Positions 1 through 64,000 of a stretch of DNA of 64,000 bases are shown here, in pieces (the stretch's first letter is position 1; each line of letters starts with the position of its first letter). The DNA is from Calditrichota bacterium. GTDB lineage: Bacteria > CLD3. The notes beneath the pieces were generated by a model. That model made no database searches. It saw only the letters and a list, made by a program, of their open reading frames with translations, and was not told the DNA's origin. Location: NCBI GenBank assembly GCA_008501735.1, contig QQUF01000056.1:1-64000 (forward strand). Direction: 5' to 3'. Made by a program: the position numbers and the translations under genes.

Positions 1-268
1 TCAAATTTCCTGTTGATTCAATGTAAGTGAAACCTGAATTACCTGGAATATCTGGACCTGCTGTAAATGTCTGAAATGGATTTCCTGCCGCGAAAGAACT
101 ATAGGTTCCTGTAATGTCAACAATACTCGCTTCGGGTAAAAATCCTCCATTACTCTGACCTGATACATTCACGCGCATCGCTACAAATGTTTGTGAATAA
201 GCTGAACCAATACTTCCGATAAGAAGCATTAGCGCCAATAAGTTTTTTGTTTCTTTCAAAACTTTCAT
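1..268 (-). CDS. Secreted protein, N-terminal part only (runs off the window)
   Basis: The first 89 codons of a gene read leftward; the rest lies outside the window. The start is an ATG at 268-266 with a GGAG ribosome-binding site 5 nt upstream. Residues 1-25 form a typical signal peptide: a lysine-rich start (MKVLKETK), a hydrophobic core (LLALMLLIGSIG) and an AYSQ cleavage region. The mature part is rich in small and polar residues (Gly, Ser, Thr, Asn), as in extracellular or cell-surface beta-sandwich proteins. No family is recognisable from this fragment. It is divergent from fdxA across a 272-bp spacer. Confidence 0.75.
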   Translation of the reverse strand, partial: MKVLKETKNLLALMLLIGSIGSAYSQTFVAMRVNVSGQSNGGFLPEASIVDITGTYSSFAAGNPFQTFTAGPDIPGNSGFTYIESTGNL

Positions 269-461
269 TTTGACTCCATAAAAGTTATTTAGGCGTTGAT
301 TAATAAATTTTATACAATATTTAGCTTTTAGCATAAAACAATACTTACGTAAGTTTAATTACTCCCTAAACTTACGCTTCCAATTTTTGGGATAATTTCA
401 CTTACTTAATTTAATGTAAAATTTTGAATAATCAATAATGCAAAATTTTTTGCTAAAAAGA

Positions 462-493
462 TTGACATTAAAAGCAAAACTTAAATATATTTG
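462..493 (+). promoter_or_regulatory. Predicted promoter of fdxA
   Basis: TTGACA at 462-467 and TATATTTG at 486-493 are separated by 18 nt. The second box fits both the general -10 (TATATT) and the Bacteroidota -7 consensus TAnnTTTG. It lies 48 nt before the fdxA ATG and points the right way. The assignment is by motif only. Confidence 0.6.
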
Positions 494-540
494 CCTTGAA
501 AATTGAGTTTCACTTTCAAAACTAAAACTTGGAGAAAATA

Positions 541-798
541 ATGGCTTACATCATCGTTGAACCATGTATTGGCACTAAGGACACAGCTTGTGTGGATGTT
601 TGTCCTGTTGATTGTATTCACCCAACAGCAGATGCAGACGACTTCGAAAGTGCTGAAATGCTTTACATTGACCCTGACGAATGTATTGATTGCCAAGCTT
701 GTGAAGATGCTTGTCCAGTTAATGCTTGTATTTCTGAAGATGATTGTCCTGAAGAATGGGAACACTTCATCGAAAAAAATGCAGAATACTTCGCATAG
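541..798 (+). CDS. fdxA: Seven-iron ferredoxin
   Basis: An 85-residue soluble electron carrier of the 7Fe (3Fe-4S/4Fe-4S) FdxA class. The N-terminal part has cysteines in C-x7-C-x3-C-P spacing (CIGTKDTACVDVCPVDC) and the C-terminal part a regular CIDCQACEDACP cluster. The acidic C-terminal tail (EEWEHFIEKNAEYFA) is typical of the family. ATG 541 is chosen over an in-frame TTG at 529 because GGAG at 531-534 is well placed for the ATG and would lie inside the longer frame. It is a single gene with its own promoter and terminator. Its redox partner cannot be told from the neighbours. Confidence 0.95.
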   Translation: MAYIIVEPCIGTKDTACVDVCPVDCIHPTADADDFESAEMLYIDPDECIDCQACEDACPVNACISEDDCPEEWEHFIEKNAEYFA

Positions 799-813
799 TA
801 AGTAAAGAATTTT

Positions 814-850
814 AAAAAAGGCTTTCAAGTTCTTCTCGAAAGCCTTTTTT
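814..850 (+). terminator. Intrinsic terminator of fdxA
   Basis: The stem GGCTTTC / GAAAGCC is extended by A/T pairs (814-825 with 838-850), has a 12-nt loop and ends in a T-run. It starts 15 nt after the fdxA stop. Confidence 0.85.
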
Positions 851-937
851 ATTTTATCTCTTGAAAATTTTCTACCCTTCTTTTAATTTCAATCACATCT
901 TTATCTCTATCAAATTTTAAATAAAAAGAAACCCTCT

Positions 938-1822
938 ATGAAAAATGAATTTTGTGGAGTTGGAACCGCATTAATAACTCCTTTTTTTGATGACGGTTCA
1001 ATTGATTACAAGACTTTAGAAAAACTCGTTTGTTGGCAAATTGAATCGGGAGTTGATTTCCTTGTTCCTTGCGGTACTACTGGTGAAACTGTCAATTTTT
1101 CAGATTCTGAATACGAAAAAGTTATTCAAACTGTTGTGAAATCGGCAAACAGGAAAGCAAAAATTCTCGTCGGCTCTGGAAGTAATTCCACTCAAAAAAC
1201 AATCCATTACTCCCAAATCGCTGCAAAAAGTGGTGCAGATGCAATTTTAGTTGTAACTCCTTATTACAATAAGCCCACACAAAATGGTCTAATTGCCCAC
1301 TTTGAAACTGTTGCTACAAACGTTGACTTGCCAATTATTCTTTACAATGTTCCAGGGAGAACAGGGGTAAATTTACAACCTTCTACAACTTTGCAACTTT
1401 CTCAGAATCCCAAAATAATCGGAGTGAAAGAGGCATCTGGAAATCTTTCACAAATTATGGAAATCGTTTCCCAAAAACCTAAAGACTTTGTTTTACTTTC
1501 TGGCGACGATTCTTTGACACTTGCAATTACTGCTTGTGGTGGAAATGGAGTAATTTCTGTTGCGAGTAATGTTTTCCCAAAAGAGTTTGCAAAATTAGTT
1601 CACTTTGCAATTGATGGAAAAATTCCTGAAGCTCAGGAATTACAGTACAGATTTCTAAAATTGATGGATTTACTTTTCATAGAATCCAATCCAATTCCTG
1701 CAAAAACTTGTTTGGTTTTGATGGATAAAATTTCTGAAAATTTTAGACTTCCACTCGTAAAAATGAGCGATTCAAACAAAATACTTTTGTCGAATGAGTT
1801 AATAAATTTGAATTTAATTTAG
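938..1822 (+). CDS. dapA: 4-hydroxy-tetrahydrodipicolinate synthase
   Basis: A 294-residue class I aldolase that condenses pyruvate with aspartate semialdehyde, the first committed step to diaminopimelate and lysine. Family landmarks are all present: the GTTGE loop (residues 46-50), Tyr136 in LYNVPGRTG, and the Schiff-base lysine K164 in GVKEASGN. Length and order match the DapA family, which separates it from related sugar-acid lyases only by overall similarity, so the exact substrate is inferred. It is followed after 7 nt by an ECF sigma factor gene, so the two are probably co-transcribed. No strong Shine-Dalgarno site precedes the ATG. Confidence 0.92.
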   Translation: MKNEFCGVGTALITPFFDDGSIDYKTLEKLVCWQIESGVDFLVPCGTTGETVNFSDSEYEKVIQTVVKSANRKAKILVGSGSNSTQKTIHYSQIAAKSGADAILVVTPYYNKPTQNGLIAHFETVATNVDLPIILYNVPGRTGVNLQPSTTLQLSQNPKIIGVKEASGNLSQIMEIVSQKPKDFVLLSGDDSLTLAITACGGNGVISVASNVFPKEFAKLVHFAIDGKIPEAQELQYRFLKLMDLLFIESNPIPAKTCLVLMDKISENFRLPLVKMSDSNKILLSNELINLNLI

Positions 1823-1829
1823 TAATAAA

Positions 1830-2453
1830 ATGATTATTCAAATTAGTAAACTTAACTTTAAAGGTTTCTCAAAATATGCTGATTTTACTGATGAAGAGCT
1901 CATTAGTCAATTTCAAAATGACGATGAAAATGCCTTCTTAGTTCTAGTAAATCGCTACGAAGAACCTTTGCTTGATTTTGCAAACCGTTATTTGTCAAAC
2001 CGAGCAGAAGCCGAAGACATCGTTCAAGAAACATTTGTCAAAGTTTATAAGAAAAAGCATTTCTATAAAGAGATTGCAAAATTTAGCACTTGGATTTACA
2101 CAATTACTGCAAATCTTTCAAAAACTGAACTTCGTAAAAGGAAAAACCGTCGGCAAGTTTCTATCACCGAACTTGGGTGGGAAAATAAAGATTTTGAAAT
2201 TCCTGACAACATTTACAACCCAGAGAAGTCAACTGAGAAAAATTTCCAAGAGGGAATCATTAAAGATGCGATTAGAGAACTAAGTACTATTTACAAGGAA
2301 GTTATAATTTTGAGAGACTTACAGGAACTTTCTTACGAAGAGATTAGCAACATTCTTGTTCTACCAATGGGAACAGTGAAATCAAGAGTGAATCGTGCAA
2401 GAGTAATGCTTCAAGAAAAACTTTCTTACCTAAAGAACCAATCTCACAACTAA
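1830..2453 (+). CDS. ECF-type RNA polymerase sigma factor
   Basis: A 207-residue sigma-70-family factor with only regions 2 and 4. Region 2 spans about residues 40-105 (AEDIVQETFVKVYKK, then FSTWIYTITAN), and region 4 about 145-200 (EVIILRDLQELSYEEIS, then PMGTVKSRVNRAR, the helix-turn-helix). It directs RNA polymerase to a dedicated promoter set that cannot be read from the sequence. It starts 7 nt after dapA and ends at a bidirectional terminator. There is no adjacent anti-sigma factor gene, unlike many RpoE-type systems, so control by an anti-sigma factor, if any, must come from elsewhere. Confidence 0.93.
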   Translation: MIIQISKLNFKGFSKYADFTDEELISQFQNDDENAFLVLVNRYEEPLLDFANRYLSNRAEAEDIVQETFVKVYKKKHFYKEIAKFSTWIYTITANLSKTELRKRKNRRQVSITELGWENKDFEIPDNIYNPEKSTEKNFQEGIIKDAIRELSTIYKEVIILRDLQELSYEEISNILVLPMGTVKSRVNRARVMLQEKLSYLKNQSHN

Positions 2454-2467
2454 ATTTTTAAAATAAA

Positions 2468-2493
2468 AAATCCCTCTAAAATTAGAGGGATTT
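2468..2493. terminator. Bidirectional hairpin between the sigma factor gene and metK
   Basis: A perfect 12-bp stem (AAATCCCTCTAA with its complement) and a 2-nt loop lie between two convergent genes. The A-run before it gives a T-run on the minus strand, so it best serves metK; the plus-strand T-run is short. Confidence 0.75.
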
Positions 2494-2512
2494 AAAAACT
2501 ATCTTTAAATGG

Positions 2513-2540
2513 GTAATGAACAAAAATTTTTGTTCATTAC
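2513..2540. repeat. 28-bp perfect palindrome with core GAACAAAAATTTTTGTTC
   Basis: The arms GTAATGAACAAAAA are perfectly complementary with no loop. The 18-bp core recurs exactly at 27876-27893 and with two changes inside 6507-6552, which marks a dispersed repeat family. It sits between two convergent genes, 8 nt from the metK stop. Confidence 0.8.
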
Positions 2541-2547
2541 TACGAGA

Positions 2548-3681
2548 TTAAGCTTTTTTGAGTGCGTCAACTTTATCAGTTTTTTCCCAGGCAAACTCAG
2601 GAAGTTCTCTTCCGAAGTGTCCGTAAGCAGCTGTTTTTGAGAAAATTGGTCTTGTTAATCCTAAAGCCTTAATGATTCCTCTTGGGCTGAAATCAAAAAC
2701 TTTTCTGACCAAATTTGTGATTTCTTCATCAGCAACAATTCCTGTTCCGTGTGAATCAACAAGAATTGAAACAGGTTGAACAACACCAATTGCGTAAGCA
2801 AGTTGAACAGTACAACGTTTTGCCAAACCTGCAGCAACAACATTTTTTGCAGCCCAACGAGCAGCGTAAGTTGCACTTCTGTCAACTTTAGTAGAGTCTT
2901 TTCCAGAAAAAGCTCCACCACCGTGAGGGGCAAAACCTCCATAAGTGTCAACAATAATTTTTCTTCCTGTCAAACCTGCATCTCCGTGAGGTCCACCAAT
3001 CACAAAATTTCCAGTTGGATTTATGTGATAAGTAATATCGCCTTGAATTAAATCTTTCGGTAAAACAGGTAAAATCACTTTGTTAATCATATCTTCGCGG
3101 ATTTGTTTTTGAGAAACACCTTCATCGTGTTGGGTTGAAAGAACACAAGTGTCAATTCTGACAGGTTTGTCTCCGTCGTATTCAATTGTAACTTGAGTTT
3201 TTCCGTCAGGTCTCAAGTAGGCAAGAGAACAATCTTTTCTAACAGCTGCAAGTCTTTCTGCCATTTTGTGTGCAAGGTGGATTGGTGTTGGCATAAGTTC
3301 AGGAGTTTCATCAGTTGCGTAACCGAACATAATTCCTTGGTCTCCAGCTCCATCTTTGTCAACTCCCATTGCAATATCAGAAGATTGTTTATCAAGAGTT
3401 ACTAAAACTGCACAAGTTTTGTAATCGAATCCCATTGCAGCATCTGTATAGCCGATTCTTTTTATTACGCTTCGAGCAATATTTTGAATATCAATGTAGC
3501 AATCAGTTGTGATTTCGCCACCAATAAGTGCTAAACCTGTTGTTACAAAAGTTTCACAAGCTACTCTTGAATTTGGGTCTTCACTTAAGGCAGCATCTAA
3601 AACACCATCTGAGATTGCATCTGAAACTTTATCAGGATGCCCTTCTGTTACCGATTCAGAAGTAAAAAGAAATTTGGACAT
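2548..3681 (-). CDS. metK: S-adenosylmethionine synthetase
   Basis: A 377-residue cytoplasmic enzyme that makes S-adenosylmethionine from methionine and ATP. Motifs include the N-terminal [22 protein letters not shown] (the family hexapeptide region), GGAFSGKD (the P-loop-like segment) and DSHGTG near the C-terminal domain. Length is as expected for the family. It is read leftward, 30 nt downstream of the nucleotidyltransferase gene start region, and ends at the bidirectional hairpin. Confidence 0.97.
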
Positions 3682-3711
3682 TATTTTTTCCTTTGAAATA
3701 TTTAAATAAAT

Positions 3712-4704
3712 TTATGATAAAATTACTTCTGAGTAATCGCCAACATTTACTTGTTTGAAAGTACCGACAACCGAAGCATTTTCACCAATAATTGAACTTT
3801 CTATAACGCTATAAGTTAAAATTGAATTTTTATTTAAAATTGAATTACGGATTACTGAATTTTCAACCGTTGACCCACAACTTATCGAGACGTAAGGTCC
3901 AATGATTGAGTTTTTGATTTTAACATTTTCACCAATTGAAACAGGAGGAATGATTTGGGAATTATCAGTTTCAAAATCTGTTCTTTTACCATTCAAAAAT
4001 TCTTTGTGAAGAATGTGTCTATTAGTTGCTAAAAGTGTTTCCGACTTTCCGCAATCAAACCAACCGTCAACCTCAAAAGTTGTAAACTTCTCACCATTTT
4101 TAATCATTAGTTGTAAAGCATCAGTGAGTTGGTATTCGCCATTTGTTTTGATATCTTTGTCTAAAAGTTCCTTTAGTCCTTTTTTCAGGTTAACTCCACT
4201 TTTAATGTAGTAAAGACCAACAAGTGCTAATTTGCTTAGAAATGTTTTGGGCTTTTCAACCAAGTTCTCAATGTAATTGCCTTCTTTAAGAGCAACACCA
4301 AATCTTTCAGGGTTTTCAACTGAATGCACTCCAAGACTTGAAGTTTTACTTTTAAGCACTTCTTTTAAATTCACATCGAAAATTGTATCACCAAGAGTGA
4401 TAAGAATCGGAGAATCGTCCATAAATTCTTGAGCCATATAAATTGCGTGTCCAAGACCTTTAGCCTCTTTCTGCTCAACAAATTTTAGGTTAACTGACGA
4501 GTAGTTTGCACGAACGAATTTTTCAATCTTATCCCCTAAGTAACCCACCACAAAAATTGCAGTATCAATTTTCTCTTCGATAAGCCTATCCATAATGTGA
4601 GCAATTATTGGCTTTCCAGCTACGTTAAGCATTACTTTTGGATTTGTATTTGTATGCGGTCTTAATTTGCTTCCAACTCCTGCGACCGGAATTATAGCTT
4701 TCAT
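3712..4704 (-). CDS. Sugar-1-phosphate nucleotidyltransferase with left-handed beta-helix tail
   Basis: A 330-residue protein. The N-terminal two thirds is a Rossmann-like nucleotidyltransferase (AIIPVAGVGSKLRPHT, PKVMLNVAGKPII, ITLGDT, VEKP, GWFDCGK). The C-terminal 80 residues contain hexapeptide-like repeats (IGENVKIKNSIIGPYVSI). This architecture fits long-form glucose-1-phosphate thymidylyl/uridylyltransferases and archaeal-type GlmU-like enzymes; the sugar and nucleotide cannot be fixed from sequence alone. It probably feeds cell-envelope polysaccharide synthesis. It lies between metK and parB, all read leftward with short spacers. Confidence 0.88.
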   Translation of the reverse strand: MKAIIPVAGVGSKLRPHTNTNPKVMLNVAGKPIIAHIMDRLIEEKIDTAIFVVGYLGDKIEKFVRANYSSVNLKFVEQKEAKGLGHAIYMAQEFMDDSPILITLGDTIFDVNLKEVLKSKTSSLGVHSVENPERFGVALKEGNYIENLVEKPKTFLSKLALVGLYYIKSGVNLKKGLKELLDKDIKTNGEYQLTDALQLMIKNGEKFTTFEVDGWFDCGKSETLLATNRHILHKEFLNGKRTDFETDNSQIIPPVSIGENVKIKNSIIGPYVSISCGSTVENSVIRNSILNKNSILTYSVIESSIIGENASVVGTFKQVNVGDYSEVILS

Positions 4705-4728
4705 TTAAAATTCTCCATTAGTTATTAA

Positions 4729-5613
4729 CTAATCACTGTCCTTGAAAAAATCTAAAATCTGGTTAAACTCATTTTCATTTGCGTAATGAATTGTAATTTC
4801 ACCACCTTTACGTTTTGGCTTAACTTGAACCTTTGGAATTAATAGGGTTTCCTTGATTCGGGACTCCAATTTAAGAATAAAATCTGATTTTTCAGTCTTT
4901 TCTTTTTTCTTCTTTTTAGAAGATTTTCTTATGTCTTCTTTTGCTTGACGACAAAGAACTTCGACTTCACGAGCACTTAATTTTTCTTGGATAGATTTTT
5001 GCCAAATCAAAAGTTGTTTTTCGGTGTCATCGACAGAAATTAACGGCTTAGCTTTCCCCATTGAAATTTCATTTCTGATGATACTTTCTTGTATAACTTT
5101 TGGAAGTTTAAGAAGCCTTAAAAAATTTGTAATCGTTGAGCGATTTTTACCAACTTTAAGTGAAACTTCTTCTTGAGTAAGTTTGCAATCTTCAATTAAT
5201 CTTTCGTAACCTTCGGCAATTTCAATTGCATTTAAGTTTTCACGTTGGATATTTTCAATAATTGCGAGTTCAAGCATTTCTTCGTTAGAGTTTACACTAA
5301 TTATGTAAGCTGGAATTTTCTCTAACCTTAACGCTTGTGAGGCACGAAGTCTTCTTTCACCAGAAATTAATTCATAACCAGAAGGAACTTTGCGAACAGT
5401 AATAGGCTGAATTATGCCTTTTTCTTTAATTGATTGTTTTAATTCCTCAAGGATTTCTGGGTCGAAGTGCTTTCTTGGCTGAAAAGGGTTTGGTTTAATT
5501 TCTCCAATTGAAAGTTGTGAAACGGTATTGACTTCTTTTGCCGTTTCCTCTTCCATTGTCGGAATTAATGCACTGAGACCTCTTCCAAGGGAAACTCTTT
5601 TTCTAAGAGCCAT
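4729..5613 (-). CDS. parB: Chromosome-partitioning protein ParB
   Basis: A 294-residue CTPase clamp protein that loads at parS and recruits ParA and SMC to the origin region. Visible parts are the N-terminal ALRKRVSLGRGLSALIP, the ParB/Srx domain (IKPNPFQPRKHF, QPITVRKV, YELISGERRLRASQAL), the arginine patch ENIQRENLNAIE, and a helix-turn-helix (LTQEEVSLKVGKNRSTITNFLRLL spread over about residues 140-165). A lysine-rich linker (KKKKKEKTEK) leads to the C-terminal dimerisation region. Its start overlaps the end of parA by 11 nt, so the two are translationally coupled. Confidence 0.95.
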   Translation of the reverse strand: MALRKRVSLGRGLSALIPTMEEETAKEVNTVSQLSIGEIKPNPFQPRKHFDPEILEELKQSIKEKGIIQPITVRKVPSGYELISGERRLRASQALRLEKIPAYIISVNSNEEMLELAIIENIQRENLNAIEIAEGYERLIEDCKLTQEEVSLKVGKNRSTITNFLRLLKLPKVIQESIIRNEISMGKAKPLISVDDTEKQLLIWQKSIQEKLSAREVEVLCRQAKEDIRKSSKKKKKEKTEKSDFILKLESRIKETLLIPKVQVKPKRKGGEITIHYANENEFNQILDFFKDSD

Positions 5614-6367
5614 TTAGTAAAATCTCCTCTGCTAAACGCATATAAGCTTCACTTCCTCTTGAAGAAGCATCGTAAAGAATACAAGGTTTTCCGTGACTTG
5701 GAGCTTCTGCAAGTCTGACATTTTTTGTAATCACAGTTTTGAAAACCTTTTCTCTAAAATAGCTACGAATTTCTTTCGCAACTTGCTTTCCAAGATTTAG
5801 TCTTGGGTCAAACATTGTCAACAAAACACCTTCTATCTCGATGTCTTGGTTCAAAAATTTTTTAATTCTGTTGAAAGTATTCAATAACTGTGTCAAACCT
5901 TCAAGTGCAAAATATTCGCATTGAATTGGAATAATTATCGAATCAACAGCAGTCAAAACATTGACTGTCAGAATCCCGAGAGAAGGCGGACAATCAATAA
6001 AAATATATTTATAATCTTTTTTTAAATCTTTGAGAGCATTCTTAAAAATTCTTTCTCGTGAAACAGCTCTTAAAAGCGGCTCATCAGCACCAACAAGGTC
6101 TTTGTGAGAAGGTAAAACATCAAGATGAGGTACTTGCGACTGATAAACACATTCATTAATGTCAACTCCGTCGATCAAAGCATCATACAACGAGTGTTTT
6201 ATCATATCGGGATAAATCCCGATTCCGCTTGTTGCGTTGGCTTGAGAATCAAAGTCAACTAATAAAGTGTCAATTTCAGCAAGAGCAATACTTGAAGCAA
6301 GATTTATAGCTGTTGTTGTTTTTCCTACGCCACCTTTTTGATTGGTGATGGCAATAACTTTACCCAT
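5603..6367 (-). CDS. parA: Chromosome-partitioning ATPase ParA
   Basis: A 254-residue Walker-type ATPase (Soj/ParA). The deviant Walker A KGGVGKTTT is at residues 11-19, followed by LLVDFDSQANATSG and IFIDCPPSLG (Walker B). The N-terminus is short, without the extra DNA-binding domain of plasmid ParA, so this is the chromosomal type. It precedes parB with an 11-nt overlap. A parS-like sequence lies inside the gene (6050-6065). ParA drives origin movement by nucleoid-bound ATP cycling with ParB. Confidence 0.95.
   Translation of the reverse strand: MGKVIAITNQKGGVGKTTTAINLASSIALAEIDTLLVDFDSQANATSGIGIYPDMIKHSLYDALIDGVDINECVYQSQVPHLDVLPSHKDLVGADEPLLRAVSRERIFKNALKDLKKDYKYIFIDCPPSLGILTVNVLTAVDSIIIPIQCEYFALEGLTQLLNTFNRIKKFLNQDIEIEGVLLTMFDPRLNLGKQVAKEIRSYFREKVFKTVITKNVRLAEAPSHGKPCILYDASSRGSEAYMRLAEEILLNGS
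6050..6065 (+). promoter_or_regulatory. parS-like site inside parA
   Basis: TCTTTCTCGTGAAACA matches the bacterial parS consensus TGTTTCACGTGAAACA at 14 of 16 positions, with an intact right half. It overlaps parA codons, as parS sites often do near parAB. It is the only match of this quality noticed in the window. Confidence 0.5.
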
Positions 6368-6506
6368 TTAAAAACAATAAATTAAGTAGTTTAAATTATC
6401 TTAAAAATAAATTCTTAAGGTTTAATTAAGGGGACTAATTTTAAAGCTAAAGCAATGAATTTCCAATATAAATTTTGGGAAAATTAAATGCAAGGCTTTT
6501 AACAAT

Positions 6507-6552
6507 TAACAATCATTAAGGAGCAAAAACTTTTGTTCGTTAATGATTGTTA
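6507..6552. repeat. Inverted repeat upstream of groESL, member of the GAACAAAAA family
   Basis: Perfect 13-bp outer arms (TAACAATCATTAA) enclose an inner near-palindrome GAGCAAAAACTTTTGTTC. It lies in the 436-bp gap between parA and groES, which are divergent. Besides this element the gap holds the sigma-54 element and a pair of short direct repeats (6615-6628 and 6734-6748, TGTCAAAATG then TCAA). Confidence 0.65.
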
Positions 6553-6701
6553 GGCAGGTTTTATACTTCAAGCGGAATTCACACTAAAGTCTGCCTCTAA
6601 TCAAAACCTCTTGCTGTCAAAATGTCAACCAAGTTTGAAAAAATTACAAACTAACATTTCATAAAAATTTTCTAAGGGCTTTAAAGACTGTTTTTCAGTT
6701 T

Positions 6702-6717
6702 TGGCACAAGCGTTGCT
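6702..6717 (+). promoter_or_regulatory. Sigma-54 (-24/-12) promoter of groESL
   Basis: TGGCACAAGCGTTGCT matches the RpoN consensus TGGCAYRNNNNTTGCW at every defined position. It is 87 nt before the groES start and correctly oriented. No CIRCE operator (TTAGCACTC-N9-GAGTGCTAA) is present. A sigma-54 promoter needs an AAA+ activator; which one is unknown. Confidence 0.75.
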
Positions 6718-6803
6718 AAGAAACTTGCGACCGTGTCAAAATGGTCAAGAAATAGAAATTAATTTAAAAATTTAACTTAAATCCAAACTTGGAGGTTCAT
6801 AAA

Positions 6804-7085
6804 GTGAACATTCGACCATTAGCAGACAGAGTAGTCTTAAAACCAGTTGAAGCAGCTGAAGTTTCAAAAGGAGGAATCATTCTTCCTGACACAGCTAAAG
6901 AAAAACCACAAGAAGCAGAAGTAGTTGCAGTTGGTGCAGGAAAATACGAAAACGGAAATCTTGTTGCACTTGAAGTAAAAGTTGGTGACAAAGTTCTTTA
7001 CGGAAAATATTCTGGAACTGAAGTAAAAGTAAATGGTGAAGAATACTTAATAATTCGCGAGTCTGATATTCTCGCAATTGTCTAA
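6804..7085 (+). CDS. groES: Co-chaperonin GroES
   Basis: A 93-residue lid of the GroEL folding chamber. Family motifs are [13 protein letters not shown] at the start, the mobile-loop region [18 protein letters not shown], and [14 protein letters not shown]. The start is taken as GTG 6804, 8 nt after a strong GGAGG (6791-6795). An in-frame TTG at 6789 would place the ribosome-binding site inside the gene and add residues not found in GroES. It forms an operon with groEL, 30 nt downstream. Confidence 0.96.
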
Positions 7086-7091
7086 TTCTAA

Positions 7092-8759
<1,668 letters not shown>

Positions 8760-8794
8760 CATTTCGTTTTAGACCTCATTTCTTACATAGATTT

Positions 8795-8826
8795 AAAGCC
8801 TGAGTTTTTTAGCTCAGGCTTTTTTT
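8795..8826 (+). terminator. Intrinsic terminator of groESL
   Basis: The 10-bp stem AAAGCCTGAG / CTCAGGCTTT with an 8-nt loop is followed by a run of Ts, 35 nt after the groEL stop. Confidence 0.88.
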
Positions 8827-8892
8827 GTTTTTAGAATCAAGTTTTATTTACTTTAAATTAAAAGGCGTTTGAAAAACTTATAGGAATAAAAA

Positions 8893-9438
8893 ATGCTCAA
8901 AAGAGAAGAAGCTAAAAACATACTTTTTGAACTCACTGAAACTGAAACTCTAAGAAGACACGCAAGAACTGTTGAACTTGTAATGGAAGCCTACGCAAAG
9001 AAGTTAGATGAAAATGTAGAAGAATGGGCAATCGCCGGAATGCTTCACGATGCAGACTACGAAAAATTTCCTGATGAACATCCGAAAATTATTGTTGAAA
9101 AATTACGTGGACTTGGTGAAGAAAAAATCGCACACGCAATTTCTGCTCACTACACAAAATGGAAAATTCCTTATGAGACCTTGCTTGACAAAGGGCTTTT
9201 AGCTTGTGATGAATTGACAGGGTTTATTGTTGCTTGTTCACTTGTCAGACCAGAAAAGCTAGAAGGTCTCAAAGCAAAATCAGTTAAGAAAAAACTCAAG
9301 AACAAAAAGTTTGCAGCAAAGGTTGAGAGAGAAGAAGTTTTTCAAGGAGCAGAAATCTTCGGAGTAGATTTGGGAGAACACATTGATTTTATTGTTAATG
9401 TTCTCTATGCAAATCGTGAAGAATTAGGTTTAACTTAA
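8893..9438 (+). CDS. HD-domain phosphohydrolase-like protein
   Basis: A 181-residue single-domain HD protein. The metal-binding pattern is His23 (RRHAR), the HD pair H52-D53 (GMLHDADYEKF), then H in ISAHYTKW and an Asp in ACDELTG. HD proteins of this short class hydrolyse phosphate esters, often of nucleotides; the substrate here is unknown. The C-terminal third is lysine-rich (KKKLKNKKFAAKVERE). It stands alone between the groEL terminator and a DHH-family gene on the same strand. Confidence 0.8.
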   Translation: MLKREEAKNILFELTETETLRRHARTVELVMEAYAKKLDENVEEWAIAGMLHDADYEKFPDEHPKIIVEKLRGLGEEKIAHAISAHYTKWKIPYETLLDKGLLACDELTGFIVACSLVRPEKLEGLKAKSVKKKLKNKKFAAKVEREEVFQGAEIFGVDLGEHIDFIVNVLYANREELGLT

Positions 9439-9527
9439 ACTTAAAGTTTGTAGTTAGATTTTACAGTGTTAATTATTAACTTTGTTGTCTTGAAGAATAA
9501 ATTTTAAAATCAAATTAGTCACTGAAA

Positions 9528-10364
9528 ATGGATGTTTTAATTACGCATAAAAATTGTCCCGATGGAATTGCTTGTGCAGCAATCGCAAGAGTCAAAAACC
9601 CAAAATGTAAAATCCACTACTGTGAACACGGCGACAAAGTACCACACGAAAAATTGAAGAACCAAAATGTTGTCATTGCAGACTTTTCTTTTGCAAAAGA
9701 AGAACTTTTGGCAATTAATGAAGTTGCAAAATCTCTCCAAGTTTTAGACCATCATAAATCTGTTGAGCAAGACTTAGCAGGTTTGGAATTTTGTCATTTT
9801 GATATGAATAAATGCGGTTCAATGCTACTTTGGGATTACTTAAACCCAAACCAAAAAGCCCCTAAATTTTTACAACACATTCAAGACAGAGACATTTGGG
9901 AGTGGAAACTTCCAGACTCAAAAGAATTTCTCGAAGGGCTTGATATGAGCAATTGGAAACTTGAAGATTGGTCAGAAGCAATTGCAAACCCGAACCATGA
10001 CAAACTCAAATTACTTACTGAGAATGGAAAAATTGCTATTCAATACAAAAAAATGATTCTTGAAAAAACAATGCGAAATGCCTTTGAAGCAAACATTGAA
10101 ATTGCAAACGAAACGGTTACACTTTGGGCAGTCAATAGTGCGGTTTTAGGTTCTGACCTTGGGCATTTACTTGCGAATCTTCCCAAAAATAAATCTCAAA
10201 TCGGTGTTGTATTCTCACTTGAAAAAGAAGGACATTGGAAATTCGGATTGCGTTCAATTGGTGAAGTTGACACAATCAAAATTGCAAAGTTTTTCGGAGG
10301 TGGTGGACACAAAAATGCTTCAGCTTTCCGAAGTAAAGATTACGTTTTGAAACCTGTAAAATAG
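9528..10364 (+). CDS. DHH-family phosphoesterase
   Basis: A 278-residue member of the DHH/DHHA1 superfamily. The metal site is formed by His7 and Asp12 in THKNCPDG, Asp52 in ADFSF, and the DHH motif at residues 74-76 (LDHHKS). The C-terminal DHHA1-like domain carries the GGGGHKNASAF motif near residue 257. Relatives include oligoribonucleases, cyclic-dinucleotide phosphodiesterases and exopolyphosphatase-like proteins. The CPDG variant of the first motif is found in a poorly characterised branch, so the substrate is left open. Confidence 0.85.
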   Translation: MDVLITHKNCPDGIACAAIARVKNPKCKIHYCEHGDKVPHEKLKNQNVVIADFSFAKEELLAINEVAKSLQVLDHHKSVEQDLAGLEFCHFDMNKCGSMLLWDYLNPNQKAPKFLQHIQDRDIWEWKLPDSKEFLEGLDMSNWKLEDWSEAIANPNHDKLKLLTENGKIAIQYKKMILEKTMRNAFEANIEIANETVTLWAVNSAVLGSDLGHLLANLPKNKSQIGVVFSLEKEGHWKFGLRSIGEVDTIKIAKFFGGGGHKNASAFRSKDYVLKPVK

Positions 10365-10400
10365 AGAATTAAACTACAAAATCACTTTTGGAGTAAAAGC

Positions 10401-10463
10401 CCGACTAAAGTCGGATATCCTGTTCTTTTTTACCTTTCGTGTTTTTTGTGTTTTTCGTGGGCA
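10401..10463. repeat. Small palindrome plus T-rich repeat unit upstream of mutS2
   Basis: CCGACT-aa-AGTCGG (10401-10414) is followed by a T-rich stretch with repeated TTTCGTG units ending in CGTGGGCAA (10436-10463). A close relative of the second part lies inside the GT87-like gene at 37988-38011. Both kinds of sequence look like intergenic repeat debris. Confidence 0.5.
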
Positions 10464-10526
10464 AGAAATTAGTTAGGAACCACTTTCTCCTATTAAACAT
10501 TAATCATTAATCATTAGTCATTGTTT

Positions 10527-12878
10527 ATGAAAATTCCACAACTTGGTTTTGAAAGAATTGTTGAAGAACTTTCAAAACTTACCACAAGCTCAATCGGTAA
10601 GAAATTAGCCGAAGAGATTACACCGCAAACTGACCTTCACAGCATTCAGTACAAACTTGAAAAAGTTACTGAAATGCGACAAATTTTAGACACAGAAAAA
10701 CAGTTTCCAATTCGTGGTGTAAAAGACATCACAAGTAGTTTGAAGAAAGCTAAAGTAGTTGGAGGAATGGTTTTAACCGAAGATTTTTTGGAAATCGTTC
10801 GGACTTTACAAGCCACAAGAGCAATAAAAATTTTCTTCAAAAATGCCTCTCCTAAATTTCCAAAACTACAAAATCAGGTTAGAGATTTATTTCCGATTCC
10901 TGAACTTGAAAAGGAAATTCTAAAAATTGTTGATGAGATTACAGGAACGGTAAAAGACTCCGCAAGTCAAAAACTTCAAAAATTAAGAAACCAAATCCGA
11001 ACCGAACAAAACAGAATCCGAAGTAAAATTGCAGGAATCCTTTCCAAAATGCAGTCAGAAGGTTTTACCGATGCAGAAAATTTTGTACTTAGAGACGAAA
11101 AATTAGTAATTCCGCTCAAAACAGAATTCAAACGCAAACTTGCAGGTGCTGTTGTTGACTACTCACAAACTGGTTCAACAGTTTTTGTTGAGCCACTTGA
11201 AACTATTGAAATTTCTAATACGGTCCGAAGGCTTTTGATTGAAGAAAAAGCCGAAGTTGAAAAAATTCTAATTGAACTAACAGGTTTTGTAAGAAGGGAA
11301 ATTCCGACTTTAGCTTCAAATTTGGAACTTCTTGCAGAGTTGGATTTTATTTTTGCAAAAGGAAGGCTTTCCCAAAAACTTAAAGGAAATGCTCCGTTTC
11401 TTACTCAAGAAAAGAACTTCCACTTAAGAGAAGCAAGACACCCGATTCTTGCACTTAGAGACTACGATTCAGTTGTTCCTTTAGACCTTGAACTCACTGA
11501 AAAAAATGTAACTTTAATAATTACAGGACCAAATGCAGGTGGAAAAACCGTTGCTCTCAAAACAATCGGACTTTGTGCCTTGATGGTTCAGTCAGGTTTG
11601 CACGTTCCTGTTTATGAGAAATCAATTTTTCCAATTTTCGACAAAATTTTTGTAGAAATTGGAGACTCTCAAAGTATTGAAAATGACCTTTCAACTTTTT
11701 CTTCTCACGTTTCACACCTCAAAGAAATTTATGAAGAATTTTCTGAGAAAAGTTTGATTCTGATTGATGAAATTATGTCAGGAACTGACCCAAACGAAGG
11801 TTCGGCACTTTCGATGTCTTTGCTCGAAAGTTTCACAAAAACAAGAGCGTTCACAGTTGGAACAACTCATCACGGTTCGCTTAAGGCTTTTGCCTACGAA
11901 ACAGAAGGAATCCAAAACGGTTCAATGGAATTTGACGAAGAAAACCTACAACCAACTTACAGATTTCGTGCAGGAATTCCAGGAAGTTCTTACGCCTTTG
12001 AAATTGCGAAACGTTTTGGTTTTGCTGAATCAGTAGTCGAAAGAGCAAAGGATTTCGTCGGTGAAGACAAGGTTAGTCTTGAAAATTTAATTTCCGAGCT
12101 CAACAACAAACTCAAAGCAACCTCTGACACGAAACGAGAACTTGAAATTAAACTTTCAGAACAAAAGGCATTCTTGAATCTTTACAAGCAACGCTCAGAA
12201 AAACTCGCACAAGAGAAGAAAATCATCAAACAAAAAGCAGCCGAAGAATCTGCTAAAATTCTTGCAGATGCAAATTCGGCAGTTGAACTTGCAATTAAAG
12301 AAATTCGTGAGAAAAAAGCTGACAAAGAAGTAGTTAAACAAGCAAGGGAAATCGTCGAAGAACAAAAACAAAAAGTGAATAAGATTCTTAAAGAGACAAA
12401 GAAAAAAGATGAAATCATTCCTTCGGTTCGACCTTTGGAACTTGGCTCAACAGTAAAAATAAAAACAACAGGCTTGGTTGGAAAAATTGTTTCAGAACCG
12501 AACTCAAAAGGCAAAGTGATTGTTGAAACTGATTTCTCCAAAATCACAATCAAGCTCACTGACCTTGAAGGAATAAAACCTCCAAAAGTCCAAAAAGTTG
12601 TTTCGGTCAAAGTGAACAGAACAAGCGACACAAAATATTCCTCCGAACTCGACATTCGAGGGTTTTATGCAGATGACGCTTACCCTGCTGTTGACAAATT
12701 TCTTTACTTGGCTTTGGAAAAAGGTTTAAAAAATGTAACAATAATTCACGGAAAAGGAACAGGAGCTTTGAAGAACAAAGTTGCTGATTACTTAAAAACT
12801 CACCCTTGTGTTCGCTCTGCACGTTTTGGAAATTGGGACGAAGGAAGTGGTGGAACAACAATCGTTGAAATCTCATAG
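10527..12878 (+). CDS. mutS2: MutS2 family ATPase/endonuclease
   Basis: A 783-residue MutS2. It has no mismatch-recognition domain and starts directly in the core/lever helices. The ATPase has Walker A GPNAGGKT (from about residue 334), ILIDEIMSGTDP and a GTTHH switch. A long coiled region (about 500-620) leads to a C-terminal Smr nuclease domain with LDIRGFYADDA and HGKGTGALKN. MutS2 acts on branched DNA or stalled ribosomes, not in classical mismatch repair. ATG 10527 is preferred to an upstream in-frame TTG at 10521. Confidence 0.94.
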   Translation: MKIPQLGFERIVEELSKLTTSSIGKKLAEEITPQTDLHSIQYKLEKVTEMRQILDTEKQFPIRGVKDITSSLKKAKVVGGMVLTEDFLEIVRTLQATRAIKIFFKNASPKFPKLQNQVRDLFPIPELEKEILKIVDEITGTVKDSASQKLQKLRNQIRTEQNRIRSKIAGILSKMQSEGFTDAENFVLRDEKLVIPLKTEFKRKLAGAVVDYSQTGSTVFVEPLETIEISNTVRRLLIEEKAEVEKILIELTGFVRREIPTLASNLELLAELDFIFAKGRLSQKLKGNAPFLTQEKNFHLREARHPILALRDYDSVVPLDLELTEKNVTLIITGPNAGGKTVALKTIGLCALMVQSGLHVPVYEKSIFPIFDKIFVEIGDSQSIENDLSTFSSHVSHLKEIYEEFSEKSLILIDEIMSGTDPNEGSALSMSLLESFTKTRAFTVGTTHHGSLKAFAYETEGIQNGSMEFDEENLQPTYRFRAGIPGSSYAFEIAKRFGFAESVVERAKDFVGEDKVSLENLISELNNKLKATSDTKRELEIKLSEQKAFLNLYKQRSEKLAQEKKIIKQKAAEESAKILADANSAVELAIKEIREKKADKEVVKQAREIVEEQKQKVNKILKETKKKDEIIPSVRPLELGSTVKIKTTGLVGKIVSEPNSKGKVIVETDFSKITIKLTDLEGIKPPKVQKVVSVKVNRTSDTKYSSELDIRGFYADDAYPAVDKFLYLALEKGLKNVTIIHGKGTGALKNKVADYLKTHPCVRSARFGNWDEGSGGTTIVEIS

Positions 12879-12888
12879 AAATGCAAAA

Positions 12889-12921
12889 ACCTATTTGATG
12901 GCTCAAAGCCATCAAATAGGT
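12889..12921. repeat. Palindrome, 15-bp arms, between mutS2 and the next gene
   Basis: ACCTATTTGATGGCT and its exact complement are separated by CAA. It begins 11 nt after the mutS2 stop. There is no T-run after it, so it is a poor terminator; it may be a dispersed palindrome or an RNA-processing hairpin. Confidence 0.65.
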
Positions 12922-12948
12922 AGAATTGATAAAAAATTGGATAAAAGA

Positions 12949-14070
12949 ATGAAAAAAATTACAGTTCTTGGAGCAGGAATGGTTGGTGGAGTGATTGCAA
13001 CTGACCTTTCAAAAGATTACGAAGTTACTCTTGTTGACCTAAATTCTGAATGCTTGAACTCAATCAGAGGAAAAGCAAATTTGGAAACACAAGTTGCAGA
13101 TTTGTCAAATTCAGAAGAAATCAGAAATGTGGTAAAAGACGCAGATTTGGTAATCGGAGCAGTTCCTGGATTTATGGGATTTGAAATGCTCAAAGCTGTA
13201 ATCGAAGCAGGAAAAAATATTGCTGACATTTCATTTTCTGAGCAAAACCCAATGGAACTTAACGAACTTGCAAAAACAAACGGAGTTACAGCAATTGTAG
13301 ATTGCGGAGTTGCTCCCGGAATGAGTAATTTTATTCTCGGTTATCACAATGAAAGAATGGAAGTTGATTCTTTTGTCTGTTACGTTGGCGGTTTGCCTGT
13401 CAAACGAACTTTGCCTTTTGAATACAAAGCTCCTTTTTCACCAATTGACGTAATTGAAGAATACACAAGACCTGCACGTTTTGTCGAAAATGGAAAAATT
13501 GTTACAAAAGAAGCTCTCACCGATTCGGAGCTTTTGGAGTTTGACGAAATCGGAACTCTTGAGGCTTTTAACACAGATGGATTAAGAACTCTACTTGAAA
13601 CAATCAAAGTACCAAATATGAAAGAAAAAACTCTTCGCTATCCTAATCACATCGAAAAAATAAAAATGTTAAAAGAAATGGGCTTTTTTAGCACTGATTC
13701 ATTAACTTTAAAGAACGGAGTTAAACTCAAGCCCCTTGACTTTACCTCAGAACTGATTTTGCCACAATGGAAATTACAGCCTGAAGAAGAAGAATTTACT
13801 GTGATGAAAATTCAAGTTTCAGGACTTGAAAACGGTAATTCAAAAACTTATACATACGACCTACTTGACAGATTTGATAAAAAAACAAAAACTTCTTCAA
13901 TGGCTAGAACAACAGGTTTTACTTGTTCTGCAAGTGCAAATCTGATACTTAAAAAGCTTTTTACAGAAAAAGGTGTTTTCCCTCCAGAACTTGTTGGTAA
14001 AAATCAGAAATGTTTTGAAAATGTTTTGAGTTACCTAAAAAACAGGAATGTAAATTACATTCTTTCCTAA
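12949..14070 (+). CDS. Saccharopine dehydrogenase family oxidoreductase
   Basis: A 373-residue protein with an N-terminal NAD(P)-binding Rossmann fold (KKITVLGAGMVGGVIATDL, then VTLVDLN) and the central/C-terminal domain of the saccharopine dehydrogenase / lysine 6-dehydrogenase family (IVDCGVAPGMSNFILGY, MARTTGFTCSASANL). The likely reaction is NAD(P)-linked oxidation or reduction at an amino-acid side chain or a saccharopine-like adduct; the exact substrate is not determined. ATG 12949 is chosen because the open frame upstream of it runs through the 12889-12921 palindrome and into mutS2, and MKKITVLGAGMVGG is a natural N-terminus. Confidence 0.85.
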   Translation: MKKITVLGAGMVGGVIATDLSKDYEVTLVDLNSECLNSIRGKANLETQVADLSNSEEIRNVVKDADLVIGAVPGFMGFEMLKAVIEAGKNIADISFSEQNPMELNELAKTNGVTAIVDCGVAPGMSNFILGYHNERMEVDSFVCYVGGLPVKRTLPFEYKAPFSPIDVIEEYTRPARFVENGKIVTKEALTDSELLEFDEIGTLEAFNTDGLRTLLETIKVPNMKEKTLRYPNHIEKIKMLKEMGFFSTDSLTLKNGVKLKPLDFTSELILPQWKLQPEEEEFTVMKIQVSGLENGNSKTYTYDLLDRFDKKTKTSSMARTTGFTCSASANLILKKLFTEKGVFPPELVGKNQKCFENVLSYLKNRNVNYILS

Positions 14071-14088
14071 ATTAATTTTGTTAGTGCA

Positions 14089-16911
14089 ATGCAAAATCAA
14101 GATTTGAAACAAAAAATTCAAGAACTTGAAGCGAAGTTAGAAGCTCGTGAAAACTATTCTAAACTTTTGCAAAAAATTATAATTTCATTATCCGAAGTAA
14201 ATTCTTACAAAGAAATTGCAGCATTAATTATAGAAGAATCAAAAGATTTTTTAGGCTTCGATTCTGCGGATATTTTTTTGTTTTCAGAAAATAAAGACAA
14301 GGCAATTTTAGTTGCTTCCGTTGGAAAGAAATTAGACCAGATTAATGAAAAAATCCCTTTTGTTTTGATAAAGGGAGATGATTTTTTAGAGCAAGAATCT
14401 CAATGCCCCAAAATTAATTTTATAGAAGACATCTTGAAAGTGCCTAATTTTACCAAAGGTTTGGCAGAAAAAATAAATACCTGTTCTATTTTAAAAGTTC
14501 CAATTTTTGTTTCAGGAAATTATCAAGGAGTTTTTGCCTTTTGCACAAGCCGTGAAAAAGGAATTTTGGTTCCAAATGAATCACAGCTAAATTTTGTAAA
14601 AATATTATCGACTCATATTTCATCTTCAATTTCAAAAATAATTTCAGAGCAGGAAAAATCTAAACATTTCCAAAATTTCTACGAAGTTGAGCAAGTTGCT
14701 AACTTGGGAAGTTGGACTTGGGAAGCTAAAACTGATATTTTATATTGGTCAGACAACCTCTATGAAATTTTTGGAATCGAGAAATCTGAGTTTAAAAAAG
14801 ACTACCAAAGTTTTATCGATTTACTTCACCCTGCTGATAAAGAAGAAGTTACTTCGATTTTAGCTCAAGCCTTTGTTGATAAAGATTTCCTTAGTTACTC
14901 ACACAGAATTATCCACCAAAAAAGTAACAAAGTTAAACTCTTAAGTTGTCGTGTAAACATTGTCCGTTCTAAAGAAGGCAACGTTCAGAAAATGTTTGGG
15001 ACTTCGCAAGACATTACCGAGCTAATTACTTTTGAAAAGCTCAAAAAAGAAAGTGAAGAACGTTACAAAAATCTAATCGAATTTATTCCTTACGGCTTGG
15101 TCGTTCACACTAAAGGAAAAATTCTTTTCGTAAACAATGCAGCGATAAAAATGATGAAAGCAAAGTCAAGTAATGATTTTGTTGGAAAAAATATCCAAGA
15201 ATTTGTTCACAAAGAATCGCAAGAAGTTGTCAGAGAACGTGTAAAGAAAATAGAAGAAGGTGAAGACGCACCAACAATAGAAGAAAAATTCATTTGTTTT
15301 GACGGTTCAATAATTGATGTAGAAGTTACTGGGACATCTTTTCTTTACAACAACCAAAAATGTATTTTAGCTTGTTTTCAAGACGTTTCTGATAGAAAAC
15401 TTATTGAAAAAGCAAAAGTCGAGAATGAAGAAAATTTCAAGAATATTTTTGAGAACTCGCCCGATGCAATTTTTGTAGAAGATTACGAAGGAAATGTTTT
15501 AAATGCAAATAGGGCGGCTTGCGAACTTCACAATTTTTCCTCTCCAAGGGAATTAATTGGCAAAAATGTGTTAGAATTGGTTCCTAAAAAAAATCTAGAC
15601 AATGCACACAAAGAGTTTACAAAATTATTAGATGGTGAACTGAATCAAATCCAAAGTCTTAGTTTAAGAAATGACGGTAAAGAAATCCCTGTTGAGATTC
15701 GTGCAAGCAAAATTATTTTCAATGAAAAGAAAGCACTACTTCTTCACGTAAGAAATATTTCAGAACGAATTGAAATGGAAGAGGAAATGCTAAAAATAAA
15801 AAAATTAGAGTCAATCGGAGTTCTTGCTGGAGGAATTGCACACGACTTCAACAATATTTTAACTGGAATTTTGGCAAACCTTTCCTTAGCAAAAATATTA
15901 CTCAAAGACCAATCAGATGTAGAAGCAAGAATTAAAGAAGCAGAAAAAGCTACAATTCGTGCAAGAGATTTGACTCACCAGCTTTTAACTTTTGCAAAAG
16001 GTGGTTTACCAATTCTTTCGATTGCCTCTATTGTCAATTTGATAAAAGACTCGACAAAATTTGCTTTAAGAGGGTCTAAAGTAAAAAGTGATTTTTTAAT
16101 TCAAGAAGACCTTTGGCCCGTTGATATTGACAAAGGGCAAATCGGACAAGTGGTTCATAACTTAGTCCTAAATGCTTCACAAGCAATGCAAGAAGGTGGA
16201 ACAATTCAAATTTCTGCAGAAAATATTTTGTTGGAAAATGAATCTGACCTGCCATTGGAACAAGGAAATTATGTCAAAATTTCGATTACTGACGAAGGAA
16301 CAGGAATTGCACAACAATATTTAGACAAAATTTTCGATCCTTACTTCACGACGAAAGAAACTGGAAGTGGGTTAGGACTTGCCACAACATTTTCAATTAT
16401 CAAAAATCATCAAGGACACATCTCTGTAGAATCTAAAATCGGAATTGGAACAAAATTTAGTTTTTATTTAAAAGCGACAGATGGTTCTGTATCGACACAA
16501 GAAGTCTTTTCTAAAGAAGAAATAATTGGAAAAGGAAAGATTCTAATTATGGACGATGACGAAGCAATTCGTGAAATTTTGTTTGATGTTTTGCAGCACA
16601 TTGGTTACGAAGCAGTTGCGATTTCTAATGGTTTTGAAGCTATAGCCAAATACGAAGATGCGATAAAGAGAAATAATAAATTTGATGCTGTGATTTTAGA
16701 TCTAACAATTCCAGGAAGTATGGGAGGAGGAGATACAATAGAAAGACTTTTGCAAATAGACCCGAATGTCAAAGCAATCGTTTCAAGTGGTTACTCAAAC
16801 TCACCGATTATGAGAAATTATGAAAAATTCGGTTTTCAAGCGATTATCAAAAAACCTTACAACGTCAAAGAACTTAGTGAAGTTTTGGCAAAAGTAATTA
16901 ACCAAGAGTAA
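14089..16911 (+). CDS. Hybrid sensor histidine kinase (GAF-PAS-PAS-PAS-HisKA-HATPase-REC)
   Basis: A 940-residue soluble sensor with no membrane segment. Order: short coiled coil (1-30), GAF-like domain (about 30-190), three PAS domains (about 205-315, 320-435, 445-565), HisKA with the phosphoacceptor His585 in LAGGIAHDFNNILTG, HATPase (VHNLVLNASQAM; DEGTGIAQQYLDKIFDPYF; GSGLGLAT), and a C-terminal receiver with Asp871 in VILDLTIPG and the conserved KKPYN lysine. The HDFNN box is typical of kinases that act without a cognate DNA-binding partner next door. It follows the oxidoreductase gene after 18 nt. The signal is presumably cytoplasmic, but its nature is unknown. Confidence 0.93.
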   Translation: MQNQDLKQKIQELEAKLEARENYSKLLQKIIISLSEVNSYKEIAALIIEESKDFLGFDSADIFLFSENKDKAILVASVGKKLDQINEKIPFVLIKGDDFLEQESQCPKINFIEDILKVPNFTKGLAEKINTCSILKVPIFVSGNYQGVFAFCTSREKGILVPNESQLNFVKILSTHISSSISKIISEQEKSKHFQNFYEVEQVANLGSWTWEAKTDILYWSDNLYEIFGIEKSEFKKDYQSFIDLLHPADKEEVTSILAQAFVDKDFLSYSHRIIHQKSNKVKLLSCRVNIVRSKEGNVQKMFGTSQDITELITFEKLKKESEERYKNLIEFIPYGLVVHTKGKILFVNNAAIKMMKAKSSNDFVGKNIQEFVHKESQEVVRERVKKIEEGEDAPTIEEKFICFDGSIIDVEVTGTSFLYNNQKCILACFQDVSDRKLIEKAKVENEENFKNIFENSPDAIFVEDYEGNVLNANRAACELHNFSSPRELIGKNVLELVPKKNLDNAHKEFTKLLDGELNQIQSLSLRNDGKEIPVEIRASKIIFNEKKALLLHVRNISERIEMEEEMLKIKKLESIGVLAGGIAHDFNNILTGILANLSLAKILLKDQSDVEARIKEAEKATIRARDLTHQLLTFAKGGLPILSIASIVNLIKDSTKFALRGSKVKSDFLIQEDLWPVDIDKGQIGQVVHNLVLNASQAMQEGGTIQISAENILLENESDLPLEQGNYVKISITDEGTGIAQQYLDKIFDPYFTTKETGSGLGLATTFSIIKNHQGHISVESKIGIGTKFSFYLKATDGSVSTQEVFSKEEIIGKGKILIMDDDEAIREILFDVLQHIGYEAVAISNGFEAIAKYEDAIKRNNKFDAVILDLTIPGSMGGGDTIERLLQIDPNVKAIVSSGYSNSPIMRNYEKFGFQAIIKKPYNVKELSEVLAKVINQE

Positions 16912-16942
16912 TTTAAAACTCCAAAATACTTATAAATATTTT

Positions 16943-17863
16943 TTAATCAAAAAGTGCTTCGACGAACTCTTTTGAGGAAAAAGGTCTTAAGTCTTCAATT
17001 TGCTCACCGACTCCAATGTATTTTACAGGAATTTGTAATTCTTGAGTTATTCCGATTACAATTCCACCTTTTGCAGTTCCGTCGAGTTTTGTGAGAATTA
17101 AACCTGATAATTTCGCTGTTTTGGTAAAATGTCTTGCTTGGCTTAATCCGTTTTGTCCTGTTGTTGCATCAATTACGAGAAGTGTTTCGTGTGGAGCTTC
17201 AGGAATGAATCTTTTGATTACTTTCTCCATTTTTCCAAGTTCTAACATCAAGTTAGTTTTGGTGTGAAGTCTTCCTGCTGTATCAATTAAAAGAACATCA
17301 TAATTCCCATTTCTTGCTCGCTGCATTGCTTCAAAAATTACTGCTGAAGGGTCAGTTTGGTCTGCAAGTCTTGTGATTGCAACTCCAGCTCTTTCTGCCC
17401 AAACTTCAAGTTGCTCACAAGCAGCAGCACGAAAAGTATCACAAGCTGCAAGCATCACTTTTTTACCTTTTGACTTGTAAATTGCTGCAAGTTTTCCGAT
17501 TGAAGTTGTCTTACCAGAACCGTTTACTCCAATTACAAAAATTACGTGCAAAGGAGCATTTGATTTAATTTCAAAATCATTGCTTTCTTCTGAAATTATA
17601 AATTTATCAATTTCGTCTCGTAGCAGAAAGTTTAATTCTTCGGGATTTTCGTAACGTTCTTTTTTGACTCTTTGGCGAATGTTTTCCATAATCGTAAAAG
17701 TTGTGTCCACACCGATATCGCCAGTAATCAAAATTTCTTCAATTTCTTCCAAAAGTTCTTCGTCAATTTTCGACTTAGCTTTTAGAAGTCGGCTAATTTT
17801 CCCAAAAACTTGGTCACGAGTTTTGGAAAGTCTATCTTTTAATTTTCCTAAGAATTCAAACAA
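16943..17863 (-). CDS. ftsY: Signal recognition particle receptor FtsY
   Basis: A 306-residue SRP-type GTPase that docks ribosome-SRP complexes at the membrane. The N domain is followed by the G domain: [63 protein letters not shown] and [12 protein letters not shown]. It lacks the long acidic A domain of E. coli FtsY, as in many other phyla. The start is a TTG at 17863-17861: an in-frame stop lies two codons upstream, and AAGGA is about 9 nt before it. It converges with the hybrid kinase gene. Confidence 0.96.
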
Positions 17864-17930
17864 AGTCTAATTTCCTTTTTGGTAGTAAGGTTTTTTAAAG
17901 TCCTCAAATTTAACTTTTGAAAATCAAAAA

Positions 17931-18989
17931 TCAAACCCCGTAAGTCTTTAGTAATTTTTCTACGTGATTGTCGAGAATGCTTTCTTTCGGAAGTCCTAAA
18001 ATATATTGGCAATTTTTACAGGCTTCAATTTTTTCTCTTTCGCCTTTGAGATGAGTAATTCTAAATTCTCTTAACTTTTCGCCGTTCCAAATTTCTGATA
18101 GAGTTTCTTTTGTCAAATCACCAATTATTGTGCCGTAACTCCAGTCAACACAACAAACGGAAACTTTACCATCAAAGTTTATGGCGAGTTTTGAAAAAGG
18201 TTCAGAACAAACTTTACGAGGAATCAAAGGAGTTCCGTTCATTCCTTCTGAAACATCAACTCCAAGCAAAAAATCTTTGGTTTCTGAGTTTGACCAACCC
18301 ATTAAAGAATCAATCCTTAAAGTGTCAGAAATTGGTGCAAAGTCATTTTTAAATTTTTGTTTTTCAGCTTCAGTCAAATTTGTGTCAACAATTTTTGCAA
18401 AAATGTGAAGAGAACTTTTGCGTTTTGTTTTTTCGTTAAAAAGAAACTTCACATTGCTTTTAATTGTGTTGTAGTCAGAGTAGTTTTGTGTGATTTTTTT
18501 ATAACTTTGGTCGTCAACGTGTTCGACTGAAATTCGGATTTTGTCCAAACCACTTTCAATTATTTGAATCGATTTCTCTTTTGTCAAAAGTGCTGCATTG
18601 GTCGTTGTCCCAACTGTTTCGGCAGCATTTTTGGATTTTGCATAAGAAACCATTTGGCAAAATTGTTTATGAATTAAAGGCTCACCGTCTTTGTAAAGGT
18701 GAAGCACTTTGAGTTTGTGGTTTGCAGAATTTACCATTTCAGCAAGTTCGTCAATGATTTTACAGAAAAGTTCAAATTCCATCTGACCTTTTGGACGACC
18801 AACTGATTTCAGAAGTTCAGAATCTCCAGTCGGGCAAAAAGTGCATTTGAAATTACAAAGATTTGTCGGGTCAAGGTGCATTGTCAAAGGAATCGGAAGA
18901 GGTAATTCTTTGTGAAAAGGCTTTATTTTTTGGCGAATCAATTCTTTGGCAATTTTTGAAGAGCGGCTAATTTTGGAAACTAAGTCCAT
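17931..18989 (-). CDS. Radical SAM/SPASM protein
   Basis: A 352-residue iron-sulfur enzyme. The radical SAM cluster motif CNFKCTFC is at residues 45-52, so it should cleave S-adenosylmethionine to start a radical reaction. The C-terminal region (about 255-335) has a cysteine set (VCCVDW, then CKNCQY) and the GTIIGDLTKETLSEIWNG element typical of SPASM domains, which bind extra Fe-S clusters. SPASM proteins modify peptides or carry out other radical chemistry; no peptide substrate gene is visible beside it. It sits between ftsY and pyrK, all read leftward. Confidence 0.88.
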   Translation of the reverse strand: MDLVSKISRSSKIAKELIRQKIKPFHKELPLPIPLTMHLDPTNLCNFKCTFCPTGDSELLKSVGRPKGQMEFELFCKIIDELAEMVNSANHKLKVLHLYKDGEPLIHKQFCQMVSYAKSKNAAETVGTTTNAALLTKEKSIQIIESGLDKIRISVEHVDDQSYKKITQNYSDYNTIKSNVKFLFNEKTKRKSSLHIFAKIVDTNLTEAEKQKFKNDFAPISDTLRIDSLMGWSNSETKDFLLGVDVSEGMNGTPLIPRKVCSEPFSKLAINFDGKVSVCCVDWSYGTIIGDLTKETLSEIWNGEKLREFRITHLKGEREKIEACKNCQYILGLPKESILDNHVEKLLKTYGV

Positions 18990-19006
18990 TTTGAAAGCAC
19001 TAAAAT

Positions 19007-19792
19007 TTAATGAAGAACTACTTCTTTAGAATCGAAGATTGGACCGTGATGACAAATGAGTTTGTATTTGTCAGAGTTTGTTTCATCAATCACACAAGCC
19101 TGACAAACTCCAAGTCCACAAGCCATTACTGATTCAAGTGAGATTTCACAAGGAATTCCAAATTTCTCAGCAACTTGTGCAGTTGCATTCAACATCACAT
19201 TCGGACCACAAGCGAAAACTCTCGCATTCTTCGGCATCGTTTCGAGTAAGTCTTTTTCTAAGAGTTGTGAAATGTAGCCGTGAAATCCTTCGCTTCCGTC
19301 GTCAGTTGAAATTCGGTAGAGTTTTTCAGCAGACGGGATTTTGTGAATCAAATTTTTATTTCTTGCACCGTAATAAAATTGCACTTTTTTACCTTTCGTC
19401 AAAAGTTCTTCATAAAGCATTTTGAATGGTGCAATTCCTATTCCACCTGCGACAATAATTCCTGTTTCAAAATTATCTTCTAGGCAAAAGGAATTTCCTA
19501 AAGGTCCTGTAATTTTTACTAAATCACCTTTTTGTTTGTTAGCAAGTTCGTTAGTTCCAAGTCCAACTGTGTCAAAAATGAAGTCAAGTTCACCTTCACG
19601 TTGGTCGTAAATACTAAAAGGTCTTGGCAAAAGTGGGAAAGATTTGAGATTGACTAAAATCATTGCAAACTGTGCAGATTTGAAAAATAATTTTTCAGTG
19701 TCAGCTTCGACAGTCAAAATGTAAGTGTGTTCCAAAACTTGTTCTACTTTTAGAACAGGACAGGTAAGACTAAAAATTGATTTATTTTGCAT
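19007..19792 (-). CDS. pyrK: Dihydroorotate dehydrogenase electron-transfer subunit
   Basis: A 261-residue flavo-iron-sulfur protein that passes electrons from class 1B dihydroorotate dehydrogenase to NAD+. The FAD domain has LLPRPFSIYD and GLGTNELA; the NAD domain has VAGGIGIAPFKMLYEELL and ACGPNVML. The C-terminus has four cysteines for a 2Fe-2S cluster (MACGLGVCQACV, then LICHHGP). The catalytic subunit PyrD is not in the window. Related ferredoxin-NADP reductase-like proteins share this fold, but the C-terminal cluster placement favours PyrK. Confidence 0.88.
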   Translation of the reverse strand: MQNKSIFSLTCPVLKVEQVLEHTYILTVEADTEKLFFKSAQFAMILVNLKSFPLLPRPFSIYDQREGELDFIFDTVGLGTNELANKQKGDLVKITGPLGNSFCLEDNFETGIIVAGGIGIAPFKMLYEELLTKGKKVQFYYGARNKNLIHKIPSAEKLYRISTDDGSEGFHGYISQLLEKDLLETMPKNARVFACGPNVMLNATAQVAEKFGIPCEISLESVMACGLGVCQACVIDETNSDKYKLICHHGPIFDSKEVVLH

Positions 19793-19801
19793 TTTTTATT
19801 T

Positions 19802-20197
19802 CTAATTTAAATTGTCTGTAAACGGTTTCGACAGCTTCAACCAAAGGTTCCATTTTTCAGGATAAAGGTCAAATGCATAAGCGTGCACAAAAAAATGCCG
19901 AAAAGCAAGGTAACCTATTAATTCATTTTTAAGCTGTTCGGAAATTATATCTTGTTGGTGCGATGCAACAAGTAAATCTTTGTGCCAAGAAGCATTTGGG
20001 GCAATTTTTATATTTTTAGACTTTAATACTTGGGAAAGAATATTTTCGATTCCATTATAAAAATTATGCAAAAATGTTGCAGTACCTGCAAGCTCTAATG
20101 TTTCTAAATAAGGTAATTTCTTAAAATGCGGAATTTGTGCAATTACTTCTTCAATATTTTCGAGTTCTGCATCAATTTTTTTCTGCAAGTTAGTCAT
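19802..20197 (-). CDS. HEPN-domain ribonuclease toxin (HepT-like)
   Basis: A 131-residue all-alpha protein. The catalytic R-x4-H motif of HEPN RNases is at R100-H105 (RHFFVHAY). The preceding helical part (ELAGTATFLHNFYNGIENIL) matches the HepT class. It overlaps the upstream MNT gene by 8 nt, the standard arrangement of a HEPN/MNT toxin-antitoxin pair. In characterised pairs the MNT partner inactivates the toxin by adding AMP to the tyrosine next to the RNase motif; here Y107 in HAYAF is the candidate. Confidence 0.85.
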   Translation of the reverse strand: MTNLQKKIDAELENIEEVIAQIPHFKKLPYLETLELAGTATFLHNFYNGIENILSQVLKSKNIKIAPNASWHKDLLVASHQQDIISEQLKNELIGYLAFRHFFVHAYAFDLYPEKWNLWLKLSKPFTDNLN

Positions 20198-20459
20198 TTA
20201 GAACAACACCTTCGGCTCGTATCAATTCATTAAATTTCGATTTCTTTTTTAGGTCAACTAAATCTACAAGTTTGGAGAGATTCAAAATAAGTTCACCGTA
20301 AAATTTGAAAAATAAAGACCCTTGAATTCCTTCTACTGCCAAATCAATGTCATTAGATTCCTCTCTATCTTCAAGACTTGAGCCAAAAAGTAAGATTTTT
20401 TCAATACCGTATTTTCTAGTTAATTCGAGAATCTTAGATTTATCTGTATTGGAAATCAT
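20190..20459 (-). CDS. MNT-type nucleotidyltransferase antitoxin (MntA-like)
   Basis: An 89-residue minimal nucleotidyltransferase. It has the GS motif at residues 26-27 (LLFGSSLED) and the two catalytic aspartates D37 and D39 (NDIDLAV), one residue closer than the usual GS-x10-DxD spacing. It is expected to adenylylate and so silence the overlapping HEPN toxin. The gene comes first in the pair and should be transcribed leftward with it. The module is an isolated two-gene accessory insert between core genes. Confidence 0.83.
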   Translation of the reverse strand: MISNTDKSKILELTRKYGIEKILLFGSSLEDREESNDIDLAVEGIQGSLFFKFYGELILNLSKLVDLVDLKKKSKFNELIRAEGVVLND

Positions 20460-20721
20460 TTTATTTTTTTGCCTAATAATTAGAGTAAATTATTTTAGAA
20501 AAGAAGCAAAAAATTAAGGAAAAACAAACGAATAAATTGATTCTTTTTGGTAAGAAAAATTACTTAATTGGAATGTTACTTTAAAGGAAAACACATTTAT
20601 TTATTTTTTTTGGCATAAAATCAAAATTCAATGTGTTTCTTGAAGCATCTTTTTTGAAGTTTGCATCTACAAAAATTTTGATGACATCTCTTTTTCAAAT
20701 AATTCTAAGGAATCAATTTTT

Positions 20722-22056
20722 ATGACACACTTAGTCATTGTCGGTAACGGAATTAGTGGAGTTACGGTTGCGAGACACGTTCGTAAACGAAGCGATATGA
20801 AAATCACAATAATTTCTGCCGAGACGAAGCATTTTTTTTCACGAACAGCTTTGATGTACGCTTATATGGGACATATGAAATTTGAAAATATGAAACCTTA
20901 CGAAGACTGGTTTTGGGAAAAAAATAGAATTGAGCTTGTCTTTGATTTTGTTTCAAAAGTTGACACCGATTCTAAAAAACTAAGTTTAAAAAGTGGAAAA
21001 GAAATTTCTTACGACAAACTTGTTCTTGCAACGGGTTCAAAATACAACAAGTTTGGTTGGCCAGGACAAGACCTTGATGGAGTTCAAGGGCTTTTTTCTT
21101 GGCAAGACTTAGAGTTGATGGAAAAAAATACTGCAAATCCTGTAAATAGAGCAGTAATTGTTGGTGGTGGTTTAATCGGAATTGAAATGGCTGAAATGCT
21201 TTTGACAAGAAAAATTCCTGTAACTTTTCTTGTTCGCGAAAGTCGTTACTGGGGCGGAATTTTGCCTCTTGAAGAAGGAACTCTTGTAAAACGGCATATT
21301 CTTGAACACGGAATTGATTTGAGGCTGAACACTGAACTTGGCGAAATTTTGCCTGACGAAAACGGTAGAGTTAGAGCTGTAATTACAAAAGACGGAACAG
21401 AAATTCCTTGTCAATTTGTTGGTTTGACAGCAGGAGTTAGTCCGAATGTAAAATTTCTTGAAGATTCAAAAGTCGAAACAGGTCGTGGAATTCTTGTGAA
21501 TGATTACTTGGAAACAAATGTTCCTGATGTTTACAGTCTTGGAGATTGTGCAGAAATTAAAACTCCTGAAGGTGAAAGAAATAGGCTTGAGCAACTTTGG
21601 TACACAGGAAGAATGCAAGGTGAAGTTCTTGCAAAAACAATTACAGGCGAAAGAACAATTTACGAGCGAGGAATTTGGTTCAATTCTGCGAAATTTTTAG
21701 ACATTGAGTACCAAACTTACGGGCAAGTTTTTGGTGAACTTCGTGAAGGTGAAGCCAAATTCTATTGGGAACACGAAGACCACAAACATTGTTTGAAAGT
21801 CGTTTTTGATGAAAAATCTCATGTTGTAATCGGGCTGAATGTTTTTGGAATCCGTCTTAGACACGACGTTTGTGAAAAATGGTTGAAAGAGCAGAGGAAT
21901 CTCGAATACTTTTTGGAAAATTTAGTTGAGGCAAATTTTGACCCTGAATTTTATGAGTCTTTTGAGCAGTCAGTTGCAGATGCTTACAACACACAATTCG
22001 GTAAAACTTTAAAAGCAAAAACCAAAAAAGGCTTCTTCGCCTCAATTTTTGGATAG
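20722..22056 (+). CDS. FAD-dependent NAD(P)H oxidoreductase
   Basis: A 444-residue flavoprotein of the pyridine-nucleotide-disulfide reductase fold. The N-terminal FAD site is VIVGNGISGVTVARHV, the second Rossmann fold for NAD(P)H is AVIVGGGLIGIEMAEMLL, and the late FAD motif is DVYSLGDCAEI. No redox-active CxxC pair is present, so it is not a disulfide reductase; it resembles NirB- and rubredoxin reductase-like enzymes. The next gene, 14 nt downstream, encodes a membrane protein with Fe-S clusters, which suggests that electrons pass between NAD(P)H and the membrane through the pair. Confidence 0.85.
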   Translation: MTHLVIVGNGISGVTVARHVRKRSDMKITIISAETKHFFSRTALMYAYMGHMKFENMKPYEDWFWEKNRIELVFDFVSKVDTDSKKLSLKSGKEISYDKLVLATGSKYNKFGWPGQDLDGVQGLFSWQDLELMEKNTANPVNRAVIVGGGLIGIEMAEMLLTRKIPVTFLVRESRYWGGILPLEEGTLVKRHILEHGIDLRLNTELGEILPDENGRVRAVITKDGTEIPCQFVGLTAGVSPNVKFLEDSKVETGRGILVNDYLETNVPDVYSLGDCAEIKTPEGERNRLEQLWYTGRMQGEVLAKTITGERTIYERGIWFNSAKFLDIEYQTYGQVFGELREGEAKFYWEHEDHKHCLKVVFDEKSHVVIGLNVFGIRLRHDVCEKWLKEQRNLEYFLENLVEANFDPEFYESFEQSVADAYNTQFGKTLKAKTKKGFFASIFG

Positions 22057-22070
22057 AAAGGAAAATTTAA

Positions 22071-23399
22071 ATGAATGCAACAACTCCTTATTTTGAGGAA
22101 ACTCACGAACACAAGGATTTAAGCGGAGTTAAAAAAATTGGTTTGGCTTTAGTTTCACTCGGATTTTTACTGCTTTTCGTCAGTGCTTCAGGAATTGCAA
22201 AAGAACAGCCGACTCTATTTTCAATTTTAATTTTCGGCTCAATAATGGTTGGAACGCTCGTTTACGTTCTTCCGCAACTCAAAGAAGGTCCGGCAGGAAT
22301 TAAAAATAACAACATCTTTTTTGATTCGATGACTTCAAAAGGTGCAGCGGCTTGGGTAGCAGGAATTTTTATCACAGGATTTTACGTCTTGCTTTACTGG
22401 TTTCCACAATACTTGGAAAATTGGATTAGAATTTTAGACCCGTTAAGTTTTGCACTTTCAGGAGGTCCTGCAAGTCAGTGGTTTTTATACGGAACTTTCT
22501 ACACAATTGCAGTCGTTTTTATGGGCGTTAGAATGATTGTGAAATACAGACACAATCGTTACCAAATTATCCGAACTGCTTCTGTGATGTTTTTCCAACT
22601 TGGCTTTGGATTTCTGATTCCAAACATTCTCAAAGCCTTCAATCAACCTGAATTTTACTTTACTTATTTTTGGCCTCTCAAGTACGATTACCTTTTTCCG
22701 AACAGTTTTGAATGGCTGATGTCTTCGGGTGGAATTGGAATTTTTATGTTTTTTTGGGGAGCAGTGATGACTTTTATTGCAACTCCTGTTTTGACTTACT
22801 TTTTCGGAAAACGTTGGTACTGTTCTTGGGTTTGTGGTTGTGGCGGACTTGCGGAAACTCTCGGAGATCCTTACCGCCAACTTTCTGACAAATCTTTAAA
22901 AGCTTGGCAAATCGAACGTTGGATGATTCACGGTGTTTTGGCTTTCATTACAGTTACAACAATTATCGTTTGGCTGAATTCTTCTTTTGGTGGCGGAATT
23001 TTGGGCGACCTTTCAAATCAATTTTCACAAACTTACGGATTTTTGATTGGAGCGGCATTTTCCGGAGTAATTGGAGTTGGATTTTATCCGATTATGGGAA
23101 GCAGAGTTTGGTGTCGTTTTGGTTGTCCAATGGCAGCGGTTTTGGGAATTATCCAAAAATTTTGGTCTCGTTTCAGAATCACCACAAACGGCGGGCAGTG
23201 CATTTCTTGTGGAAATTGCTCGACTTACTGCGAAATGGGAATTGATGTTCGTGCTTACGCTCAACGTGGACAAAACATAATTCGTGCTTCTTGTGTTGGT
23301 TGTGGAATTTGTGCCGCAGTTTGTCCAAGAGGAGTTCTCAAACTCGAAAACGGCAAAGTCGAAGGACGCTACGAATTAAATGATTACGTGAAAGTTTAG
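22071..23399 (+). CDS. Polytopic 4Fe-4S membrane protein, NosR/NapH-like
   Basis: A 442-residue membrane protein with several hydrophobic segments (about 25-45, 50-68, 98-120, 140-160, 220-245, 285-305, 315-340). Two cysteine motifs lie at membrane-segment ends (CSWVCGCGG and VWCRFGCPM), as in the NosR/NapH/CcoG-type core. They are followed by two classical 4Fe-4S clusters near the C-terminus (CISCGNCSTYCEMG and CVGCGICAAVCPRG). It most likely exchanges electrons between quinone and soluble partners. It is translationally close (14 nt) to the upstream flavoprotein. Its last 44 codons are duplicated at 24102-24237. Confidence 0.85.
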   Translation: MNATTPYFEETHEHKDLSGVKKIGLALVSLGFLLLFVSASGIAKEQPTLFSILIFGSIMVGTLVYVLPQLKEGPAGIKNNNIFFDSMTSKGAAAWVAGIFITGFYVLLYWFPQYLENWIRILDPLSFALSGGPASQWFLYGTFYTIAVVFMGVRMIVKYRHNRYQIIRTASVMFFQLGFGFLIPNILKAFNQPEFYFTYFWPLKYDYLFPNSFEWLMSSGGIGIFMFFWGAVMTFIATPVLTYFFGKRWYCSWVCGCGGLAETLGDPYRQLSDKSLKAWQIERWMIHGVLAFITVTTIIVWLNSSFGGGILGDLSNQFSQTYGFLIGAAFSGVIGVGFYPIMGSRVWCRFGCPMAAVLGIIQKFWSRFRITTNGGQCISCGNCSTYCEMGIDVRAYAQRGQNIIRASCVGCGICAAVCPRGVLKLENGKVEGRYELNDYVKV

Positions 23400-23404
23400 A
23401 TTTT
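23269..23404 (+). repeat. 136-bp direct repeat, copy 1 (end of the Fe-S membrane protein gene)
   Basis: It is identical to 24102-24237 except for four single-base differences, with no gaps. It covers the last 43 codons and stop of the Fe-S gene plus 5 nt. All four differences leave the encoded amino acids unchanged. Confidence 0.95.
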
Positions 23405-23418
23405 GGGTATTGGAAATA

Positions 23419-24102
23419 ATGAAGATTTTTAAGGATAAAAAAAACATTAACCACGTTAATGGATTAGATTCTTGTTTAACCTCCTACGATGATTTGTTAT
23501 CAGCTTTCTCTATCATAAAAGTTATTCTAATAATTACATTATCTATTGAATTAATTGATTATCTCATAACCAAGGACAAAAGTTATTTGTCTTTAGAAGG
23601 ACAAATACCGATATTAATATCCATTTTAATTTTAGTTCTTCTTATTTATTGGGTGGTTTTTCCGCTTTTTAAAAAGCGAGTTAAGAAGTATTACTATTTG
23701 GACAATTTAAATCTTATTCAAGATAAAATAAAATTAGATACCTTCTCCTACAAACTTCTTACTTCAATTCTAATTGATTTAAAAACTAATAAAGCTATTA
23801 CAGGCAATTTGTATCTCGGAAGTTCTTGCTTCGTATTCATTCGGTTCAATTATAATTCTTCCTTTAAGGATACCGATTTTTTGACTATTCAGCCTATTTC
23901 AGAAATAAGTTTTAGGTTAGAAAAAACGAATTTGCCTTCTATAATTAAATGGGTAGCAAAGAAGCCAATTAGAAAAAATTTAACGATTTACACAAAATCT
24001 ACTTCTCATACTTTTCGAGTTCCCGAACCAGAAGAAACAATAAAGAAATTAGAAGCAATTAAACAAGAGTTACTTTCAGAGGCGAACTCAGAGAATGTTT
24101 AG
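23419..24102 (+). CDS. Small two-segment membrane protein A of unknown function
   Basis: About 227 residues. There are two hydrophobic segments (about residues 27-50 and 65-85, IPILISILILVLLIYWVVF), a lysine-rich junction, and then a mostly polar, beta-rich cytoplasmic-looking domain that ends in a short helix (EETIKKLEAIKQELLSEAN). ATG 23419 is preferred to TTG 23410. It starts 20 nt after the Fe-S gene. The last 79 bp are nearly the same as the end of the gene at 24370, while the rest of the two proteins is very different in sequence though alike in layout. No known family is recognised. Confidence 0.75.
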   Translation: MKIFKDKKNINHVNGLDSCLTSYDDLLSAFSIIKVILIITLSIELIDYLITKDKSYLSLEGQIPILISILILVLLIYWVVFPLFKKRVKKYYYLDNLNLIQDKIKLDTFSYKLLTSILIDLKTNKAITGNLYLGSSCFVFIRFNYNSSFKDTDFLTIQPISEISFRLEKTNLPSIIKWVAKKPIRKNLTIYTKSTSHTFRVPEPEETIKKLEAIKQELLSEANSENV

Positions 24103-24232
24103 ACAAAACATCATTCGTGCTTCTTGTGTTGGTTGTGGAATTTGTGCAGCAGTTTGTCCAAGAGGAGTTCTCAAACTCGAAAACGGGAAAGTCGAAGGAC
24201 GTTACGAATTAAATGATTACGTGAAAGTTTAG
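24095..24232 (+). CDS. 45-residue mini-ferredoxin frame (duplicated Fe-S tail)
   Basis: An ATG at 24095, overlapping the last 8 nt of the upstream membrane-protein gene, opens a frame through the duplicated Fe-S tail: MFRQNIIRASCVGC, then GICAAVCPRG, ending in ELNDYVKV and TAG. It keeps one full 4Fe-4S motif, C-x2-C-x2-C-x3-C-P. It may be a translated single-cluster mini-ferredoxin or only a gene remnant. In its favour are the coupled start, the intact frame and four differences from the parent that are all silent. Against it, silent changes in the parent copy alone would look the same. Confidence 0.4.
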   Translation: MFRQNIIRASCVGCGICAAVCPRGVLKLENGKVEGRYELNDYVKV

Positions 24233-24237
24233 ATTTT
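24102..24237 (+). repeat. 136-bp direct repeat, copy 2
   Basis: The second copy of 23269-23404. It begins directly at the end of membrane protein gene A and is followed by a hairpin (24240-24266). Together with the shared 3' ends of genes A and B it marks a tandem duplication of an Fe-S-tail-plus-gene unit. Confidence 0.95.
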
Positions 24238-24239
24238 CT

Positions 24240-24270
24240 TTAAGGCGTACGTTCTGTACGCCTTAATTTT
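24240..24270 (+). terminator. Hairpin after the duplicated Fe-S tail
   Basis: An 11-bp perfect stem (TTAAGGCGTAC and complement), loop GTTCT, then a short T-run. It is positioned as a terminator for the operon ending in the mini-ferredoxin frame. The palindrome also resembles dispersed repeats of Bacteroidota-type genomes. Confidence 0.6.
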
Positions 24271-24369
24271 CAAAATAAATTTCTTCTTCAAACTCAAAAT
24301 GATTATTTTATTTCTCAGAAGTGGAGAAATGCCAAAAAAGATTGTAATAATTAAGTAAGAATAGGTTAA

Positions 24370-25059
24370 ATGAATTCAGTTAAAAACATTTTGAAACCAA
24401 CTGACTATGAAAAATTAATTGATTTAAACAAAAAAGGATTCCTTTATTCTTTTTTTACTATTTCTATTGTAATGTTTATTATTGCGGCTTTAGTTGTTTT
24501 TATTGGAGGTGGATTGAAGGAAACTTACATTTTCTATCTCATTATTATTTGTCTAATTGTAAGTGTTATATATGCGTTAAGCTCACCTTTTCTTCTAAAG
24601 AAAACCTATATTAATCTGGTATTAAAACAACAACAACTAGGAGTACCAATACAACACATTAATAACAGTATTGATTTCTCTAGGCATCAATACTGTATGT
24701 TTTGTTCAAATATTGACTTGAGTATTCAGGAAAATAATATTTTAGGAGAAATTTATTTCAATAATAGCGAAATTGTCTTTATTCCGTTTGAATTAGGGTT
24801 TAAAGAAATAAAAAAAAGTATTAAGAATTTCTCACCTTTATCTAGTTGTAAGTTTAATTTAACAGATATATACCGCCCACCTTACTTAAGTACGAATAGA
24901 CATAAAATATTTTATTACAATTTCCCAAATAATGTGATAGAGATTTCCACACCAACGGAAAGTGCTTATTTTTATGTTCCACAAGCAGAAGAAACGATAA
25001 AAAAATTAGAAGCAATTAAGCAAGAGTTACTTTCAGAGGCGAACTCGGAAAATGTTTAG
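24370..25059 (+). CDS. Small two-segment membrane protein B of unknown function
   Basis: 229 residues, a paralogue in layout of the gene at 23419. Two hydrophobic segments (about residues 25-48 and 53-75) are followed by a polar domain and the same C-terminal helix (EETIKKLEAIKQELLSEAN). Outside the last 25 residues the two proteins share little. At the DNA level 24986-25064 matches 24029-24107 with six differences in 79 bp, and all those within codons are silent. This pattern suggests 3'-end recombination or gene conversion. Function unknown; no homologous family is recognised. Confidence 0.75.
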   Translation: MNSVKNILKPTDYEKLIDLNKKGFLYSFFTISIVMFIIAALVVFIGGGLKETYIFYLIIICLIVSVIYALSSPFLLKKTYINLVLKQQQLGVPIQHINNSIDFSRHQYCMFCSNIDLSIQENNILGEIYFNNSEIVFIPFELGFKEIKKSIKNFSPLSSCKFNLTDIYRPPYLSTNRHKIFYYNFPNNVIEISTPTESAYFYVPQAEETIKKLEAIKQELLSEANSENV

Positions 25060-25170
25060 GCAAAGAAAATCAGAAAGGTTGTTTTCTCTTTTGCCAATTT
25101 GTCAACCTACCTAAATCTAAAAAAACTACATTTAAATTTATTGAAGTGCTGTTTTTCCTTTTTGAGAAAA

Positions 25171-25186
25171 TGGCACAACCTTTGTG
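25171..25186 (+). promoter_or_regulatory. Near-consensus sigma-54 promoter upstream of clpB
   Basis: TGGCACAACCTTTGTG has the full -24 TGGCAC box and a -12 box TTGT in place of TTGC, with correct spacing. It lies 70 nt before the clpB ATG. The expected transcript start would fall at the edge of the 32-bp palindrome. One mismatch is in an important position, so this is tentative. Confidence 0.4.
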
Positions 25187-25192
25187 TGAAGC

Positions 25193-25224
25193 TTGTAGAG
25201 ACGCAATGCATTGCGTCTCTACAA
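25193..25224. repeat. 32-bp perfect palindrome upstream of clpB
   Basis: The 16-nt arms TTGTAGAGACGCAATG are exactly complementary with no loop. TAGAGACGCAATGCATTGCG-type palindromes are, from general knowledge, widespread intergenic repeats in Bacteroidota and cyanobacteria. Here it lies in the presumed 5' leader of clpB. Confidence 0.8.
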
Positions 25225-25255
25225 AAAACGAAAATTACATATAGGAGATAAATAA

Positions 25256-27865
25256 ATGATTTCATTTGAAAAATTTACACTTAAAGCTCAAGAGGCAATC
25301 CAAAATTCGCAAAAAATAGCTTCTGAGTTCGGAAATCAACAAATTGAAGGAGAGCATTTACTTAAAGCACTTCTTGACAACAAAGAAGGTTTGACGACTT
25401 CGATTTTCAACAAAATCGGTGTTTCGCCAGACTTTGTAAAACAAGAAATTGAAACCGAATTAAAACGCAAACCCAAAGTTCAAGGCGTTGCTCAAACTTA
25501 CCTTTCACAAGGTTTGAACAAGATTTTTGAAAAGGCTTTGGACGAAGCAAATTCTTTGAAAGACGAGTTTGTGAGCGTTGAACACTTGCTTTTGGCGATG
25601 AGCGAAGCTACGGGCGAAAGCGTTTCAAAAATCTTACAGGCAAACGGAATTAACAAACCGAACTTGCTCAAAGTTTTAAAAGAAATTCGTGGCGGTTCAA
25701 GAGTAACCGACCAAAATCCAGAAGAAAAATACCAAGCACTCAAAAAATTCGGTAAAGACTTAACCGAACTTGCAAGAAAAGGAAAACTCGACCCTGTAAT
25801 CGGTAGAGACGAAGAAATCCGAAGAGTTTTGCAAGTGCTTTCACGAAGGACAAAAAATAATCCAGTTTTGATTGGAGAACCCGGAGTTGGTAAAACCGCA
25901 ATCGCGGAAGGAATCGCTTCAAGAATCGTTTCAAAAGACATTCCTGAAAACTTGAAAGACAAAACAATCATTTCTTTGGACTTGAGTTCGATTGTTGCAG
26001 GAGCGAAGTTCAGAGGCGAATTTGAAGAACGCCTCAAAGCAGTTTTGAAAGAAGTTACGGACTCTGATGGAAGGATAATTTTGTTCATTGACGAACTTCA
26101 CACAATGGTTGGAGCAGGAGCTGCGGAAGGTTCTGTTGACGCTTCAAATATGTTAAAACCTGCACTTGCACGAGGCGAATTGCGTTGTGTCGGAGCAACG
26201 ACTTTGAACGAATACCGAAAATACATTGAAAAAGATTCTGCTCTCGAAAGGCGTTTTCAACCTGTAATGGTTAGTGAACCAAGCATTGAAGACACGATTT
26301 CGATTTTGCGAGGAATCAAAGAAAAATACGAAGTTCACCACGGAGTAAAAATCACCGATTCAGCACTCGTAACAGCAGCGACACTTTCGGAGCGTTACAT
26401 TTCAGATAGGTTTTTACCGGACAAAGCGATTGACCTTGTTGACGAAGCGGCTTCAAAATTGAGAATCGAAATTGATTCTTTACCCGAAGTTCTTGACGAA
26501 GTTGAAAGGAAAATTCGTCAGCTTCAAATTGAAAAAGAAGCAGTAAAACGCGACAAAAATGAAGTTGCGAAAAAACGAGTTAAGGCAATCGAAGAAGAAT
26601 TGGCAAACTTGACAGAAAAAGGCAACGAAATCCGTTCTCATTGGCAGTTGGAAAAAGATTTGATTAGCCAAATTCGCAGTCTTAAAGAACAAATTGACAA
26701 AACTAAAGGCGACGAGGTCAAAGCCGAAAGAGAAGGTGATTTGGCAAAAGTCAGCGAAATTCGTTACGGAACTTTGGTGAAATTACAGAGTCAACTTGAA
26801 GAAAAGAGTCAGTCTTTGAACAAACTTCAAGAGAACAAAAAAATGCTCAAAGAAGAAGTTGATTCGGAAGACATTGCAGAAATAATTTCACGTTGGACAA
26901 AAATTCCTGTTAGCCGAATGCTTGAAACTGAGCGTGAAAAATTAATCAAAATCGAAGAACGGCTTCACGAATCTGTAATCGGACAAGAAGAAGCGGTTCA
27001 AGCAGTCGCTGATGCAGTTCGTCGTTCAAAAGCAGGTTTACAAGATGCAAACAGACCGATTGGCTCTTTCATTTTTCTTGGAAGCACAGGAGTTGGAAAG
27101 ACCGAACTTGCTCGCTCACTTGCGAAATTCCTTTTCGACGATGAAAAAGCAATGGTCAGAATCGATATGTCAGAGTATATGGAAAAACATTCGGTTTCAA
27201 GATTGATTGGAGCTCCTCCGGGTTACGTTGGTTACGACGAAGGAGGACAACTCACGGAAGCTGTTCGCAGAAAACCTTACACAATTGTTCTTTTGGACGA
27301 AATCGAAAAAGCTCACCCAGAAGTCTTCAACGTGCTTTTGCAAGTATTCGACGAAGGAAGATTGACAGACAACAAAGGTCGAACTGTGAACTTCAAAAAC
27401 ACAATAATAATTATGACTTCAAACATTGGTTCGGCATTTATTTCTGATAAAATTTCAGAGCTTAACAGTGAAAACAAAGATTTCCTTTACGAAGAAATTA
27501 AAGCAAACGTCCTAAACCAACTAAGGCAAACTGTTAGACCTGAATTTTTGAACAGAATTGATGAAACAATTGTTTTCTCACCGCTTGACAGTGATGCGAT
27601 AGGCGAAATCGTCAAACTTCAACTTGAGTCTGTTCGTGAGTTGCTTAAAAGTAAAGAAATGGATTTTGAAATCGAACCTTTGGCAGTTGAGTTTTTGGCA
27701 CAACGAGGTTTCAATCCGACTTTTGGAGCAAGACCTTTGAAACGAACAATTCAAAAGTTTTTGATTAACGAATTGGCAAAAGAAATTTTGTTAGGAAATT
27801 TTGTTGAAGGCGATAAAATTTTAGTTGGAAGAAATGACGACGGTTTAACTTTTGGGAAAAAATAA
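25256..27865 (+). CDS. clpB: Disaggregase ClpB
   Basis: An 869-residue Hsp100 that, with DnaK, pulls proteins out of aggregates. It has the N domain (two ClpN repeats, residues 1-150), AAA-1 with Walker [10 protein letters not shown] and [15 protein letters not shown], the coiled middle domain (about 410-530) that marks ClpB as opposed to ClpA or ClpC, and AAA-2 with [29 protein letters not shown] and LLDEIEKAH. Full length. GGAGAT lies 7 nt before the ATG. It is a single gene that ends at a palindromic terminator. Confidence 0.97.
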
Positions 27866-27870
27866 TTTCT

Positions 27871-27904
27871 GTAGGGAACAAAAATTTTTGTTCCCTACTT
27901 TTTT
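27871..27904 (+). terminator. Palindromic terminator of clpB (GAACAAAAA repeat family)
   Basis: A perfect 28-bp palindrome (arms GTAGGGAACAAAAA) 5 nt after the clpB stop is followed by TTTTTT. Its core GAACAAAAATTTTTGTTC is identical to that at 2513-2540. A dispersed repeat seems to be doing the work of a terminator here. Confidence 0.75.
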
Positions 27905-28068
27905 ATTTCTTACTGTTTCTAAAGAACTTGACTTGAGCGAAAATGACTTCGGTCAATTGTTTAGAAAAAAAGTGAGATTTTTTAAAACTTTTTCTAAACA
28001 GACTTAAACACCTTTAGTAGTTAACTGAATTTAGTTAAAATAATTTTTTAAAACCCGCGGGGACGACA

Positions 28069-29304
28069 ATGTTAGAAACAGTATTAATTTTTGCCAAAGA
28101 CGAAGAAAAAGCCCTTAAAAAGGTTGCAGGATTGTCTGTCGTTAGAAGAGCTGCAATGGCTTCTTTTAAAGCAGGAATCAGCAATTTCATCGTTCTCACC
28201 GATTCGGATAAAGTCGCTAAAGATATTAAGTCTGCCAAAAAACTTTCAAAATCCAACATAGAAATTTTATCACCAAACTCATTTTTGCAAAATACAGAGA
28301 AATTGAAAGAGAACAGATTTTTGTTCATCGAAGCTGACAATGTTTTTCATTACAGTTTGTTAGATTTCTCAACTTCTGATTTTAACTCAAAACTTTCACA
28401 GTATTTTCAAGGCGAAGAAAATACAGGAATTAGCATAATTTCTACTCAAGCCTTTAAAAATATTGCACAGAAAGAAAATGATTTTGAAACTGTGCTTAAT
28501 AGATTTATGAGTTCTTTTGCTCCAACAAAAATTCAAACGAAAGCCGTTTGGACAAAAATTACAGATAAAAAATCTATCAAGACCGCAAAGAATTTACTTT
28601 TCACAACTGTTACTAAACCAACAAGTGGTTTTGTTTCAAAATACATAAATGCAAGATTTTCAATTCCTGTAACGAAGATTCTTTCTGAATTCAGAATTTC
28701 ACCAAACTTTATTACAGTAATTACTTTCTCAATTGGCTTACTTTCTGCTTGGTGTATGGCAAATGCGAATCTTGGATATTTTTACGTTTTGATGGGTGGA
28801 ATTCTTTGGCAATTAGCTGCGATTTCTGATAGAGCTGACGGAGAAATTGCAAGAGTCAAAATGAGTGATTCAAAATTCGGTGGTTGGTTTGACACTGTAA
28901 CTGATAATTTAGCTTACGTTGCTTTCTTTTTTGGGGTAACAATTGGAATGTATAATTTACATCCACAAAATACTGAATATCTTTATTTAGGTGGAATTAC
29001 GGTTTTTGTAATTTTGCTCGGACTCGCAGGAATGTACAGTTATGTAATTAGAATTGGTTCAGCAAGTTTGCAAACTTACAACGCACAACTTGCAGAAGAT
29101 GAAAACCAAAGCACTGCTGCAACTCTTCTTAAAAAATTAAAATTTATGAGCAAAAGAGATTTCTTTTCGCTCACATTTTGTGTCTTCTGTATGTTTGACA
29201 AATTTGAATTTGTTTACTGGGGATTAATGATTGGCGGAAATATTATTGGTTTTGTAATTCTTATGTCTCAAAGAAAAATGATGAACCAAGTCAAAACTGC
29301 ATAA
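28069..29304 (+). CDS. Two-domain CDP-alcohol phosphotransferase
   Basis: A 411-residue fusion. Residues 1-190 resemble a degenerate nucleotidyltransferase fold (LETVLIFAKDEEKALKKVAG, FLFIEADNVFHYSLL) without a clear catalytic signature loop. Residues 195-405 are a membrane CDP-alcohol phosphatidyltransferase with the complete signature D257-G258, A261-R262, G271, D275, D279 (DGEIARVKMSDSKFGGWFDT). The layout recalls bifunctional inositol-phosphate cytidylyltransferase / phosphotransferase proteins, in which the first domain makes the CDP-alcohol and the second transfers it. Here the first domain may be regulatory or use another substrate. Its product is probably a polar lipid or solute. Confidence 0.82.
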   Translation: MLETVLIFAKDEEKALKKVAGLSVVRRAAMASFKAGISNFIVLTDSDKVAKDIKSAKKLSKSNIEILSPNSFLQNTEKLKENRFLFIEADNVFHYSLLDFSTSDFNSKLSQYFQGEENTGISIISTQAFKNIAQKENDFETVLNRFMSSFAPTKIQTKAVWTKITDKKSIKTAKNLLFTTVTKPTSGFVSKYINARFSIPVTKILSEFRISPNFITVITFSIGLLSAWCMANANLGYFYVLMGGILWQLAAISDRADGEIARVKMSDSKFGGWFDTVTDNLAYVAFFFGVTIGMYNLHPQNTEYLYLGGITVFVILLGLAGMYSYVIRIGSASLQTYNAQLAEDENQSTAATLLKKLKFMSKRDFFSLTFCVFCMFDKFEFVYWGLMIGGNIIGFVILMSQRKMMNQVKTA

Positions 29305-29323
29305 GCAAAATTTTAGATAAAAC

Positions 29324-29357
29324 AAAAAACCCGAAAGATTCGTCTTTCGGGTTTTTT
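29324..29357 (+). terminator. Strong intrinsic terminator after the CDP-alcohol phosphotransferase
   Basis: A 15-bp stem (AAAAAACCCGAAAGA and complement) with a stable TTCG tetraloop and a T-run. Confidence 0.92.
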
Positions 29358-29416
29358 GTTTCCCAAAATTGTGGAATTCCTTTATTTTTAGTCGGTTTTA
29401 AAAATCGGAAAATCTA

Positions 29417-30640
29417 ATGAACATTCTTTACTACATTGGCAATAGAGGAATTGATCTTACAAAAAAAGTCGGTTACTACACTCATGTTTGTAAATTAATC
29501 GAATCTGTCAGAGCAACTGGAAACCCTTTACATCTTCTCTGTATCGGTGAAAACAGCCTTCCTGAACTTGGAGCTAATACTCAAATCCCTCATAAATACG
29601 CAAGGTATTTTGTCCATCGAGTTTTGCCCTTCACAGGTTTAATTAACAGTTCACGACTTCAAAAGATAGCACTTCAACTTCATAAAAATGAGAAATTCGA
29701 CATCATTCACGAAAGATTTGGGCTTTACAGTTATGGTGGTTACAGAAGTGCAAGGAAAATGAATGTTCCTTTGCTTTTTGAAGTAAACGGTCCTGTCATC
29801 GAAGAAAAGCAGAATCACACTGACCCTTTGGAAGGACTTGAACTTCTTTCTGCAAAAATTAGCCGAAAAACAGCACTCAAACACGGTGACGGTTTTGTTG
29901 CGATTTCTAATATTATGAAAGAAATTATGGTTGATGAATGGGGACTTCCTTCTGAAAAAATTTATGTAATGCCAAACTGTGCAGACCACAAAGTTTTCGC
30001 AAGAGAAGGACTGAAAGAAGAAGGCTTGAGTTTGCGGAAAAATCTCGGTTACAATGATGACGAATTTGTAATTTGTTTTGTTGGTTCATTTTTTCCTTGG
30101 TACGGACTTGAGGTATTTTTTGAAGCATTTGGAAAAGCCTATAAAGAGCGAAAAAACTTAAGACTTTTGATGGTTGGTGAAGGAAGGATAGAAAATGACC
30201 TCAAACAAATGGCTAAAGATTCAGGGTTCTTTGAAGCTATAAAGTGGGTTGGAAGAGTTCCTCATGATGACGTTCCAATTTATTTGAATTCTGCTGATGC
30301 AGCGATTGCACCTTTTCGCAGACTACCGACAAAATTCTTTTCTTCCGCGATTAAAATTTTTGAATATATGATGTCAGGGAGTGCTATTTTGGCTCCGAAA
30401 CTTGGGCAAATTGCAGAAGTTCTTGAGGAAGGTTTTTCAGGTATTTTCTTTGAACCAGGAAATGTAGAATCTGTCAAAGTAGGAATTTTGAAAATTTCAG
30501 AATCAAAAGAAAAATGCAGAATGATGGGAAAAAATGCTCAAAAAGAAGCCTTGTCAAAATTCACTTGGGAAAAATACGGTCAGCAACTCGTCGAAATTTA
30601 TGGAAAGATGATTGATGAATTTAAAGCTAAAAATTCTTAG
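29417..30640 (+). CDS. Glycosyltransferase, GT-B fold (family 4-like)
   Basis: A 407-residue retaining glycosyltransferase. The N-terminal half ends in ISNIMKEIMVDEWGLPSEKI. The C-terminal donor-binding half has FVGSFFPWYGLEVFFEAF, LLMVGEGRIENDL, VGRVPHDDVPIYLNSADAAIAPF and the EYMMSGSAILAP segment that usually holds the nucleotide-sugar contacts. The donor and acceptor are unknown. It converges with the Wzz-like gene with a 4-nt overlap of the stop codons, so both likely belong to surface polysaccharide assembly. Confidence 0.87.
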   Translation: MNILYYIGNRGIDLTKKVGYYTHVCKLIESVRATGNPLHLLCIGENSLPELGANTQIPHKYARYFVHRVLPFTGLINSSRLQKIALQLHKNEKFDIIHERFGLYSYGGYRSARKMNVPLLFEVNGPVIEEKQNHTDPLEGLELLSAKISRKTALKHGDGFVAISNIMKEIMVDEWGLPSEKIYVMPNCADHKVFAREGLKEEGLSLRKNLGYNDDEFVICFVGSFFPWYGLEVFFEAFGKAYKERKNLRLLMVGEGRIENDLKQMAKDSGFFEAIKWVGRVPHDDVPIYLNSADAAIAPFRRLPTKFFSSAIKIFEYMMSGSAILAPKLGQIAEVLEEGFSGIFFEPGNVESVKVGILKISESKEKCRMMGKNAQKEALSKFTWEKYGQQLVEIYGKMIDEFKAKNS

Positions 30641-31839
30641 TTCGGATTTTTAGGAAGCTTGTCAGCAAATTTTGCCAAACCTAAGTTTTTAATCACTTCA
30701 TTTACTTTCTCGTAGCTTTCAGGAGATTTTTGTGCGAGTCTGTTGTAATTTTCCATAATTGCAATGTAAATCACTGAAAGTACAAAGGCTAAAGCTGTAA
30801 AAATTAATACAGTAATTGTGCGTTTAGGTCTCGCTCTTAACTCTCTTGGTAATGCAGTGTCTAATACTTGTAGAGTTGGTGTATCTTTAGCCTCTTGGAA
30901 TTTTGCTTGTTCGACTTGTGGTAAGAGAAACTCAATTATTTTGCCTTGTAATTCAACTTCACGTCTCAAACGGTAGTAATTCAAACCTAAATCTGGAATT
31001 TCGGTCGAAGGTAAAATTAAAGCAATTTCACTTTCACCTTTTTCTATCTTAGAGATTTGAGTTTGTAGCTCATCAATTTGTTTCTTAAGTATTAAAACTT
31101 GTCCGTGAGATGCTCCGAGTTCTCTTTTAAGCAAATTATACTGAATTTCAATTTGTAGTTTTTCAATGTGTAGGTCTAATGTTTTTTCAATTGATTCTTT
31201 GACTTGACTTTCTATTTCCAAAAGACCTGTTTTTTCTTGAAATAATTTTAAAGAGTCCTCTGCAAGAGTAAGTTTTTCCCATTGTTGGTTAAATTGATTT
31301 ACAATAAATACTCTGTAGCTTTTAGCTTTTTCGGTAGCAAGTTCCTTATTGATAATATCAAGTTGTTCTACCATAAAATTTGCCATTTCAGCGGCTTTTA
31401 AAGAATCTTCCTTAAATACAGCAGTAATTCCGATTGTTCCGTCTCCATTGTCATTAAAGGAGGAATTATTTTTAAATTCTTCTAAAACATATTCATAAAT
31501 TTCAATATCATAAAGTTCTTGCAGGTTAAACTTCTCAATTGTTGCATCTGCAAGCCTTCTCGAATTAAGAATTGCAATGTATTTTTGAGTTAATGCCTCA
31601 GTATCTCCTCCAAACCCTAAACTGCTTAAATTAAGTCCAGCTAAAGCTAAAGCACCAAATCCCTTATCTTCACTTGGAATCATAATTGTTGCACTTGAAG
31701 CCCACCATTTTGGAATTACTAAGACAACAATAGCGGTAACCAAAGCCGTTAAAAAACAGAATGAAATTATAAATTTTTTCCACTTAGTCAAAATGATTAA
31801 GAAATCAAGTAAGGTGGCTTCTTTGTTATTCTCTGGCAT
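30637..31839 (-). CDS. Wzz/GumC-type chain-length or export co-polymerase
   Basis: A 400-residue inner-membrane protein with one membrane segment near each end (about 33-53, and 345-367, TITVLIFTALAFVLSVIYIAI) and a long coiled-coil periplasmic part between (about 150-300). A proline/arginine-rich ALPRELRARPKR precedes the second segment, as in Wzz proteins. It lacks the C-terminal tyrosine-kinase domain found in BY-kinase forms. It is the last gene of the leftward TPR-Wza-Wzz cluster and should pair with the Wza-like exporter 6 nt upstream. Confidence 0.85.
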   Translation of the reverse strand: MPENNKEATLLDFLIILTKWKKFIISFCFLTALVTAIVVLVIPKWWASSATIMIPSEDKGFGALALAGLNLSSLGFGGDTEALTQKYIAILNSRRLADATIEKFNLQELYDIEIYEYVLEEFKNNSSFNDNGDGTIGITAVFKEDSLKAAEMANFMVEQLDIINKELATEKAKSYRVFIVNQFNQQWEKLTLAEDSLKLFQEKTGLLEIESQVKESIEKTLDLHIEKLQIEIQYNLLKRELGASHGQVLILKKQIDELQTQISKIEKGESEIALILPSTEIPDLGLNYYRLRREVELQGKIIEFLLPQVEQAKFQEAKDTPTLQVLDTALPRELRARPKRTITVLIFTALAFVLSVIYIAIMENYNRLAQKSPESYEKVNEVIKNLGLAKFADKLPKNPN

Positions 31840-31845
31840 ATTTTT

Positions 31846-33519
31846 CTACTTCGACTGGTTATAAATTACGATTGTGGAAACAACAATTGCTAAGACTTGA
31901 CCTGTAATGATTAGGCTTTCTTTGAAAATAGCGTAGTAATCTCGTTCAGGTTTTTCAGGAATAAAAATTGTATCTCCTTCTTCAAGTTTTTCAACTTCGT
32001 CTGCATCTAACCAAACTCCAGAACTTGCACGAATTACCTTAGTTCTACCTTTTCTCGCATTTTCAGTGTAACCACCAGCTTTTTCAATAAAATATTTATA
32101 ACCTTTATTTGATTCAAACGCTACTAAACCTGGACTGCTTACTTGCCCAGTTACACGAATTGTATTTCTCTTCTGAGCTACGTCAAGAATATCTTTATCT
32201 GTCAAGAATACTGATTCTTTCGTCTCATAAGTATCCTTATTTGTGAAATCAACAACGACAGCACCATTAATCTCACGAGACTTAGACTTAAAATATTCTC
32301 TTTCCGTCTCAGTCATATCGACAACAGGAATTAATTTCAATCTTTCAAACTCAGGGTCAGAAATTTGCTCGACTTGTGTTCTGATTAAAGTTGTTTGAGC
32401 GAGTGAAGCGTCTTTTGTAATTCCACCTGCTTTGTTCATAATTTCGGTAATTGTAGTTTTACCTTCTACAATTGAATAAACTCCTGGAAATCTAACTTCG
32501 CCTGTTACCCAAACTTGATATTTTTCGTGAAAATTTTCTTTCTTACGGACGTAAACTCTATCGTCTGGTTTTAATTTAAAATCCAAATTAGCAAGACTAA
32601 TTTCAATAATTTCGGGCTCATTTTGATTTTTAAATCTTACAAGTTCTAAGTTCAAATTACTTGCGTCAGAAGTTACGCCGTGAGCAAAATTTATTAAATC
32701 TCCTAATTTGTCACCTTCTATAAATTCAACGTTATTTCTTTCTAATTTTACTGCCCCAAAAATGCTCAAGGAGTTTTTTTCAATTTCTCTTTGAGGAATA
32801 AAAACTATATCTCCACCACGTAAGTAAGGATTTAATTCACTATTTTTTGTCGAATAAAATTTTTCAAGGTCAACTCTTTCAAAGGTTCCGTCAAGATGTT
32901 GGACAGTAATATTTCTGAGTGAGGATTCCCGAATAGGTTTTCTCAGTTTTGTCATAAATTCGATTTCTTCAACCGTCAAATTATCTTTAGTCTGCAAACC
33001 ACCACTCATTGGAATCAAATCGGAAACTCTCATTGCTTGAGTTGCTGTGTAAATTCCTGGAGCAATGACCATTCCCGAAATTGTTACACGAATTTCACGC
33101 AAATTTGTAAGTGTGAGAGTAACTTCTGCGTTAATATATTTTTGTTTGGCTTCTTGTATAACCTTTTGAGTTGCTTCTGCAAGTGTTAAATCTCTTACTG
33201 AAATTCTTCCAACTGTCGGAATTACCAAAAAACCATCAGGTGAGACAGCCAAAGGAAGATTTTTATCAATTTCTCCCCAAACACTCAAAACAAGTTGGTC
33301 GCCAGGTCCAAGGTAATATTTGTTAGGGTTTATTGGTTCTTCAAGAGCATTCTTATTGATTTCAAAAGGTATTGAAGGAATATTTTTCAATGAAAATTTA
33401 GAACTAGAATCTTGCTCATCTCTTTGTTCGTCTTTTTTACTTGAACTAAAAATTTGTGCTTGTAAAGTCTGTAAACTAAAGGTTAGTAAAATTACTAAAA
33501 ATATTAATTTAATTTTCAA
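31846..33519 (-). CDS. Wza-like polysaccharide export protein with multiple SLBB domains
   Basis: About 557 residues. There is a signal peptide (KIKLIFLVILLTFSLQTLQAQ), then a poly-export domain (YYLGPGDQLVLSVWGEID, LVIPTVGRISVRDLTLAEA) and several SLBB beta-grasp repeats (VTISGMVIAPGIYTAT, VWVTGEVRFPGVYSI, IRVTGQVSSPGLVAF). A C-terminal hydrophobic segment (ESLIITGQVLAIVVSTIVIY) follows. The frame stays open to a TTG at 33594. TTG 33519 is preferred because it gives a normal signal peptide and has GGAG upstream, but this start is uncertain. It should form the outer-membrane or periplasm-spanning conduit for an exopolysaccharide. Confidence 0.85.
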   Translation of the reverse strand: MKIKLIFLVILLTFSLQTLQAQIFSSSKKDEQRDEQDSSSKFSLKNIPSIPFEINKNALEEPINPNKYYLGPGDQLVLSVWGEIDKNLPLAVSPDGFLVIPTVGRISVRDLTLAEATQKVIQEAKQKYINAEVTLTLTNLREIRVTISGMVIAPGIYTATQAMRVSDLIPMSGGLQTKDNLTVEEIEFMTKLRKPIRESSLRNITVQHLDGTFERVDLEKFYSTKNSELNPYLRGGDIVFIPQREIEKNSLSIFGAVKLERNNVEFIEGDKLGDLINFAHGVTSDASNLNLELVRFKNQNEPEIIEISLANLDFKLKPDDRVYVRKKENFHEKYQVWVTGEVRFPGVYSIVEGKTTITEIMNKAGGITKDASLAQTTLIRTQVEQISDPEFERLKLIPVVDMTETEREYFKSKSREINGAVVVDFTNKDTYETKESVFLTDKDILDVAQKRNTIRVTGQVSSPGLVAFESNKGYKYFIEKAGGYTENARKGRTKVIRASSGVWLDADEVEKLEEGDTIFIPEKPERDYYAIFKESLIITGQVLAIVVSTIVIYNQSK

Positions 33520-33602
33520 AGTGCTGAAAACTCCGATTGGTTTAAAAAGTTTCGCAATGTAAAAAAACAAAAGACCTTTGCAAAGTGAAAACAAGAGTTT
33601 AG

Positions 33603-36600
33603 TTACTCGACAATCTCTAACTTTGCTTGCTTAGAAAATTGGTCGTTTGCACCTTGTCTTTTAATGATTTTGTTAAACAAATTATTCGCTTGCTGAAAGT
33701 TTCCAAGTTGCTTATAAATCAGACCTGCTTGGTAAAGTCCAGTAATTCCCCATTCTAATTTTGTCTCACCGATAAAATCAACCTTTAAATATTCTGAAAT
33801 TGCTCTTTCAAGTTCGCCAAGACCTTGAAAACACTGTGCAATGTTGTACTGAATTGCTGCTTGTTGGTCAAGGTCACCGTCTTTTAGAATTGACTGAAAA
33901 AGCTCCAAACCTTGCGAATATTTTTCAGTTTCTCGGTAAAGAATCCCGATTTGAACTTGCATATCGAAAACGTTGTCTGATTCAGGATATTTTTCCAAAT
34001 ATTTTTCGCAAAGTGCAAGTGCAGGTTCAAAAAGCCTCAAACTCAAGTAAATTTCCAAAAGTTTGTCAGTCGCTTCGCGGTAGTTTTGGTAAGTGTTTGG
34101 TTCAAGCTTTAAAGCATTTTTATAAGCTTTCATAGCTGCGTCGTACTGTTCACGTTGTGTGTAAGCATAACCTAAAGTTGTGTAAACTTGAGACAAAACA
34201 TCGCTACTTGGATACTTTTGTGGGAAAGCTGTCAAAATCTCCAAACCTTTTTCAATTTCATTAATTGTGATTTGAATTTTGCCCAAATAAAACTCTGCGT
34301 CGTCGCCCAACGAAGTTTCTGTAAATTTTTTCGTAACTCTTTCAAATTCTTTTTTGGCTTTATTAAAATTCTTTTGCCCGATGTAAAATTTTCCAAGTTC
34401 AAAAGGGAACTCTGCGAGAAAGACTTTAGGAGCTACTTTCTTATATTTTTTTTCAAAATCCTTAATCTCATTTTTAGCTTGGGTAATTTTGTCCTGTCTG
34501 TGAAGACTTGTGATTTTTTTGACAAGACCTAACATCTTCAAAGAATCATTGTCTGTAACTTTTGTTAAACTCTGAAAACTTTCGTAGGCATTTGCATTTT
34601 CTCCTTTTTCCAAGTAAAGATTTCCTTGAAGTTCCAATAGTCTTGCTAGCAAAATTTTCTCATCTTTAAATTCTTTGGCAAAGCCATCAACTGTGGAAAT
34701 CGCATTATCTGTTTCTTCAAGTTCGGCGTAGCTTTCAGCAAGTTCAGTCATCGCCATTGCTTTGTTTGATTTTTGCGTTTCGCCTTTTAAATAAATCAAA
34801 AAGTGATTTTTTGCTAAACCAAAATTCTTTTGAGCGAAGGAGACTCTTCCGAGTTTGAAAGAAACAATTTTTTCTTGAAGGTTTAGGTTTTGTGCTTCTT
34901 GGGTTTTCCCAAAAAGTTTGTAATTCTCTTCTGCTTTTGCAAGAATTCTTTGCTCAAAAAATACGTCTCCGATTTCCAAACGAGCAGTTGCTAATTTTTC
35001 AGAGTAAAAATATTTTTCAACGCATTCGTTCAAAAGTGAAACTGTTTTTGGGTAATTTTTTTGTGATTTGTAATTTTTCGCAAGTGCAAAAGTTACTTCT
35101 GCAATTCGGTTTCCTTTTGGAAAATTTGCCCTGTAAGCCTCCAAAGTTGCGACTGCTTTTTCGCCACCAATTTCAGTTTGTAAAATTCCTGAAAGTGCTA
35201 AAGCCTCGCCGTAATATTCAGAAGTTGCGAAATTAGTCAAAATGTTTTCCAAGTTGACTAAGGCTTCGGAATTTGAGTTAGCTGAAATCTGAGATTTTGC
35301 AAGTTCTAATAAAATTCGTGGCGTTTCTTCACTCGTAATTATTCTGCCTAAAAGTGAGTTGTAAAGTGTAACGGCTTGTTCAGGGTTTTCGGCAATCTCC
35401 AATTCTACAAGCCGAATTGTAGAATTGGAGGCAAGTTGGCTTTCAGTTTTAGCAATCTTAGCAAAGAGTGACTTTGCTTTGGAAGAGTAGTTCTGAGATT
35501 TTCTTGAATTTTTAGTAACCTTTGAAAGAGCGTAAAAACACTCACCTTGGAGAAAAATAGACTCAACTTTGTTAGACTTTTCCAAGTAAGAAACCGCTCC
35601 TTCGTAGGCTCCTATTCCGTGCAAAAAACTTCCCACTTCAAAAGGTTTATTCTGAACTAAGTCTAAAAGTGGTTTCAATTCTTTAGTTGTAAAAATAGAA
35701 TTTCCTTTGGGTTTCAGAAATTTTATTTTTGCTAAAGCGGAATCAAAAAACTCGCTTCCACTGAAATTTTCCACAAGCCTTTTATACTCGTAAAGGGCAG
35801 TAGCAAAGTCTTCGATTCCTTCGTAACACTCCCCAAGTCTAAACTGAACATCATCTAAAAGGTAACTTTTCGGAAACTCTTGAACAAAATTTTTGAAAGT
35901 AAAAATTGCTCCCGAAAAATCCTTACTTTCTTCTTGTTGAATTTTGCCGATTTGAAAAAGGCTCTTTTCTCGTTCAAAATTTTTCTTTGTTGAGTCAGCA
36001 AAAGTTCTGAAAGTCAGAATTGCTGAGCTCGAAAAATTATTCTTTACTTGAATTTTTGAAAGCAAAGCTACTTGTTCAAAATTTGGTTTTTCACTGACTT
36101 GAATTGCTTTTTTCGCAGTTTTTTCAGCTTTTGCTAGATTGTTTGTTTCGTAGTAAGATTCAGCTAAACTTTTGAGAAGCTCTTTGTTGCTTGGGTTTTG
36201 CGGTAAAATCTTTTCAAAAATTCCAATAGCTTGTGTGTAATCTTTTGTAAGAAAGTAAGTTTTACCAAGTTCCGTTTCAGCTTCCAAAACTATCTGTGAA
36301 TCTTTGTTCTGGGTAAGTGAAACAAAGGTTTTTTCTGCACCTTCCAAATTTCCGCTTTCGCGTTGAAGTTTACCGAGTTCGATTTTCGAAAATTTTCCAA
36401 AACGAGTGTTTGGATATTTTTTCGTTGCAACTGTGTAAGTTTTTTGTGCTGTAAAAATTTTACCTTCGGTTTCTTCAACTCTTGCTCTTTGGTAAAGTAA
36501 AGCGGCTTGTAACTCAACTCCTTTTGCTGTTTTGGTCAAAGTGTCAAGTTCTTTGTGAGCTTTCCCAAACTCACCAGAGTTTCTGTAAATCGAAACTTTT

Positions 36601-37145
36601 TGAATTCTTGATGGAAAGTAAAACTGCGATTTTGAGTAGCGATTTTCGACTTCTTCGAGAATTTTTAAAGCTTTTTCGTACTCTTCAAGTTCTTCGTAAA
36701 TTTTTGAGGCTTCAAAAAGTGATTCAGAAGCTGACTCACTTTCGGGAAAAAAGATTGCGATTTTTTCCAAAGTTCTGGCTGCTTCTTGGAAACGGTTGAG
36801 TTTTTTCAGAGTTTTTGAAAGCATCAGCCAAGACTCTGAAGCTTGTTTTGAGTCAGGATAATTGTTTACAACTTTCAGAAATTCAACTCTTGCTTCATCG
36901 TACTTCGCAAGATTAAAGTAAGATTGCCCAATCATAAATTGAGCATTTGCAACTTGTGGTGAAAGTGGAAAACTACTCACAAAATCTGAAAAAAGTTGTG
37001 CGGTAACGTCGTAGTAACCGTTTTTGTAAAGTTTAGAAATGTGTTCAAATTCATCTTGCGGATTTTGGAAATTTTGCCCAAAAGCTGAACTAAAACTTAA
37101 AGATAAAGTGAGAATCAAAGTTTGTAAGAATTTATTTTTTAGCAT
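33603..37145 (-). CDS. Large secreted TPR-repeat protein
   Basis: A 1180-residue protein with a signal peptide (MLKNKFLQTLILTLSLSFSSAFG) followed almost entirely by tetratricopeptide repeats, for example YYDVTAQLFSDFVSSFPLSP, AKYDEARVEFLKVVNNYPDS and EQYDAAMKAYKNALKLEPNT. At least 25 repeats can be counted by eye. Such proteins are periplasmic scaffolds, comparable in role to BamD/YbgF-like or polysaccharide-secretion TPR proteins. It heads the leftward group with the Wza and Wzz genes, which suggests a role in assembling or guiding the export machine. No enzymatic domain is visible. Confidence 0.85.
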   Translation of the reverse strand: MLKNKFLQTLILTLSLSFSSAFGQNFQNPQDEFEHISKLYKNGYYDVTAQLFSDFVSSFPLSPQVANAQFMIGQSYFNLAKYDEARVEFLKVVNNYPDSKQASESWLMLSKTLKKLNRFQEAARTLEKIAIFFPESESASESLFEASKIYEELEEYEKALKILEEVENRYSKSQFYFPSRIQKVSIYRNSGEFGKAHKELDTLTKTAKGVELQAALLYQRARVEETEGKIFTAQKTYTVATKKYPNTRFGKFSKIELGKLQRESGNLEGAEKTFVSLTQNKDSQIVLEAETELGKTYFLTKDYTQAIGIFEKILPQNPSNKELLKSLAESYYETNNLAKAEKTAKKAIQVSEKPNFEQVALLSKIQVKNNFSSSAILTFRTFADSTKKNFEREKSLFQIGKIQQEESKDFSGAIFTFKNFVQEFPKSYLLDDVQFRLGECYEGIEDFATALYEYKRLVENFSGSEFFDSALAKIKFLKPKGNSIFTTKELKPLLDLVQNKPFEVGSFLHGIGAYEGAVSYLEKSNKVESIFLQGECFYALSKVTKNSRKSQNYSSKAKSLFAKIAKTESQLASNSTIRLVELEIAENPEQAVTLYNSLLGRIITSEETPRILLELAKSQISANSNSEALVNLENILTNFATSEYYGEALALSGILQTEIGGEKAVATLEAYRANFPKGNRIAEVTFALAKNYKSQKNYPKTVSLLNECVEKYFYSEKLATARLEIGDVFFEQRILAKAEENYKLFGKTQEAQNLNLQEKIVSFKLGRVSFAQKNFGLAKNHFLIYLKGETQKSNKAMAMTELAESYAELEETDNAISTVDGFAKEFKDEKILLARLLELQGNLYLEKGENANAYESFQSLTKVTDNDSLKMLGLVKKITSLHRQDKITQAKNEIKDFEKKYKKVAPKVFLAEFPFELGKFYIGQKNFNKAKKEFERVTKKFTETSLGDDAEFYLGKIQITINEIEKGLEILTAFPQKYPSSDVLSQVYTTLGYAYTQREQYDAAMKAYKNALKLEPNTYQNYREATDKLLEIYLSLRLFEPALALCEKYLEKYPESDNVFDMQVQIGILYRETEKYSQGLELFQSILKDGDLDQQAAIQYNIAQCFQGLGELERAISEYLKVDFIGETKLEWGITGLYQAGLIYKQLGNFQQANNLFNKIIKRQGANDQFSKQAKLEIVE

Positions 37146-37180
37146 TTTCTAAGAACTTAAATTTAAAATTTAGAGAGAAC

Positions 37181-37234
37181 AAAGAAGTTAAGACCTGAAA
37201 GGGGTTTGAAACCCTTTCAGGTCTTAACTTCTTT
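37181..37234. repeat. Long palindrome with GACCTGAAAGG core
   Basis: A 27-nt left arm pairs with a 26-nt right arm, with one bulged G and a one-base loop. The core AGACCTGAAAGG...CCTTTCAGGTCT is shared with 56299-56331. It lies between the GT87-like gene stop and the TPR gene start. Confidence 0.85.
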
Positions 37235-37254
37235 ACTTTTATGGACGTGCAAAA

Positions 37255-38688
37255 TTAAACTTTTGGGCTTTTAGAATCAAGTACTAAACTTTTGTTTTTA
37301 AAGACTTCCCAAAATAAAATCAAGTAAAAAGGAACGTACTGAACCAAACTAACCCAAAGTTCTTCTTTCCAAATTCCTAAAGACGAATAATCTTTTAAAA
37401 CATAGTAAGAAATCAAGATTAAACAACTAAGTAGTAAAAAGCTAAAGTAACGCCAAATTGCTAAAAATGGTAAAATCCAAATCAAGTACCAAGGTTGTAA
37501 AGTTGGAGTTAATAAAAGGTAAAGAACCAAAAGAATGAAAATTGTTTTTACGGTTTCAAGTTTGCTTTCTGACTTTGGGTTTTTCCAAAAAAGGAAAAGC
37601 CAAGTAATTCCCCAAGTTACTAAAATTATCAATTTTGAAAAATCACGAGCGGGATTTTCTAAAGTTAAAGAACCAATTTCTAGGGCTTTATCGGTTTTTA
37701 ATCCTAAAAAAATAAGTCCGTTTTTAAGTAGAGCAAAAATGGATTCATTAAAGCTCCAGTTTTTTGAGTAGGCAAAAAAACCTGCGAGAAGTTTTGAACC
37801 TATTTCTACAAAAGGTAAGTAAAGCAAAATTACAATTCCTAAAGCCAGAGCAATTCCTTTAAAGGTTCTACCTTTTCTGAAAAATGGCAAAAATGCAAAA
37901 GGAATGAATTTTACTAAACCTGCAAAAGTGATAAAAATTATTGGAAAGTAAGAATGGATTCCTAGCTTCGCAGGAATGGTATCTTCTTTTTTTTCGTGTT
38001 TTTTCGTGGGCAAAAAAATTAGAAAAAAATAAATTCCAAGAAAGATGAAAAAGATGCCGATTACGTCGCTGTGTCCTTGTCCTGAAAATTCTAAAATTGC
38101 AAGTGGGTTTAGGAAGTAGAAGAAAAAGTATTCTTTCTTTTCATTGAGAAGAATTAAAATTTTGTAAACCAAAAAACTTAGCCCAAATTCAAAAAGCAAA
38201 ATCAAAAATTTCATTCCAAAAACAGTAGCACTGAGAAACGAATTTATTGCAAAAATTAATTGTAAAATCGGTGGATAAACTGTCGGAATTTCTTTGTGGT
38301 TGATGAATGGGTAAATTTCCGAATCTCTGAAAACTTTGAGCGAGTCTGAATTTGGAGCAAATTCGTAAGGGTTTTGGCCTAAAGCAAAAATCTTTCCGTC
38401 CCAAACATACCGAAAAATATCGTCTGAAAGTGTAGGTTCTGAAAATAGAAAAAATAAACGAATCAAAATTCCCAAGCCAAGAATTAGAAAAAATGACTTT
38501 GGTGAAAGTTCGGCTTCTTTCAGAAAAAGTAAATTTGCCAAATAAAAAATTGAAAGAGGAATTACAAGAAAAAGAAACGTCTCAATGTTTTGTCTAAGGT
38601 TTCCAAGGAAGAAAATTGCAAGGAAAACGGAAGTTTGCAGAGTTGCTAGAATGGTTACAGAAAGAGAGTTTTTGTCTTTTAAAACCAC
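37255..38688 (-). CDS. GT87/DUF2029-like polytopic membrane glycosyltransferase
   Basis: A 477-residue membrane protein with about 10-12 hydrophobic segments. The acidic loop after the second or third segment (SEPTLSDDIFRYVWDG, then NPYEFAP and PTVYPP) is the hallmark of the GT-C superfamily, which uses polyprenyl-phosphate sugars. It is close to the mannosyltransferase-like families 39/87. The start is a GTG whose frame overlaps the end of the rhomboid gene by 10 nt. One hydrophilic loop (about residues 227-245, KKHEKKEDTIPAKLGIHS) is encoded by two dispersed-repeat sequences. Substrate unknown. Confidence 0.8.
   Translation of the reverse strand: MVLKDKNSLSVTILATLQTSVFLAIFFLGNLRQNIETFLFLVIPLSIFYLANLLFLKEAELSPKSFFLILGLGILIRLFFLFSEPTLSDDIFRYVWDGKIFALGQNPYEFAPNSDSLKVFRDSEIYPFINHKEIPTVYPPILQLIFAINSFLSATVFGMKFLILLFEFGLSFLVYKILILLNEKKEYFFFYFLNPLAILEFSGQGHSDVIGIFFIFLGIYFFLIFLPTKKHEKKEDTIPAKLGIHSYFPIIFITFAGLVKFIPFAFLPFFRKGRTFKGIALALGIVILLYLPFVEIGSKLLAGFFAYSKNWSFNESIFALLKNGLIFLGLKTDKALEIGSLTLENPARDFSKLIILVTWGITWLFLFWKNPKSESKLETVKTIFILLVLYLLLTPTLQPWYLIWILPFLAIWRYFSFLLLSCLILISYYVLKDYSSLGIWKEELWVSLVQYVPFYLILFWEVFKNKSLVLDSKSPKV
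37958..38011. repeat. Dispersed repeats inside the GT87-like coding region
   Basis: ATTCCTAGCTTCGCAGGAAT (37958-37977) is a near-palindrome, and 37988-38011 is a T-rich TTTCGTG repeat related to 10436-10463. Together they code in frame for a charged loop of the membrane protein. Confidence 0.6.
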
Positions 38689-39602
38689 TGTTCATTACTC
38701 TTTGAAAGGACCCAATTTTCGTTGCCTGTTAAATATTTGCCTTTAAATTTTAGGAATTCATCTGAATCTTTATTTTCGTTTACAGCAACGGCAAGAGCAG
38801 AGACGAAAAATAAGAAGTAAATTGAGCCGATGAGAAGAGTTCTACTTAAACCCTGAATTTTAAAAGAGTCATAGATTCCTTTATCAAAATCAAATTTGTA
38901 ACGAGGAGTCAAGCCAACACCAAGTGAAAGTCCTCCGAGAAGTCCGCCAATATGAGCGTAGTTGTCGATTCCAGAAGTTGAAAATCCAATGACTAAGTTT
39001 AAAACCGCAATGAAAATTGTAGAGATTAAAGTTTTTTTCCCTGACTCGCCGAACATTTCTCTGTTGATTGCAAAAAAAGAAATCAAAGCTCCAATCAAAC
39101 CAAAAACTGCTCCACTTGCACCAGCAGAAATTGAGTTGTTAAAAGCATAACTGAACAAACTTCCCCAAAGCCCAGAAATAAAATAAATCACAAGAAAGTC
39201 AATTTTACCAAAAAAGCATTCGACACTTTTTCCTAAGATAAAAAGTGCGTAAAGATTGAAGAATAAATGAATTATTCCAATGTGAATAAACATTGAAGTT
39301 AGAAGTCGCCAGTATTCACCATCAGTTATTAAAGGGTTGAACTTAGCACCAAATAAAATTAACATTTCAGGCGAAGTTGCGTCACCAACATATTTCATCA
39401 CAAGCCAAATAATTCCAATGCAAACCATTATTGCTTTAGTCAAGTAATCGGTTTTGGATTTCTGAACTATACTTTTATCGATTGGTTGTTCTTCTTCTAT
39501 CTTTTCGTTTTCGTAATCAAACCCACAAACAGGACAAATCAAATGTTCTATGAAAATTTGTGAGCTACATTTCGGGCATTTTTTTTGTTTGAATTCTGTC
39601 AT
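38679..39602 (-). CDS. Rhomboid intramembrane serine protease with zinc ribbon
   Basis: A 307-residue protein. The N-terminal zinc ribbon uses C9, C12, C23 and C26 (CPKC, CPVC). A linker leads to a seven-segment rhomboid core: WRLLTSMFIHIGIIHLFFN, the catalytic serine S163 in GASGAVFG, and the catalytic His217 in YAHIGGLLGG. It cleaves substrates within the membrane; targets are unknown. The zinc ribbon is a common bacterial fusion of unclear role. It overlaps the GT87-like gene by 10 nt, so the two are co-expressed. Confidence 0.92.
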   Translation of the reverse strand: MTEFKQKKCPKCSSQIFIEHLICPVCGFDYENEKIEEEQPIDKSIVQKSKTDYLTKAIMVCIGIIWLVMKYVGDATSPEMLILFGAKFNPLITDGEYWRLLTSMFIHIGIIHLFFNLYALFILGKSVECFFGKIDFLVIYFISGLWGSLFSYAFNNSISAGASGAVFGLIGALISFFAINREMFGESGKKTLISTIFIAVLNLVIGFSTSGIDNYAHIGGLLGGLSLGVGLTPRYKFDFDKGIYDSFKIQGLSRTLLIGSIYFLFFVSALAVAVNENKDSDEFLKFKGKYLTGNENWVLSKSNEQWF

Positions 39603-39804
39603 TTTAAAATTTTAAAAAAAACTGGAATTTTTTCTTCTAAGAATTAGTAATGTTTGTCGAAATAAATTATACTTTTATCTAAAGTTGATGATAAATCTAC
39701 AATTTAATGATACAATGTTTTCAGATTTCATAAATCAAATTTTGTACGTGTTTTGTCAATTTAAATATTTCTGGTACGTTAACTAATTTCACAGGGGAAC
39801 TTTT

Positions 39805-39918
39805 ATGAAAGCATTTTTCAATTCTGTTTTCAGAAAAAAGCAAGACAGAGAGCTAATTTATGCTCTAATGCTTGTTGCTTTTTTTTGTGCAGCATTAGCA
39901 GCGGGTACAAACCCGTAG
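39805..39918 (+). CDS. 37-residue single-pass membrane peptide
   Basis: The ATG at 39805 follows an AGGGGA ribosome-binding site at 6-nt spacing. The peptide has a basic start (MKAFFNSVFRKKQDR), a hydrophobic helix (LIYALMLVAFFCAALAA) and a short tail GTNP. The ELIYALML segment is loosely like the E-x-Y-A-L of Flp-type pilins, but the peptide is shorter and no pilus genes are near, so the resemblance is weak. A terminator follows at once. It is read rightward between two leftward genes, so it is a transcription unit of its own. It was found by reading the gap and has no known family. Confidence 0.55.
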   Translation: MKAFFNSVFRKKQDRELIYALMLVAFFCAALAAGTNP

Positions 39919-39931
39919 AAAGTTGTGTTTG

Positions 39932-39968
39932 GGGCTTAATCGAACAATCCTTTTAAGCCCTTTTTTAT
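39932..39968 (+). terminator. Intrinsic terminator of the small-peptide gene
   Basis: GGGCTTAA and TTAAGCCC pair across a 13-nt loop and are followed by TTTTTTATTTT. The hairpin overlaps the last codons and stop of the leftward AsmA-like gene. Confidence 0.7.
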
Positions 39969-42821
39969 TTTCTTTTTTGCTTCTTCTTCAGCTTTCTTCT
40001 TTGCTTTTTCTGCTTCTTTTTTCAATTTATCAGCTTCTTCTTTAATTTTCTTTTCTGTTTCACGTTTAGCAATCTCTTTCGCCTTTTGTTTCTTAGGTTC
40101 TAAGTCAACATCAACGCTTGGATCACTTGCATTGCCTGTAATTTTAAAATCCAAAACAACTCTACCATTTTTATCTTTTATTACCTCATCGGCGTATTTT
40201 CCGCCAACTCCACCAAGTAATTTTGCGGAATTAATTTTATCTGAATTTGCTTTTGAAACAAGCATACTCATTCGTAAATCGATTTTATCGTCCAAAGAAA
40301 CCCACCCATTTCCTGTAAAATCAGAAGTTCTGCCTTTGTAATCAATATTTTTTAATAAAATTTTACCATTCTCAATTGTGTAAGAATGGTCTGCGTGGCT
40401 GACTTCGTAAGCGTCAAAATTCAAAGCGTCAAGCCCTGGGACTTTCGAGAGCTTTTGAAGTCCTTTGAAATTTTTAACTATCGCATTGTCGAGTTTGAGA
40501 CTTCCTTTTCCGTTCAGACTTGTTGGAATTAAGCCCAAAGTGTCGTCAAGAACTCCTCTGTAACTTCCGTCCAAAGATAATTTGCCTGAAACATTTTCGT
40601 GCAAATTCCTAGATTTCCCTGTTCCTGCTGTTGCAAGAAAATTGTCAGATTTAAAATATTCTTCGGCTGCAACATTTTTGACACTCAACTTTGCATCGAA
40701 CTTGGACTTCTTCGCATTTTTTGCATTCCAATTTACATCTCCTGAAATTTTACCTTTAAACAAATCCAACCTCAAATTGTTCAAGTCCACAACTTGATCT
40801 TTTAAACTGAAATTTGCAGAAACATTTTCATAATTGATTTTATCAAAACGAACTTTTTGGAAATTTACTTTTCCATTCAAATTCAAGTCGGGTAGAGGAG
40901 CCATTGGTTCAGCTTTTTCAGTCGTTTCTGTAACAGGTAAAAATTCGTCAACATCTAAAAGTGTAGAAACAACTTCAAAGTTGACATTCGGAGTTTTTGC
41001 TTTTTCCTCACCGAGAACTAATGCAAGAAAATCAGTAACTCTAAGATTTTGTAAAGCAATGTCAGATTTCCCGATTTTGAGCGATACTTTGGAAGCGGAA
41101 ATTAATTTGTTTGTAACTTTAACTTTTCCGTTCACTTCGCTAACAGGCTTTAGCAAAGTTTCTTTTGAAAGTCCGACGTTTATTTTCTCAAGTGAGATTT
41201 CTCCGTCAACAGCCATTGCCTCAGGAGTTTTGGCTTTTCCTTTTGCGTTTAGCGAAACCGAAACTTTGCCGTCAAGAGTCATTCCGTCTTCGAGTGGAAC
41301 AAAATCTTTTACTTCTGCTAAGTTCATCGTCGCTTTCAAATCTGCGTCAAGGTAAGGATTCTGCAAGTCTTTGAGTTTTGCCTTGAGCGAAATCGGGTTT
41401 TGTCCGAGATTTGCAGAAAGATTTCTGAGGTCTAATTCTTTTTCTGTAAAAATTGCGTCAATGTTCAAGTTTGAAATCGGCTTCGGAACTTCGGGATATT
41501 TTACTGAGCCTTTTGCAAGTTGGATTTTACCGCTAAGTTTCGGCGGGTTTTGAACAGACATTTCGTCAACTAAGCCTTCGACTTTTACGTTTGCTTCAAG
41601 CAGTCCGCTAATTTCAAGACCTTTTTCCAAAGGGTAAAAATCCTTTGCTTCTGCAAGATTGAAGTTTGTCTGAATTTCTGCTTTAACAAAAGGCTTTTCA
41701 AAATTTTTCACGTTAGCTGTCAAGTCAAGGCTGTTGCTTCCCATTTTCGAGGAAAATTTTGTAACCGTCAGTTCTTTGTCGGTGAAAACAATGTCAACAT
41801 TAATTTTTTCAATCGGTTTCGGAACAATCGGATACTGCACAAAAGCATCACTGACTTTTAACAAACCTGAAATTGAAGGTGATTTTTCGTTCCCAAGTTC
41901 GCCTTTCGCTTGGACTTTGAGTTGGACTAAACCTGAACTTTTCAAATCCTCAATTCCTTCAACGGCATCGCTTGGAATGAGTGTCAGAAGTTTTCCAATG
42001 TCGATTTGGTTTGACTCAACACTTAAGTCAACATTCATCACTTCGTCGTTGAAATTTTTCACAGAACCACTCGTTTTGAGTTTAACTTGGTTTAGTTGTA
42101 AAGTGGCTTCTTTTAGCGAAAAAGCTCCGACAGGCAAATTAATGTGGCTTTCGTGTGTGAGTTTGAAGTAAAGCCCTTTGATTTTTTCTTTTGAAACTGA
42201 TTCATCAGCAAAGATAATTTCTTGAATTTCAAAGAAGCCCGAAGCGTTAATATTTTCAAGTTTTTTGTCAAGGTCGAATTCGATGTGTTGGTTAATTCCG
42301 CTCAGGAAAATCTGTTGTTTGGTTTGCTCGTTTGTGTAAGAAATTTTTCCGTCCAAAATTTTCATTCCTGCCAGAGAAAGTGCAACAGGAGATTCTGTGG
42401 TTGTTTCTTCGGTTGCTGTTGTGTCAGCAGAAGTCAAGTCTGCAAAGTTTTCAATTCCGTTAGAATTTACAAAAACATTAATTTCAGGTTCTACAAGTAG
42501 AATTTTGTCGATTTCCAAACTGCTTGAAAAGAGCGGAAGAAGTTTGACAGCAATTTCAATTTCCTTGAGTTTGACAAAAGGTGTTTTGCCAAATTCTGGA
42601 AGTTCTGAGATTTCAAAATTTGTAAGTTCAATTCCAAGAGTTGGAAAAACAGAAAGCGAAACATCGCCAACTTGGACTTTTCTACCATTTAAAGCAGTTT
42701 CGACTTCGGGAACAATTAGTGCTTTAATTTTTTCAGGTGGAAACATAATTTTGAGAGTAACGAGGATTCCACCGAAAATTAAAATTAGAGAGCCTAAAGT
42801 TATTAAAAGTATTTTTTTCAT
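39936..42821 (-). CDS. AsmA-like large envelope protein
   Basis: A 961-residue protein with an N-terminal membrane anchor (KKILLITLGSLILIFGGILVTL) and a long repetitive beta-rich body typical of AsmA/TamB-like lipid-transfer bridges, for example VQVGDVSLSVFPTLGIELTN, GLLEANVKVEGLVDEM and KISGDVNWNAKNA. The C-terminal part matches the AsmA_2 region (GKGSLKLDNAIVKNF, then DLDPSVDVDLEPKK-type ending). The tail is a lysine/glutamate-rich coiled coil (KKAEEEAKKKIKKGLKGLF). Family members move phospholipids to the outer membrane or affect its assembly. It is divergent from the histidine kinase gene across 301 bp. Confidence 0.82.
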   Translation of the reverse strand: MKKILLITLGSLILIFGGILVTLKIMFPPEKIKALIVPEVETALNGRKVQVGDVSLSVFPTLGIELTNFEISELPEFGKTPFVKLKEIEIAVKLLPLFSSSLEIDKILLVEPEINVFVNSNGIENFADLTSADTTATEETTTESPVALSLAGMKILDGKISYTNEQTKQQIFLSGINQHIEFDLDKKLENINASGFFEIQEIIFADESVSKEKIKGLYFKLTHESHINLPVGAFSLKEATLQLNQVKLKTSGSVKNFNDEVMNVDLSVESNQIDIGKLLTLIPSDAVEGIEDLKSSGLVQLKVQAKGELGNEKSPSISGLLKVSDAFVQYPIVPKPIEKINVDIVFTDKELTVTKFSSKMGSNSLDLTANVKNFEKPFVKAEIQTNFNLAEAKDFYPLEKGLEISGLLEANVKVEGLVDEMSVQNPPKLSGKIQLAKGSVKYPEVPKPISNLNIDAIFTEKELDLRNLSANLGQNPISLKAKLKDLQNPYLDADLKATMNLAEVKDFVPLEDGMTLDGKVSVSLNAKGKAKTPEAMAVDGEISLEKINVGLSKETLLKPVSEVNGKVKVTNKLISASKVSLKIGKSDIALQNLRVTDFLALVLGEEKAKTPNVNFEVVSTLLDVDEFLPVTETTEKAEPMAPLPDLNLNGKVNFQKVRFDKINYENVSANFSLKDQVVDLNNLRLDLFKGKISGDVNWNAKNAKKSKFDAKLSVKNVAAEEYFKSDNFLATAGTGKSRNLHENVSGKLSLDGSYRGVLDDTLGLIPTSLNGKGSLKLDNAIVKNFKGLQKLSKVPGLDALNFDAYEVSHADHSYTIENGKILLKNIDYKGRTSDFTGNGWVSLDDKIDLRMSMLVSKANSDKINSAKLLGGVGGKYADEVIKDKNGRVVLDFKITGNASDPSVDVDLEPKKQKAKEIAKRETEKKIKEEADKLKKEAEKAKKKAEEEAKKKIKKGLKGLFD

Positions 42822-42962
42822 TTTGTCTTCTAAGGTTTGATTTGAATTTTTCCAAAGATAGGAAAAAAATTAAAGAATTAAGAATTTTTGGTTTAGTTAT
42901 AAAATTTAATACATTTAGGTTTCTTGCAATACTTTTCATTTCGTAGCGGAATTTGAAGTTTT

Positions 42963-43030
42963 GTTAAACCACCCCATTTTTTCGTTTTCACAAACTTTAA
43001 GTTTGGAGCGAAAAAATGGGGTGGTTTAAC
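42963..43030. repeat. 68-nt nested palindrome between divergent genes
   Basis: 22-bp perfect outer arms (42963-42984 with 43009-43030, beginning GTTAAACCACCCC) enclose a second palindrome CAAACTT-t-AAGTTTG (42991-43005). The 301-bp gap 42822-43122 holds this element and nothing else recognisable. It cannot be a terminator of either flanking gene, because both start here. Confidence 0.85.
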
Positions 43031-43122
43031 GCATTTAAAAATTTGCACTTAATTTAAAGGTTAGTAAGAAATTTGTTAAGAATAAATTTTACCTACCACT
43101 CAATTTAGAATCGGAATTCTTT

Positions 43123-45402
43123 ATGAATTGGATTCCAAAAGACCCTTTATCAAAAATTGACATAAAATACAAATTGCCGCTTGGGTTTGTGTGCCTTTAT
43201 CTTTTCGTGTTTGGAATTGGCGGTTACTTTGTCATTAATTCCGTTTACGCTCCTTTAAACCAAGAAATTCTTTTTCGTCTCCAAAGTGAATCATTGGCTC
43301 AAGCGACTATTTTTGACAAAAAATTAGAAACTCTTGTTCGCCGAGTTGAAGATTTTGCATCTGACGGTTTTATTAGAACTCAAACTAAAATTCAATTAGA
43401 AAATCCAAATCAAACTCGCTCATTAGAAGAGTTGAAAAGACATCTTTTGCTTAACAAATTATCACTCGTTACCGAATTTGCTGATTTACAAATTTACGAT
43501 TTAAAGGGCGAAAGAATCATCAGCGTTAAGGACTTTTCATTTCAGTTTGAGAAAAATGTAAATTCTGATTTGCCAAAAAGTGGTCAGAAACTCAGTTCAA
43601 TAATTGCTCCAAACGAAAAAAATACGTTTCCTGCAACGGCGATAATTACTCCGATTTGGGATATTCATATGGAAAATCAAATTGGATATTTGATTTGCAT
43701 TGTGAATTTGATTTCAGTCATTAACAATACTTCTTTGGATTATCAAGGAAACCTTGACGAATCTAAAATCGAAAAATATTTAACTTTTGTGGATTCAAAA
43801 GGAGTTGCTTTAGAAGTGCCTTGGTGGTTTTTGAAAAGACTTGACCCAATTCAAAATTGGCAAAATGAAGATGAAGTTATTGGGATTAAAGTAATTTCTG
43901 CAAAAGAAGAAAATTCAGTTACGCACGTTGGAAGGCATACTTGTAAAAATGGAAAAGAAATGTTCGGGCAAAGTTATCCGTTAAAAAGTGCAGGTTGGAA
44001 CACTTTGATTGAACTCGACGCAAAAGACGCTTTGATTCCTTTACAAGTTATGGAAGGCAAACTTTTTGGAGTTGCTCTTGCTGTCGCGTTAACGACTTTG
44101 ATTTTACTTTTTTTTCCAATTCAGTATTTAGTCAGACCTCTTAGTGAATTGCAAAAAATGGCATTTTTTATAAAAGAAGGCGATTTTTCCAAAAGAAATA
44201 AGATTTCCTCCGAAGACGAAATCGGGCAATTAGCAAAAACATTTAACTTAATGACTGATGCAATCGAAGAACGAACAACAAATCTTGAAAAAATTGCAAA
44301 TGACCTTGAAAGTCGCGAACGAGAACTTAGAATACAACACAATCGTTTACAGACAGTTGTTAATTCAATGCGAGATGGTTTGATTCTTCTAAATTCTAAA
44401 GGAGAAATTTCACTTTCAAACGAAGCGGCTGAACCTATAATTGATAAATTAGGAGTTGTAGAGGCTCAATTGGGAATCAAGACTTGCCAGAATCACGAAC
44501 AGGATTCTGAAAAATGTCTAAATTGCCTTTTCGACCCATTTAAAGTTTCTTCTTGTGAGCTAAAATCCAATGACAGAATTTATGAATTTATTTCTTCCAA
44601 ACTTCCTTCACTTGGAGGTAATTCGGGAAAGGTTTTAGTGGTCAGAGACATTACTGAAAGAGAATTGATGAAAGAACAACAAGCTCACCAAGAAAGGTTA
44701 GCTGTTCTCGGAAGAACTGCTGCTGTCGTTGCTCACGAAATGAACAATCCTTTGGCGGCGATTTCGATGTACAACCAAATGATGGAAGAAGAACTTCCAA
44801 AAGGCTCACCGTTTTTAGAACACGTTGAAGTCATAAACCGTAACACTGATACTTGCAGACAAATTATTCGGGAACTTCTTGATTACGCAAGAACTCCACA
44901 GCCAAAAGCCGAAGAAGTTGATTTGCAAATTGTTGTGAATAATTCGGTTAGGTTACTTACTTCGCTTTATAGTAAAAAGAAAATAATAATCGAAGAAGTA
45001 CTTGAAACCGAAGATACTTTGATTTGGGGAGATTCAACTCAATTGCAACAAGTATTTGTGAATCTGCTAGATAATGCAATTCAGTCTATAAATTCAAGAG
45101 AAGTAAATATTTGCATCAGAATAGGAAAATTAACTTCTGAAAATCAAGTCTTTGTGGAGGTTAAAGACAACGGTGCTGGAATTCCTTTAGAACTTCAAAG
45201 AGAAATTTTCGAACCATTTTTTACCACTAAAAGTTCAGGTGGAACAGGACTCGGTTTGCCAACAGCTAAAAGAATAATTACTGCTCACAGTGGCGATTTG
45301 ACTCTAGTAAAATCGCAGAAAGGCGAAACGATTTTTAGAGTTGTTTTGCCTTTGCAAGAAATACAAACAACGAATTTTGAAACTGATCCCTTGAAAGTTT
45401 AG
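43123..45402 (+). CDS. Membrane sensor histidine kinase with four-cysteine PAS region
   Basis: A 759-residue NtrB-type kinase. It has a membrane segment at about 17-38, a periplasmic sensor domain (about 40-300), a second membrane segment (about 308-330), HAMP, coiled coil, and a PAS-like domain (about 410-500) with a symmetric cysteine set C455-x9-C465-x2-C468-x9-C478. HisKA follows with phosphoacceptor His538 in VVAHEMNNPLAAIS, then HATPase (FVNLLDNAIQSI, DNGAGIPLELQREIFEPFF, GGTGLGLPT). The cysteines could bind a metal or Fe-S cluster or form redox disulfides. It is followed after 94 nt by its likely partner, an NtrC-type regulator. Confidence 0.93.
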   Translation: MNWIPKDPLSKIDIKYKLPLGFVCLYLFVFGIGGYFVINSVYAPLNQEILFRLQSESLAQATIFDKKLETLVRRVEDFASDGFIRTQTKIQLENPNQTRSLEELKRHLLLNKLSLVTEFADLQIYDLKGERIISVKDFSFQFEKNVNSDLPKSGQKLSSIIAPNEKNTFPATAIITPIWDIHMENQIGYLICIVNLISVINNTSLDYQGNLDESKIEKYLTFVDSKGVALEVPWWFLKRLDPIQNWQNEDEVIGIKVISAKEENSVTHVGRHTCKNGKEMFGQSYPLKSAGWNTLIELDAKDALIPLQVMEGKLFGVALAVALTTLILLFFPIQYLVRPLSELQKMAFFIKEGDFSKRNKISSEDEIGQLAKTFNLMTDAIEERTTNLEKIANDLESRERELRIQHNRLQTVVNSMRDGLILLNSKGEISLSNEAAEPIIDKLGVVEAQLGIKTCQNHEQDSEKCLNCLFDPFKVSSCELKSNDRIYEFISSKLPSLGGNSGKVLVVRDITERELMKEQQAHQERLAVLGRTAAVVAHEMNNPLAAISMYNQMMEEELPKGSPFLEHVEVINRNTDTCRQIIRELLDYARTPQPKAEEVDLQIVVNNSVRLLTSLYSKKKIIIEEVLETEDTLIWGDSTQLQQVFVNLLDNAIQSINSREVNICIRIGKLTSENQVFVEVKDNGAGIPLELQREIFEPFFTTKSSGGTGLGLPTAKRIITAHSGDLTLVKSQKGETIFRVVLPLQEIQTTNFETDPLKV

Positions 45403-45445
45403 AATTCTAATTATGAGCTTAATTCAATATTGCCCTAAAAGCTAA

Positions 45446-45461
45446 AGGCACAGAAATTGCA
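45446..45461 (+). promoter_or_regulatory. Sigma-54-like promoter of the NtrC-type regulator gene
   Basis: AGGCACAGAAATTGCA matches TGGCAYRNNNNTTGCW except at the first base. The GG and GC doublets are correctly spaced. It lies in the 94-nt gap between kinase and regulator genes, 35 nt before the ATG, and suggests that the regulator boosts its own expression. Confidence 0.5.
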
Positions 45462-45496
45462 CACTTCAAATTTTTATTTGACAGGAATAAATTTCA

Positions 45497-46891
45497 ATGG
45501 TTTTCAAATCTAATTCTTCTCCTTACGACCTTGCAAATTTGAATGTGCTTGTAGTTGATGACCAAGAAGATGTTAGACGTGGATTGAATCGTCTAATTAG
45601 TACTTTAGGTTGTAAAGTCTCAATGAGCCATTCTGCTGAAGATGCCTTAAAAATTCTTTCTCGAAAACCTGTGGACATTGTTTTTACTGACTTAAAAATG
45701 GATGGAATGTCGGGTGAGGAACTACTCAAAGAAATTAATCAAAGATGGGCAAATATTGTTGTTGTCTTAATTACAGGACACGGAACAATCGAACTTGCAG
45801 TTAAATGTTTGCGTAATGGAGCTTCTCATTTTATTACAAAACCTTTTGATAACAAAGAAATTCTAAAATTTGTAGAAAGAGCAGGGTACGGAATTCTTGC
45901 TGAAAAGCTTTCTTTGCAAAGAACAAAAAAGAAAAGCATTCCAATTATCGCTGTTGATAGAAAAATGAAGGAAGTCTTGGAACTCGTGGAAAGAGTTGCA
46001 CCACAAAAAATCCCTGTTTTAATTGAAGGAGCAAGTGGTACGGGCAAAGAATTAATTGCTCACGAAATCCATAATCGAAGTCGAGTAAAAGACAAACCTT
46101 TTTTGGCTATAAACTGTATTGCTTTGCCTGATACATTGCTTGACTCAGAATTATTTGGCTACAGAAAAGGTGCATTTACAGGAGCAATCAAAGACACAAT
46201 TGGTCTTTTTGAACAAGCAAACGGAGGAACTGTCTTTCTTGACGAAGCTTCTTCAATGTCGCCACTTTTTCAAGGAAAGTTACTTAGAGTTTTACAAGAA
46301 AAAAAAGTTCGCCCTTTAGGACAAAATACTGAGAGAAAAGTTGATTTTAGAATTATTGCTGCGAGTAATAAAAATTTGTCAGAGTTAGTTAAAAAAGGTG
46401 AGTTTCGTGAAGACCTTTACTATCGGCTTCAAGTCGTAAAAGTTTCAATTCCAACACTTACACAACGTAGAGCTTGTATTCCTGCTTTGGCAGAGTACTT
46501 TCTTAAAAAAGCGGTTTCCGAGTTTTTCTATGACGATTATCCCTCTCCAAATATTTCTCCGTCAGCTATGGAAGAATTACAAAATCATACTTGGTCTGGC
46601 AATGTGCGTGAATTAGAAAATACAATTCAACGTGCATTGATAATTCAGAAAGGTGATAAAATTCTACCATCTCATTTAGGGTTGACAGATAATAATTTAA
46701 TTGCAGAATCTCTATTGGGAGAAGAATTTACCTCCTACGAAGAAAGCAAACAAAGAGTGATTGAAAACTTCCAAAGGCAATATGTTCAAAATATTTTAGA
46801 GCAAACAAATGGAAATATTTCCAAAGCCGCAGAGATGTGCGGTTTGACGAGAGCGGCTCTACAAAGAATTTTGAAAAAATTGAGCTTATAA
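45497..46891 (+). CDS. Sigma-54-dependent NtrC-family response regulator
   Basis: 464 residues. The receiver domain has D21-D22, phosphoacceptor D65 (VFTDLKMDG) and K115 (ITKPFDN). The AAA+ domain has Walker A GASGTGKE (178-185), the sigma-54 contact loop GAFTGA (225-230), Walker B GGTVFLDEA and the arginine-finger region REDLYYRLQV. The C-terminal Fis-type helix-turn-helix is NISKAAEMCGLTRAALQRIL. The complete set means it can open sigma-54 promoters. Its genomic position, between a partner kinase and the nar operon with a sigma-54-like element and palindromes upstream, makes the nar-act block its most likely target. Confidence 0.95.
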   Translation: MVFKSNSSPYDLANLNVLVVDDQEDVRRGLNRLISTLGCKVSMSHSAEDALKILSRKPVDIVFTDLKMDGMSGEELLKEINQRWANIVVVLITGHGTIELAVKCLRNGASHFITKPFDNKEILKFVERAGYGILAEKLSLQRTKKKSIPIIAVDRKMKEVLELVERVAPQKIPVLIEGASGTGKELIAHEIHNRSRVKDKPFLAINCIALPDTLLDSELFGYRKGAFTGAIKDTIGLFEQANGGTVFLDEASSMSPLFQGKLLRVLQEKKVRPLGQNTERKVDFRIIAASNKNLSELVKKGEFREDLYYRLQVVKVSIPTLTQRRACIPALAEYFLKKAVSEFFYDDYPSPNISPSAMEELQNHTWSGNVRELENTIQRALIIQKGDKILPSHLGLTDNNLIAESLLGEEFTSYEESKQRVIENFQRQYVQNILEQTNGNISKAAEMCGLTRAALQRILKKLSL

Positions 46892-46997
46892 AATCCATTC
46901 TCTGTGTCTAATGAAACATTTTATCTTAAATTTAAAATTTCTATAACTCATTTAAAAACAATATTATAAGGCTTTGGTGAAAAAGTATAATTTAACT

Positions 46998-47013
46998 GCA
47001 TACCTAAGTATTC
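46998..47013. promoter_or_regulatory. Candidate regulator-binding palindrome 1 (distal)
   Basis: GCATACCTAAGTATTC is an imperfect copy (two half-site changes) of the palindrome at 47068, in the same CTGCATAC context. Its centre is about 200 bp upstream of the predicted narC transcript start. Confidence 0.5.
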
Positions 47014-47067
47014 AGTCTCTAAGTTATTGATTTTAAACATTTAATGTGAGAGTTGTAATATTAAGCT

Positions 47068-47083
47068 GCATACTCAAGTATGC
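47068..47083. promoter_or_regulatory. Candidate regulator-binding palindrome 2 (proximal)
   Basis: GCATACT-CA-AGTATGC is a perfect palindrome 70 bp downstream of its relative. Its centre is about 130 bp before the predicted transcript start, a normal place for an NtrC-type enhancer. No other copies were noticed in the window. Confidence 0.55.
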
Positions 47084-47179
47084 TTTTCGAATAATTTTTA
47101 CATTCCTAAAACCCTGAAATTATCCATTAAAAATTATTTTAACCTAATTATTTAGGACTTACCTAAAAGACTGTTTCAT

Positions 47180-47195
47180 TGGCACGAATCTTGAG
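47180..47195 (+). promoter_or_regulatory. Sigma-54-like promoter of the nar-act block
   Basis: TGGCACGAATCTTGAG carries a complete -24 box and a -12 box TTGA in place of TTGC with correct spacing, 52 nt before the narC ATG. A short palindrome TTTAGG-actta-CCTAAA (47151-47167) lies just upstream. The 355-bp gap 46892-47246 holds these sites and the two GCATAC palindromes. Confidence 0.55.
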
Positions 47196-47246
47196 AAAAA
47201 CAGAAAAGTTAGAAAACAATAATTTAAAAATAATTTCAGGTAACCA

Positions 47247-48107
47247 ATGCGACACTTCAAATTAGAATCACTTGCTTCTAAGCTCAATTGGAGATTTGCC
47301 GGAATAAGTTCAGTGTTTGCTCTTTTCCTTTGCACATCACTTTTGGCACAAGTTCCGACCGAATACTATAAACAGAATTGTGTTAGTTGCCACACAATCG
47401 GTGGAGGAAGATTAACAGGTCCGGATTTGAAAGATTTATCTAAAAGACAAGACAGAGAATGGCTTGTAAACTGGCTGATGGACCCGGAAGGTATTTTGAA
47501 AAGTGGCGATCCTTATGCCGTAAAAATGCAAAAAGAATCTCGTGGTGCTGTAATGACTCGTTCTCCGGGAATGACGAAATCTCTTGCAATCGCACTGCTT
47601 GACCTTATTGATGAAGAATCCAAACTCGAAAAATCTCAGTTTGCTGGTTCACAAATTAGTGATAGACCTTTGCTTCAAGAAGACATTGATGAAGGTCTTG
47701 CTTTGTTTATGGGAAGTACAAAGTTGAAAAACGGTGGACCTTCTTGCGTTAGTTGTCACGTTGTGAATAGTTTAGACGGATTAAGTGGAGGTCGTCTCGG
47801 TTTGAATTTGACAAGAGCTTATGCAAGATTAGAAGGTAGAAAAGGGCTTTCGGCTTGGCTCATTTCTCCCCCAAGCAAAATGATGAATCCGATTTATAAA
47901 AAATATCCGATTGATGAAGAAGAAATATTACCACTCGTTGCTTTTTTGAAAAACGAGACTGAAAAAGATGCCCCTGAAAATACTTCGGCAATGATAAATT
48001 TTTTACTATTCGGAATCGGTGGTGCAGTACTCCTTTTGGTTTTATTTGACCTAATCTGGAACAAGCGTTTTCGTGCAGTTCGAGAACCAATGGTCAAAGG
48101 AAATTAA
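47247..48107 (+). CDS. narC: Membrane-anchored diheme cytochrome c (NarC-like)
   Basis: 286 residues. The N-terminal signal/anchor has its hydrophobic core at about 18-34. Two c-type heme sites, CVSCH, are at residues 45-49 and 167-171, each in its own cytochrome c domain. A C-terminal membrane segment (about 250-270, FLLFGIGGAVLLLVLFDLIW) ends in a basic tail. In Thermus nar operons a diheme cytochrome NarC precedes narGHJI and takes part in electron delivery to, and maturation of, the nitrate reductase; position and heme count match. The symbol rests on this analogy. It is the first gene after the sigma-54-like promoter. Confidence 0.82.
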   Translation: MRHFKLESLASKLNWRFAGISSVFALFLCTSLLAQVPTEYYKQNCVSCHTIGGGRLTGPDLKDLSKRQDREWLVNWLMDPEGILKSGDPYAVKMQKESRGAVMTRSPGMTKSLAIALLDLIDEESKLEKSQFAGSQISDRPLLQEDIDEGLALFMGSTKLKNGGPSCVSCHVVNSLDGLSGGRLGLNLTRAYARLEGRKGLSAWLISPPSKMMNPIYKKYPIDEEEILPLVAFLKNETEKDAPENTSAMINFLLFGIGGAVLLLVLFDLIWNKRFRAVREPMVKGN

Positions 48108-48162
48108 TAAGATGAACTTTATCAAATTAACAGAAACAAATTTATTCTTAAGGAAATAGAGT

Positions 48163-51100
48163 ATGAGCGTTAAATCGTGGATAAGAGATGACGTAACTCC
48201 AGAAGATAGGAGTTGGGAACAATTTTACAGAAATCGTTGGCAGTACGACAAAGTTGTTCGAAGCACTCACGGAGTTAATTGTACTGGAAGTTGTACTTGG
48301 AACATTCACGTCAAAGACGGGATCGTAACTTGGGAAATGCAAGGTTTGGATTATCCATTACTTGAGCCAAGTTTGCCACCTTACGAACCTCGTGGATGTC
48401 AACGTGGAATTTCGTACTCTTGGTATTTATACAGTCCTTTGCGTGTAAAATATCCTTACATACGCGGTGCTTTACTTGACCTTTGGAATGATGCAAAATC
48501 TAAATATTCTGACCCAGTAGAAGCTTGGACTTCTTTAGTAAACGACCCAGTTGCTCGCAAGCGTTGGCAAACTGCTCGTGGAAAAGGCGGTTTCCGTAGA
48601 ACAAATTGGGAAACTTCTTTGGAAATTATGGCAGCTGCTAACATTCACACAATCAAACAACACGGTCCTGACAGAATCGCTGGTTTCTCACCGATTCCTG
48701 CGATGTCAATGATTTCCTACGCTTCTGGAGCAAGAATGCTTCAATTGATGGGCGGACTTTGTTTGTCTTTTTACGATTGGTATTGCGACCTTCCAAATGC
48801 TTCTCCGGAAGTTTGGGGAGAACAAACTGACGTTGCTGAATCAGCAGATTGGTACAACGCAAAATTCCTTGCTGTAATGGGTTCAAACTTGAATATGACA
48901 AGAACTCCTGATTGCCATTTTGTTGCAGAAGCAAGACACAACGGTTCAAAAATGTATGTCTTTTCACCTGACTTTAGTCAAGTTGCAAAATTTGCAGACG
49001 AATGGATGTCGATTAATGCCGGACAAGACGGAGCTTGGTGGATGTCAGTGAATCACGTAATTCTCAAAGAATTCCATCACGACAGACAAGTTCCTTACTT
49101 CATAGATTACGCAAAAAGATACACAGATTCAGGAATGCTCGTTGAATTAAAACCAGACGGTGATAATTACGAAGCAGGACAACTTCTTCGTGCAGGAAGA
49201 GTGGAAAAATATTCCGACGAAGAAAACGGCGATTGGAAATTCCTAATGTGGGATAAAGCCGATAAAACCGTAAAAATGCCAATGGGAAGTGTCGGACATC
49301 GTTGGGGAGAAGAAAAAGGAAAATGGAATCTTACTCTCAATGACGGAAAAGACGGAAGTGCTATTGACCCGATTTTAACACTTTTAGATGAAAATGATGG
49401 TGAAGCCCAAGTCAGGTTCGATGACTTTGTAGAAGGAGAAAGTTTATACCGCGGAGTTCCTGTTAAAAAATTACAAACTGCGGACGGAAAAGAAGTTACT
49501 GTTGCAACAGTTTACGATTTGTTAATGGCTCAATACGGAGTTTCACGTGGTTTGAGTGGAGCTTATCCAAAAGATTACGACGACGAAAACAGTGCTTACA
49601 CTCCGGCTTGGTCTGAGAAATTCACAGGTTTGTCTCGTAAGGATTTAGTCAAATTTGCACAAGAATGGGCTTCAACAGCCGAACACACAAACGGAAAATG
49701 TTCAATAATTATTGGTGCAGGAATAAATCACTGGTATCACGCAAACTTAATGTACAGAGCAGGAATTCACGCTTTGATGTTCTGCGGTTGCGTTGGTGTA
49801 AACGGTGGTGGTTTGGCACATTACGTTGGACAAGAAAAATTAGCTCCGGGCGAATCTTGGGGGTCAATTGCTTTTGCAAAAGACTGGTACGGACCTTCAA
49901 GACAACAAAATGCTCCAAGTTGGCATTACGTGAACACTGACCAATGGCGTTACGAAAAATCTTTTACGGATTACCACTCAATTCCGAAAACTGACAAAAA
50001 AGGTAAAATTAATAGCGGACACACAATGGACGTGCAAGTTAAAGCCGTCCGAAATGGTTGGATGCCTTTTTATCCTCAGTTTGAAGAAAATTCAACAGAA
50101 ATAGTTGAACAAGCCTTCAAAGCAACTGGTTCAAGAGAAGAGAAAGACGTTGTTAAATACGTTGTTGACCAGCTCAAAGAAAGAAAAATGAAATTCTCGG
50201 TAGAAGACCCTGACAACTCGAAAAACTGGCCTCGTGTTTTCTACATTTGGAGAGGAAATGCTTTGATGGCAAGTGCAAAAGGACACGAGTATTTCTTAAA
50301 GCATTACTTGGGAACTCACAATAATTCAATTGCAGATGAGAATTTTGCAAAAGATGAAGTCAAAGAAGTTACTTGGCACGACAAAGCTCCAACAGGAAAA
50401 ATGGATTTAATCGTTGACCTTAACTTCCGAATGGATACTTCTGCACTTTATTCTGACCTTGTTCTTCCTGCTGCCACTTGGTATGAAAAAGCAGATTTGA
50501 ACTCGACAGATATGCACAGTTTCATTCATCCGCTTTCAAAAGCTGTTCCTCCTTGTTGGGAATCAAAAAGTGACTGGGAAATTTTCAAACTTATTTCTAA
50601 AAAATTCTCAGAACTTTCAGAAAAACATTTCCCTGAATTAGTTCCTGATTTTATGACTGCTCCACTTGCCCACGACTCAATTGCAGAAATTTCACAACCT
50701 GCGATGAAAGATTGGATTGACGGAGAAATCGAAGCAATTCCGGGAAAAACAATGCCGGGAATGAAAATTGTCCACAGAGATTACAAAAATCTTTACAACC
50801 AATACAATTCTTACGGACCAAATGTCCGGGCAAACGGCTTAGGAGCTCACGGAACAAAATACGAAGTCGCAGATTTTTACGACAAACTTATTGAGGAAAG
50901 ACCAACTGAAACTTGGGGCGGAAAAACTTATCCTTCCTTAAGAGATGACGAAGAAGTTTGTAACGTAATTCTTCAATTAGCTACTGTAACAAACGGTGAA
51001 TTGGCTTACCGCTCTTACAAAAATATGGAAAAGAAAGTCGGGCTTCCTTTAGCGGATTTGGCAACAGGTTCAAGAGATGTTAGAACGACTTACAAAGATT

Positions 51101-51804
51101 TACAAACTCAACCTCGCAGATTTATCAACAGTCCAATGTGGTCAGGTTTGGTAACAGGCGGAAGAGCTTACAATCCTTTCACTTACAATGTCGAAAAAAT
51201 GGTTCCTTGGAGAACTTTGACAGGTCGTCAACATTTTTACTTAGACCATCCGGGTTATATCGAACACGGAGAACATTTGCCGACTTACAAAGCAAAACCT
51301 TCTTCAAGCCAATACGCAGATTTGGATTTTTCCGACAAAGCTACAAATACAAAAATGTTGAATTTCCTAACGCCTCACGGAAAATGGCACATTCACTCGA
51401 CTTATGGCGATAACCACAGAATGACAACGCTTTCTCGTGGAATTGAACCATTTTGGATTAATGATAAAGATGCCGAAGACCTTGGAATTATCGACAACGA
51501 TTGGGTTGAAGTTTACAATGATAACGGTGTTGTTGTAACTCGTGCTTGTGTCAGTGTCAGAATTCCGCGTGGAATTTGTATCCAATACCATTCACCTGAA
51601 AGAACATTCTCAGTTCCAAAATCTCCGATGAGAGGGAACAAAAGAGCAGGTGGTCATAATAGTTTAACAAGAACTCGTCTAAAACCAAATCTACTGATTG
51701 GTGGTTATGCACAATTTACTTACCACTTCAATTATTGGGGACCAACTGGTTGTAACCGTGATACTCACATCTTGGTAAGAAAATTAGACAAAGTTCAATT
51801 CTAA
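48163..51804 (+). CDS. narG: Respiratory nitrate reductase, catalytic alpha subunit
   Basis: A 1213-residue molybdenum bis-MGD enzyme that reduces nitrate to nitrite. The N-terminal FS0 cluster ligands are H36, C40, C44 and C79 ([15 protein letters not shown]). The molybdenum ligand is Asp223 in [14 protein letters not shown], equivalent to E. coli Asp222. Long near-identical stretches to NarG are visible, such as [11 protein letters not shown] and [14 protein letters not shown]. There is no Tat signal, so the active site should face the cytoplasm. Nitrite oxidoreductases of the cytoplasmic type are related, but the narJ, narI and two narK genes next door favour nitrate reduction. AAGGA precedes the ATG. 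Confidence 0.97.
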
Positions 51805-51834
51805 CTAAAACGAATTTAAGCAAAGGATAACATA

Positions 51835-53325
51835 ATGGACGTTAGGTCGCAAATTTCAATGGTTTTTCATTTAGACAAGTGTATTGGTTGTCATACTTGC
51901 AGTATCGCTTGCAAAAATATTTGGACTGACCGAAAAGGTACCGAATATATGTGGTGGAATAATGTGGAAACCAAACCCGGAACAGGCTATCCGACAAAAT
52001 GGGAAGACCAAGAAAAATATAAAGGTGGTTGGGAAGTTAAAAACGGAAACTTAAAACTGAAATCAACTGGAAAAGCTCGAATCATTCCGAATATTTTCCA
52101 CAATCCGCATCAACCAAGTTTAGATGATTACTACGAACCTTGGACTTACAAATACGATGAGCTTTTTACTGCTCCCGAAGGTAACGACCAACCAACAGCA
52201 AAACCAATTTCGATGATTACCGGTGAACCAATGGACATCAAAGCAGGTCCAAATTGGGACGATGATTTGAGTGGCTCTCCGATTTACGCTGAAAATGACC
52301 CGAATTTCGATAACCTTTCGGAAGAACAAAAAGCACAAATGTTCGCAATTGAACGCCTTGTCTTTTTCTACTTCCCAAGAATTTGTAATCACTGTTTGAA
52401 TCCTGCTTGTGTTGCTTCCTGTCCTTCAGGTGCTTTGCACAAACGCGGTGAAGATGGAATCGTTCTTGTTGACCAAGAAAGATGTCGTGGTTGGCGTTCT
52501 TGTATTCCTGCTTGTCCTTACAAAAAAACTTACTACAACTGGCAAACAGGTAAATCTGAAAAATGTATTCTTTGTTTCCCAAGAATCGAATCTGGTCAAG
52601 CTCCTGCTTGCTTCCATTCTTGTGTTGGAAGAATCCGTTACTTGGGAGTTTTACTCTACGACGCAGATATGATTGATGAAATTGCAAAATTACCTGACAA
52701 CGAATTGGTCGAAGCTCAAAGAAGAATGATTTTAGACCCGAATGACCCGGAAGTTATCAGAGCTGCAAGAGAAAACGGAGTTCACGATTCAGTTATCGAA
52801 TCCGCTCAAAAATCTCCAATCTACAAATTCGTAAAAGAATGGGGAATTGCACTTCCACCTCACATCGAATACAGAACTTTACCAATGCTTTTCTACGTTC
52901 CACCAATGCTTCCTGTAATGACTTCGATGGACGGAGATGCGAAGAAAAATATGATTGAAGGAATGTTCCCTGATTTCGACAAAGCTCGTGCTCCTATGGA
53001 ATTTTTGGCGAATCTTTTCTCAGCAGGAAACACAGGAGTTTTGAAATACACTTTGAAAAAACAAATGGCAATTAGACAATACAGAAGAGCTGTAACAGTC
53101 GGCGACATTACAATGGAAGCTGCTAAAAAAATGTTACTCGAAGCTGATTGTTCAGTTGAAGCCGCAGAAGAAATTTACAAATTGACAACACTTTGTACTT
53201 TTGACGACAGATTTGTAATTCCTCCTGCACATCGTGAAGAAGCGATTGAAATGATGAAAGACCCTCTCGAATACAAACAACAAGTTGGTTTTGGACTTCG
53301 TGAAGAACCAATGAGAGGTGCGTAA
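51835..53325 (+). CDS. narH: Respiratory nitrate reductase, iron-sulfur beta subunit
   Basis: A 496-residue electron-relay subunit with four clusters: CIGCHTCSIACKN, CNHCLNPACVASCP, CRGWRSCIPACP and CILCFPRIESGQAPACFHSC. The tryptophan in CRGWRSC replaces a cysteine and marks the 3Fe-4S cluster of NarH. The C-terminal NarH-specific region follows (about 370-490). It starts 30 nt after narG and overlaps the narJ leader. It links the heme b of NarI to the NarG active site. Confidence 0.97.
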   Translation: MDVRSQISMVFHLDKCIGCHTCSIACKNIWTDRKGTEYMWWNNVETKPGTGYPTKWEDQEKYKGGWEVKNGNLKLKSTGKARIIPNIFHNPHQPSLDDYYEPWTYKYDELFTAPEGNDQPTAKPISMITGEPMDIKAGPNWDDDLSGSPIYAENDPNFDNLSEEQKAQMFAIERLVFFYFPRICNHCLNPACVASCPSGALHKRGEDGIVLVDQERCRGWRSCIPACPYKKTYYNWQTGKSEKCILCFPRIESGQAPACFHSCVGRIRYLGVLLYDADMIDEIAKLPDNELVEAQRRMILDPNDPEVIRAARENGVHDSVIESAQKSPIYKFVKEWGIALPPHIEYRTLPMLFYVPPMLPVMTSMDGDAKKNMIEGMFPDFDKARAPMEFLANLFSAGNTGVLKYTLKKQMAIRQYRRAVTVGDITMEAAKKMLLEADCSVEAAEEIYKLTTLCTFDDRFVIPPAHREEAIEMMKDPLEYKQQVGFGLREEPMRGA

Positions 53326-53326
53326 A

Positions 53327-53968
53327 ATGTTGGACACAACTAAAATTTTTACAAATTTCTCTTTTCTTTTCACTTATCCTGAAACTCATTTTGACGAAAT
53401 AATAAAACAAGTACTCAACGAATTAGTACTAGTAGGACAATCGGAAGTCGTGGAAACGTTAAATCGTTTGCACGACTTTTTTAAAAGTCCAAAGTTTTCA
53501 GATGTTGAAGAGACGTTCACGAGGACTTTTGATATGAATCCTGCCTGTTGTTTGGAAGTTGGTTGGCATTTATTCGGTGAAGATTACAAACGAGGTGAAT
53601 TTCTTGTACTGATGAGACAATCTTTGGCAGAAGAAAGAATTCCTGAATCTACTGAATTACCTGACCATTTGAGTCATTGCCTACAACTTTTAGCAAAATT
53701 GGAAGATGAAGATGGATATGAATTTGCAAGAGTTTTTATTCTTCCGGCTTTAGAGAAGATTCAACACGGTTGCAAAGACAAAGTAACAAATCCTTACACA
53801 CAACTAGTTGACGCATTGATGGTTTTATTAAAATCAGTTTATGAGATAAAAGAGATTCCTTCGTCTTCTCCAAAGCACACTGATCCAAAATTAAATTTTC
53901 AAGAAAGTTTTCACCTTCAAAATACTGGAAACGGTGTTTTGAACAATCATTCGGAAAAAATGCTATGA
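53327..53968 (+). CDS. narJ: Nitrate reductase assembly chaperone
   Basis: A 213-residue helical chaperone of the NarJ/TorD group that holds apo-NarG for cofactor insertion and membrane attachment. Typical segments are FSFLFTYPETHFDEI and the conserved NPACCLEVGWHLFGEDYKRG with ELPDHLSHCLQLLA. ATG 53327 is used because it directly follows the narH stop and has AGAGGTG 7 nt upstream; an in-frame GTG at 53318 inside narH is an alternative. It overlaps narI by 4 nt (ATGA). It is not part of the final enzyme. Confidence 0.93.
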   Translation: MLDTTKIFTNFSFLFTYPETHFDEIIKQVLNELVLVGQSEVVETLNRLHDFFKSPKFSDVEETFTRTFDMNPACCLEVGWHLFGEDYKRGEFLVLMRQSLAEERIPESTELPDHLSHCLQLLAKLEDEDGYEFARVFILPALEKIQHGCKDKVTNPYTQLVDALMVLLKSVYEIKEIPSSSPKHTDPKLNFQESFHLQNTGNGVLNNHSEKML

Positions 53969-54696
53969 ATGAAAATACCTTTTTCGACTACTTAAACCTC
54001 TTTTGGTTTACAATTTTGCCTTACGTTGCATTGTTTACATTTTTCATTGCAACAATTCAACGTTATCGTGGAGAGGCTTTTACTTACTCAAGTTTGTCCT
54101 CTCAGTTCTTAGAAAACAAAGTTCATTTTTGGGCAATGGTTCCTTTTCACTACGGAATTTTGACAGTTCTTTTTGGGCATTTAATTGGATTTTTGTGTCC
54201 TGCCGAATTGTTGGCTTGGAATAGCGAACCGATTCGACTTTATATTTTTGAAGTTACAGGTTTCATCGCAGCAATTTTTACTTTGGTCGGTTTGTTCAAC
54301 ATCATTATTAGACGAACTTCAAACGCCAGAATAAAAATGGTTACAACAACTGCTGACTGGGTTGTAATAGCAATCATAGTTTTTCAAGTTATCACGGGAG
54401 TTTACACAGCAGTTTTCCACAGTTGGGGAAGCTCTTGGTTTGCATCTTCGATGGCTCCTTATCTTTGGTCAATCGTTCAGTTCAGCCCTGAAATCGCTTA
54501 CGTAACACCTTTACCAATTATGGTAAAACTTCACATTATCAGTGCTTTTGTAATTGTTACACTTTTCCCATTTACAAGGTTGGTTCACGTTCTTGTTGTG
54601 CCGAATCCTTACCTCTGGCGAAAACCACAAGTTGTTCGTTGGTACTGGAACAGGAAAAAAATTCGTACTACAAGTTTCAAAATTGACAGAAAATAA
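53965..54696 (+). CDS. narI: Nitrate reductase cytochrome b subunit
   Basis: A 243-residue membrane anchor with five hydrophobic segments. The heme b ligands are recognisable as histidines in PFHYGILTVLFGHLIGF and in the pair KLHIISAF ... FTRLVH, matching E. coli H56, H66, H187 and H205. It oxidises quinol on the outer side and passes electrons to NarH. It overlaps narJ by 4 nt, so it is translationally coupled. The order GHJI is complete. Confidence 0.96.
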   Translation: MNENTFFDYLNLFWFTILPYVALFTFFIATIQRYRGEAFTYSSLSSQFLENKVHFWAMVPFHYGILTVLFGHLIGFLCPAELLAWNSEPIRLYIFEVTGFIAAIFTLVGLFNIIIRRTSNARIKMVTTTADWVVIAIIVFQVITGVYTAVFHSWGSSWFASSMAPYLWSIVQFSPEIAYVTPLPIMVKLHIISAFVIVTLFPFTRLVHVLVVPNPYLWRKPQVVRWYWNRKKIRTTSFKIDRK

Positions 54697-54744
54697 TTTA
54701 CTAAATATTGAATTTAAAAATACGGATTAGTCCAGAGTTTGGTT

Positions 54745-56292
54745 ATGCAAAAACCTGAATTACTTGATTTTAGTCAGCCGAGAATAAAGACTCTACATTA
54801 TACTTGGATTGCATTTTTTATAACATTTTACGTTTGGTTTAACTTAGCTCCGTTAGCTACAACAATGCTGAAAAGTATGAATTGGCTAACGAAGGAACAC
54901 ATCAAAATTTTACTCATTTGTAACGTTGCTCTAACGATTCCTGCAAGGATTGCTGTTGGTGCAATGATTGACCGTTACGGACCAAAGGTCGTTTTTTCCG
55001 GTCTGATGATTATTATGGCAATTCCTGCTTTTGTCTTCGCATTTGGCGATAATTTTATGCAATTGATGATTTCAAGATTAATTCTTGGAAGTATCGGAGC
55101 GGGATTTGTAATCGGGATTAAAATGGTTGCAAACTGGTTCCCGCCAAAAATGATTGGACGAGCAGAAGGATTTTATGCTGGTTGGGGAAACTTTGGTTCA
55201 GCTTGGGCAGCAATGACTCTTCCTTGGATTGCAATTACAGTTTGTAAAGAATGGCTTGGACTCGGTGAAGACAGTTGGCGTTGGGCATTATTCATTAACG
55301 GAGCAGTTTCTTTAATTTATGGAATCGCTTACTACTTTCTTGTAGATGATATGCCGGAAGGTAAAAAGTTTGAGGGAACTAAAAAAGCCGGTCCGATGAC
55401 AGTTACCTCTTACAAAGATCTTGTCCAATACGTGATTTGGTCTATTCCATTAATTGGAGCAATGATTGTTTTGGCTTGGAGACTTTCGACTGTAAAAGTG
55501 AACGGAACTCCAATAATTGACGAAACAATTCTTTACATCACTTACGGTGTCTTAGGGCTTTTCTTAGTCGGACACATTGTAAAAGTTTTACAAGTAAATT
55601 TGCCATACCTAAAAGCTGGAGTTCCTGAAAATGAAAAATATAATTGGGGAAGTGTAGCCGCTTTAAACAGTACTTACTTTGCAAATTTTGGCTCGGAACT
55701 CGCAGTTGTTTCGATGCTTCCAATGTTCTTTGAAAGCACTTTCAGTAGTCTTCAAGATGCAAGTGGAAATTACATAATGACAGCAACAATGGCTGGACTA
55801 ATCGCAGCTTCTTTTGCTTTTGTAAATCTTTTTGCACGTCCTCTTGGCGGATTGCTTTCTGACAAAATGAAAAACAGAAAACGAACAATGCTATTTTATA
55901 TGCTCGGAATTGCAATCGGATTTTTCTGTATGGCAAATATCGGACAGTACGGAAATATTACTCCCGAAGGTGTCCAAGAAATTATTCCAATGTTTGACGG
56001 AATGTGGTGGCTTGGAGTTTCTGTTGTGATAACTGTAATTTGTTCAATTTTTGTTCAAGGAGCAGAAGGTGCAACTTTCGCTGTGATTCCATTGATTAAC
56101 AAAAAAATGACAGGGCAAATTGCGGGAATGGCTGGAGCTTACGGAAATGTTGGAGCAGTTTGTTACTTGGTGTTATTCTCACTTGTTGATGCAAGGACTT
56201 TCTTCTTCATCACAGCTACTGGAGCTTTTATCAGCTTTCTTTTCTGCTGGTTTATGCTTGAAGAACCAAAAGACTCTTTCGCTGACGAATAA
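54745..56292 (+). CDS. narK1: Nitrate/nitrite transporter, NarK1 type
   Basis: A 515-residue MFS transporter with about 12 membrane segments. The first segment (TWIAFFITFYVWFNLAPLA) is typical of the NarK1 branch, thought to import nitrate with protons. MFS loop motifs include GAMIDRYGPK, and the nitrate-signature region GWGNFGSAWAAM is present. ATG 54745 is chosen, with TTG 54739 as an alternative start two codons earlier. It follows narI after 48 nt and is followed by a palindrome and the second transporter. Confidence 0.9.
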   Translation: MQKPELLDFSQPRIKTLHYTWIAFFITFYVWFNLAPLATTMLKSMNWLTKEHIKILLICNVALTIPARIAVGAMIDRYGPKVVFSGLMIIMAIPAFVFAFGDNFMQLMISRLILGSIGAGFVIGIKMVANWFPPKMIGRAEGFYAGWGNFGSAWAAMTLPWIAITVCKEWLGLGEDSWRWALFINGAVSLIYGIAYYFLVDDMPEGKKFEGTKKAGPMTVTSYKDLVQYVIWSIPLIGAMIVLAWRLSTVKVNGTPIIDETILYITYGVLGLFLVGHIVKVLQVNLPYLKAGVPENEKYNWGSVAALNSTYFANFGSELAVVSMLPMFFESTFSSLQDASGNYIMTATMAGLIAASFAFVNLFARPLGGLLSDKMKNRKRTMLFYMLGIAIGFFCMANIGQYGNITPEGVQEIIPMFDGMWWLGVSVVITVICSIFVQGAEGATFAVIPLINKKMTGQIAGMAGAYGNVGAVCYLVLFSLVDARTFFFITATGAFISFLFCWFMLEEPKDSFADE

Positions 56293-56298
56293 AATTTT

Positions 56299-56331
56299 AG
56301 ACCTGAAAGGTTTTCAAAACCTTTCAGGTCT
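56299..56331. repeat. Palindrome between narK1 and narK2 (AGACCTGAAAGG family)
   Basis: The perfect 16-nt arms AGACCTGAAAGGTTTT and complement are separated by one base. It shares its core with 37181-37234. It begins 7 nt after narK1 and has only a short T-run, so it may attenuate rather than end transcription. Confidence 0.8.
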
Positions 56332-56382
56332 TTTACAAAACAAAAATTTTGAAAATACAAATCAAAATCGGAGATAAAATAG

Positions 56383-58005
56383 ATGACTGACCTTACAAAA
56401 TGGAATCCCGAAGACGCAGTTTTTTGGGAGAAAGAGGGCAAGTCGATAGCTACACGGAATTTATGGATTTCGATACCAAGTTTATTAGTTGGATTTGCTG
56501 TATGGTTAATGTGGGGAATCATTACCGTTCAGATGAAAAATATGGGTTTTACTTTTGGTAAATCACCTGAAGAAGCAATGGGATTGTTGTTCATTCTTTC
56601 ATCGGTTGCAGGTCTTACAGGAGCAACTTTAAGAATTCCAAGTTCATTTTTTATTCGGTTAGCTGGCGGAAGAAACACGATTTTTTTAACAACTGCTTTT
56701 CTAATGATTCCGTCAATCGGAACTGCAATAGGTTTGCAAGACCCGAATACTTCATTTGAATTTTTTGTTGTGATGGCATTTCTTTCAGGTTTAGGAGGTG
56801 GAAACTTTGCCTCTTCAATGAGTAACATCAGTTTCTTTTATCCCAAAAAATCTCAAGGTTACGCTCTCGGAATGAATGCAGGTTTGGGGAATTTCGGTGT
56901 TACAACAATGCAAATCCTAATTCCGCTTGTAATGACAATTCCAATGCTTGGTGCTTTGAGCGGTGAACCGATGATTTTGAAAAGTAGTAGCGGAACGATT
57001 TTTAAACAAATTGCGGCAGGTTCACAAACTTGGCTTCCAAATGCTGGTTGGGTTTGGATGCTTTGGCTCATTCCATTGGCATTTTTCGGTTGGTTCAAAA
57101 TGAACAACATCAAAACGGAAAATGTTACACCGAACTTAAAGAACCCACTTGTTTCTTTTGGAAGAATTACTTGGCTTTTGATAATCGGATTCATTACTGC
57201 GGCAATTGGACTTTACTTCATTTTAGAATTTAAATCTTTGACTTGGGTGAAATGGATTGCCTTACCTGTTGTCATTTTCCTGACTGTTTTTCTGATGAAA
57301 GTTCTTTCACCTGGTGAAATTAAAGCAAACCTTGAACGTCAGTACAAGATTTTCAATAACAAACACACTTGGATAATGACAATCATTTACACAATGACTT
57401 TTGGTTCATTCATTGGATTTGCTGCTGCGGTTGGACTTGCAATAAAATTCATCTTTGGTGTTCAACACGTAATGGTTGATGGAGTGATGACTCACAATTT
57501 GCCAAATCCTGACGGACCTGCAACTTTTATGTACGTTTGGGTTGGAGCTTTCGTTGGTGCTTTGATTCGTCCAATCGGTGGAAAAATCGCTGATAAAGTC
57601 GGTGGTGCAATTGTAACACAAGTTGTCGCGATTGTAATGGTTTTGGCTTCGATTGGAGTTGGTTACTACTCTGCTTTGGCTTACCAATCTGCAACTCCAC
57701 AAGACCATTTTATGCCATTTTTCGTACTCATCGTGATTCTTTTTGCCGCAACTGGAATTGGGAATGGCTCGACTTTTAGAACAATCTCAATGGTTTTTAA
57801 TGTTGAGCAAGCTGGACCTGTTTTGGGTTGGACTTCTGCTGTTGCCGCTTACGGAGCATTTTTGATTCCGAAAGTTATCGGTGAGCAAATGAAAGCTACA
57901 ACTCCCGAAGTTGCGATGTATGGATTTGCAGTGTTTTATGCAGTTTGTGCTGTTTTGAATTGGTGGTATTACTTAGGTCCAAAAGCCGAATACAAAAATC
58001 CGTAG
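56383..58005 (+). CDS. narK2: Nitrate/nitrite transporter, NarK2/NarT type
   Basis: A 540-residue MFS transporter. The start (TRNLWISIPSLLVGFAVWLM, then GIITVQMKNMGF) is that of the NarK2 branch, usually a nitrate/nitrite antiporter that exports toxic nitrite. The nitrate-signature GMNAGLGNFGVTTMQ is clear. Paired NarK1 and NarK2 proteins are common in denitrifiers and in Thermus (NarK/NarT). GGAGAT precedes the ATG by 6 nt. The act genes follow on the same strand after 105 bp. Confidence 0.9.
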   Translation: MTDLTKWNPEDAVFWEKEGKSIATRNLWISIPSLLVGFAVWLMWGIITVQMKNMGFTFGKSPEEAMGLLFILSSVAGLTGATLRIPSSFFIRLAGGRNTIFLTTAFLMIPSIGTAIGLQDPNTSFEFFVVMAFLSGLGGGNFASSMSNISFFYPKKSQGYALGMNAGLGNFGVTTMQILIPLVMTIPMLGALSGEPMILKSSSGTIFKQIAAGSQTWLPNAGWVWMLWLIPLAFFGWFKMNNIKTENVTPNLKNPLVSFGRITWLLIIGFITAAIGLYFILEFKSLTWVKWIALPVVIFLTVFLMKVLSPGEIKANLERQYKIFNNKHTWIMTIIYTMTFGSFIGFAAAVGLAIKFIFGVQHVMVDGVMTHNLPNPDGPATFMYVWVGAFVGALIRPIGGKIADKVGGAIVTQVVAIVMVLASIGVGYYSALAYQSATPQDHFMPFFVLIVILFAATGIGNGSTFRTISMVFNVEQAGPVLGWTSAVAAYGAFLIPKVIGEQMKATTPEVAMYGFAVFYAVCAVLNWWYYLGPKAEYKNP

Positions 58006-58013
58006 TTTTTTAC

Positions 58014-58056
58014 AGGAGCACAGTCTTTAGGCTGTTAGTAAATTGAAAATGCTCCT
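58014..58056. repeat. Nested palindrome between narK2 and actA
   Basis: AGGAGCA (58014-58020) pairs with TGCTCCT (58050-58056), and inside it ACAGTCT pairs with AGGCTGT allowing one G-T wobble. There is no clear T-run for termination. Confidence 0.5.
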
Positions 58057-58110
58057 AAGAATTTTTGTTTTTACAGTAAAAAATTAGTTTTAGGAATAAA
58101 GTGTAAAATT

Positions 58111-58767
58111 ATGACAAACAAAAATATAACAATCATCATTTTAATTGCGTTGATAATGGGTACTTTGATTTATGCACAAAGTATTGACATAAATTTGCCT
58201 GACAACAATCAAGGTTATGCACCAAAACAACCAATTAATTTCTCACACAGATTGCACGCTGGCGATTTACAACTTGATTGTCTTTATTGCCACACAGGAG
58301 CTGATAAAAGTCGGCACGCAGGAGTTCCGCCTGCAAGTGTTTGTATGAATTGCCACAATTTTGTAACTGCTCCTTGGGATATGGTTCAACTTGAAGAAGA
58401 AAATGCTAAAAAAGAGAATCGAGACCTTCAAATCCCTGTTTCAGATGAGTTAGCAAAACTTTACGCAGCTGTTGGTTTTAACACCGAGAAAATGAAATAC
58501 GACGAAAGTCTTACCAAAAAGCCAATCGAATGGAATCGCGTTCACAACATTCCTGCTTACGTTTATTTCGACCACAGAAGACACGTAAATGCAGAAGTTT
58601 CTTGTCAACAATGTCACGGAGCTGTTGAAACTATGGAAACTCTTTCACAAGAAAGCGACCTTTCGATGGGTTGGTGTGTGAATTGTCACAGAGACGTTAA
58701 TTCAGGTAAACTTTCAGATTTAGTAGGCAAAAATGCTTCTACAAATTGTGCAGGTTGCCATTACTAA
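58111..58767 (+). CDS. actA: Alternative complex III pentaheme cytochrome c subunit
   Basis: 218 residues with an N-terminal anchor/signal (ITIIILIALIMGTLIYA) and five CxxCH heme sites: CLYCH, CMNCH, CQQCH, CVNCH and CAGCH. This is the expected count for ActA. Extra histidines (SHRLH, DHRRH) can serve as distal ligands. It accepts electrons within alternative complex III, the quinol:electron-acceptor oxidoreductase that replaces the bc1 complex in many Bacteroidota, Chloroflexi and Chlorobiota. It is followed by a repeat-filled 295-bp gap before actB, where close packing is usual. Confidence 0.92.
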   Translation: MTNKNITIIILIALIMGTLIYAQSIDINLPDNNQGYAPKQPINFSHRLHAGDLQLDCLYCHTGADKSRHAGVPPASVCMNCHNFVTAPWDMVQLEEENAKKENRDLQIPVSDELAKLYAAVGFNTEKMKYDESLTKKPIEWNRVHNIPAYVYFDHRRHVNAEVSCQQCHGAVETMETLSQESDLSMGWCVNCHRDVNSGKLSDLVGKNASTNCAGCHY

Positions 58768-58770
58768 ACA

Positions 58771-58990
58771 GTGAACAATGAACAGTTAACAGTGAACAGT
58801 AAAGAGAATTTGGCTTTGCCAAATTTCAAAATTGTAGGGTAAACTTGTTTGTTTGCTCAAAAAAAATAGGACGAACAAAAAATACGAAAACAATGAAAAG
58901 TGAACAGTTAAATATTTCGCTTCGCTCAAAATTAGGAAATTGCGGTGCTACGATTTCCTGTCGTAGTAACGCTTAATTTTCAGGAACAAA
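58771..58990. repeat. Repeat-rich gap between actA and actB
   Basis: The 295-bp gap holds three kinds of repeats: tandem GAACAGT units (58771-58800, again near 58899), a palindrome AATTTGGC-ttt-GCCAAATT (58807-58825), and irregular short repeats with GAAATTGCGG/GATTTCCTG and CGTAGTAACG (58937-58975). No gene longer than about 25 codons is credible. Confidence 0.5.
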
Positions 58991-59062
58991 GTTTGCGAGT
59001 TGCACGCTTTTTGCGGGCTTCACGCTTTTCGTTTTTAAAAATGATTAATTATTGGAACTAAA

Positions 59063-62000
59063 ATGTCAGAAAAAAATACTAAAAAATATTGGAAAGGTGT
59101 TGAAGAACGAGAATTCACGCCTGAATTTGCACAAACCTTAGAAAGCGAATTTCCTGCCAAACCAGAAGAAATTGAAGATTTTTTGACCTCTCCAAAGCCT
59201 AAAACTTCAAGGCGGTCATTTTTGAAAATTGCAGGATTTTCCGTTGCAGGTTCAATGATTGCTTCTTGCGTTGGCGGTTCGATTGAAAAGTCAATTCCTG
59301 TTCTCATCAAACCCGAAGAAATCACTCCCGGAAAGGCTTACTGGTACGCAACGACTTGTGCAGGTTGCAGTGCTTCTTGCGGAATTTTGACAAAAAACCG
59401 TGATGGAAGACCAATAAAAGTCGAAGGAAATCCACAACATCTTTTGTCAAAAGGCGGAGTTTGTGCAGTCGGTCAAGCAATGGTTTTAGGGCTTTACGAC
59501 ACACATCGTTTGCAAAAACCAAAAGCTAACGGACAAGACACAAGCTCAATGGAAATTGACAGTGCAATTACTTCAAAATTAGCTGGAATTAACGACAACG
59601 TTTACTTCTTAACAGGAACTTTGTCGAGTCCAAGCACCAAAGCAACAATCCAAAAATTCCTTAGCAAGTATCCAAACTCGAAACACATCGAATACGATGC
59701 TGTTTCTTACTCAGCAATTTTAGATTCACACGAAATAAATTTTGGACAACGAGTTCTTCCTCACTACAATTTTGACAAAGCTGACGTGATTGTCAGTTTT
59801 GACGCAGATTTTCTTGGAACTTGGATTTCACCTGTGGAATTTACAAAAGCTTACACAAGCGGTCGAAAACTCGAAGGGAAATCTCCAAAAATTAACAAGC
59901 ATTTCCAATTAGAAGGAAGAATGTCAGTTTCGGGTGCAAATGCAGACCGAAGAATTAAAGCTACACGAGAAGAAGAAGTAGCGATTCTTTTGGCGATTGC
60001 AAATAAAATTGCACAAAGAAGCGGCTCGGAATTTCCAAGTTGGCAAGGTAAAAATGCAGATTCAAAAGTTGTTAATGAAATCGTTGACAGTCTTTGGAGT
60101 GCAAAAGGAAAAAGCCTTGTGATTAGTGGAATCAACGATGTTAATGTTCAAAATGTCGTGAATTTCATTAATGAAAAATTAGGAAATTACGGTCAAACTC
60201 TTGACATCGAAAATGCTTCAAAACAGTGGAATGGAAACGATTCAGACGTTAAAGAATTAATCGGAAAAATGAAAAACGGTCAAGTGAACGCTCTTTTTGT
60301 AGCTGACTCAAACCCTGCTTACAGTTTGCCAAATTCAGAAGAATTTAAAACTCTTTTTTCAAAAGTTCCTCTGACAGTTTCTTTCGCAGAACACATTGAC
60401 GAAACTTCAAGTTTGGCAAAATTCATAATTTCCACACCTCATTTCTTGGAATCTTGGAACGACACAGAAGTTGTTTCGGGAATGATGAGTGTTACACAAC
60501 CGACTGTTCCTGCTACAAAAGAAAATCGAACAGTTCGCCAAACTCTAAGCACTTGGCTCGGCGAATCAACAGACGACCTTAAAATTTTGCAAAATTATTG
60601 GCAAGAAAATATTTTCTCAAGAGCAGAAGGACTTTCAACTTTCCAAACATTTTGGGATAATTCGGTTCACGACGGTTTTGTAAAAATCAAGCCTCAAGAA
60701 CCAGTAGAATTTACAGAATTTGCGTTAGGGCAAAATGCACCAAAGGTTCAATCTGTTTCAGGAGATTCTTATGAATTAGTGCTTTACCAAAAAGCAGCAA
60801 TGCTTGACGGAAAACACGCTCAAAATGCTTGGCTTCAAGAATTATCTGACCCTGTAACAAAAGCAGTATGGGATAATTACGTTTGTCTTTCACAAAAAAC
60901 TGCCGAAAAATTTGGCGTTGTGAATGGCGATGTCTTGAAAGTTGATTCTGACGGAGTAACTGTAAACTTAATGGCACAAATTCAGCCCGGACAACACGAC
61001 AATGTTGTTGCGATTGCAGTTGGTTACGGAAGAATGGGAACAGAAAGATTTGCCAAAATCGGTCCAAAATGGATTGAAGGAAAAGGCACTTTGGAAGAGG
61101 GCAAAAAAGTCGGTAAAAATGCTTACCACTTCACACAACAAAAAGCAAAAAATATTTCATTTAGCAATAAAGTTCAGCTTTCAAAAACAGGTGAACACAG
61201 AGATTTGGCTTTGACCCAAACTCACCACACAATTACTGAACCCGAAAAATTTGGCGGAGAAAGAAGAAATATGGTTCGTGAGACGACTCTTGCGAGTTAC
61301 ATCAAAGATCCTTCTTCCGGAAATCATCGTCCACATATGACACCTGAACTTTGGGAACAAGATTTCAAATACGAAGGTCATCATTGGGCAATGTCAATTG
61401 ATTTGGGAAAATGCACTGGCTGTTCGGCTTGTGTAATTTCTTGTCAAGCTGAAAACAACATTCCAGTCGTTGGAAAAGATGAAGTTTTCCGTCGTCGTGA
61501 AATGCAGTGGATGAGAATTGACAGATATTATTCAGGTGATGACGGTGATGTTGATACTTTGCACCAACCTGTAATGTGTCAACATTGCGACCACGCTCCT
61601 TGTGAAGGTGTTTGTCCTGTTTTGGCGACAGTTCACAGCGACGAAGGTTTGAACCAACAAATTTACAACCGTTGTGTCGGAACTCGTTACTGTGCAAACA
61701 ACTGTCCTTACAAAGTCCGTCGTTTCAATTGGTTCGATTATTGGAATCAAGGAGAAAAGGAAAACTTGGTCCTGAATCCTGACATTACAACTCGTTCTCG
61801 TGGAGTTATGGAAAAATGCTCAATGTGTGTTCAGAGAATTCAAGAAGCAAAAACGGAAGCGAAAAGATTGAACAAACCGCTTGCTGACGGGGACATTCAA
61901 CTTGCTTGTCAACAATCTTGCCCGGCAGATGCAATTGTTTTCGGAGATGTAAATGACAAGGAAAGTGTAGTTTCAAAAGCAATTGCTGATGCTCGTAATT

Positions 62001-62098
62001 ACACAATGCTTGAAGAAATGAACTTCAGAACAGGAGTTAGCTACTTAACCAAAGTTCGTAACCGTGGCGAAATTTCTGACGACAAACACGGACACTAA
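59063..62098 (+). CDS. actB: Alternative complex III molybdopterin-like/Fe-S fusion subunit
   Basis: 1011 residues. A Tat-type signal with R50-R51 (TSRRSFLKIAGFSVAG) is followed by a lipobox-like IASC at residue 69. The large N-terminal domain has the molybdopterin-oxidoreductase fold but is expected to carry no molybdenum cofactor in this complex. The C-terminal ferredoxin-like part has four clusters: CTGCSACVISCQ, CQHCDHAPCEGVCP, CVGTRYCANNCP and CSMCVQRI ... CQQSCP. The two domains are fused, as usual for ActB. ActB passes electrons from the quinol site to ActA or ActE. Confidence 0.95.
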   Translation: MSEKNTKKYWKGVEEREFTPEFAQTLESEFPAKPEEIEDFLTSPKPKTSRRSFLKIAGFSVAGSMIASCVGGSIEKSIPVLIKPEEITPGKAYWYATTCAGCSASCGILTKNRDGRPIKVEGNPQHLLSKGGVCAVGQAMVLGLYDTHRLQKPKANGQDTSSMEIDSAITSKLAGINDNVYFLTGTLSSPSTKATIQKFLSKYPNSKHIEYDAVSYSAILDSHEINFGQRVLPHYNFDKADVIVSFDADFLGTWISPVEFTKAYTSGRKLEGKSPKINKHFQLEGRMSVSGANADRRIKATREEEVAILLAIANKIAQRSGSEFPSWQGKNADSKVVNEIVDSLWSAKGKSLVISGINDVNVQNVVNFINEKLGNYGQTLDIENASKQWNGNDSDVKELIGKMKNGQVNALFVADSNPAYSLPNSEEFKTLFSKVPLTVSFAEHIDETSSLAKFIISTPHFLESWNDTEVVSGMMSVTQPTVPATKENRTVRQTLSTWLGESTDDLKILQNYWQENIFSRAEGLSTFQTFWDNSVHDGFVKIKPQEPVEFTEFALGQNAPKVQSVSGDSYELVLYQKAAMLDGKHAQNAWLQELSDPVTKAVWDNYVCLSQKTAEKFGVVNGDVLKVDSDGVTVNLMAQIQPGQHDNVVAIAVGYGRMGTERFAKIGPKWIEGKGTLEEGKKVGKNAYHFTQQKAKNISFSNKVQLSKTGEHRDLALTQTHHTITEPEKFGGERRNMVRETTLASYIKDPSSGNHRPHMTPELWEQDFKYEGHHWAMSIDLGKCTGCSACVISCQAENNIPVVGKDEVFRRREMQWMRIDRYYSGDDGDVDTLHQPVMCQHCDHAPCEGVCPVLATVHSDEGLNQQIYNRCVGTRYCANNCPYKVRRFNWFDYWNQGEKENLVLNPDITTRSRGVMEKCSMCVQRIQEAKTEAKRLNKPLADGDIQLACQQSCPADAIVFGDVNDKESVVSKAIADARNYTMLEEMNFRTGVSYLTKVRNRGEISDDKHGH

Positions 62099-62135
62099 GG
62101 GTAAAAAATTAAATTAGCGGAGATTTTAAATAAAA

Positions 62136-63563
62136 ATGTCAACTCATTATTCCACACTTAGAAAGCCCATCATTGAAGGGAATAAAAGTCTAAACCAAGT
62201 TACCGAAGATGTTGCACGACCTTTAGAAAGAAAAGCAACACCACTTTGGTGGGTTGCGTTTCTGATTTCATTTTCCGTTTTGATGGTTGGAGTCGTTGCT
62301 GTTGTCTATCAGATTAAAACAGGAATTGGAACTTGGGGACTTAACAAAACAGTCGGTTGGGCTTTTGACATCACCAACTTTGTGTTTTGGGTCGGAATTG
62401 GACACGCAGGAACTTTGATTTCAGCGATTTTATTTCTCTTTCGGCAACGTTGGAGAACTTCAATTAACCGTTCTGCAGAAGCGATGACGATTTTTGCGGT
62501 AATGTGTGCAGGAATTTTCCCGATAATTCATATGGGAAGACCTTGGCTGTTTTATTGGATTGCTCCTTATTTCAACTTTCGTGGTCCTTTGTGGGTGAAT
62601 TTCCGTTCGCCTTTGCTTTGGGATTTCTTTGCGATTAGTACTTATTTCACAATTTCTTTTGTCTTTTGGTACATCGGATTAATTCCTGACTTAGCGACAA
62701 TGAGAGACCGTGCAACTTCTAAAGTTAAAAAAGCAATTTACAGATTCACAAGCTTTGGCTGGAACGGTTCGGTTCGGACTTGGAATCGTTACGAAACAGT
62801 TTATATGCTTCTTGCGGCATTGGCGACTCCTTTGGTTGTTTCTGTTCACACAATCGTTAGTATGGACTTTGCAACTTCTGTGATTCCCGGTTGGCACACA
62901 ACAATTTTCCCACCTTACTTTGTTGCAGGAGCTATTTTTAGCGGTTTTGCAATGGTGTTGACTTTGATGATTATTGCCCGAAAAGTTATGAATTACGAAG
63001 AATACATCACAGTTGACCACATCGAGAAAATGTGTAAAGTGATTATCGCAACAGGTGGAATTGTTGGTTTAGCTTATGCAACAGAAATGTTTATGGCTTG
63101 GTACTCAGTTAATCATTACGAAAGATTTGCTTTTATGAATCGTGCAATAGGACCTTTTGCTTGGGCTTATTGGACAATGGTTACTTGTAACGTGATTTTA
63201 CCACAGTTGCTTTGGTTCAAAAAATTACGCCGAAGTATTCCTTTTGTATTTTTAATGACAATCATTGTAAATATTGGAATGTGGTTCGAGCGTTTTGTAA
63301 TTATTGTTACTTCGATTCACCGCGATTTCTTGCCTTCAAGTTGGGCAGATTATTCACCGTCAATTATTGAAATTACAACTTTTATCGGAAGTTTTGGACT
63401 ATTCTTTACGGCATTTTTACTTTTTGCACGTTTTGTTCCTTTCATCGCAATCGGCGAAGTAAAAGGTGTTTTGAGTTATGGTAAGCAACGCAAACACGAA
63501 CCCGAAAAAGAAGTTGAAACCGTAAAAATCCTTGAACCTAAACTTGAAGTTGTGGAGGACTAA
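62136..63563 (+). CDS. actC: Alternative complex III quinol-binding membrane subunit, NrfD family
   Basis: A 475-residue NrfD-like protein with about ten hydrophobic segments (for example WWVAFLISFSVLMVGVVAVV, FDITNFVFWVGIGHAGTLIS and FPIIHMGRPWLFYW). The HAGTLIS and IHMGRPW stretches lie where the quinone and the proton-path residues are placed in known ActC and PsrC proteins. It starts 37 nt after actB and ends 3 nt before actD. It oxidises menaquinol at the periplasmic side. Confidence 0.94.
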   Translation: MSTHYSTLRKPIIEGNKSLNQVTEDVARPLERKATPLWWVAFLISFSVLMVGVVAVVYQIKTGIGTWGLNKTVGWAFDITNFVFWVGIGHAGTLISAILFLFRQRWRTSINRSAEAMTIFAVMCAGIFPIIHMGRPWLFYWIAPYFNFRGPLWVNFRSPLLWDFFAISTYFTISFVFWYIGLIPDLATMRDRATSKVKKAIYRFTSFGWNGSVRTWNRYETVYMLLAALATPLVVSVHTIVSMDFATSVIPGWHTTIFPPYFVAGAIFSGFAMVLTLMIIARKVMNYEEYITVDHIEKMCKVIIATGGIVGLAYATEMFMAWYSVNHYERFAFMNRAIGPFAWAYWTMVTCNVILPQLLWFKKLRRSIPFVFLMTIIVNIGMWFERFVIIVTSIHRDFLPSSWADYSPSIIEITTFIGSFGLFFTAFLLFARFVPFIAIGEVKGVLSYGKQRKHEPEKEVETVKILEPKLEVVED

Positions 63564-63566
63564 AAA

Positions 63567-64000
63567 ATGGATTCTCAATTATTTTTAGGTGTATTTACAG
63601 ACGAACACGACATTTTAGAAGCTACGAAAGCTACTAACAAAGCAGGTTACACAATTCACGATGTTTACACTCCTTATGCAGTTCACGGACTTGAAAGTGC
63701 AATGGGTTTGAAGCCGAGCAGACTGACTTACGTTTGCTTGATTTTTGGACTTATTGGTTTGTCGCTTGGAGTTTATGCTCAGTTTTGGATTGGCTCAATT
63801 GATTGGCCCCTAAACATTGGTGGAAAACCTTTTAATTCTTTACCTGCTTACTTACCTGTAATTTTTGAATTGACAGTTTTAATTGCCGGATTGGGAGTTG
63901 TTTTCTCAATGTTTTTCCGCACGAAACTTCGTCCCGGAGGGAAAAACTTTATGCCTGATTTAGGTGTAACAAACGACAGATTTGTTATTGCTTTGGAGCA
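63567..64000 (+). CDS. actD: Alternative complex III subunit D, N-terminal part (runs off the window)
   Basis: The first 144 codons are present. GGAGGA lies 7 nt before the ATG, 3 nt after actC. It begins with a small ferredoxin-like DUF3341 domain (MDSQLFLGVFTDEHDILEAT) and has two membrane segments (about residues 55-75 and 102-123), the layout of ActD. Its sequence and position after actC make the call firm even though the gene is cut by the window edge. Confidence 0.9.
   Translation, partial: MDSQLFLGVFTDEHDILEATKATNKAGYTIHDVYTPYAVHGLESAMGLKPSRLTYVCLIFGLIGLSLGVYAQFWIGSIDWPLNIGGKPFNSLPAYLPVIFELTVLIAGLGVVFSMFFRTKLRPGGKNFMPDLGVTNDRFVIALE

Follow-up and report, generated by a model that had tools for sequence, protein, structure and literature searches.

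A conserved local sigma-54 two-component circuit predicted to control a nar operon and, likely, alternative complex III

The window, which is the whole 64,000-nucleotide stretch of DNA analyzed here, carries a sensor histidine kinase gene and an NtrC-type response regulator gene directly upstream of narC. The latter is the first gene of a nar operon, behind which lie genes for alternative complex III (ACIII). The features of the locus, in window coordinates, are:

43123–45402, plus strand: sensor histidine kinase, 759 aa; Pfam HAMP, HisKA and HATPase_c.
45497–46891, plus strand: NtrC-type sigma-54 response regulator, 464 aa; Pfam receiver, Sigma54_activat, AAA lid and Fis HTH.
46169–46186, plus strand: codons of the GAFTGA loop, regulator residues 225–230, from translation and alignment.
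46996–47015, no strand: candidate distal enhancer palindrome CTGCATACCTAAGTATTCAG, core at 46998; conserved at 8/8 loci.
47066–47085, no strand: candidate proximal enhancer palindrome CTGCATACTCAAGTATGCTT, core at 47068; conserved at 8/8 loci.
47180–47194, plus strand: predicted -24/-12 promoter TGGCACGAATCTTGA; one per gap at 8/8 loci.
47247–48107, plus strand: narC-like diheme cytochrome c, first target gene; Pfam Cytochrom_C, two CXXCH.
48163–51804, plus strand: narG; TIGR01580, 1517 bits (cut-off 1084).
51835–53325, plus strand: narH; TIGR01660, 668 bits (cut-off 524).
53318–53968, plus strand: narJ; Pfam Nitrate_red_del.
53965–54696, plus strand: narI, assigned by position and conservation in syntenic loci.
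54739–56292, plus strand: narK1 (MFS transporter); Pfam MFS_1.
56383–58005, plus strand: narK2 (MFS transporter); Pfam MFS_1, up to 92% identity in relatives.
58111–58767, plus strand: actA-like multiheme cytochrome of ACIII; Pfam Cytochrome_C7, after narK2 in relatives.
59063–62098, plus strand: actB (molybdopterin/4Fe-4S subunit), from Pfam; 29–60 bp after actA in three relatives.
62136–63563, plus strand: actC (NrfD-like); Pfam NrfD.

Genes resembling actD–F run on beyond the window (L044; downstream ORFs).

Open reading frames, Pfam domains and translation agree on a kinase and an NtrC-type regulator with an intact GAFTGA loop immediately before narC, as the initial annotation had described. 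With its receiver, an AAA+ domain bearing GAFTGA and a Fis-type HTH, the regulator fits an NtrC-type (receiver-bearing) sigma-54 enhancer-binding protein. It reaches no cut-off among the named NtrC/AtoC/ZraR/NtrX equivalogs of NCBIfam, the best being ntrC TIGR01818 at 378 bits versus 559, and the 24 further NCBIfam families shown for it all fall under cut-off. Orthologues of the regulator (65–82% identity) are present in seven other genomes, each time directly upstream of narC, and kinase orthologues share 57–76% identity. D65, Walker A, GAFTGA and the HTH are kept across five regulator orthologues, and GAFTGA is kept in L051–L053 too. The window's genome has one PF04552 match for rpoN (E 8e-56), with the RpoN box ARRTVNKYRE present, and encodes 37 sigma-54 activators, so that cross-talk with other activators is possible.

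A separate feature of this activator set is its length distribution: 18 of the 37 activator domains sit in open frames of 1500–1800 aa, for example L054:4150–9141 (minus strand) and L055:590–5641 and 9712–14769. One long frame that we examined (1663 aa) is a fusion of Ser/Thr protein kinase, AAA_16, TPR, GAF, Sigma54_activat and HTH, which suggests that enhancer-binding proteins fused to kinases form an expanded family here.

The gap between the regulator and narC (46892–47246) measures 355 bp and contains, as had been proposed, two palindromes and then a -24/-12 element, all found at their positions and beyond chance in shuffles. The palindrome consensus is CTGCATAC-N4-GTATNCA, and the -24/-12 pattern is TGGYAY-N5-TTGN. 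In 2000–3000 dinucleotide shuffles of the window gap, at least two palindromes (≤2 mismatches) appeared in none, and a -24/-12 element with ≤1 mismatch appeared in 0.1%. Core palindromes with 0–1 mismatch occur in the window's 4.14-Mb genome at these two positions only; the proximal one has a perfect 12-base core, the sole such core in that genome, and its centre precedes the -12 base by 118.5 bp. The -24/-12 match by itself is weak, as the window holds 39 matches with ≤2 mismatches against 39.3 expected; the element is convincing because of its position and conservation, not the match alone. A transcript start is predicted near 47206, which would leave a leader of ~41 nt.

The left boundary first drawn for the region, at 45446, implied a second sigma-54 promoter (AGGCACAGAAATTGC), and this part of the proposal had to be dropped: none of the six other loci checked has such a site ahead of the regulator. 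Lacking conservation in these six relatives, it is best regarded as a chance match rather than an autoregulatory promoter. Elsewhere in the window, a perfect TGGCAC-N5-TTGC lies at 6702–6716, ~400 bp ahead of the chaperonin (Cpn60/TCP1) gene at 7116; the genome contains four such perfect matches in all.

Relatives of the locus were collected by scanning genome contigs with narC, which yielded six, and by tblastn for the kinase and regulator upstream. By tblastn, both genes stand immediately upstream of narC in L013 (G001), L014, L015 and L016; L014 and L015 belong to the KSB1 MAGs OFTM72 and OFTM356, and L016 to a Chlorobiota MAG in which the kinase is cut by the contig end. Searching 82 genomes of L014's phylum for the regulator added three further genomes (G334, G335 and G348). 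A corresponding search around G011 found the regulator, among 297 genomes of the phylum, in G011 itself only, indicating that the module is rare in that phylum. The order kinase–regulator–narC–narG is kept in G000, G001, G009, G010, G334 and G335, and the same gene order is seen in G011 and G348, where the kinase is cut by the contig end.

All eight gaps contain exactly two palindromes (≤2 mismatches in 12 positions) and one -24/-12 element (≤2 mismatches). Three of the loci constitute a blind test, since G334, G335 and G348 were obtained after the motif and arrangement had been fixed; all three fitted, since in each the regulator immediately precedes narC and the gap carries two palindromes and a single -24/-12 element. 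Palindrome spacing is 69–74 bp in seven of the eight gaps and 228 in L016. The distance from the proximal centre to the -12 base is 144–149 bp (144.5–148.5) in six loci and about 119–122 bp (118.5–121.5) in the window and its nearest relative, and the -24/-12 element ends 50–61 nt before the narC start throughout (8/8). Its -12 half reads TTGA, TTGT or TTGC, and only one of the eight retains the consensus C. Dinucleotide shuffles of all gaps produced at least two palindromes in 0 of 2000–3000 for most gaps and in ≤0.1% for any. When seven gaps were aligned, the invariant columns clustered in the palindromes and the -24/-12 element, the rest being divergent.

To assess specificity, we ran a relaxed pattern for the paired site on ten genomes. 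Six genomes (the window's own, G001, G010, G334, G335 and G348) gave a single match apiece, in every case ahead of narC, and the ten genomes gave no other match; the control pattern gave 0. G009 and G011 escape this strict pattern because their sites differ by one letter or in spacing. Counts of palindromes with ≤2 mismatches in other genomes were uninformative versus a reversed control, and the paired pattern was used instead. One paired site per genome bears out the earlier description of the circuit as self-contained. In G013 (L018), narC adjoins a preceding hemerythrin-like gene without any gap, and the kinase, the regulator and the sites are all absent; this nar operon seems to have swapped regulators relative to the sigma-54 pair. 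Judged by eye from translations, an Rrf2-type regulator and a hemerythrin-like protein precede the nar operon in this Bacteroidetes MAG (L018:2297–4208).

Conserved synteny and sites in eight genomes thus strongly support a local sigma-54 circuit that targets the nar operon, and we consider it highly probable that a dedicated two-component system turns on narCGHJIKK(-act) via sigma-54. At the sequence level, this reading has its footing in the gene order, the domain make-up, the conserved sites and their arrangement, the single-target specificity and the one rpoN gene. According to the proposed mechanism, the kinase would detect a periplasmic cue with its dCache-like domain, would probably respond to redox state or O2 in the cytoplasm through its four-Cys PAS-like domain, and would phosphorylate the adjacent NtrC-type regulator. 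The phosphorylated regulator would bind the two CTGCATAC-N4-GTATNCA palindromes ~70 bp apart and, with DNA looping over ~120–150 bp, would remodel the RpoN–RNA polymerase waiting at the -24/-12 element. Transcription would begin ~40 nt before narC, and read-through into the act genes would most likely lead to co-transcription of ACIII.

The signals assigned to the kinase, both periplasmic and cytoplasmic, are guesses. Its layout is TM, dCache-like periplasmic domain, TM, HAMP, PAS-like region with four Cys, HisKA (His538) and HATPase_c. In appearance, the sensor does not look like NarX or a NIT sensor. The matches to dCache_1 in the periplasmic part (E 6e-5) and to PAS ahead of HisKA (E 0.0018) are both weak. 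The AlphaFold model of the whole kinase is poor (pLDDT 50), as is that of the periplasmic domain (52.7 overall), whose membrane-distal module alone reaches 70–87. Since both models are poor, the dCache assignment rests on weak Pfam and Foldseek evidence, the best Foldseek matches of the periplasmic-domain model being mostly Cache-type sensors (KinD, DctB and WalK; also TlpA and Mlp24-type). Within the PAS-like region, C455, C465, C468 and C478 are invariant in 7/7 kinases, with the spacing C-X9-C-X2-C-X9-C. Staphylococcus NreB, a cytoplasmic kinase that controls nar, has a four-Cys PAS, which holds an O2-labile [4Fe-4S] cluster (PMC4601167), so redox or O2 sensing through the four-Cys PAS-like domain is a reasonable though tentative analogy and a plausible input to the window kinase.

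Several of the nearest sensor folds (KinD, DctB, WalK, TlpA and Mlp24-type Cache) bind organic ligands. The sigma-54 circuit could hence be real yet report neither nitrate nor anaerobiosis: the dCache-like domain would read an organic acid or another periplasmic ligand, and NarG and ACIII would serve in a growth-substrate response, or NarG would act as a nitrite oxidase. We regard this as somewhat unlikely. Against it, NarG and NarH score far over the equivalog cut-offs for nitrate reductase, redox sensing would fit the four invariant Cys, and the nar operon alone is marked by the paired site.

The extent of the target was assessed from gene spacing. The narG and narH equivalog models, both well above their NCBIfam cut-offs, identify a respiratory nitrate reductase NarGH. 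Gaps within narCGHJIKK range from -8 to 90 bp and are followed, in the window, by gaps of 105 bp before actA and 295 bp before actB. The actA–actB gap is 29–60 bp in G001, G009 and G011, and actA–actB come after narK2 in every relative with enough sequence. These tight gaps, together with the position of act after narK2 in relatives, make a single nar-act operon, with ACIII co-transcribed with nar, likely. The joint nar-act target originally put forward is likely on these grounds.

At 295 bp, the actA–actB gap of the window exceeds that of most relatives and leaves room for a separate act promoter. The regulator would then drive nar only, and ACIII would have its own promoter, constitutive or separately controlled, for which the gap offers sigma-70-like and -24/-12-like matches, e.g., at 59000–59014. 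This arrangement appears unlikely given that actB follows actA so closely in the three relatives, that actA lies close behind narK2 in relatives, and that the actA–actB gap contains no paired enhancer or conserved promoter; co-transcription from the narC promoter is the preferred reading. The -24/-12-like site at 59000 was set aside as chance or window-specific because of the short gap in the three relatives and the lack of a paired enhancer. The interval itself (58768–59062) is a repeat-like AT-rich insertion (AACAGTGAACAGT...) between actA and actB, and looks like a simple-repeat enlargement. As a further observation on these genes, the actB homologue of G011 (L037; G011:C9:14006–17026) reads with one internal TGA, which may reflect a sequencing error, selenocysteine or stop readthrough.

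Being 8-bp inverted repeats with a 4-base loop between two genes, the palindromes might instead act as RNA hairpins, forming a terminator of the regulator gene or an attenuator, rather than as protein-binding DNA. However, pairing is kept at the outer pair in 4, at the second in 10 and at the fourth in 6 of the 16 sites, without compensation, and it is the half-site letters that are conserved instead. Moreover, no T run follows the palindromes, and they lie upstream of the predicted start. A hairpin or terminator as their main role is refuted by this loss of base pairing, which leaves the RNA reading very improbable. Chance matches in AT-rich DNA, suggested by the chance-level count of -24/-12 matches alone in the window, are a negligible prospect in view of motifs at 8/8 loci, three of them blind, at least two palindromes in ≤0.1% of shuffles of any gap and none for most, and a paired site found once per genome.

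Because the basal activity of sigma-54 promoters is close to nil, control by a dedicated activator would tie expression of Nar and ACIII strictly to one sensor. A broader proposal, which we offer tentatively and with slightly more doubt than confidence, is that the locus represents an undescribed lineage-spanning module in which a kinase with dCache and four-Cys-PAS (possibly Fe-S) domains and a one-target sigma-54 activator gate membrane-bound Nar and ACIII, an entire unit of the respiratory chain, in a strict all-or-none manner, replacing FNR/NarXL-type control.

Among known systems, NarX–NarL and NarQ–NarP resemble the window pair in being two-component systems that control nar operons. NarL is a LuxR-type regulator that works with sigma-70, whereas the window regulator combines a Fis-type HTH_8 with AAA+ in place of the LuxR-type HTH, and its system has a distant enhancer and a dCache-like sensor. 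NreC, the partner of NreB, is likewise a LuxR-type regulator, acting with the housekeeping sigma factor, and the window regulator is not of this type. DnrT is a Crp/FNR-type factor, and Thermus has narC and ACIII. There, DnrST includes a regulator adjoining a narC-type nar operon in an organism with ACIII (PMC9270275); unlike the window circuit, it is without a sigma-54 activator. By Pfam, the regulator adjoining nar in the window is not Crp/FNR, and the single HTH_Crp (Crp/FNR-type) gene of the window's genome is on contig C8, not C59. No FNR box was found in seven of the eight gaps; one weak match with two mismatches, in the window gap only, was discarded.

NorR is a single-component NO sensor. 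As a sigma-54 activator of NO reductase genes, it uses multiple tandem upstream sites beside its target (PMC1274295), and it differs from the window regulator in its GT-N7-AC sites and its role in NO detoxification. Nitrate respiration is reported to be decreased in a P. stutzeri ntrC mutant (PMC8443478), an effect that may be direct or indirect. A sigma-54 precedent is NrfS–NrfR of Desulfovibrio (DVU0621), in which a GAFTGA NtrC-type regulator and a sensor kinase neighbour nitrogen-oxide respiration genes with sigma-54 promoters and exert two-component control of nrfHA, with sites before nap also (PMC5701242, PMC3333781, PMC4641369). NrfS–NrfR targets periplasmic enzymes (nrfHA and nap) and is tied to nitrite stress, whereas the window system addresses membrane-bound narGHI with ACIII; in the six genomes with a match, the paired sites lie before narCGHJI only, and not at an NrfSR-type nrfHA or nap target.

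Suarez et al. (2023) described a nar plus ACIII-like six-gene cluster in KSB1 and Planctomycetota MAGs from an Oslofjord tunnel (PMC10732223), a cluster of the same kind as that in the window; the MAGs OFTM72 and OFTM356 come from their study. One figure legend of that article points out s54 regions together with flgS, a sensor kinase of the NtrC family, and we found no promoter, enhancer or regulatory model in its text and legends. In the open-access literature, we found no description of sigma-54 two-component control of membrane-bound NarGHI, which is weak evidence of absence. The earlier view that RpoN control would be unusual here needs tempering, as sigma-54 is known for NorR targets and for nrf/nap (NrfSR), and a nar plus ACIII cluster with an NtrC-family kinase has already been drawn for KSB1 MAGs. 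With the circuit described here, membrane-bound Nar would join the nitrogen-oxide enzymes that sigma-54 two-component systems control. The circuit opens a way to test how nitrate reducers among uncultured KSB1-like and Chlorobiota-like bacteria choose nitrate respiration, and its DNA signature, two CTGCATAC-N4-GTATNCA sites plus a -24/-12 element, can be used to find the module in metagenomes and to read metatranscriptomes.
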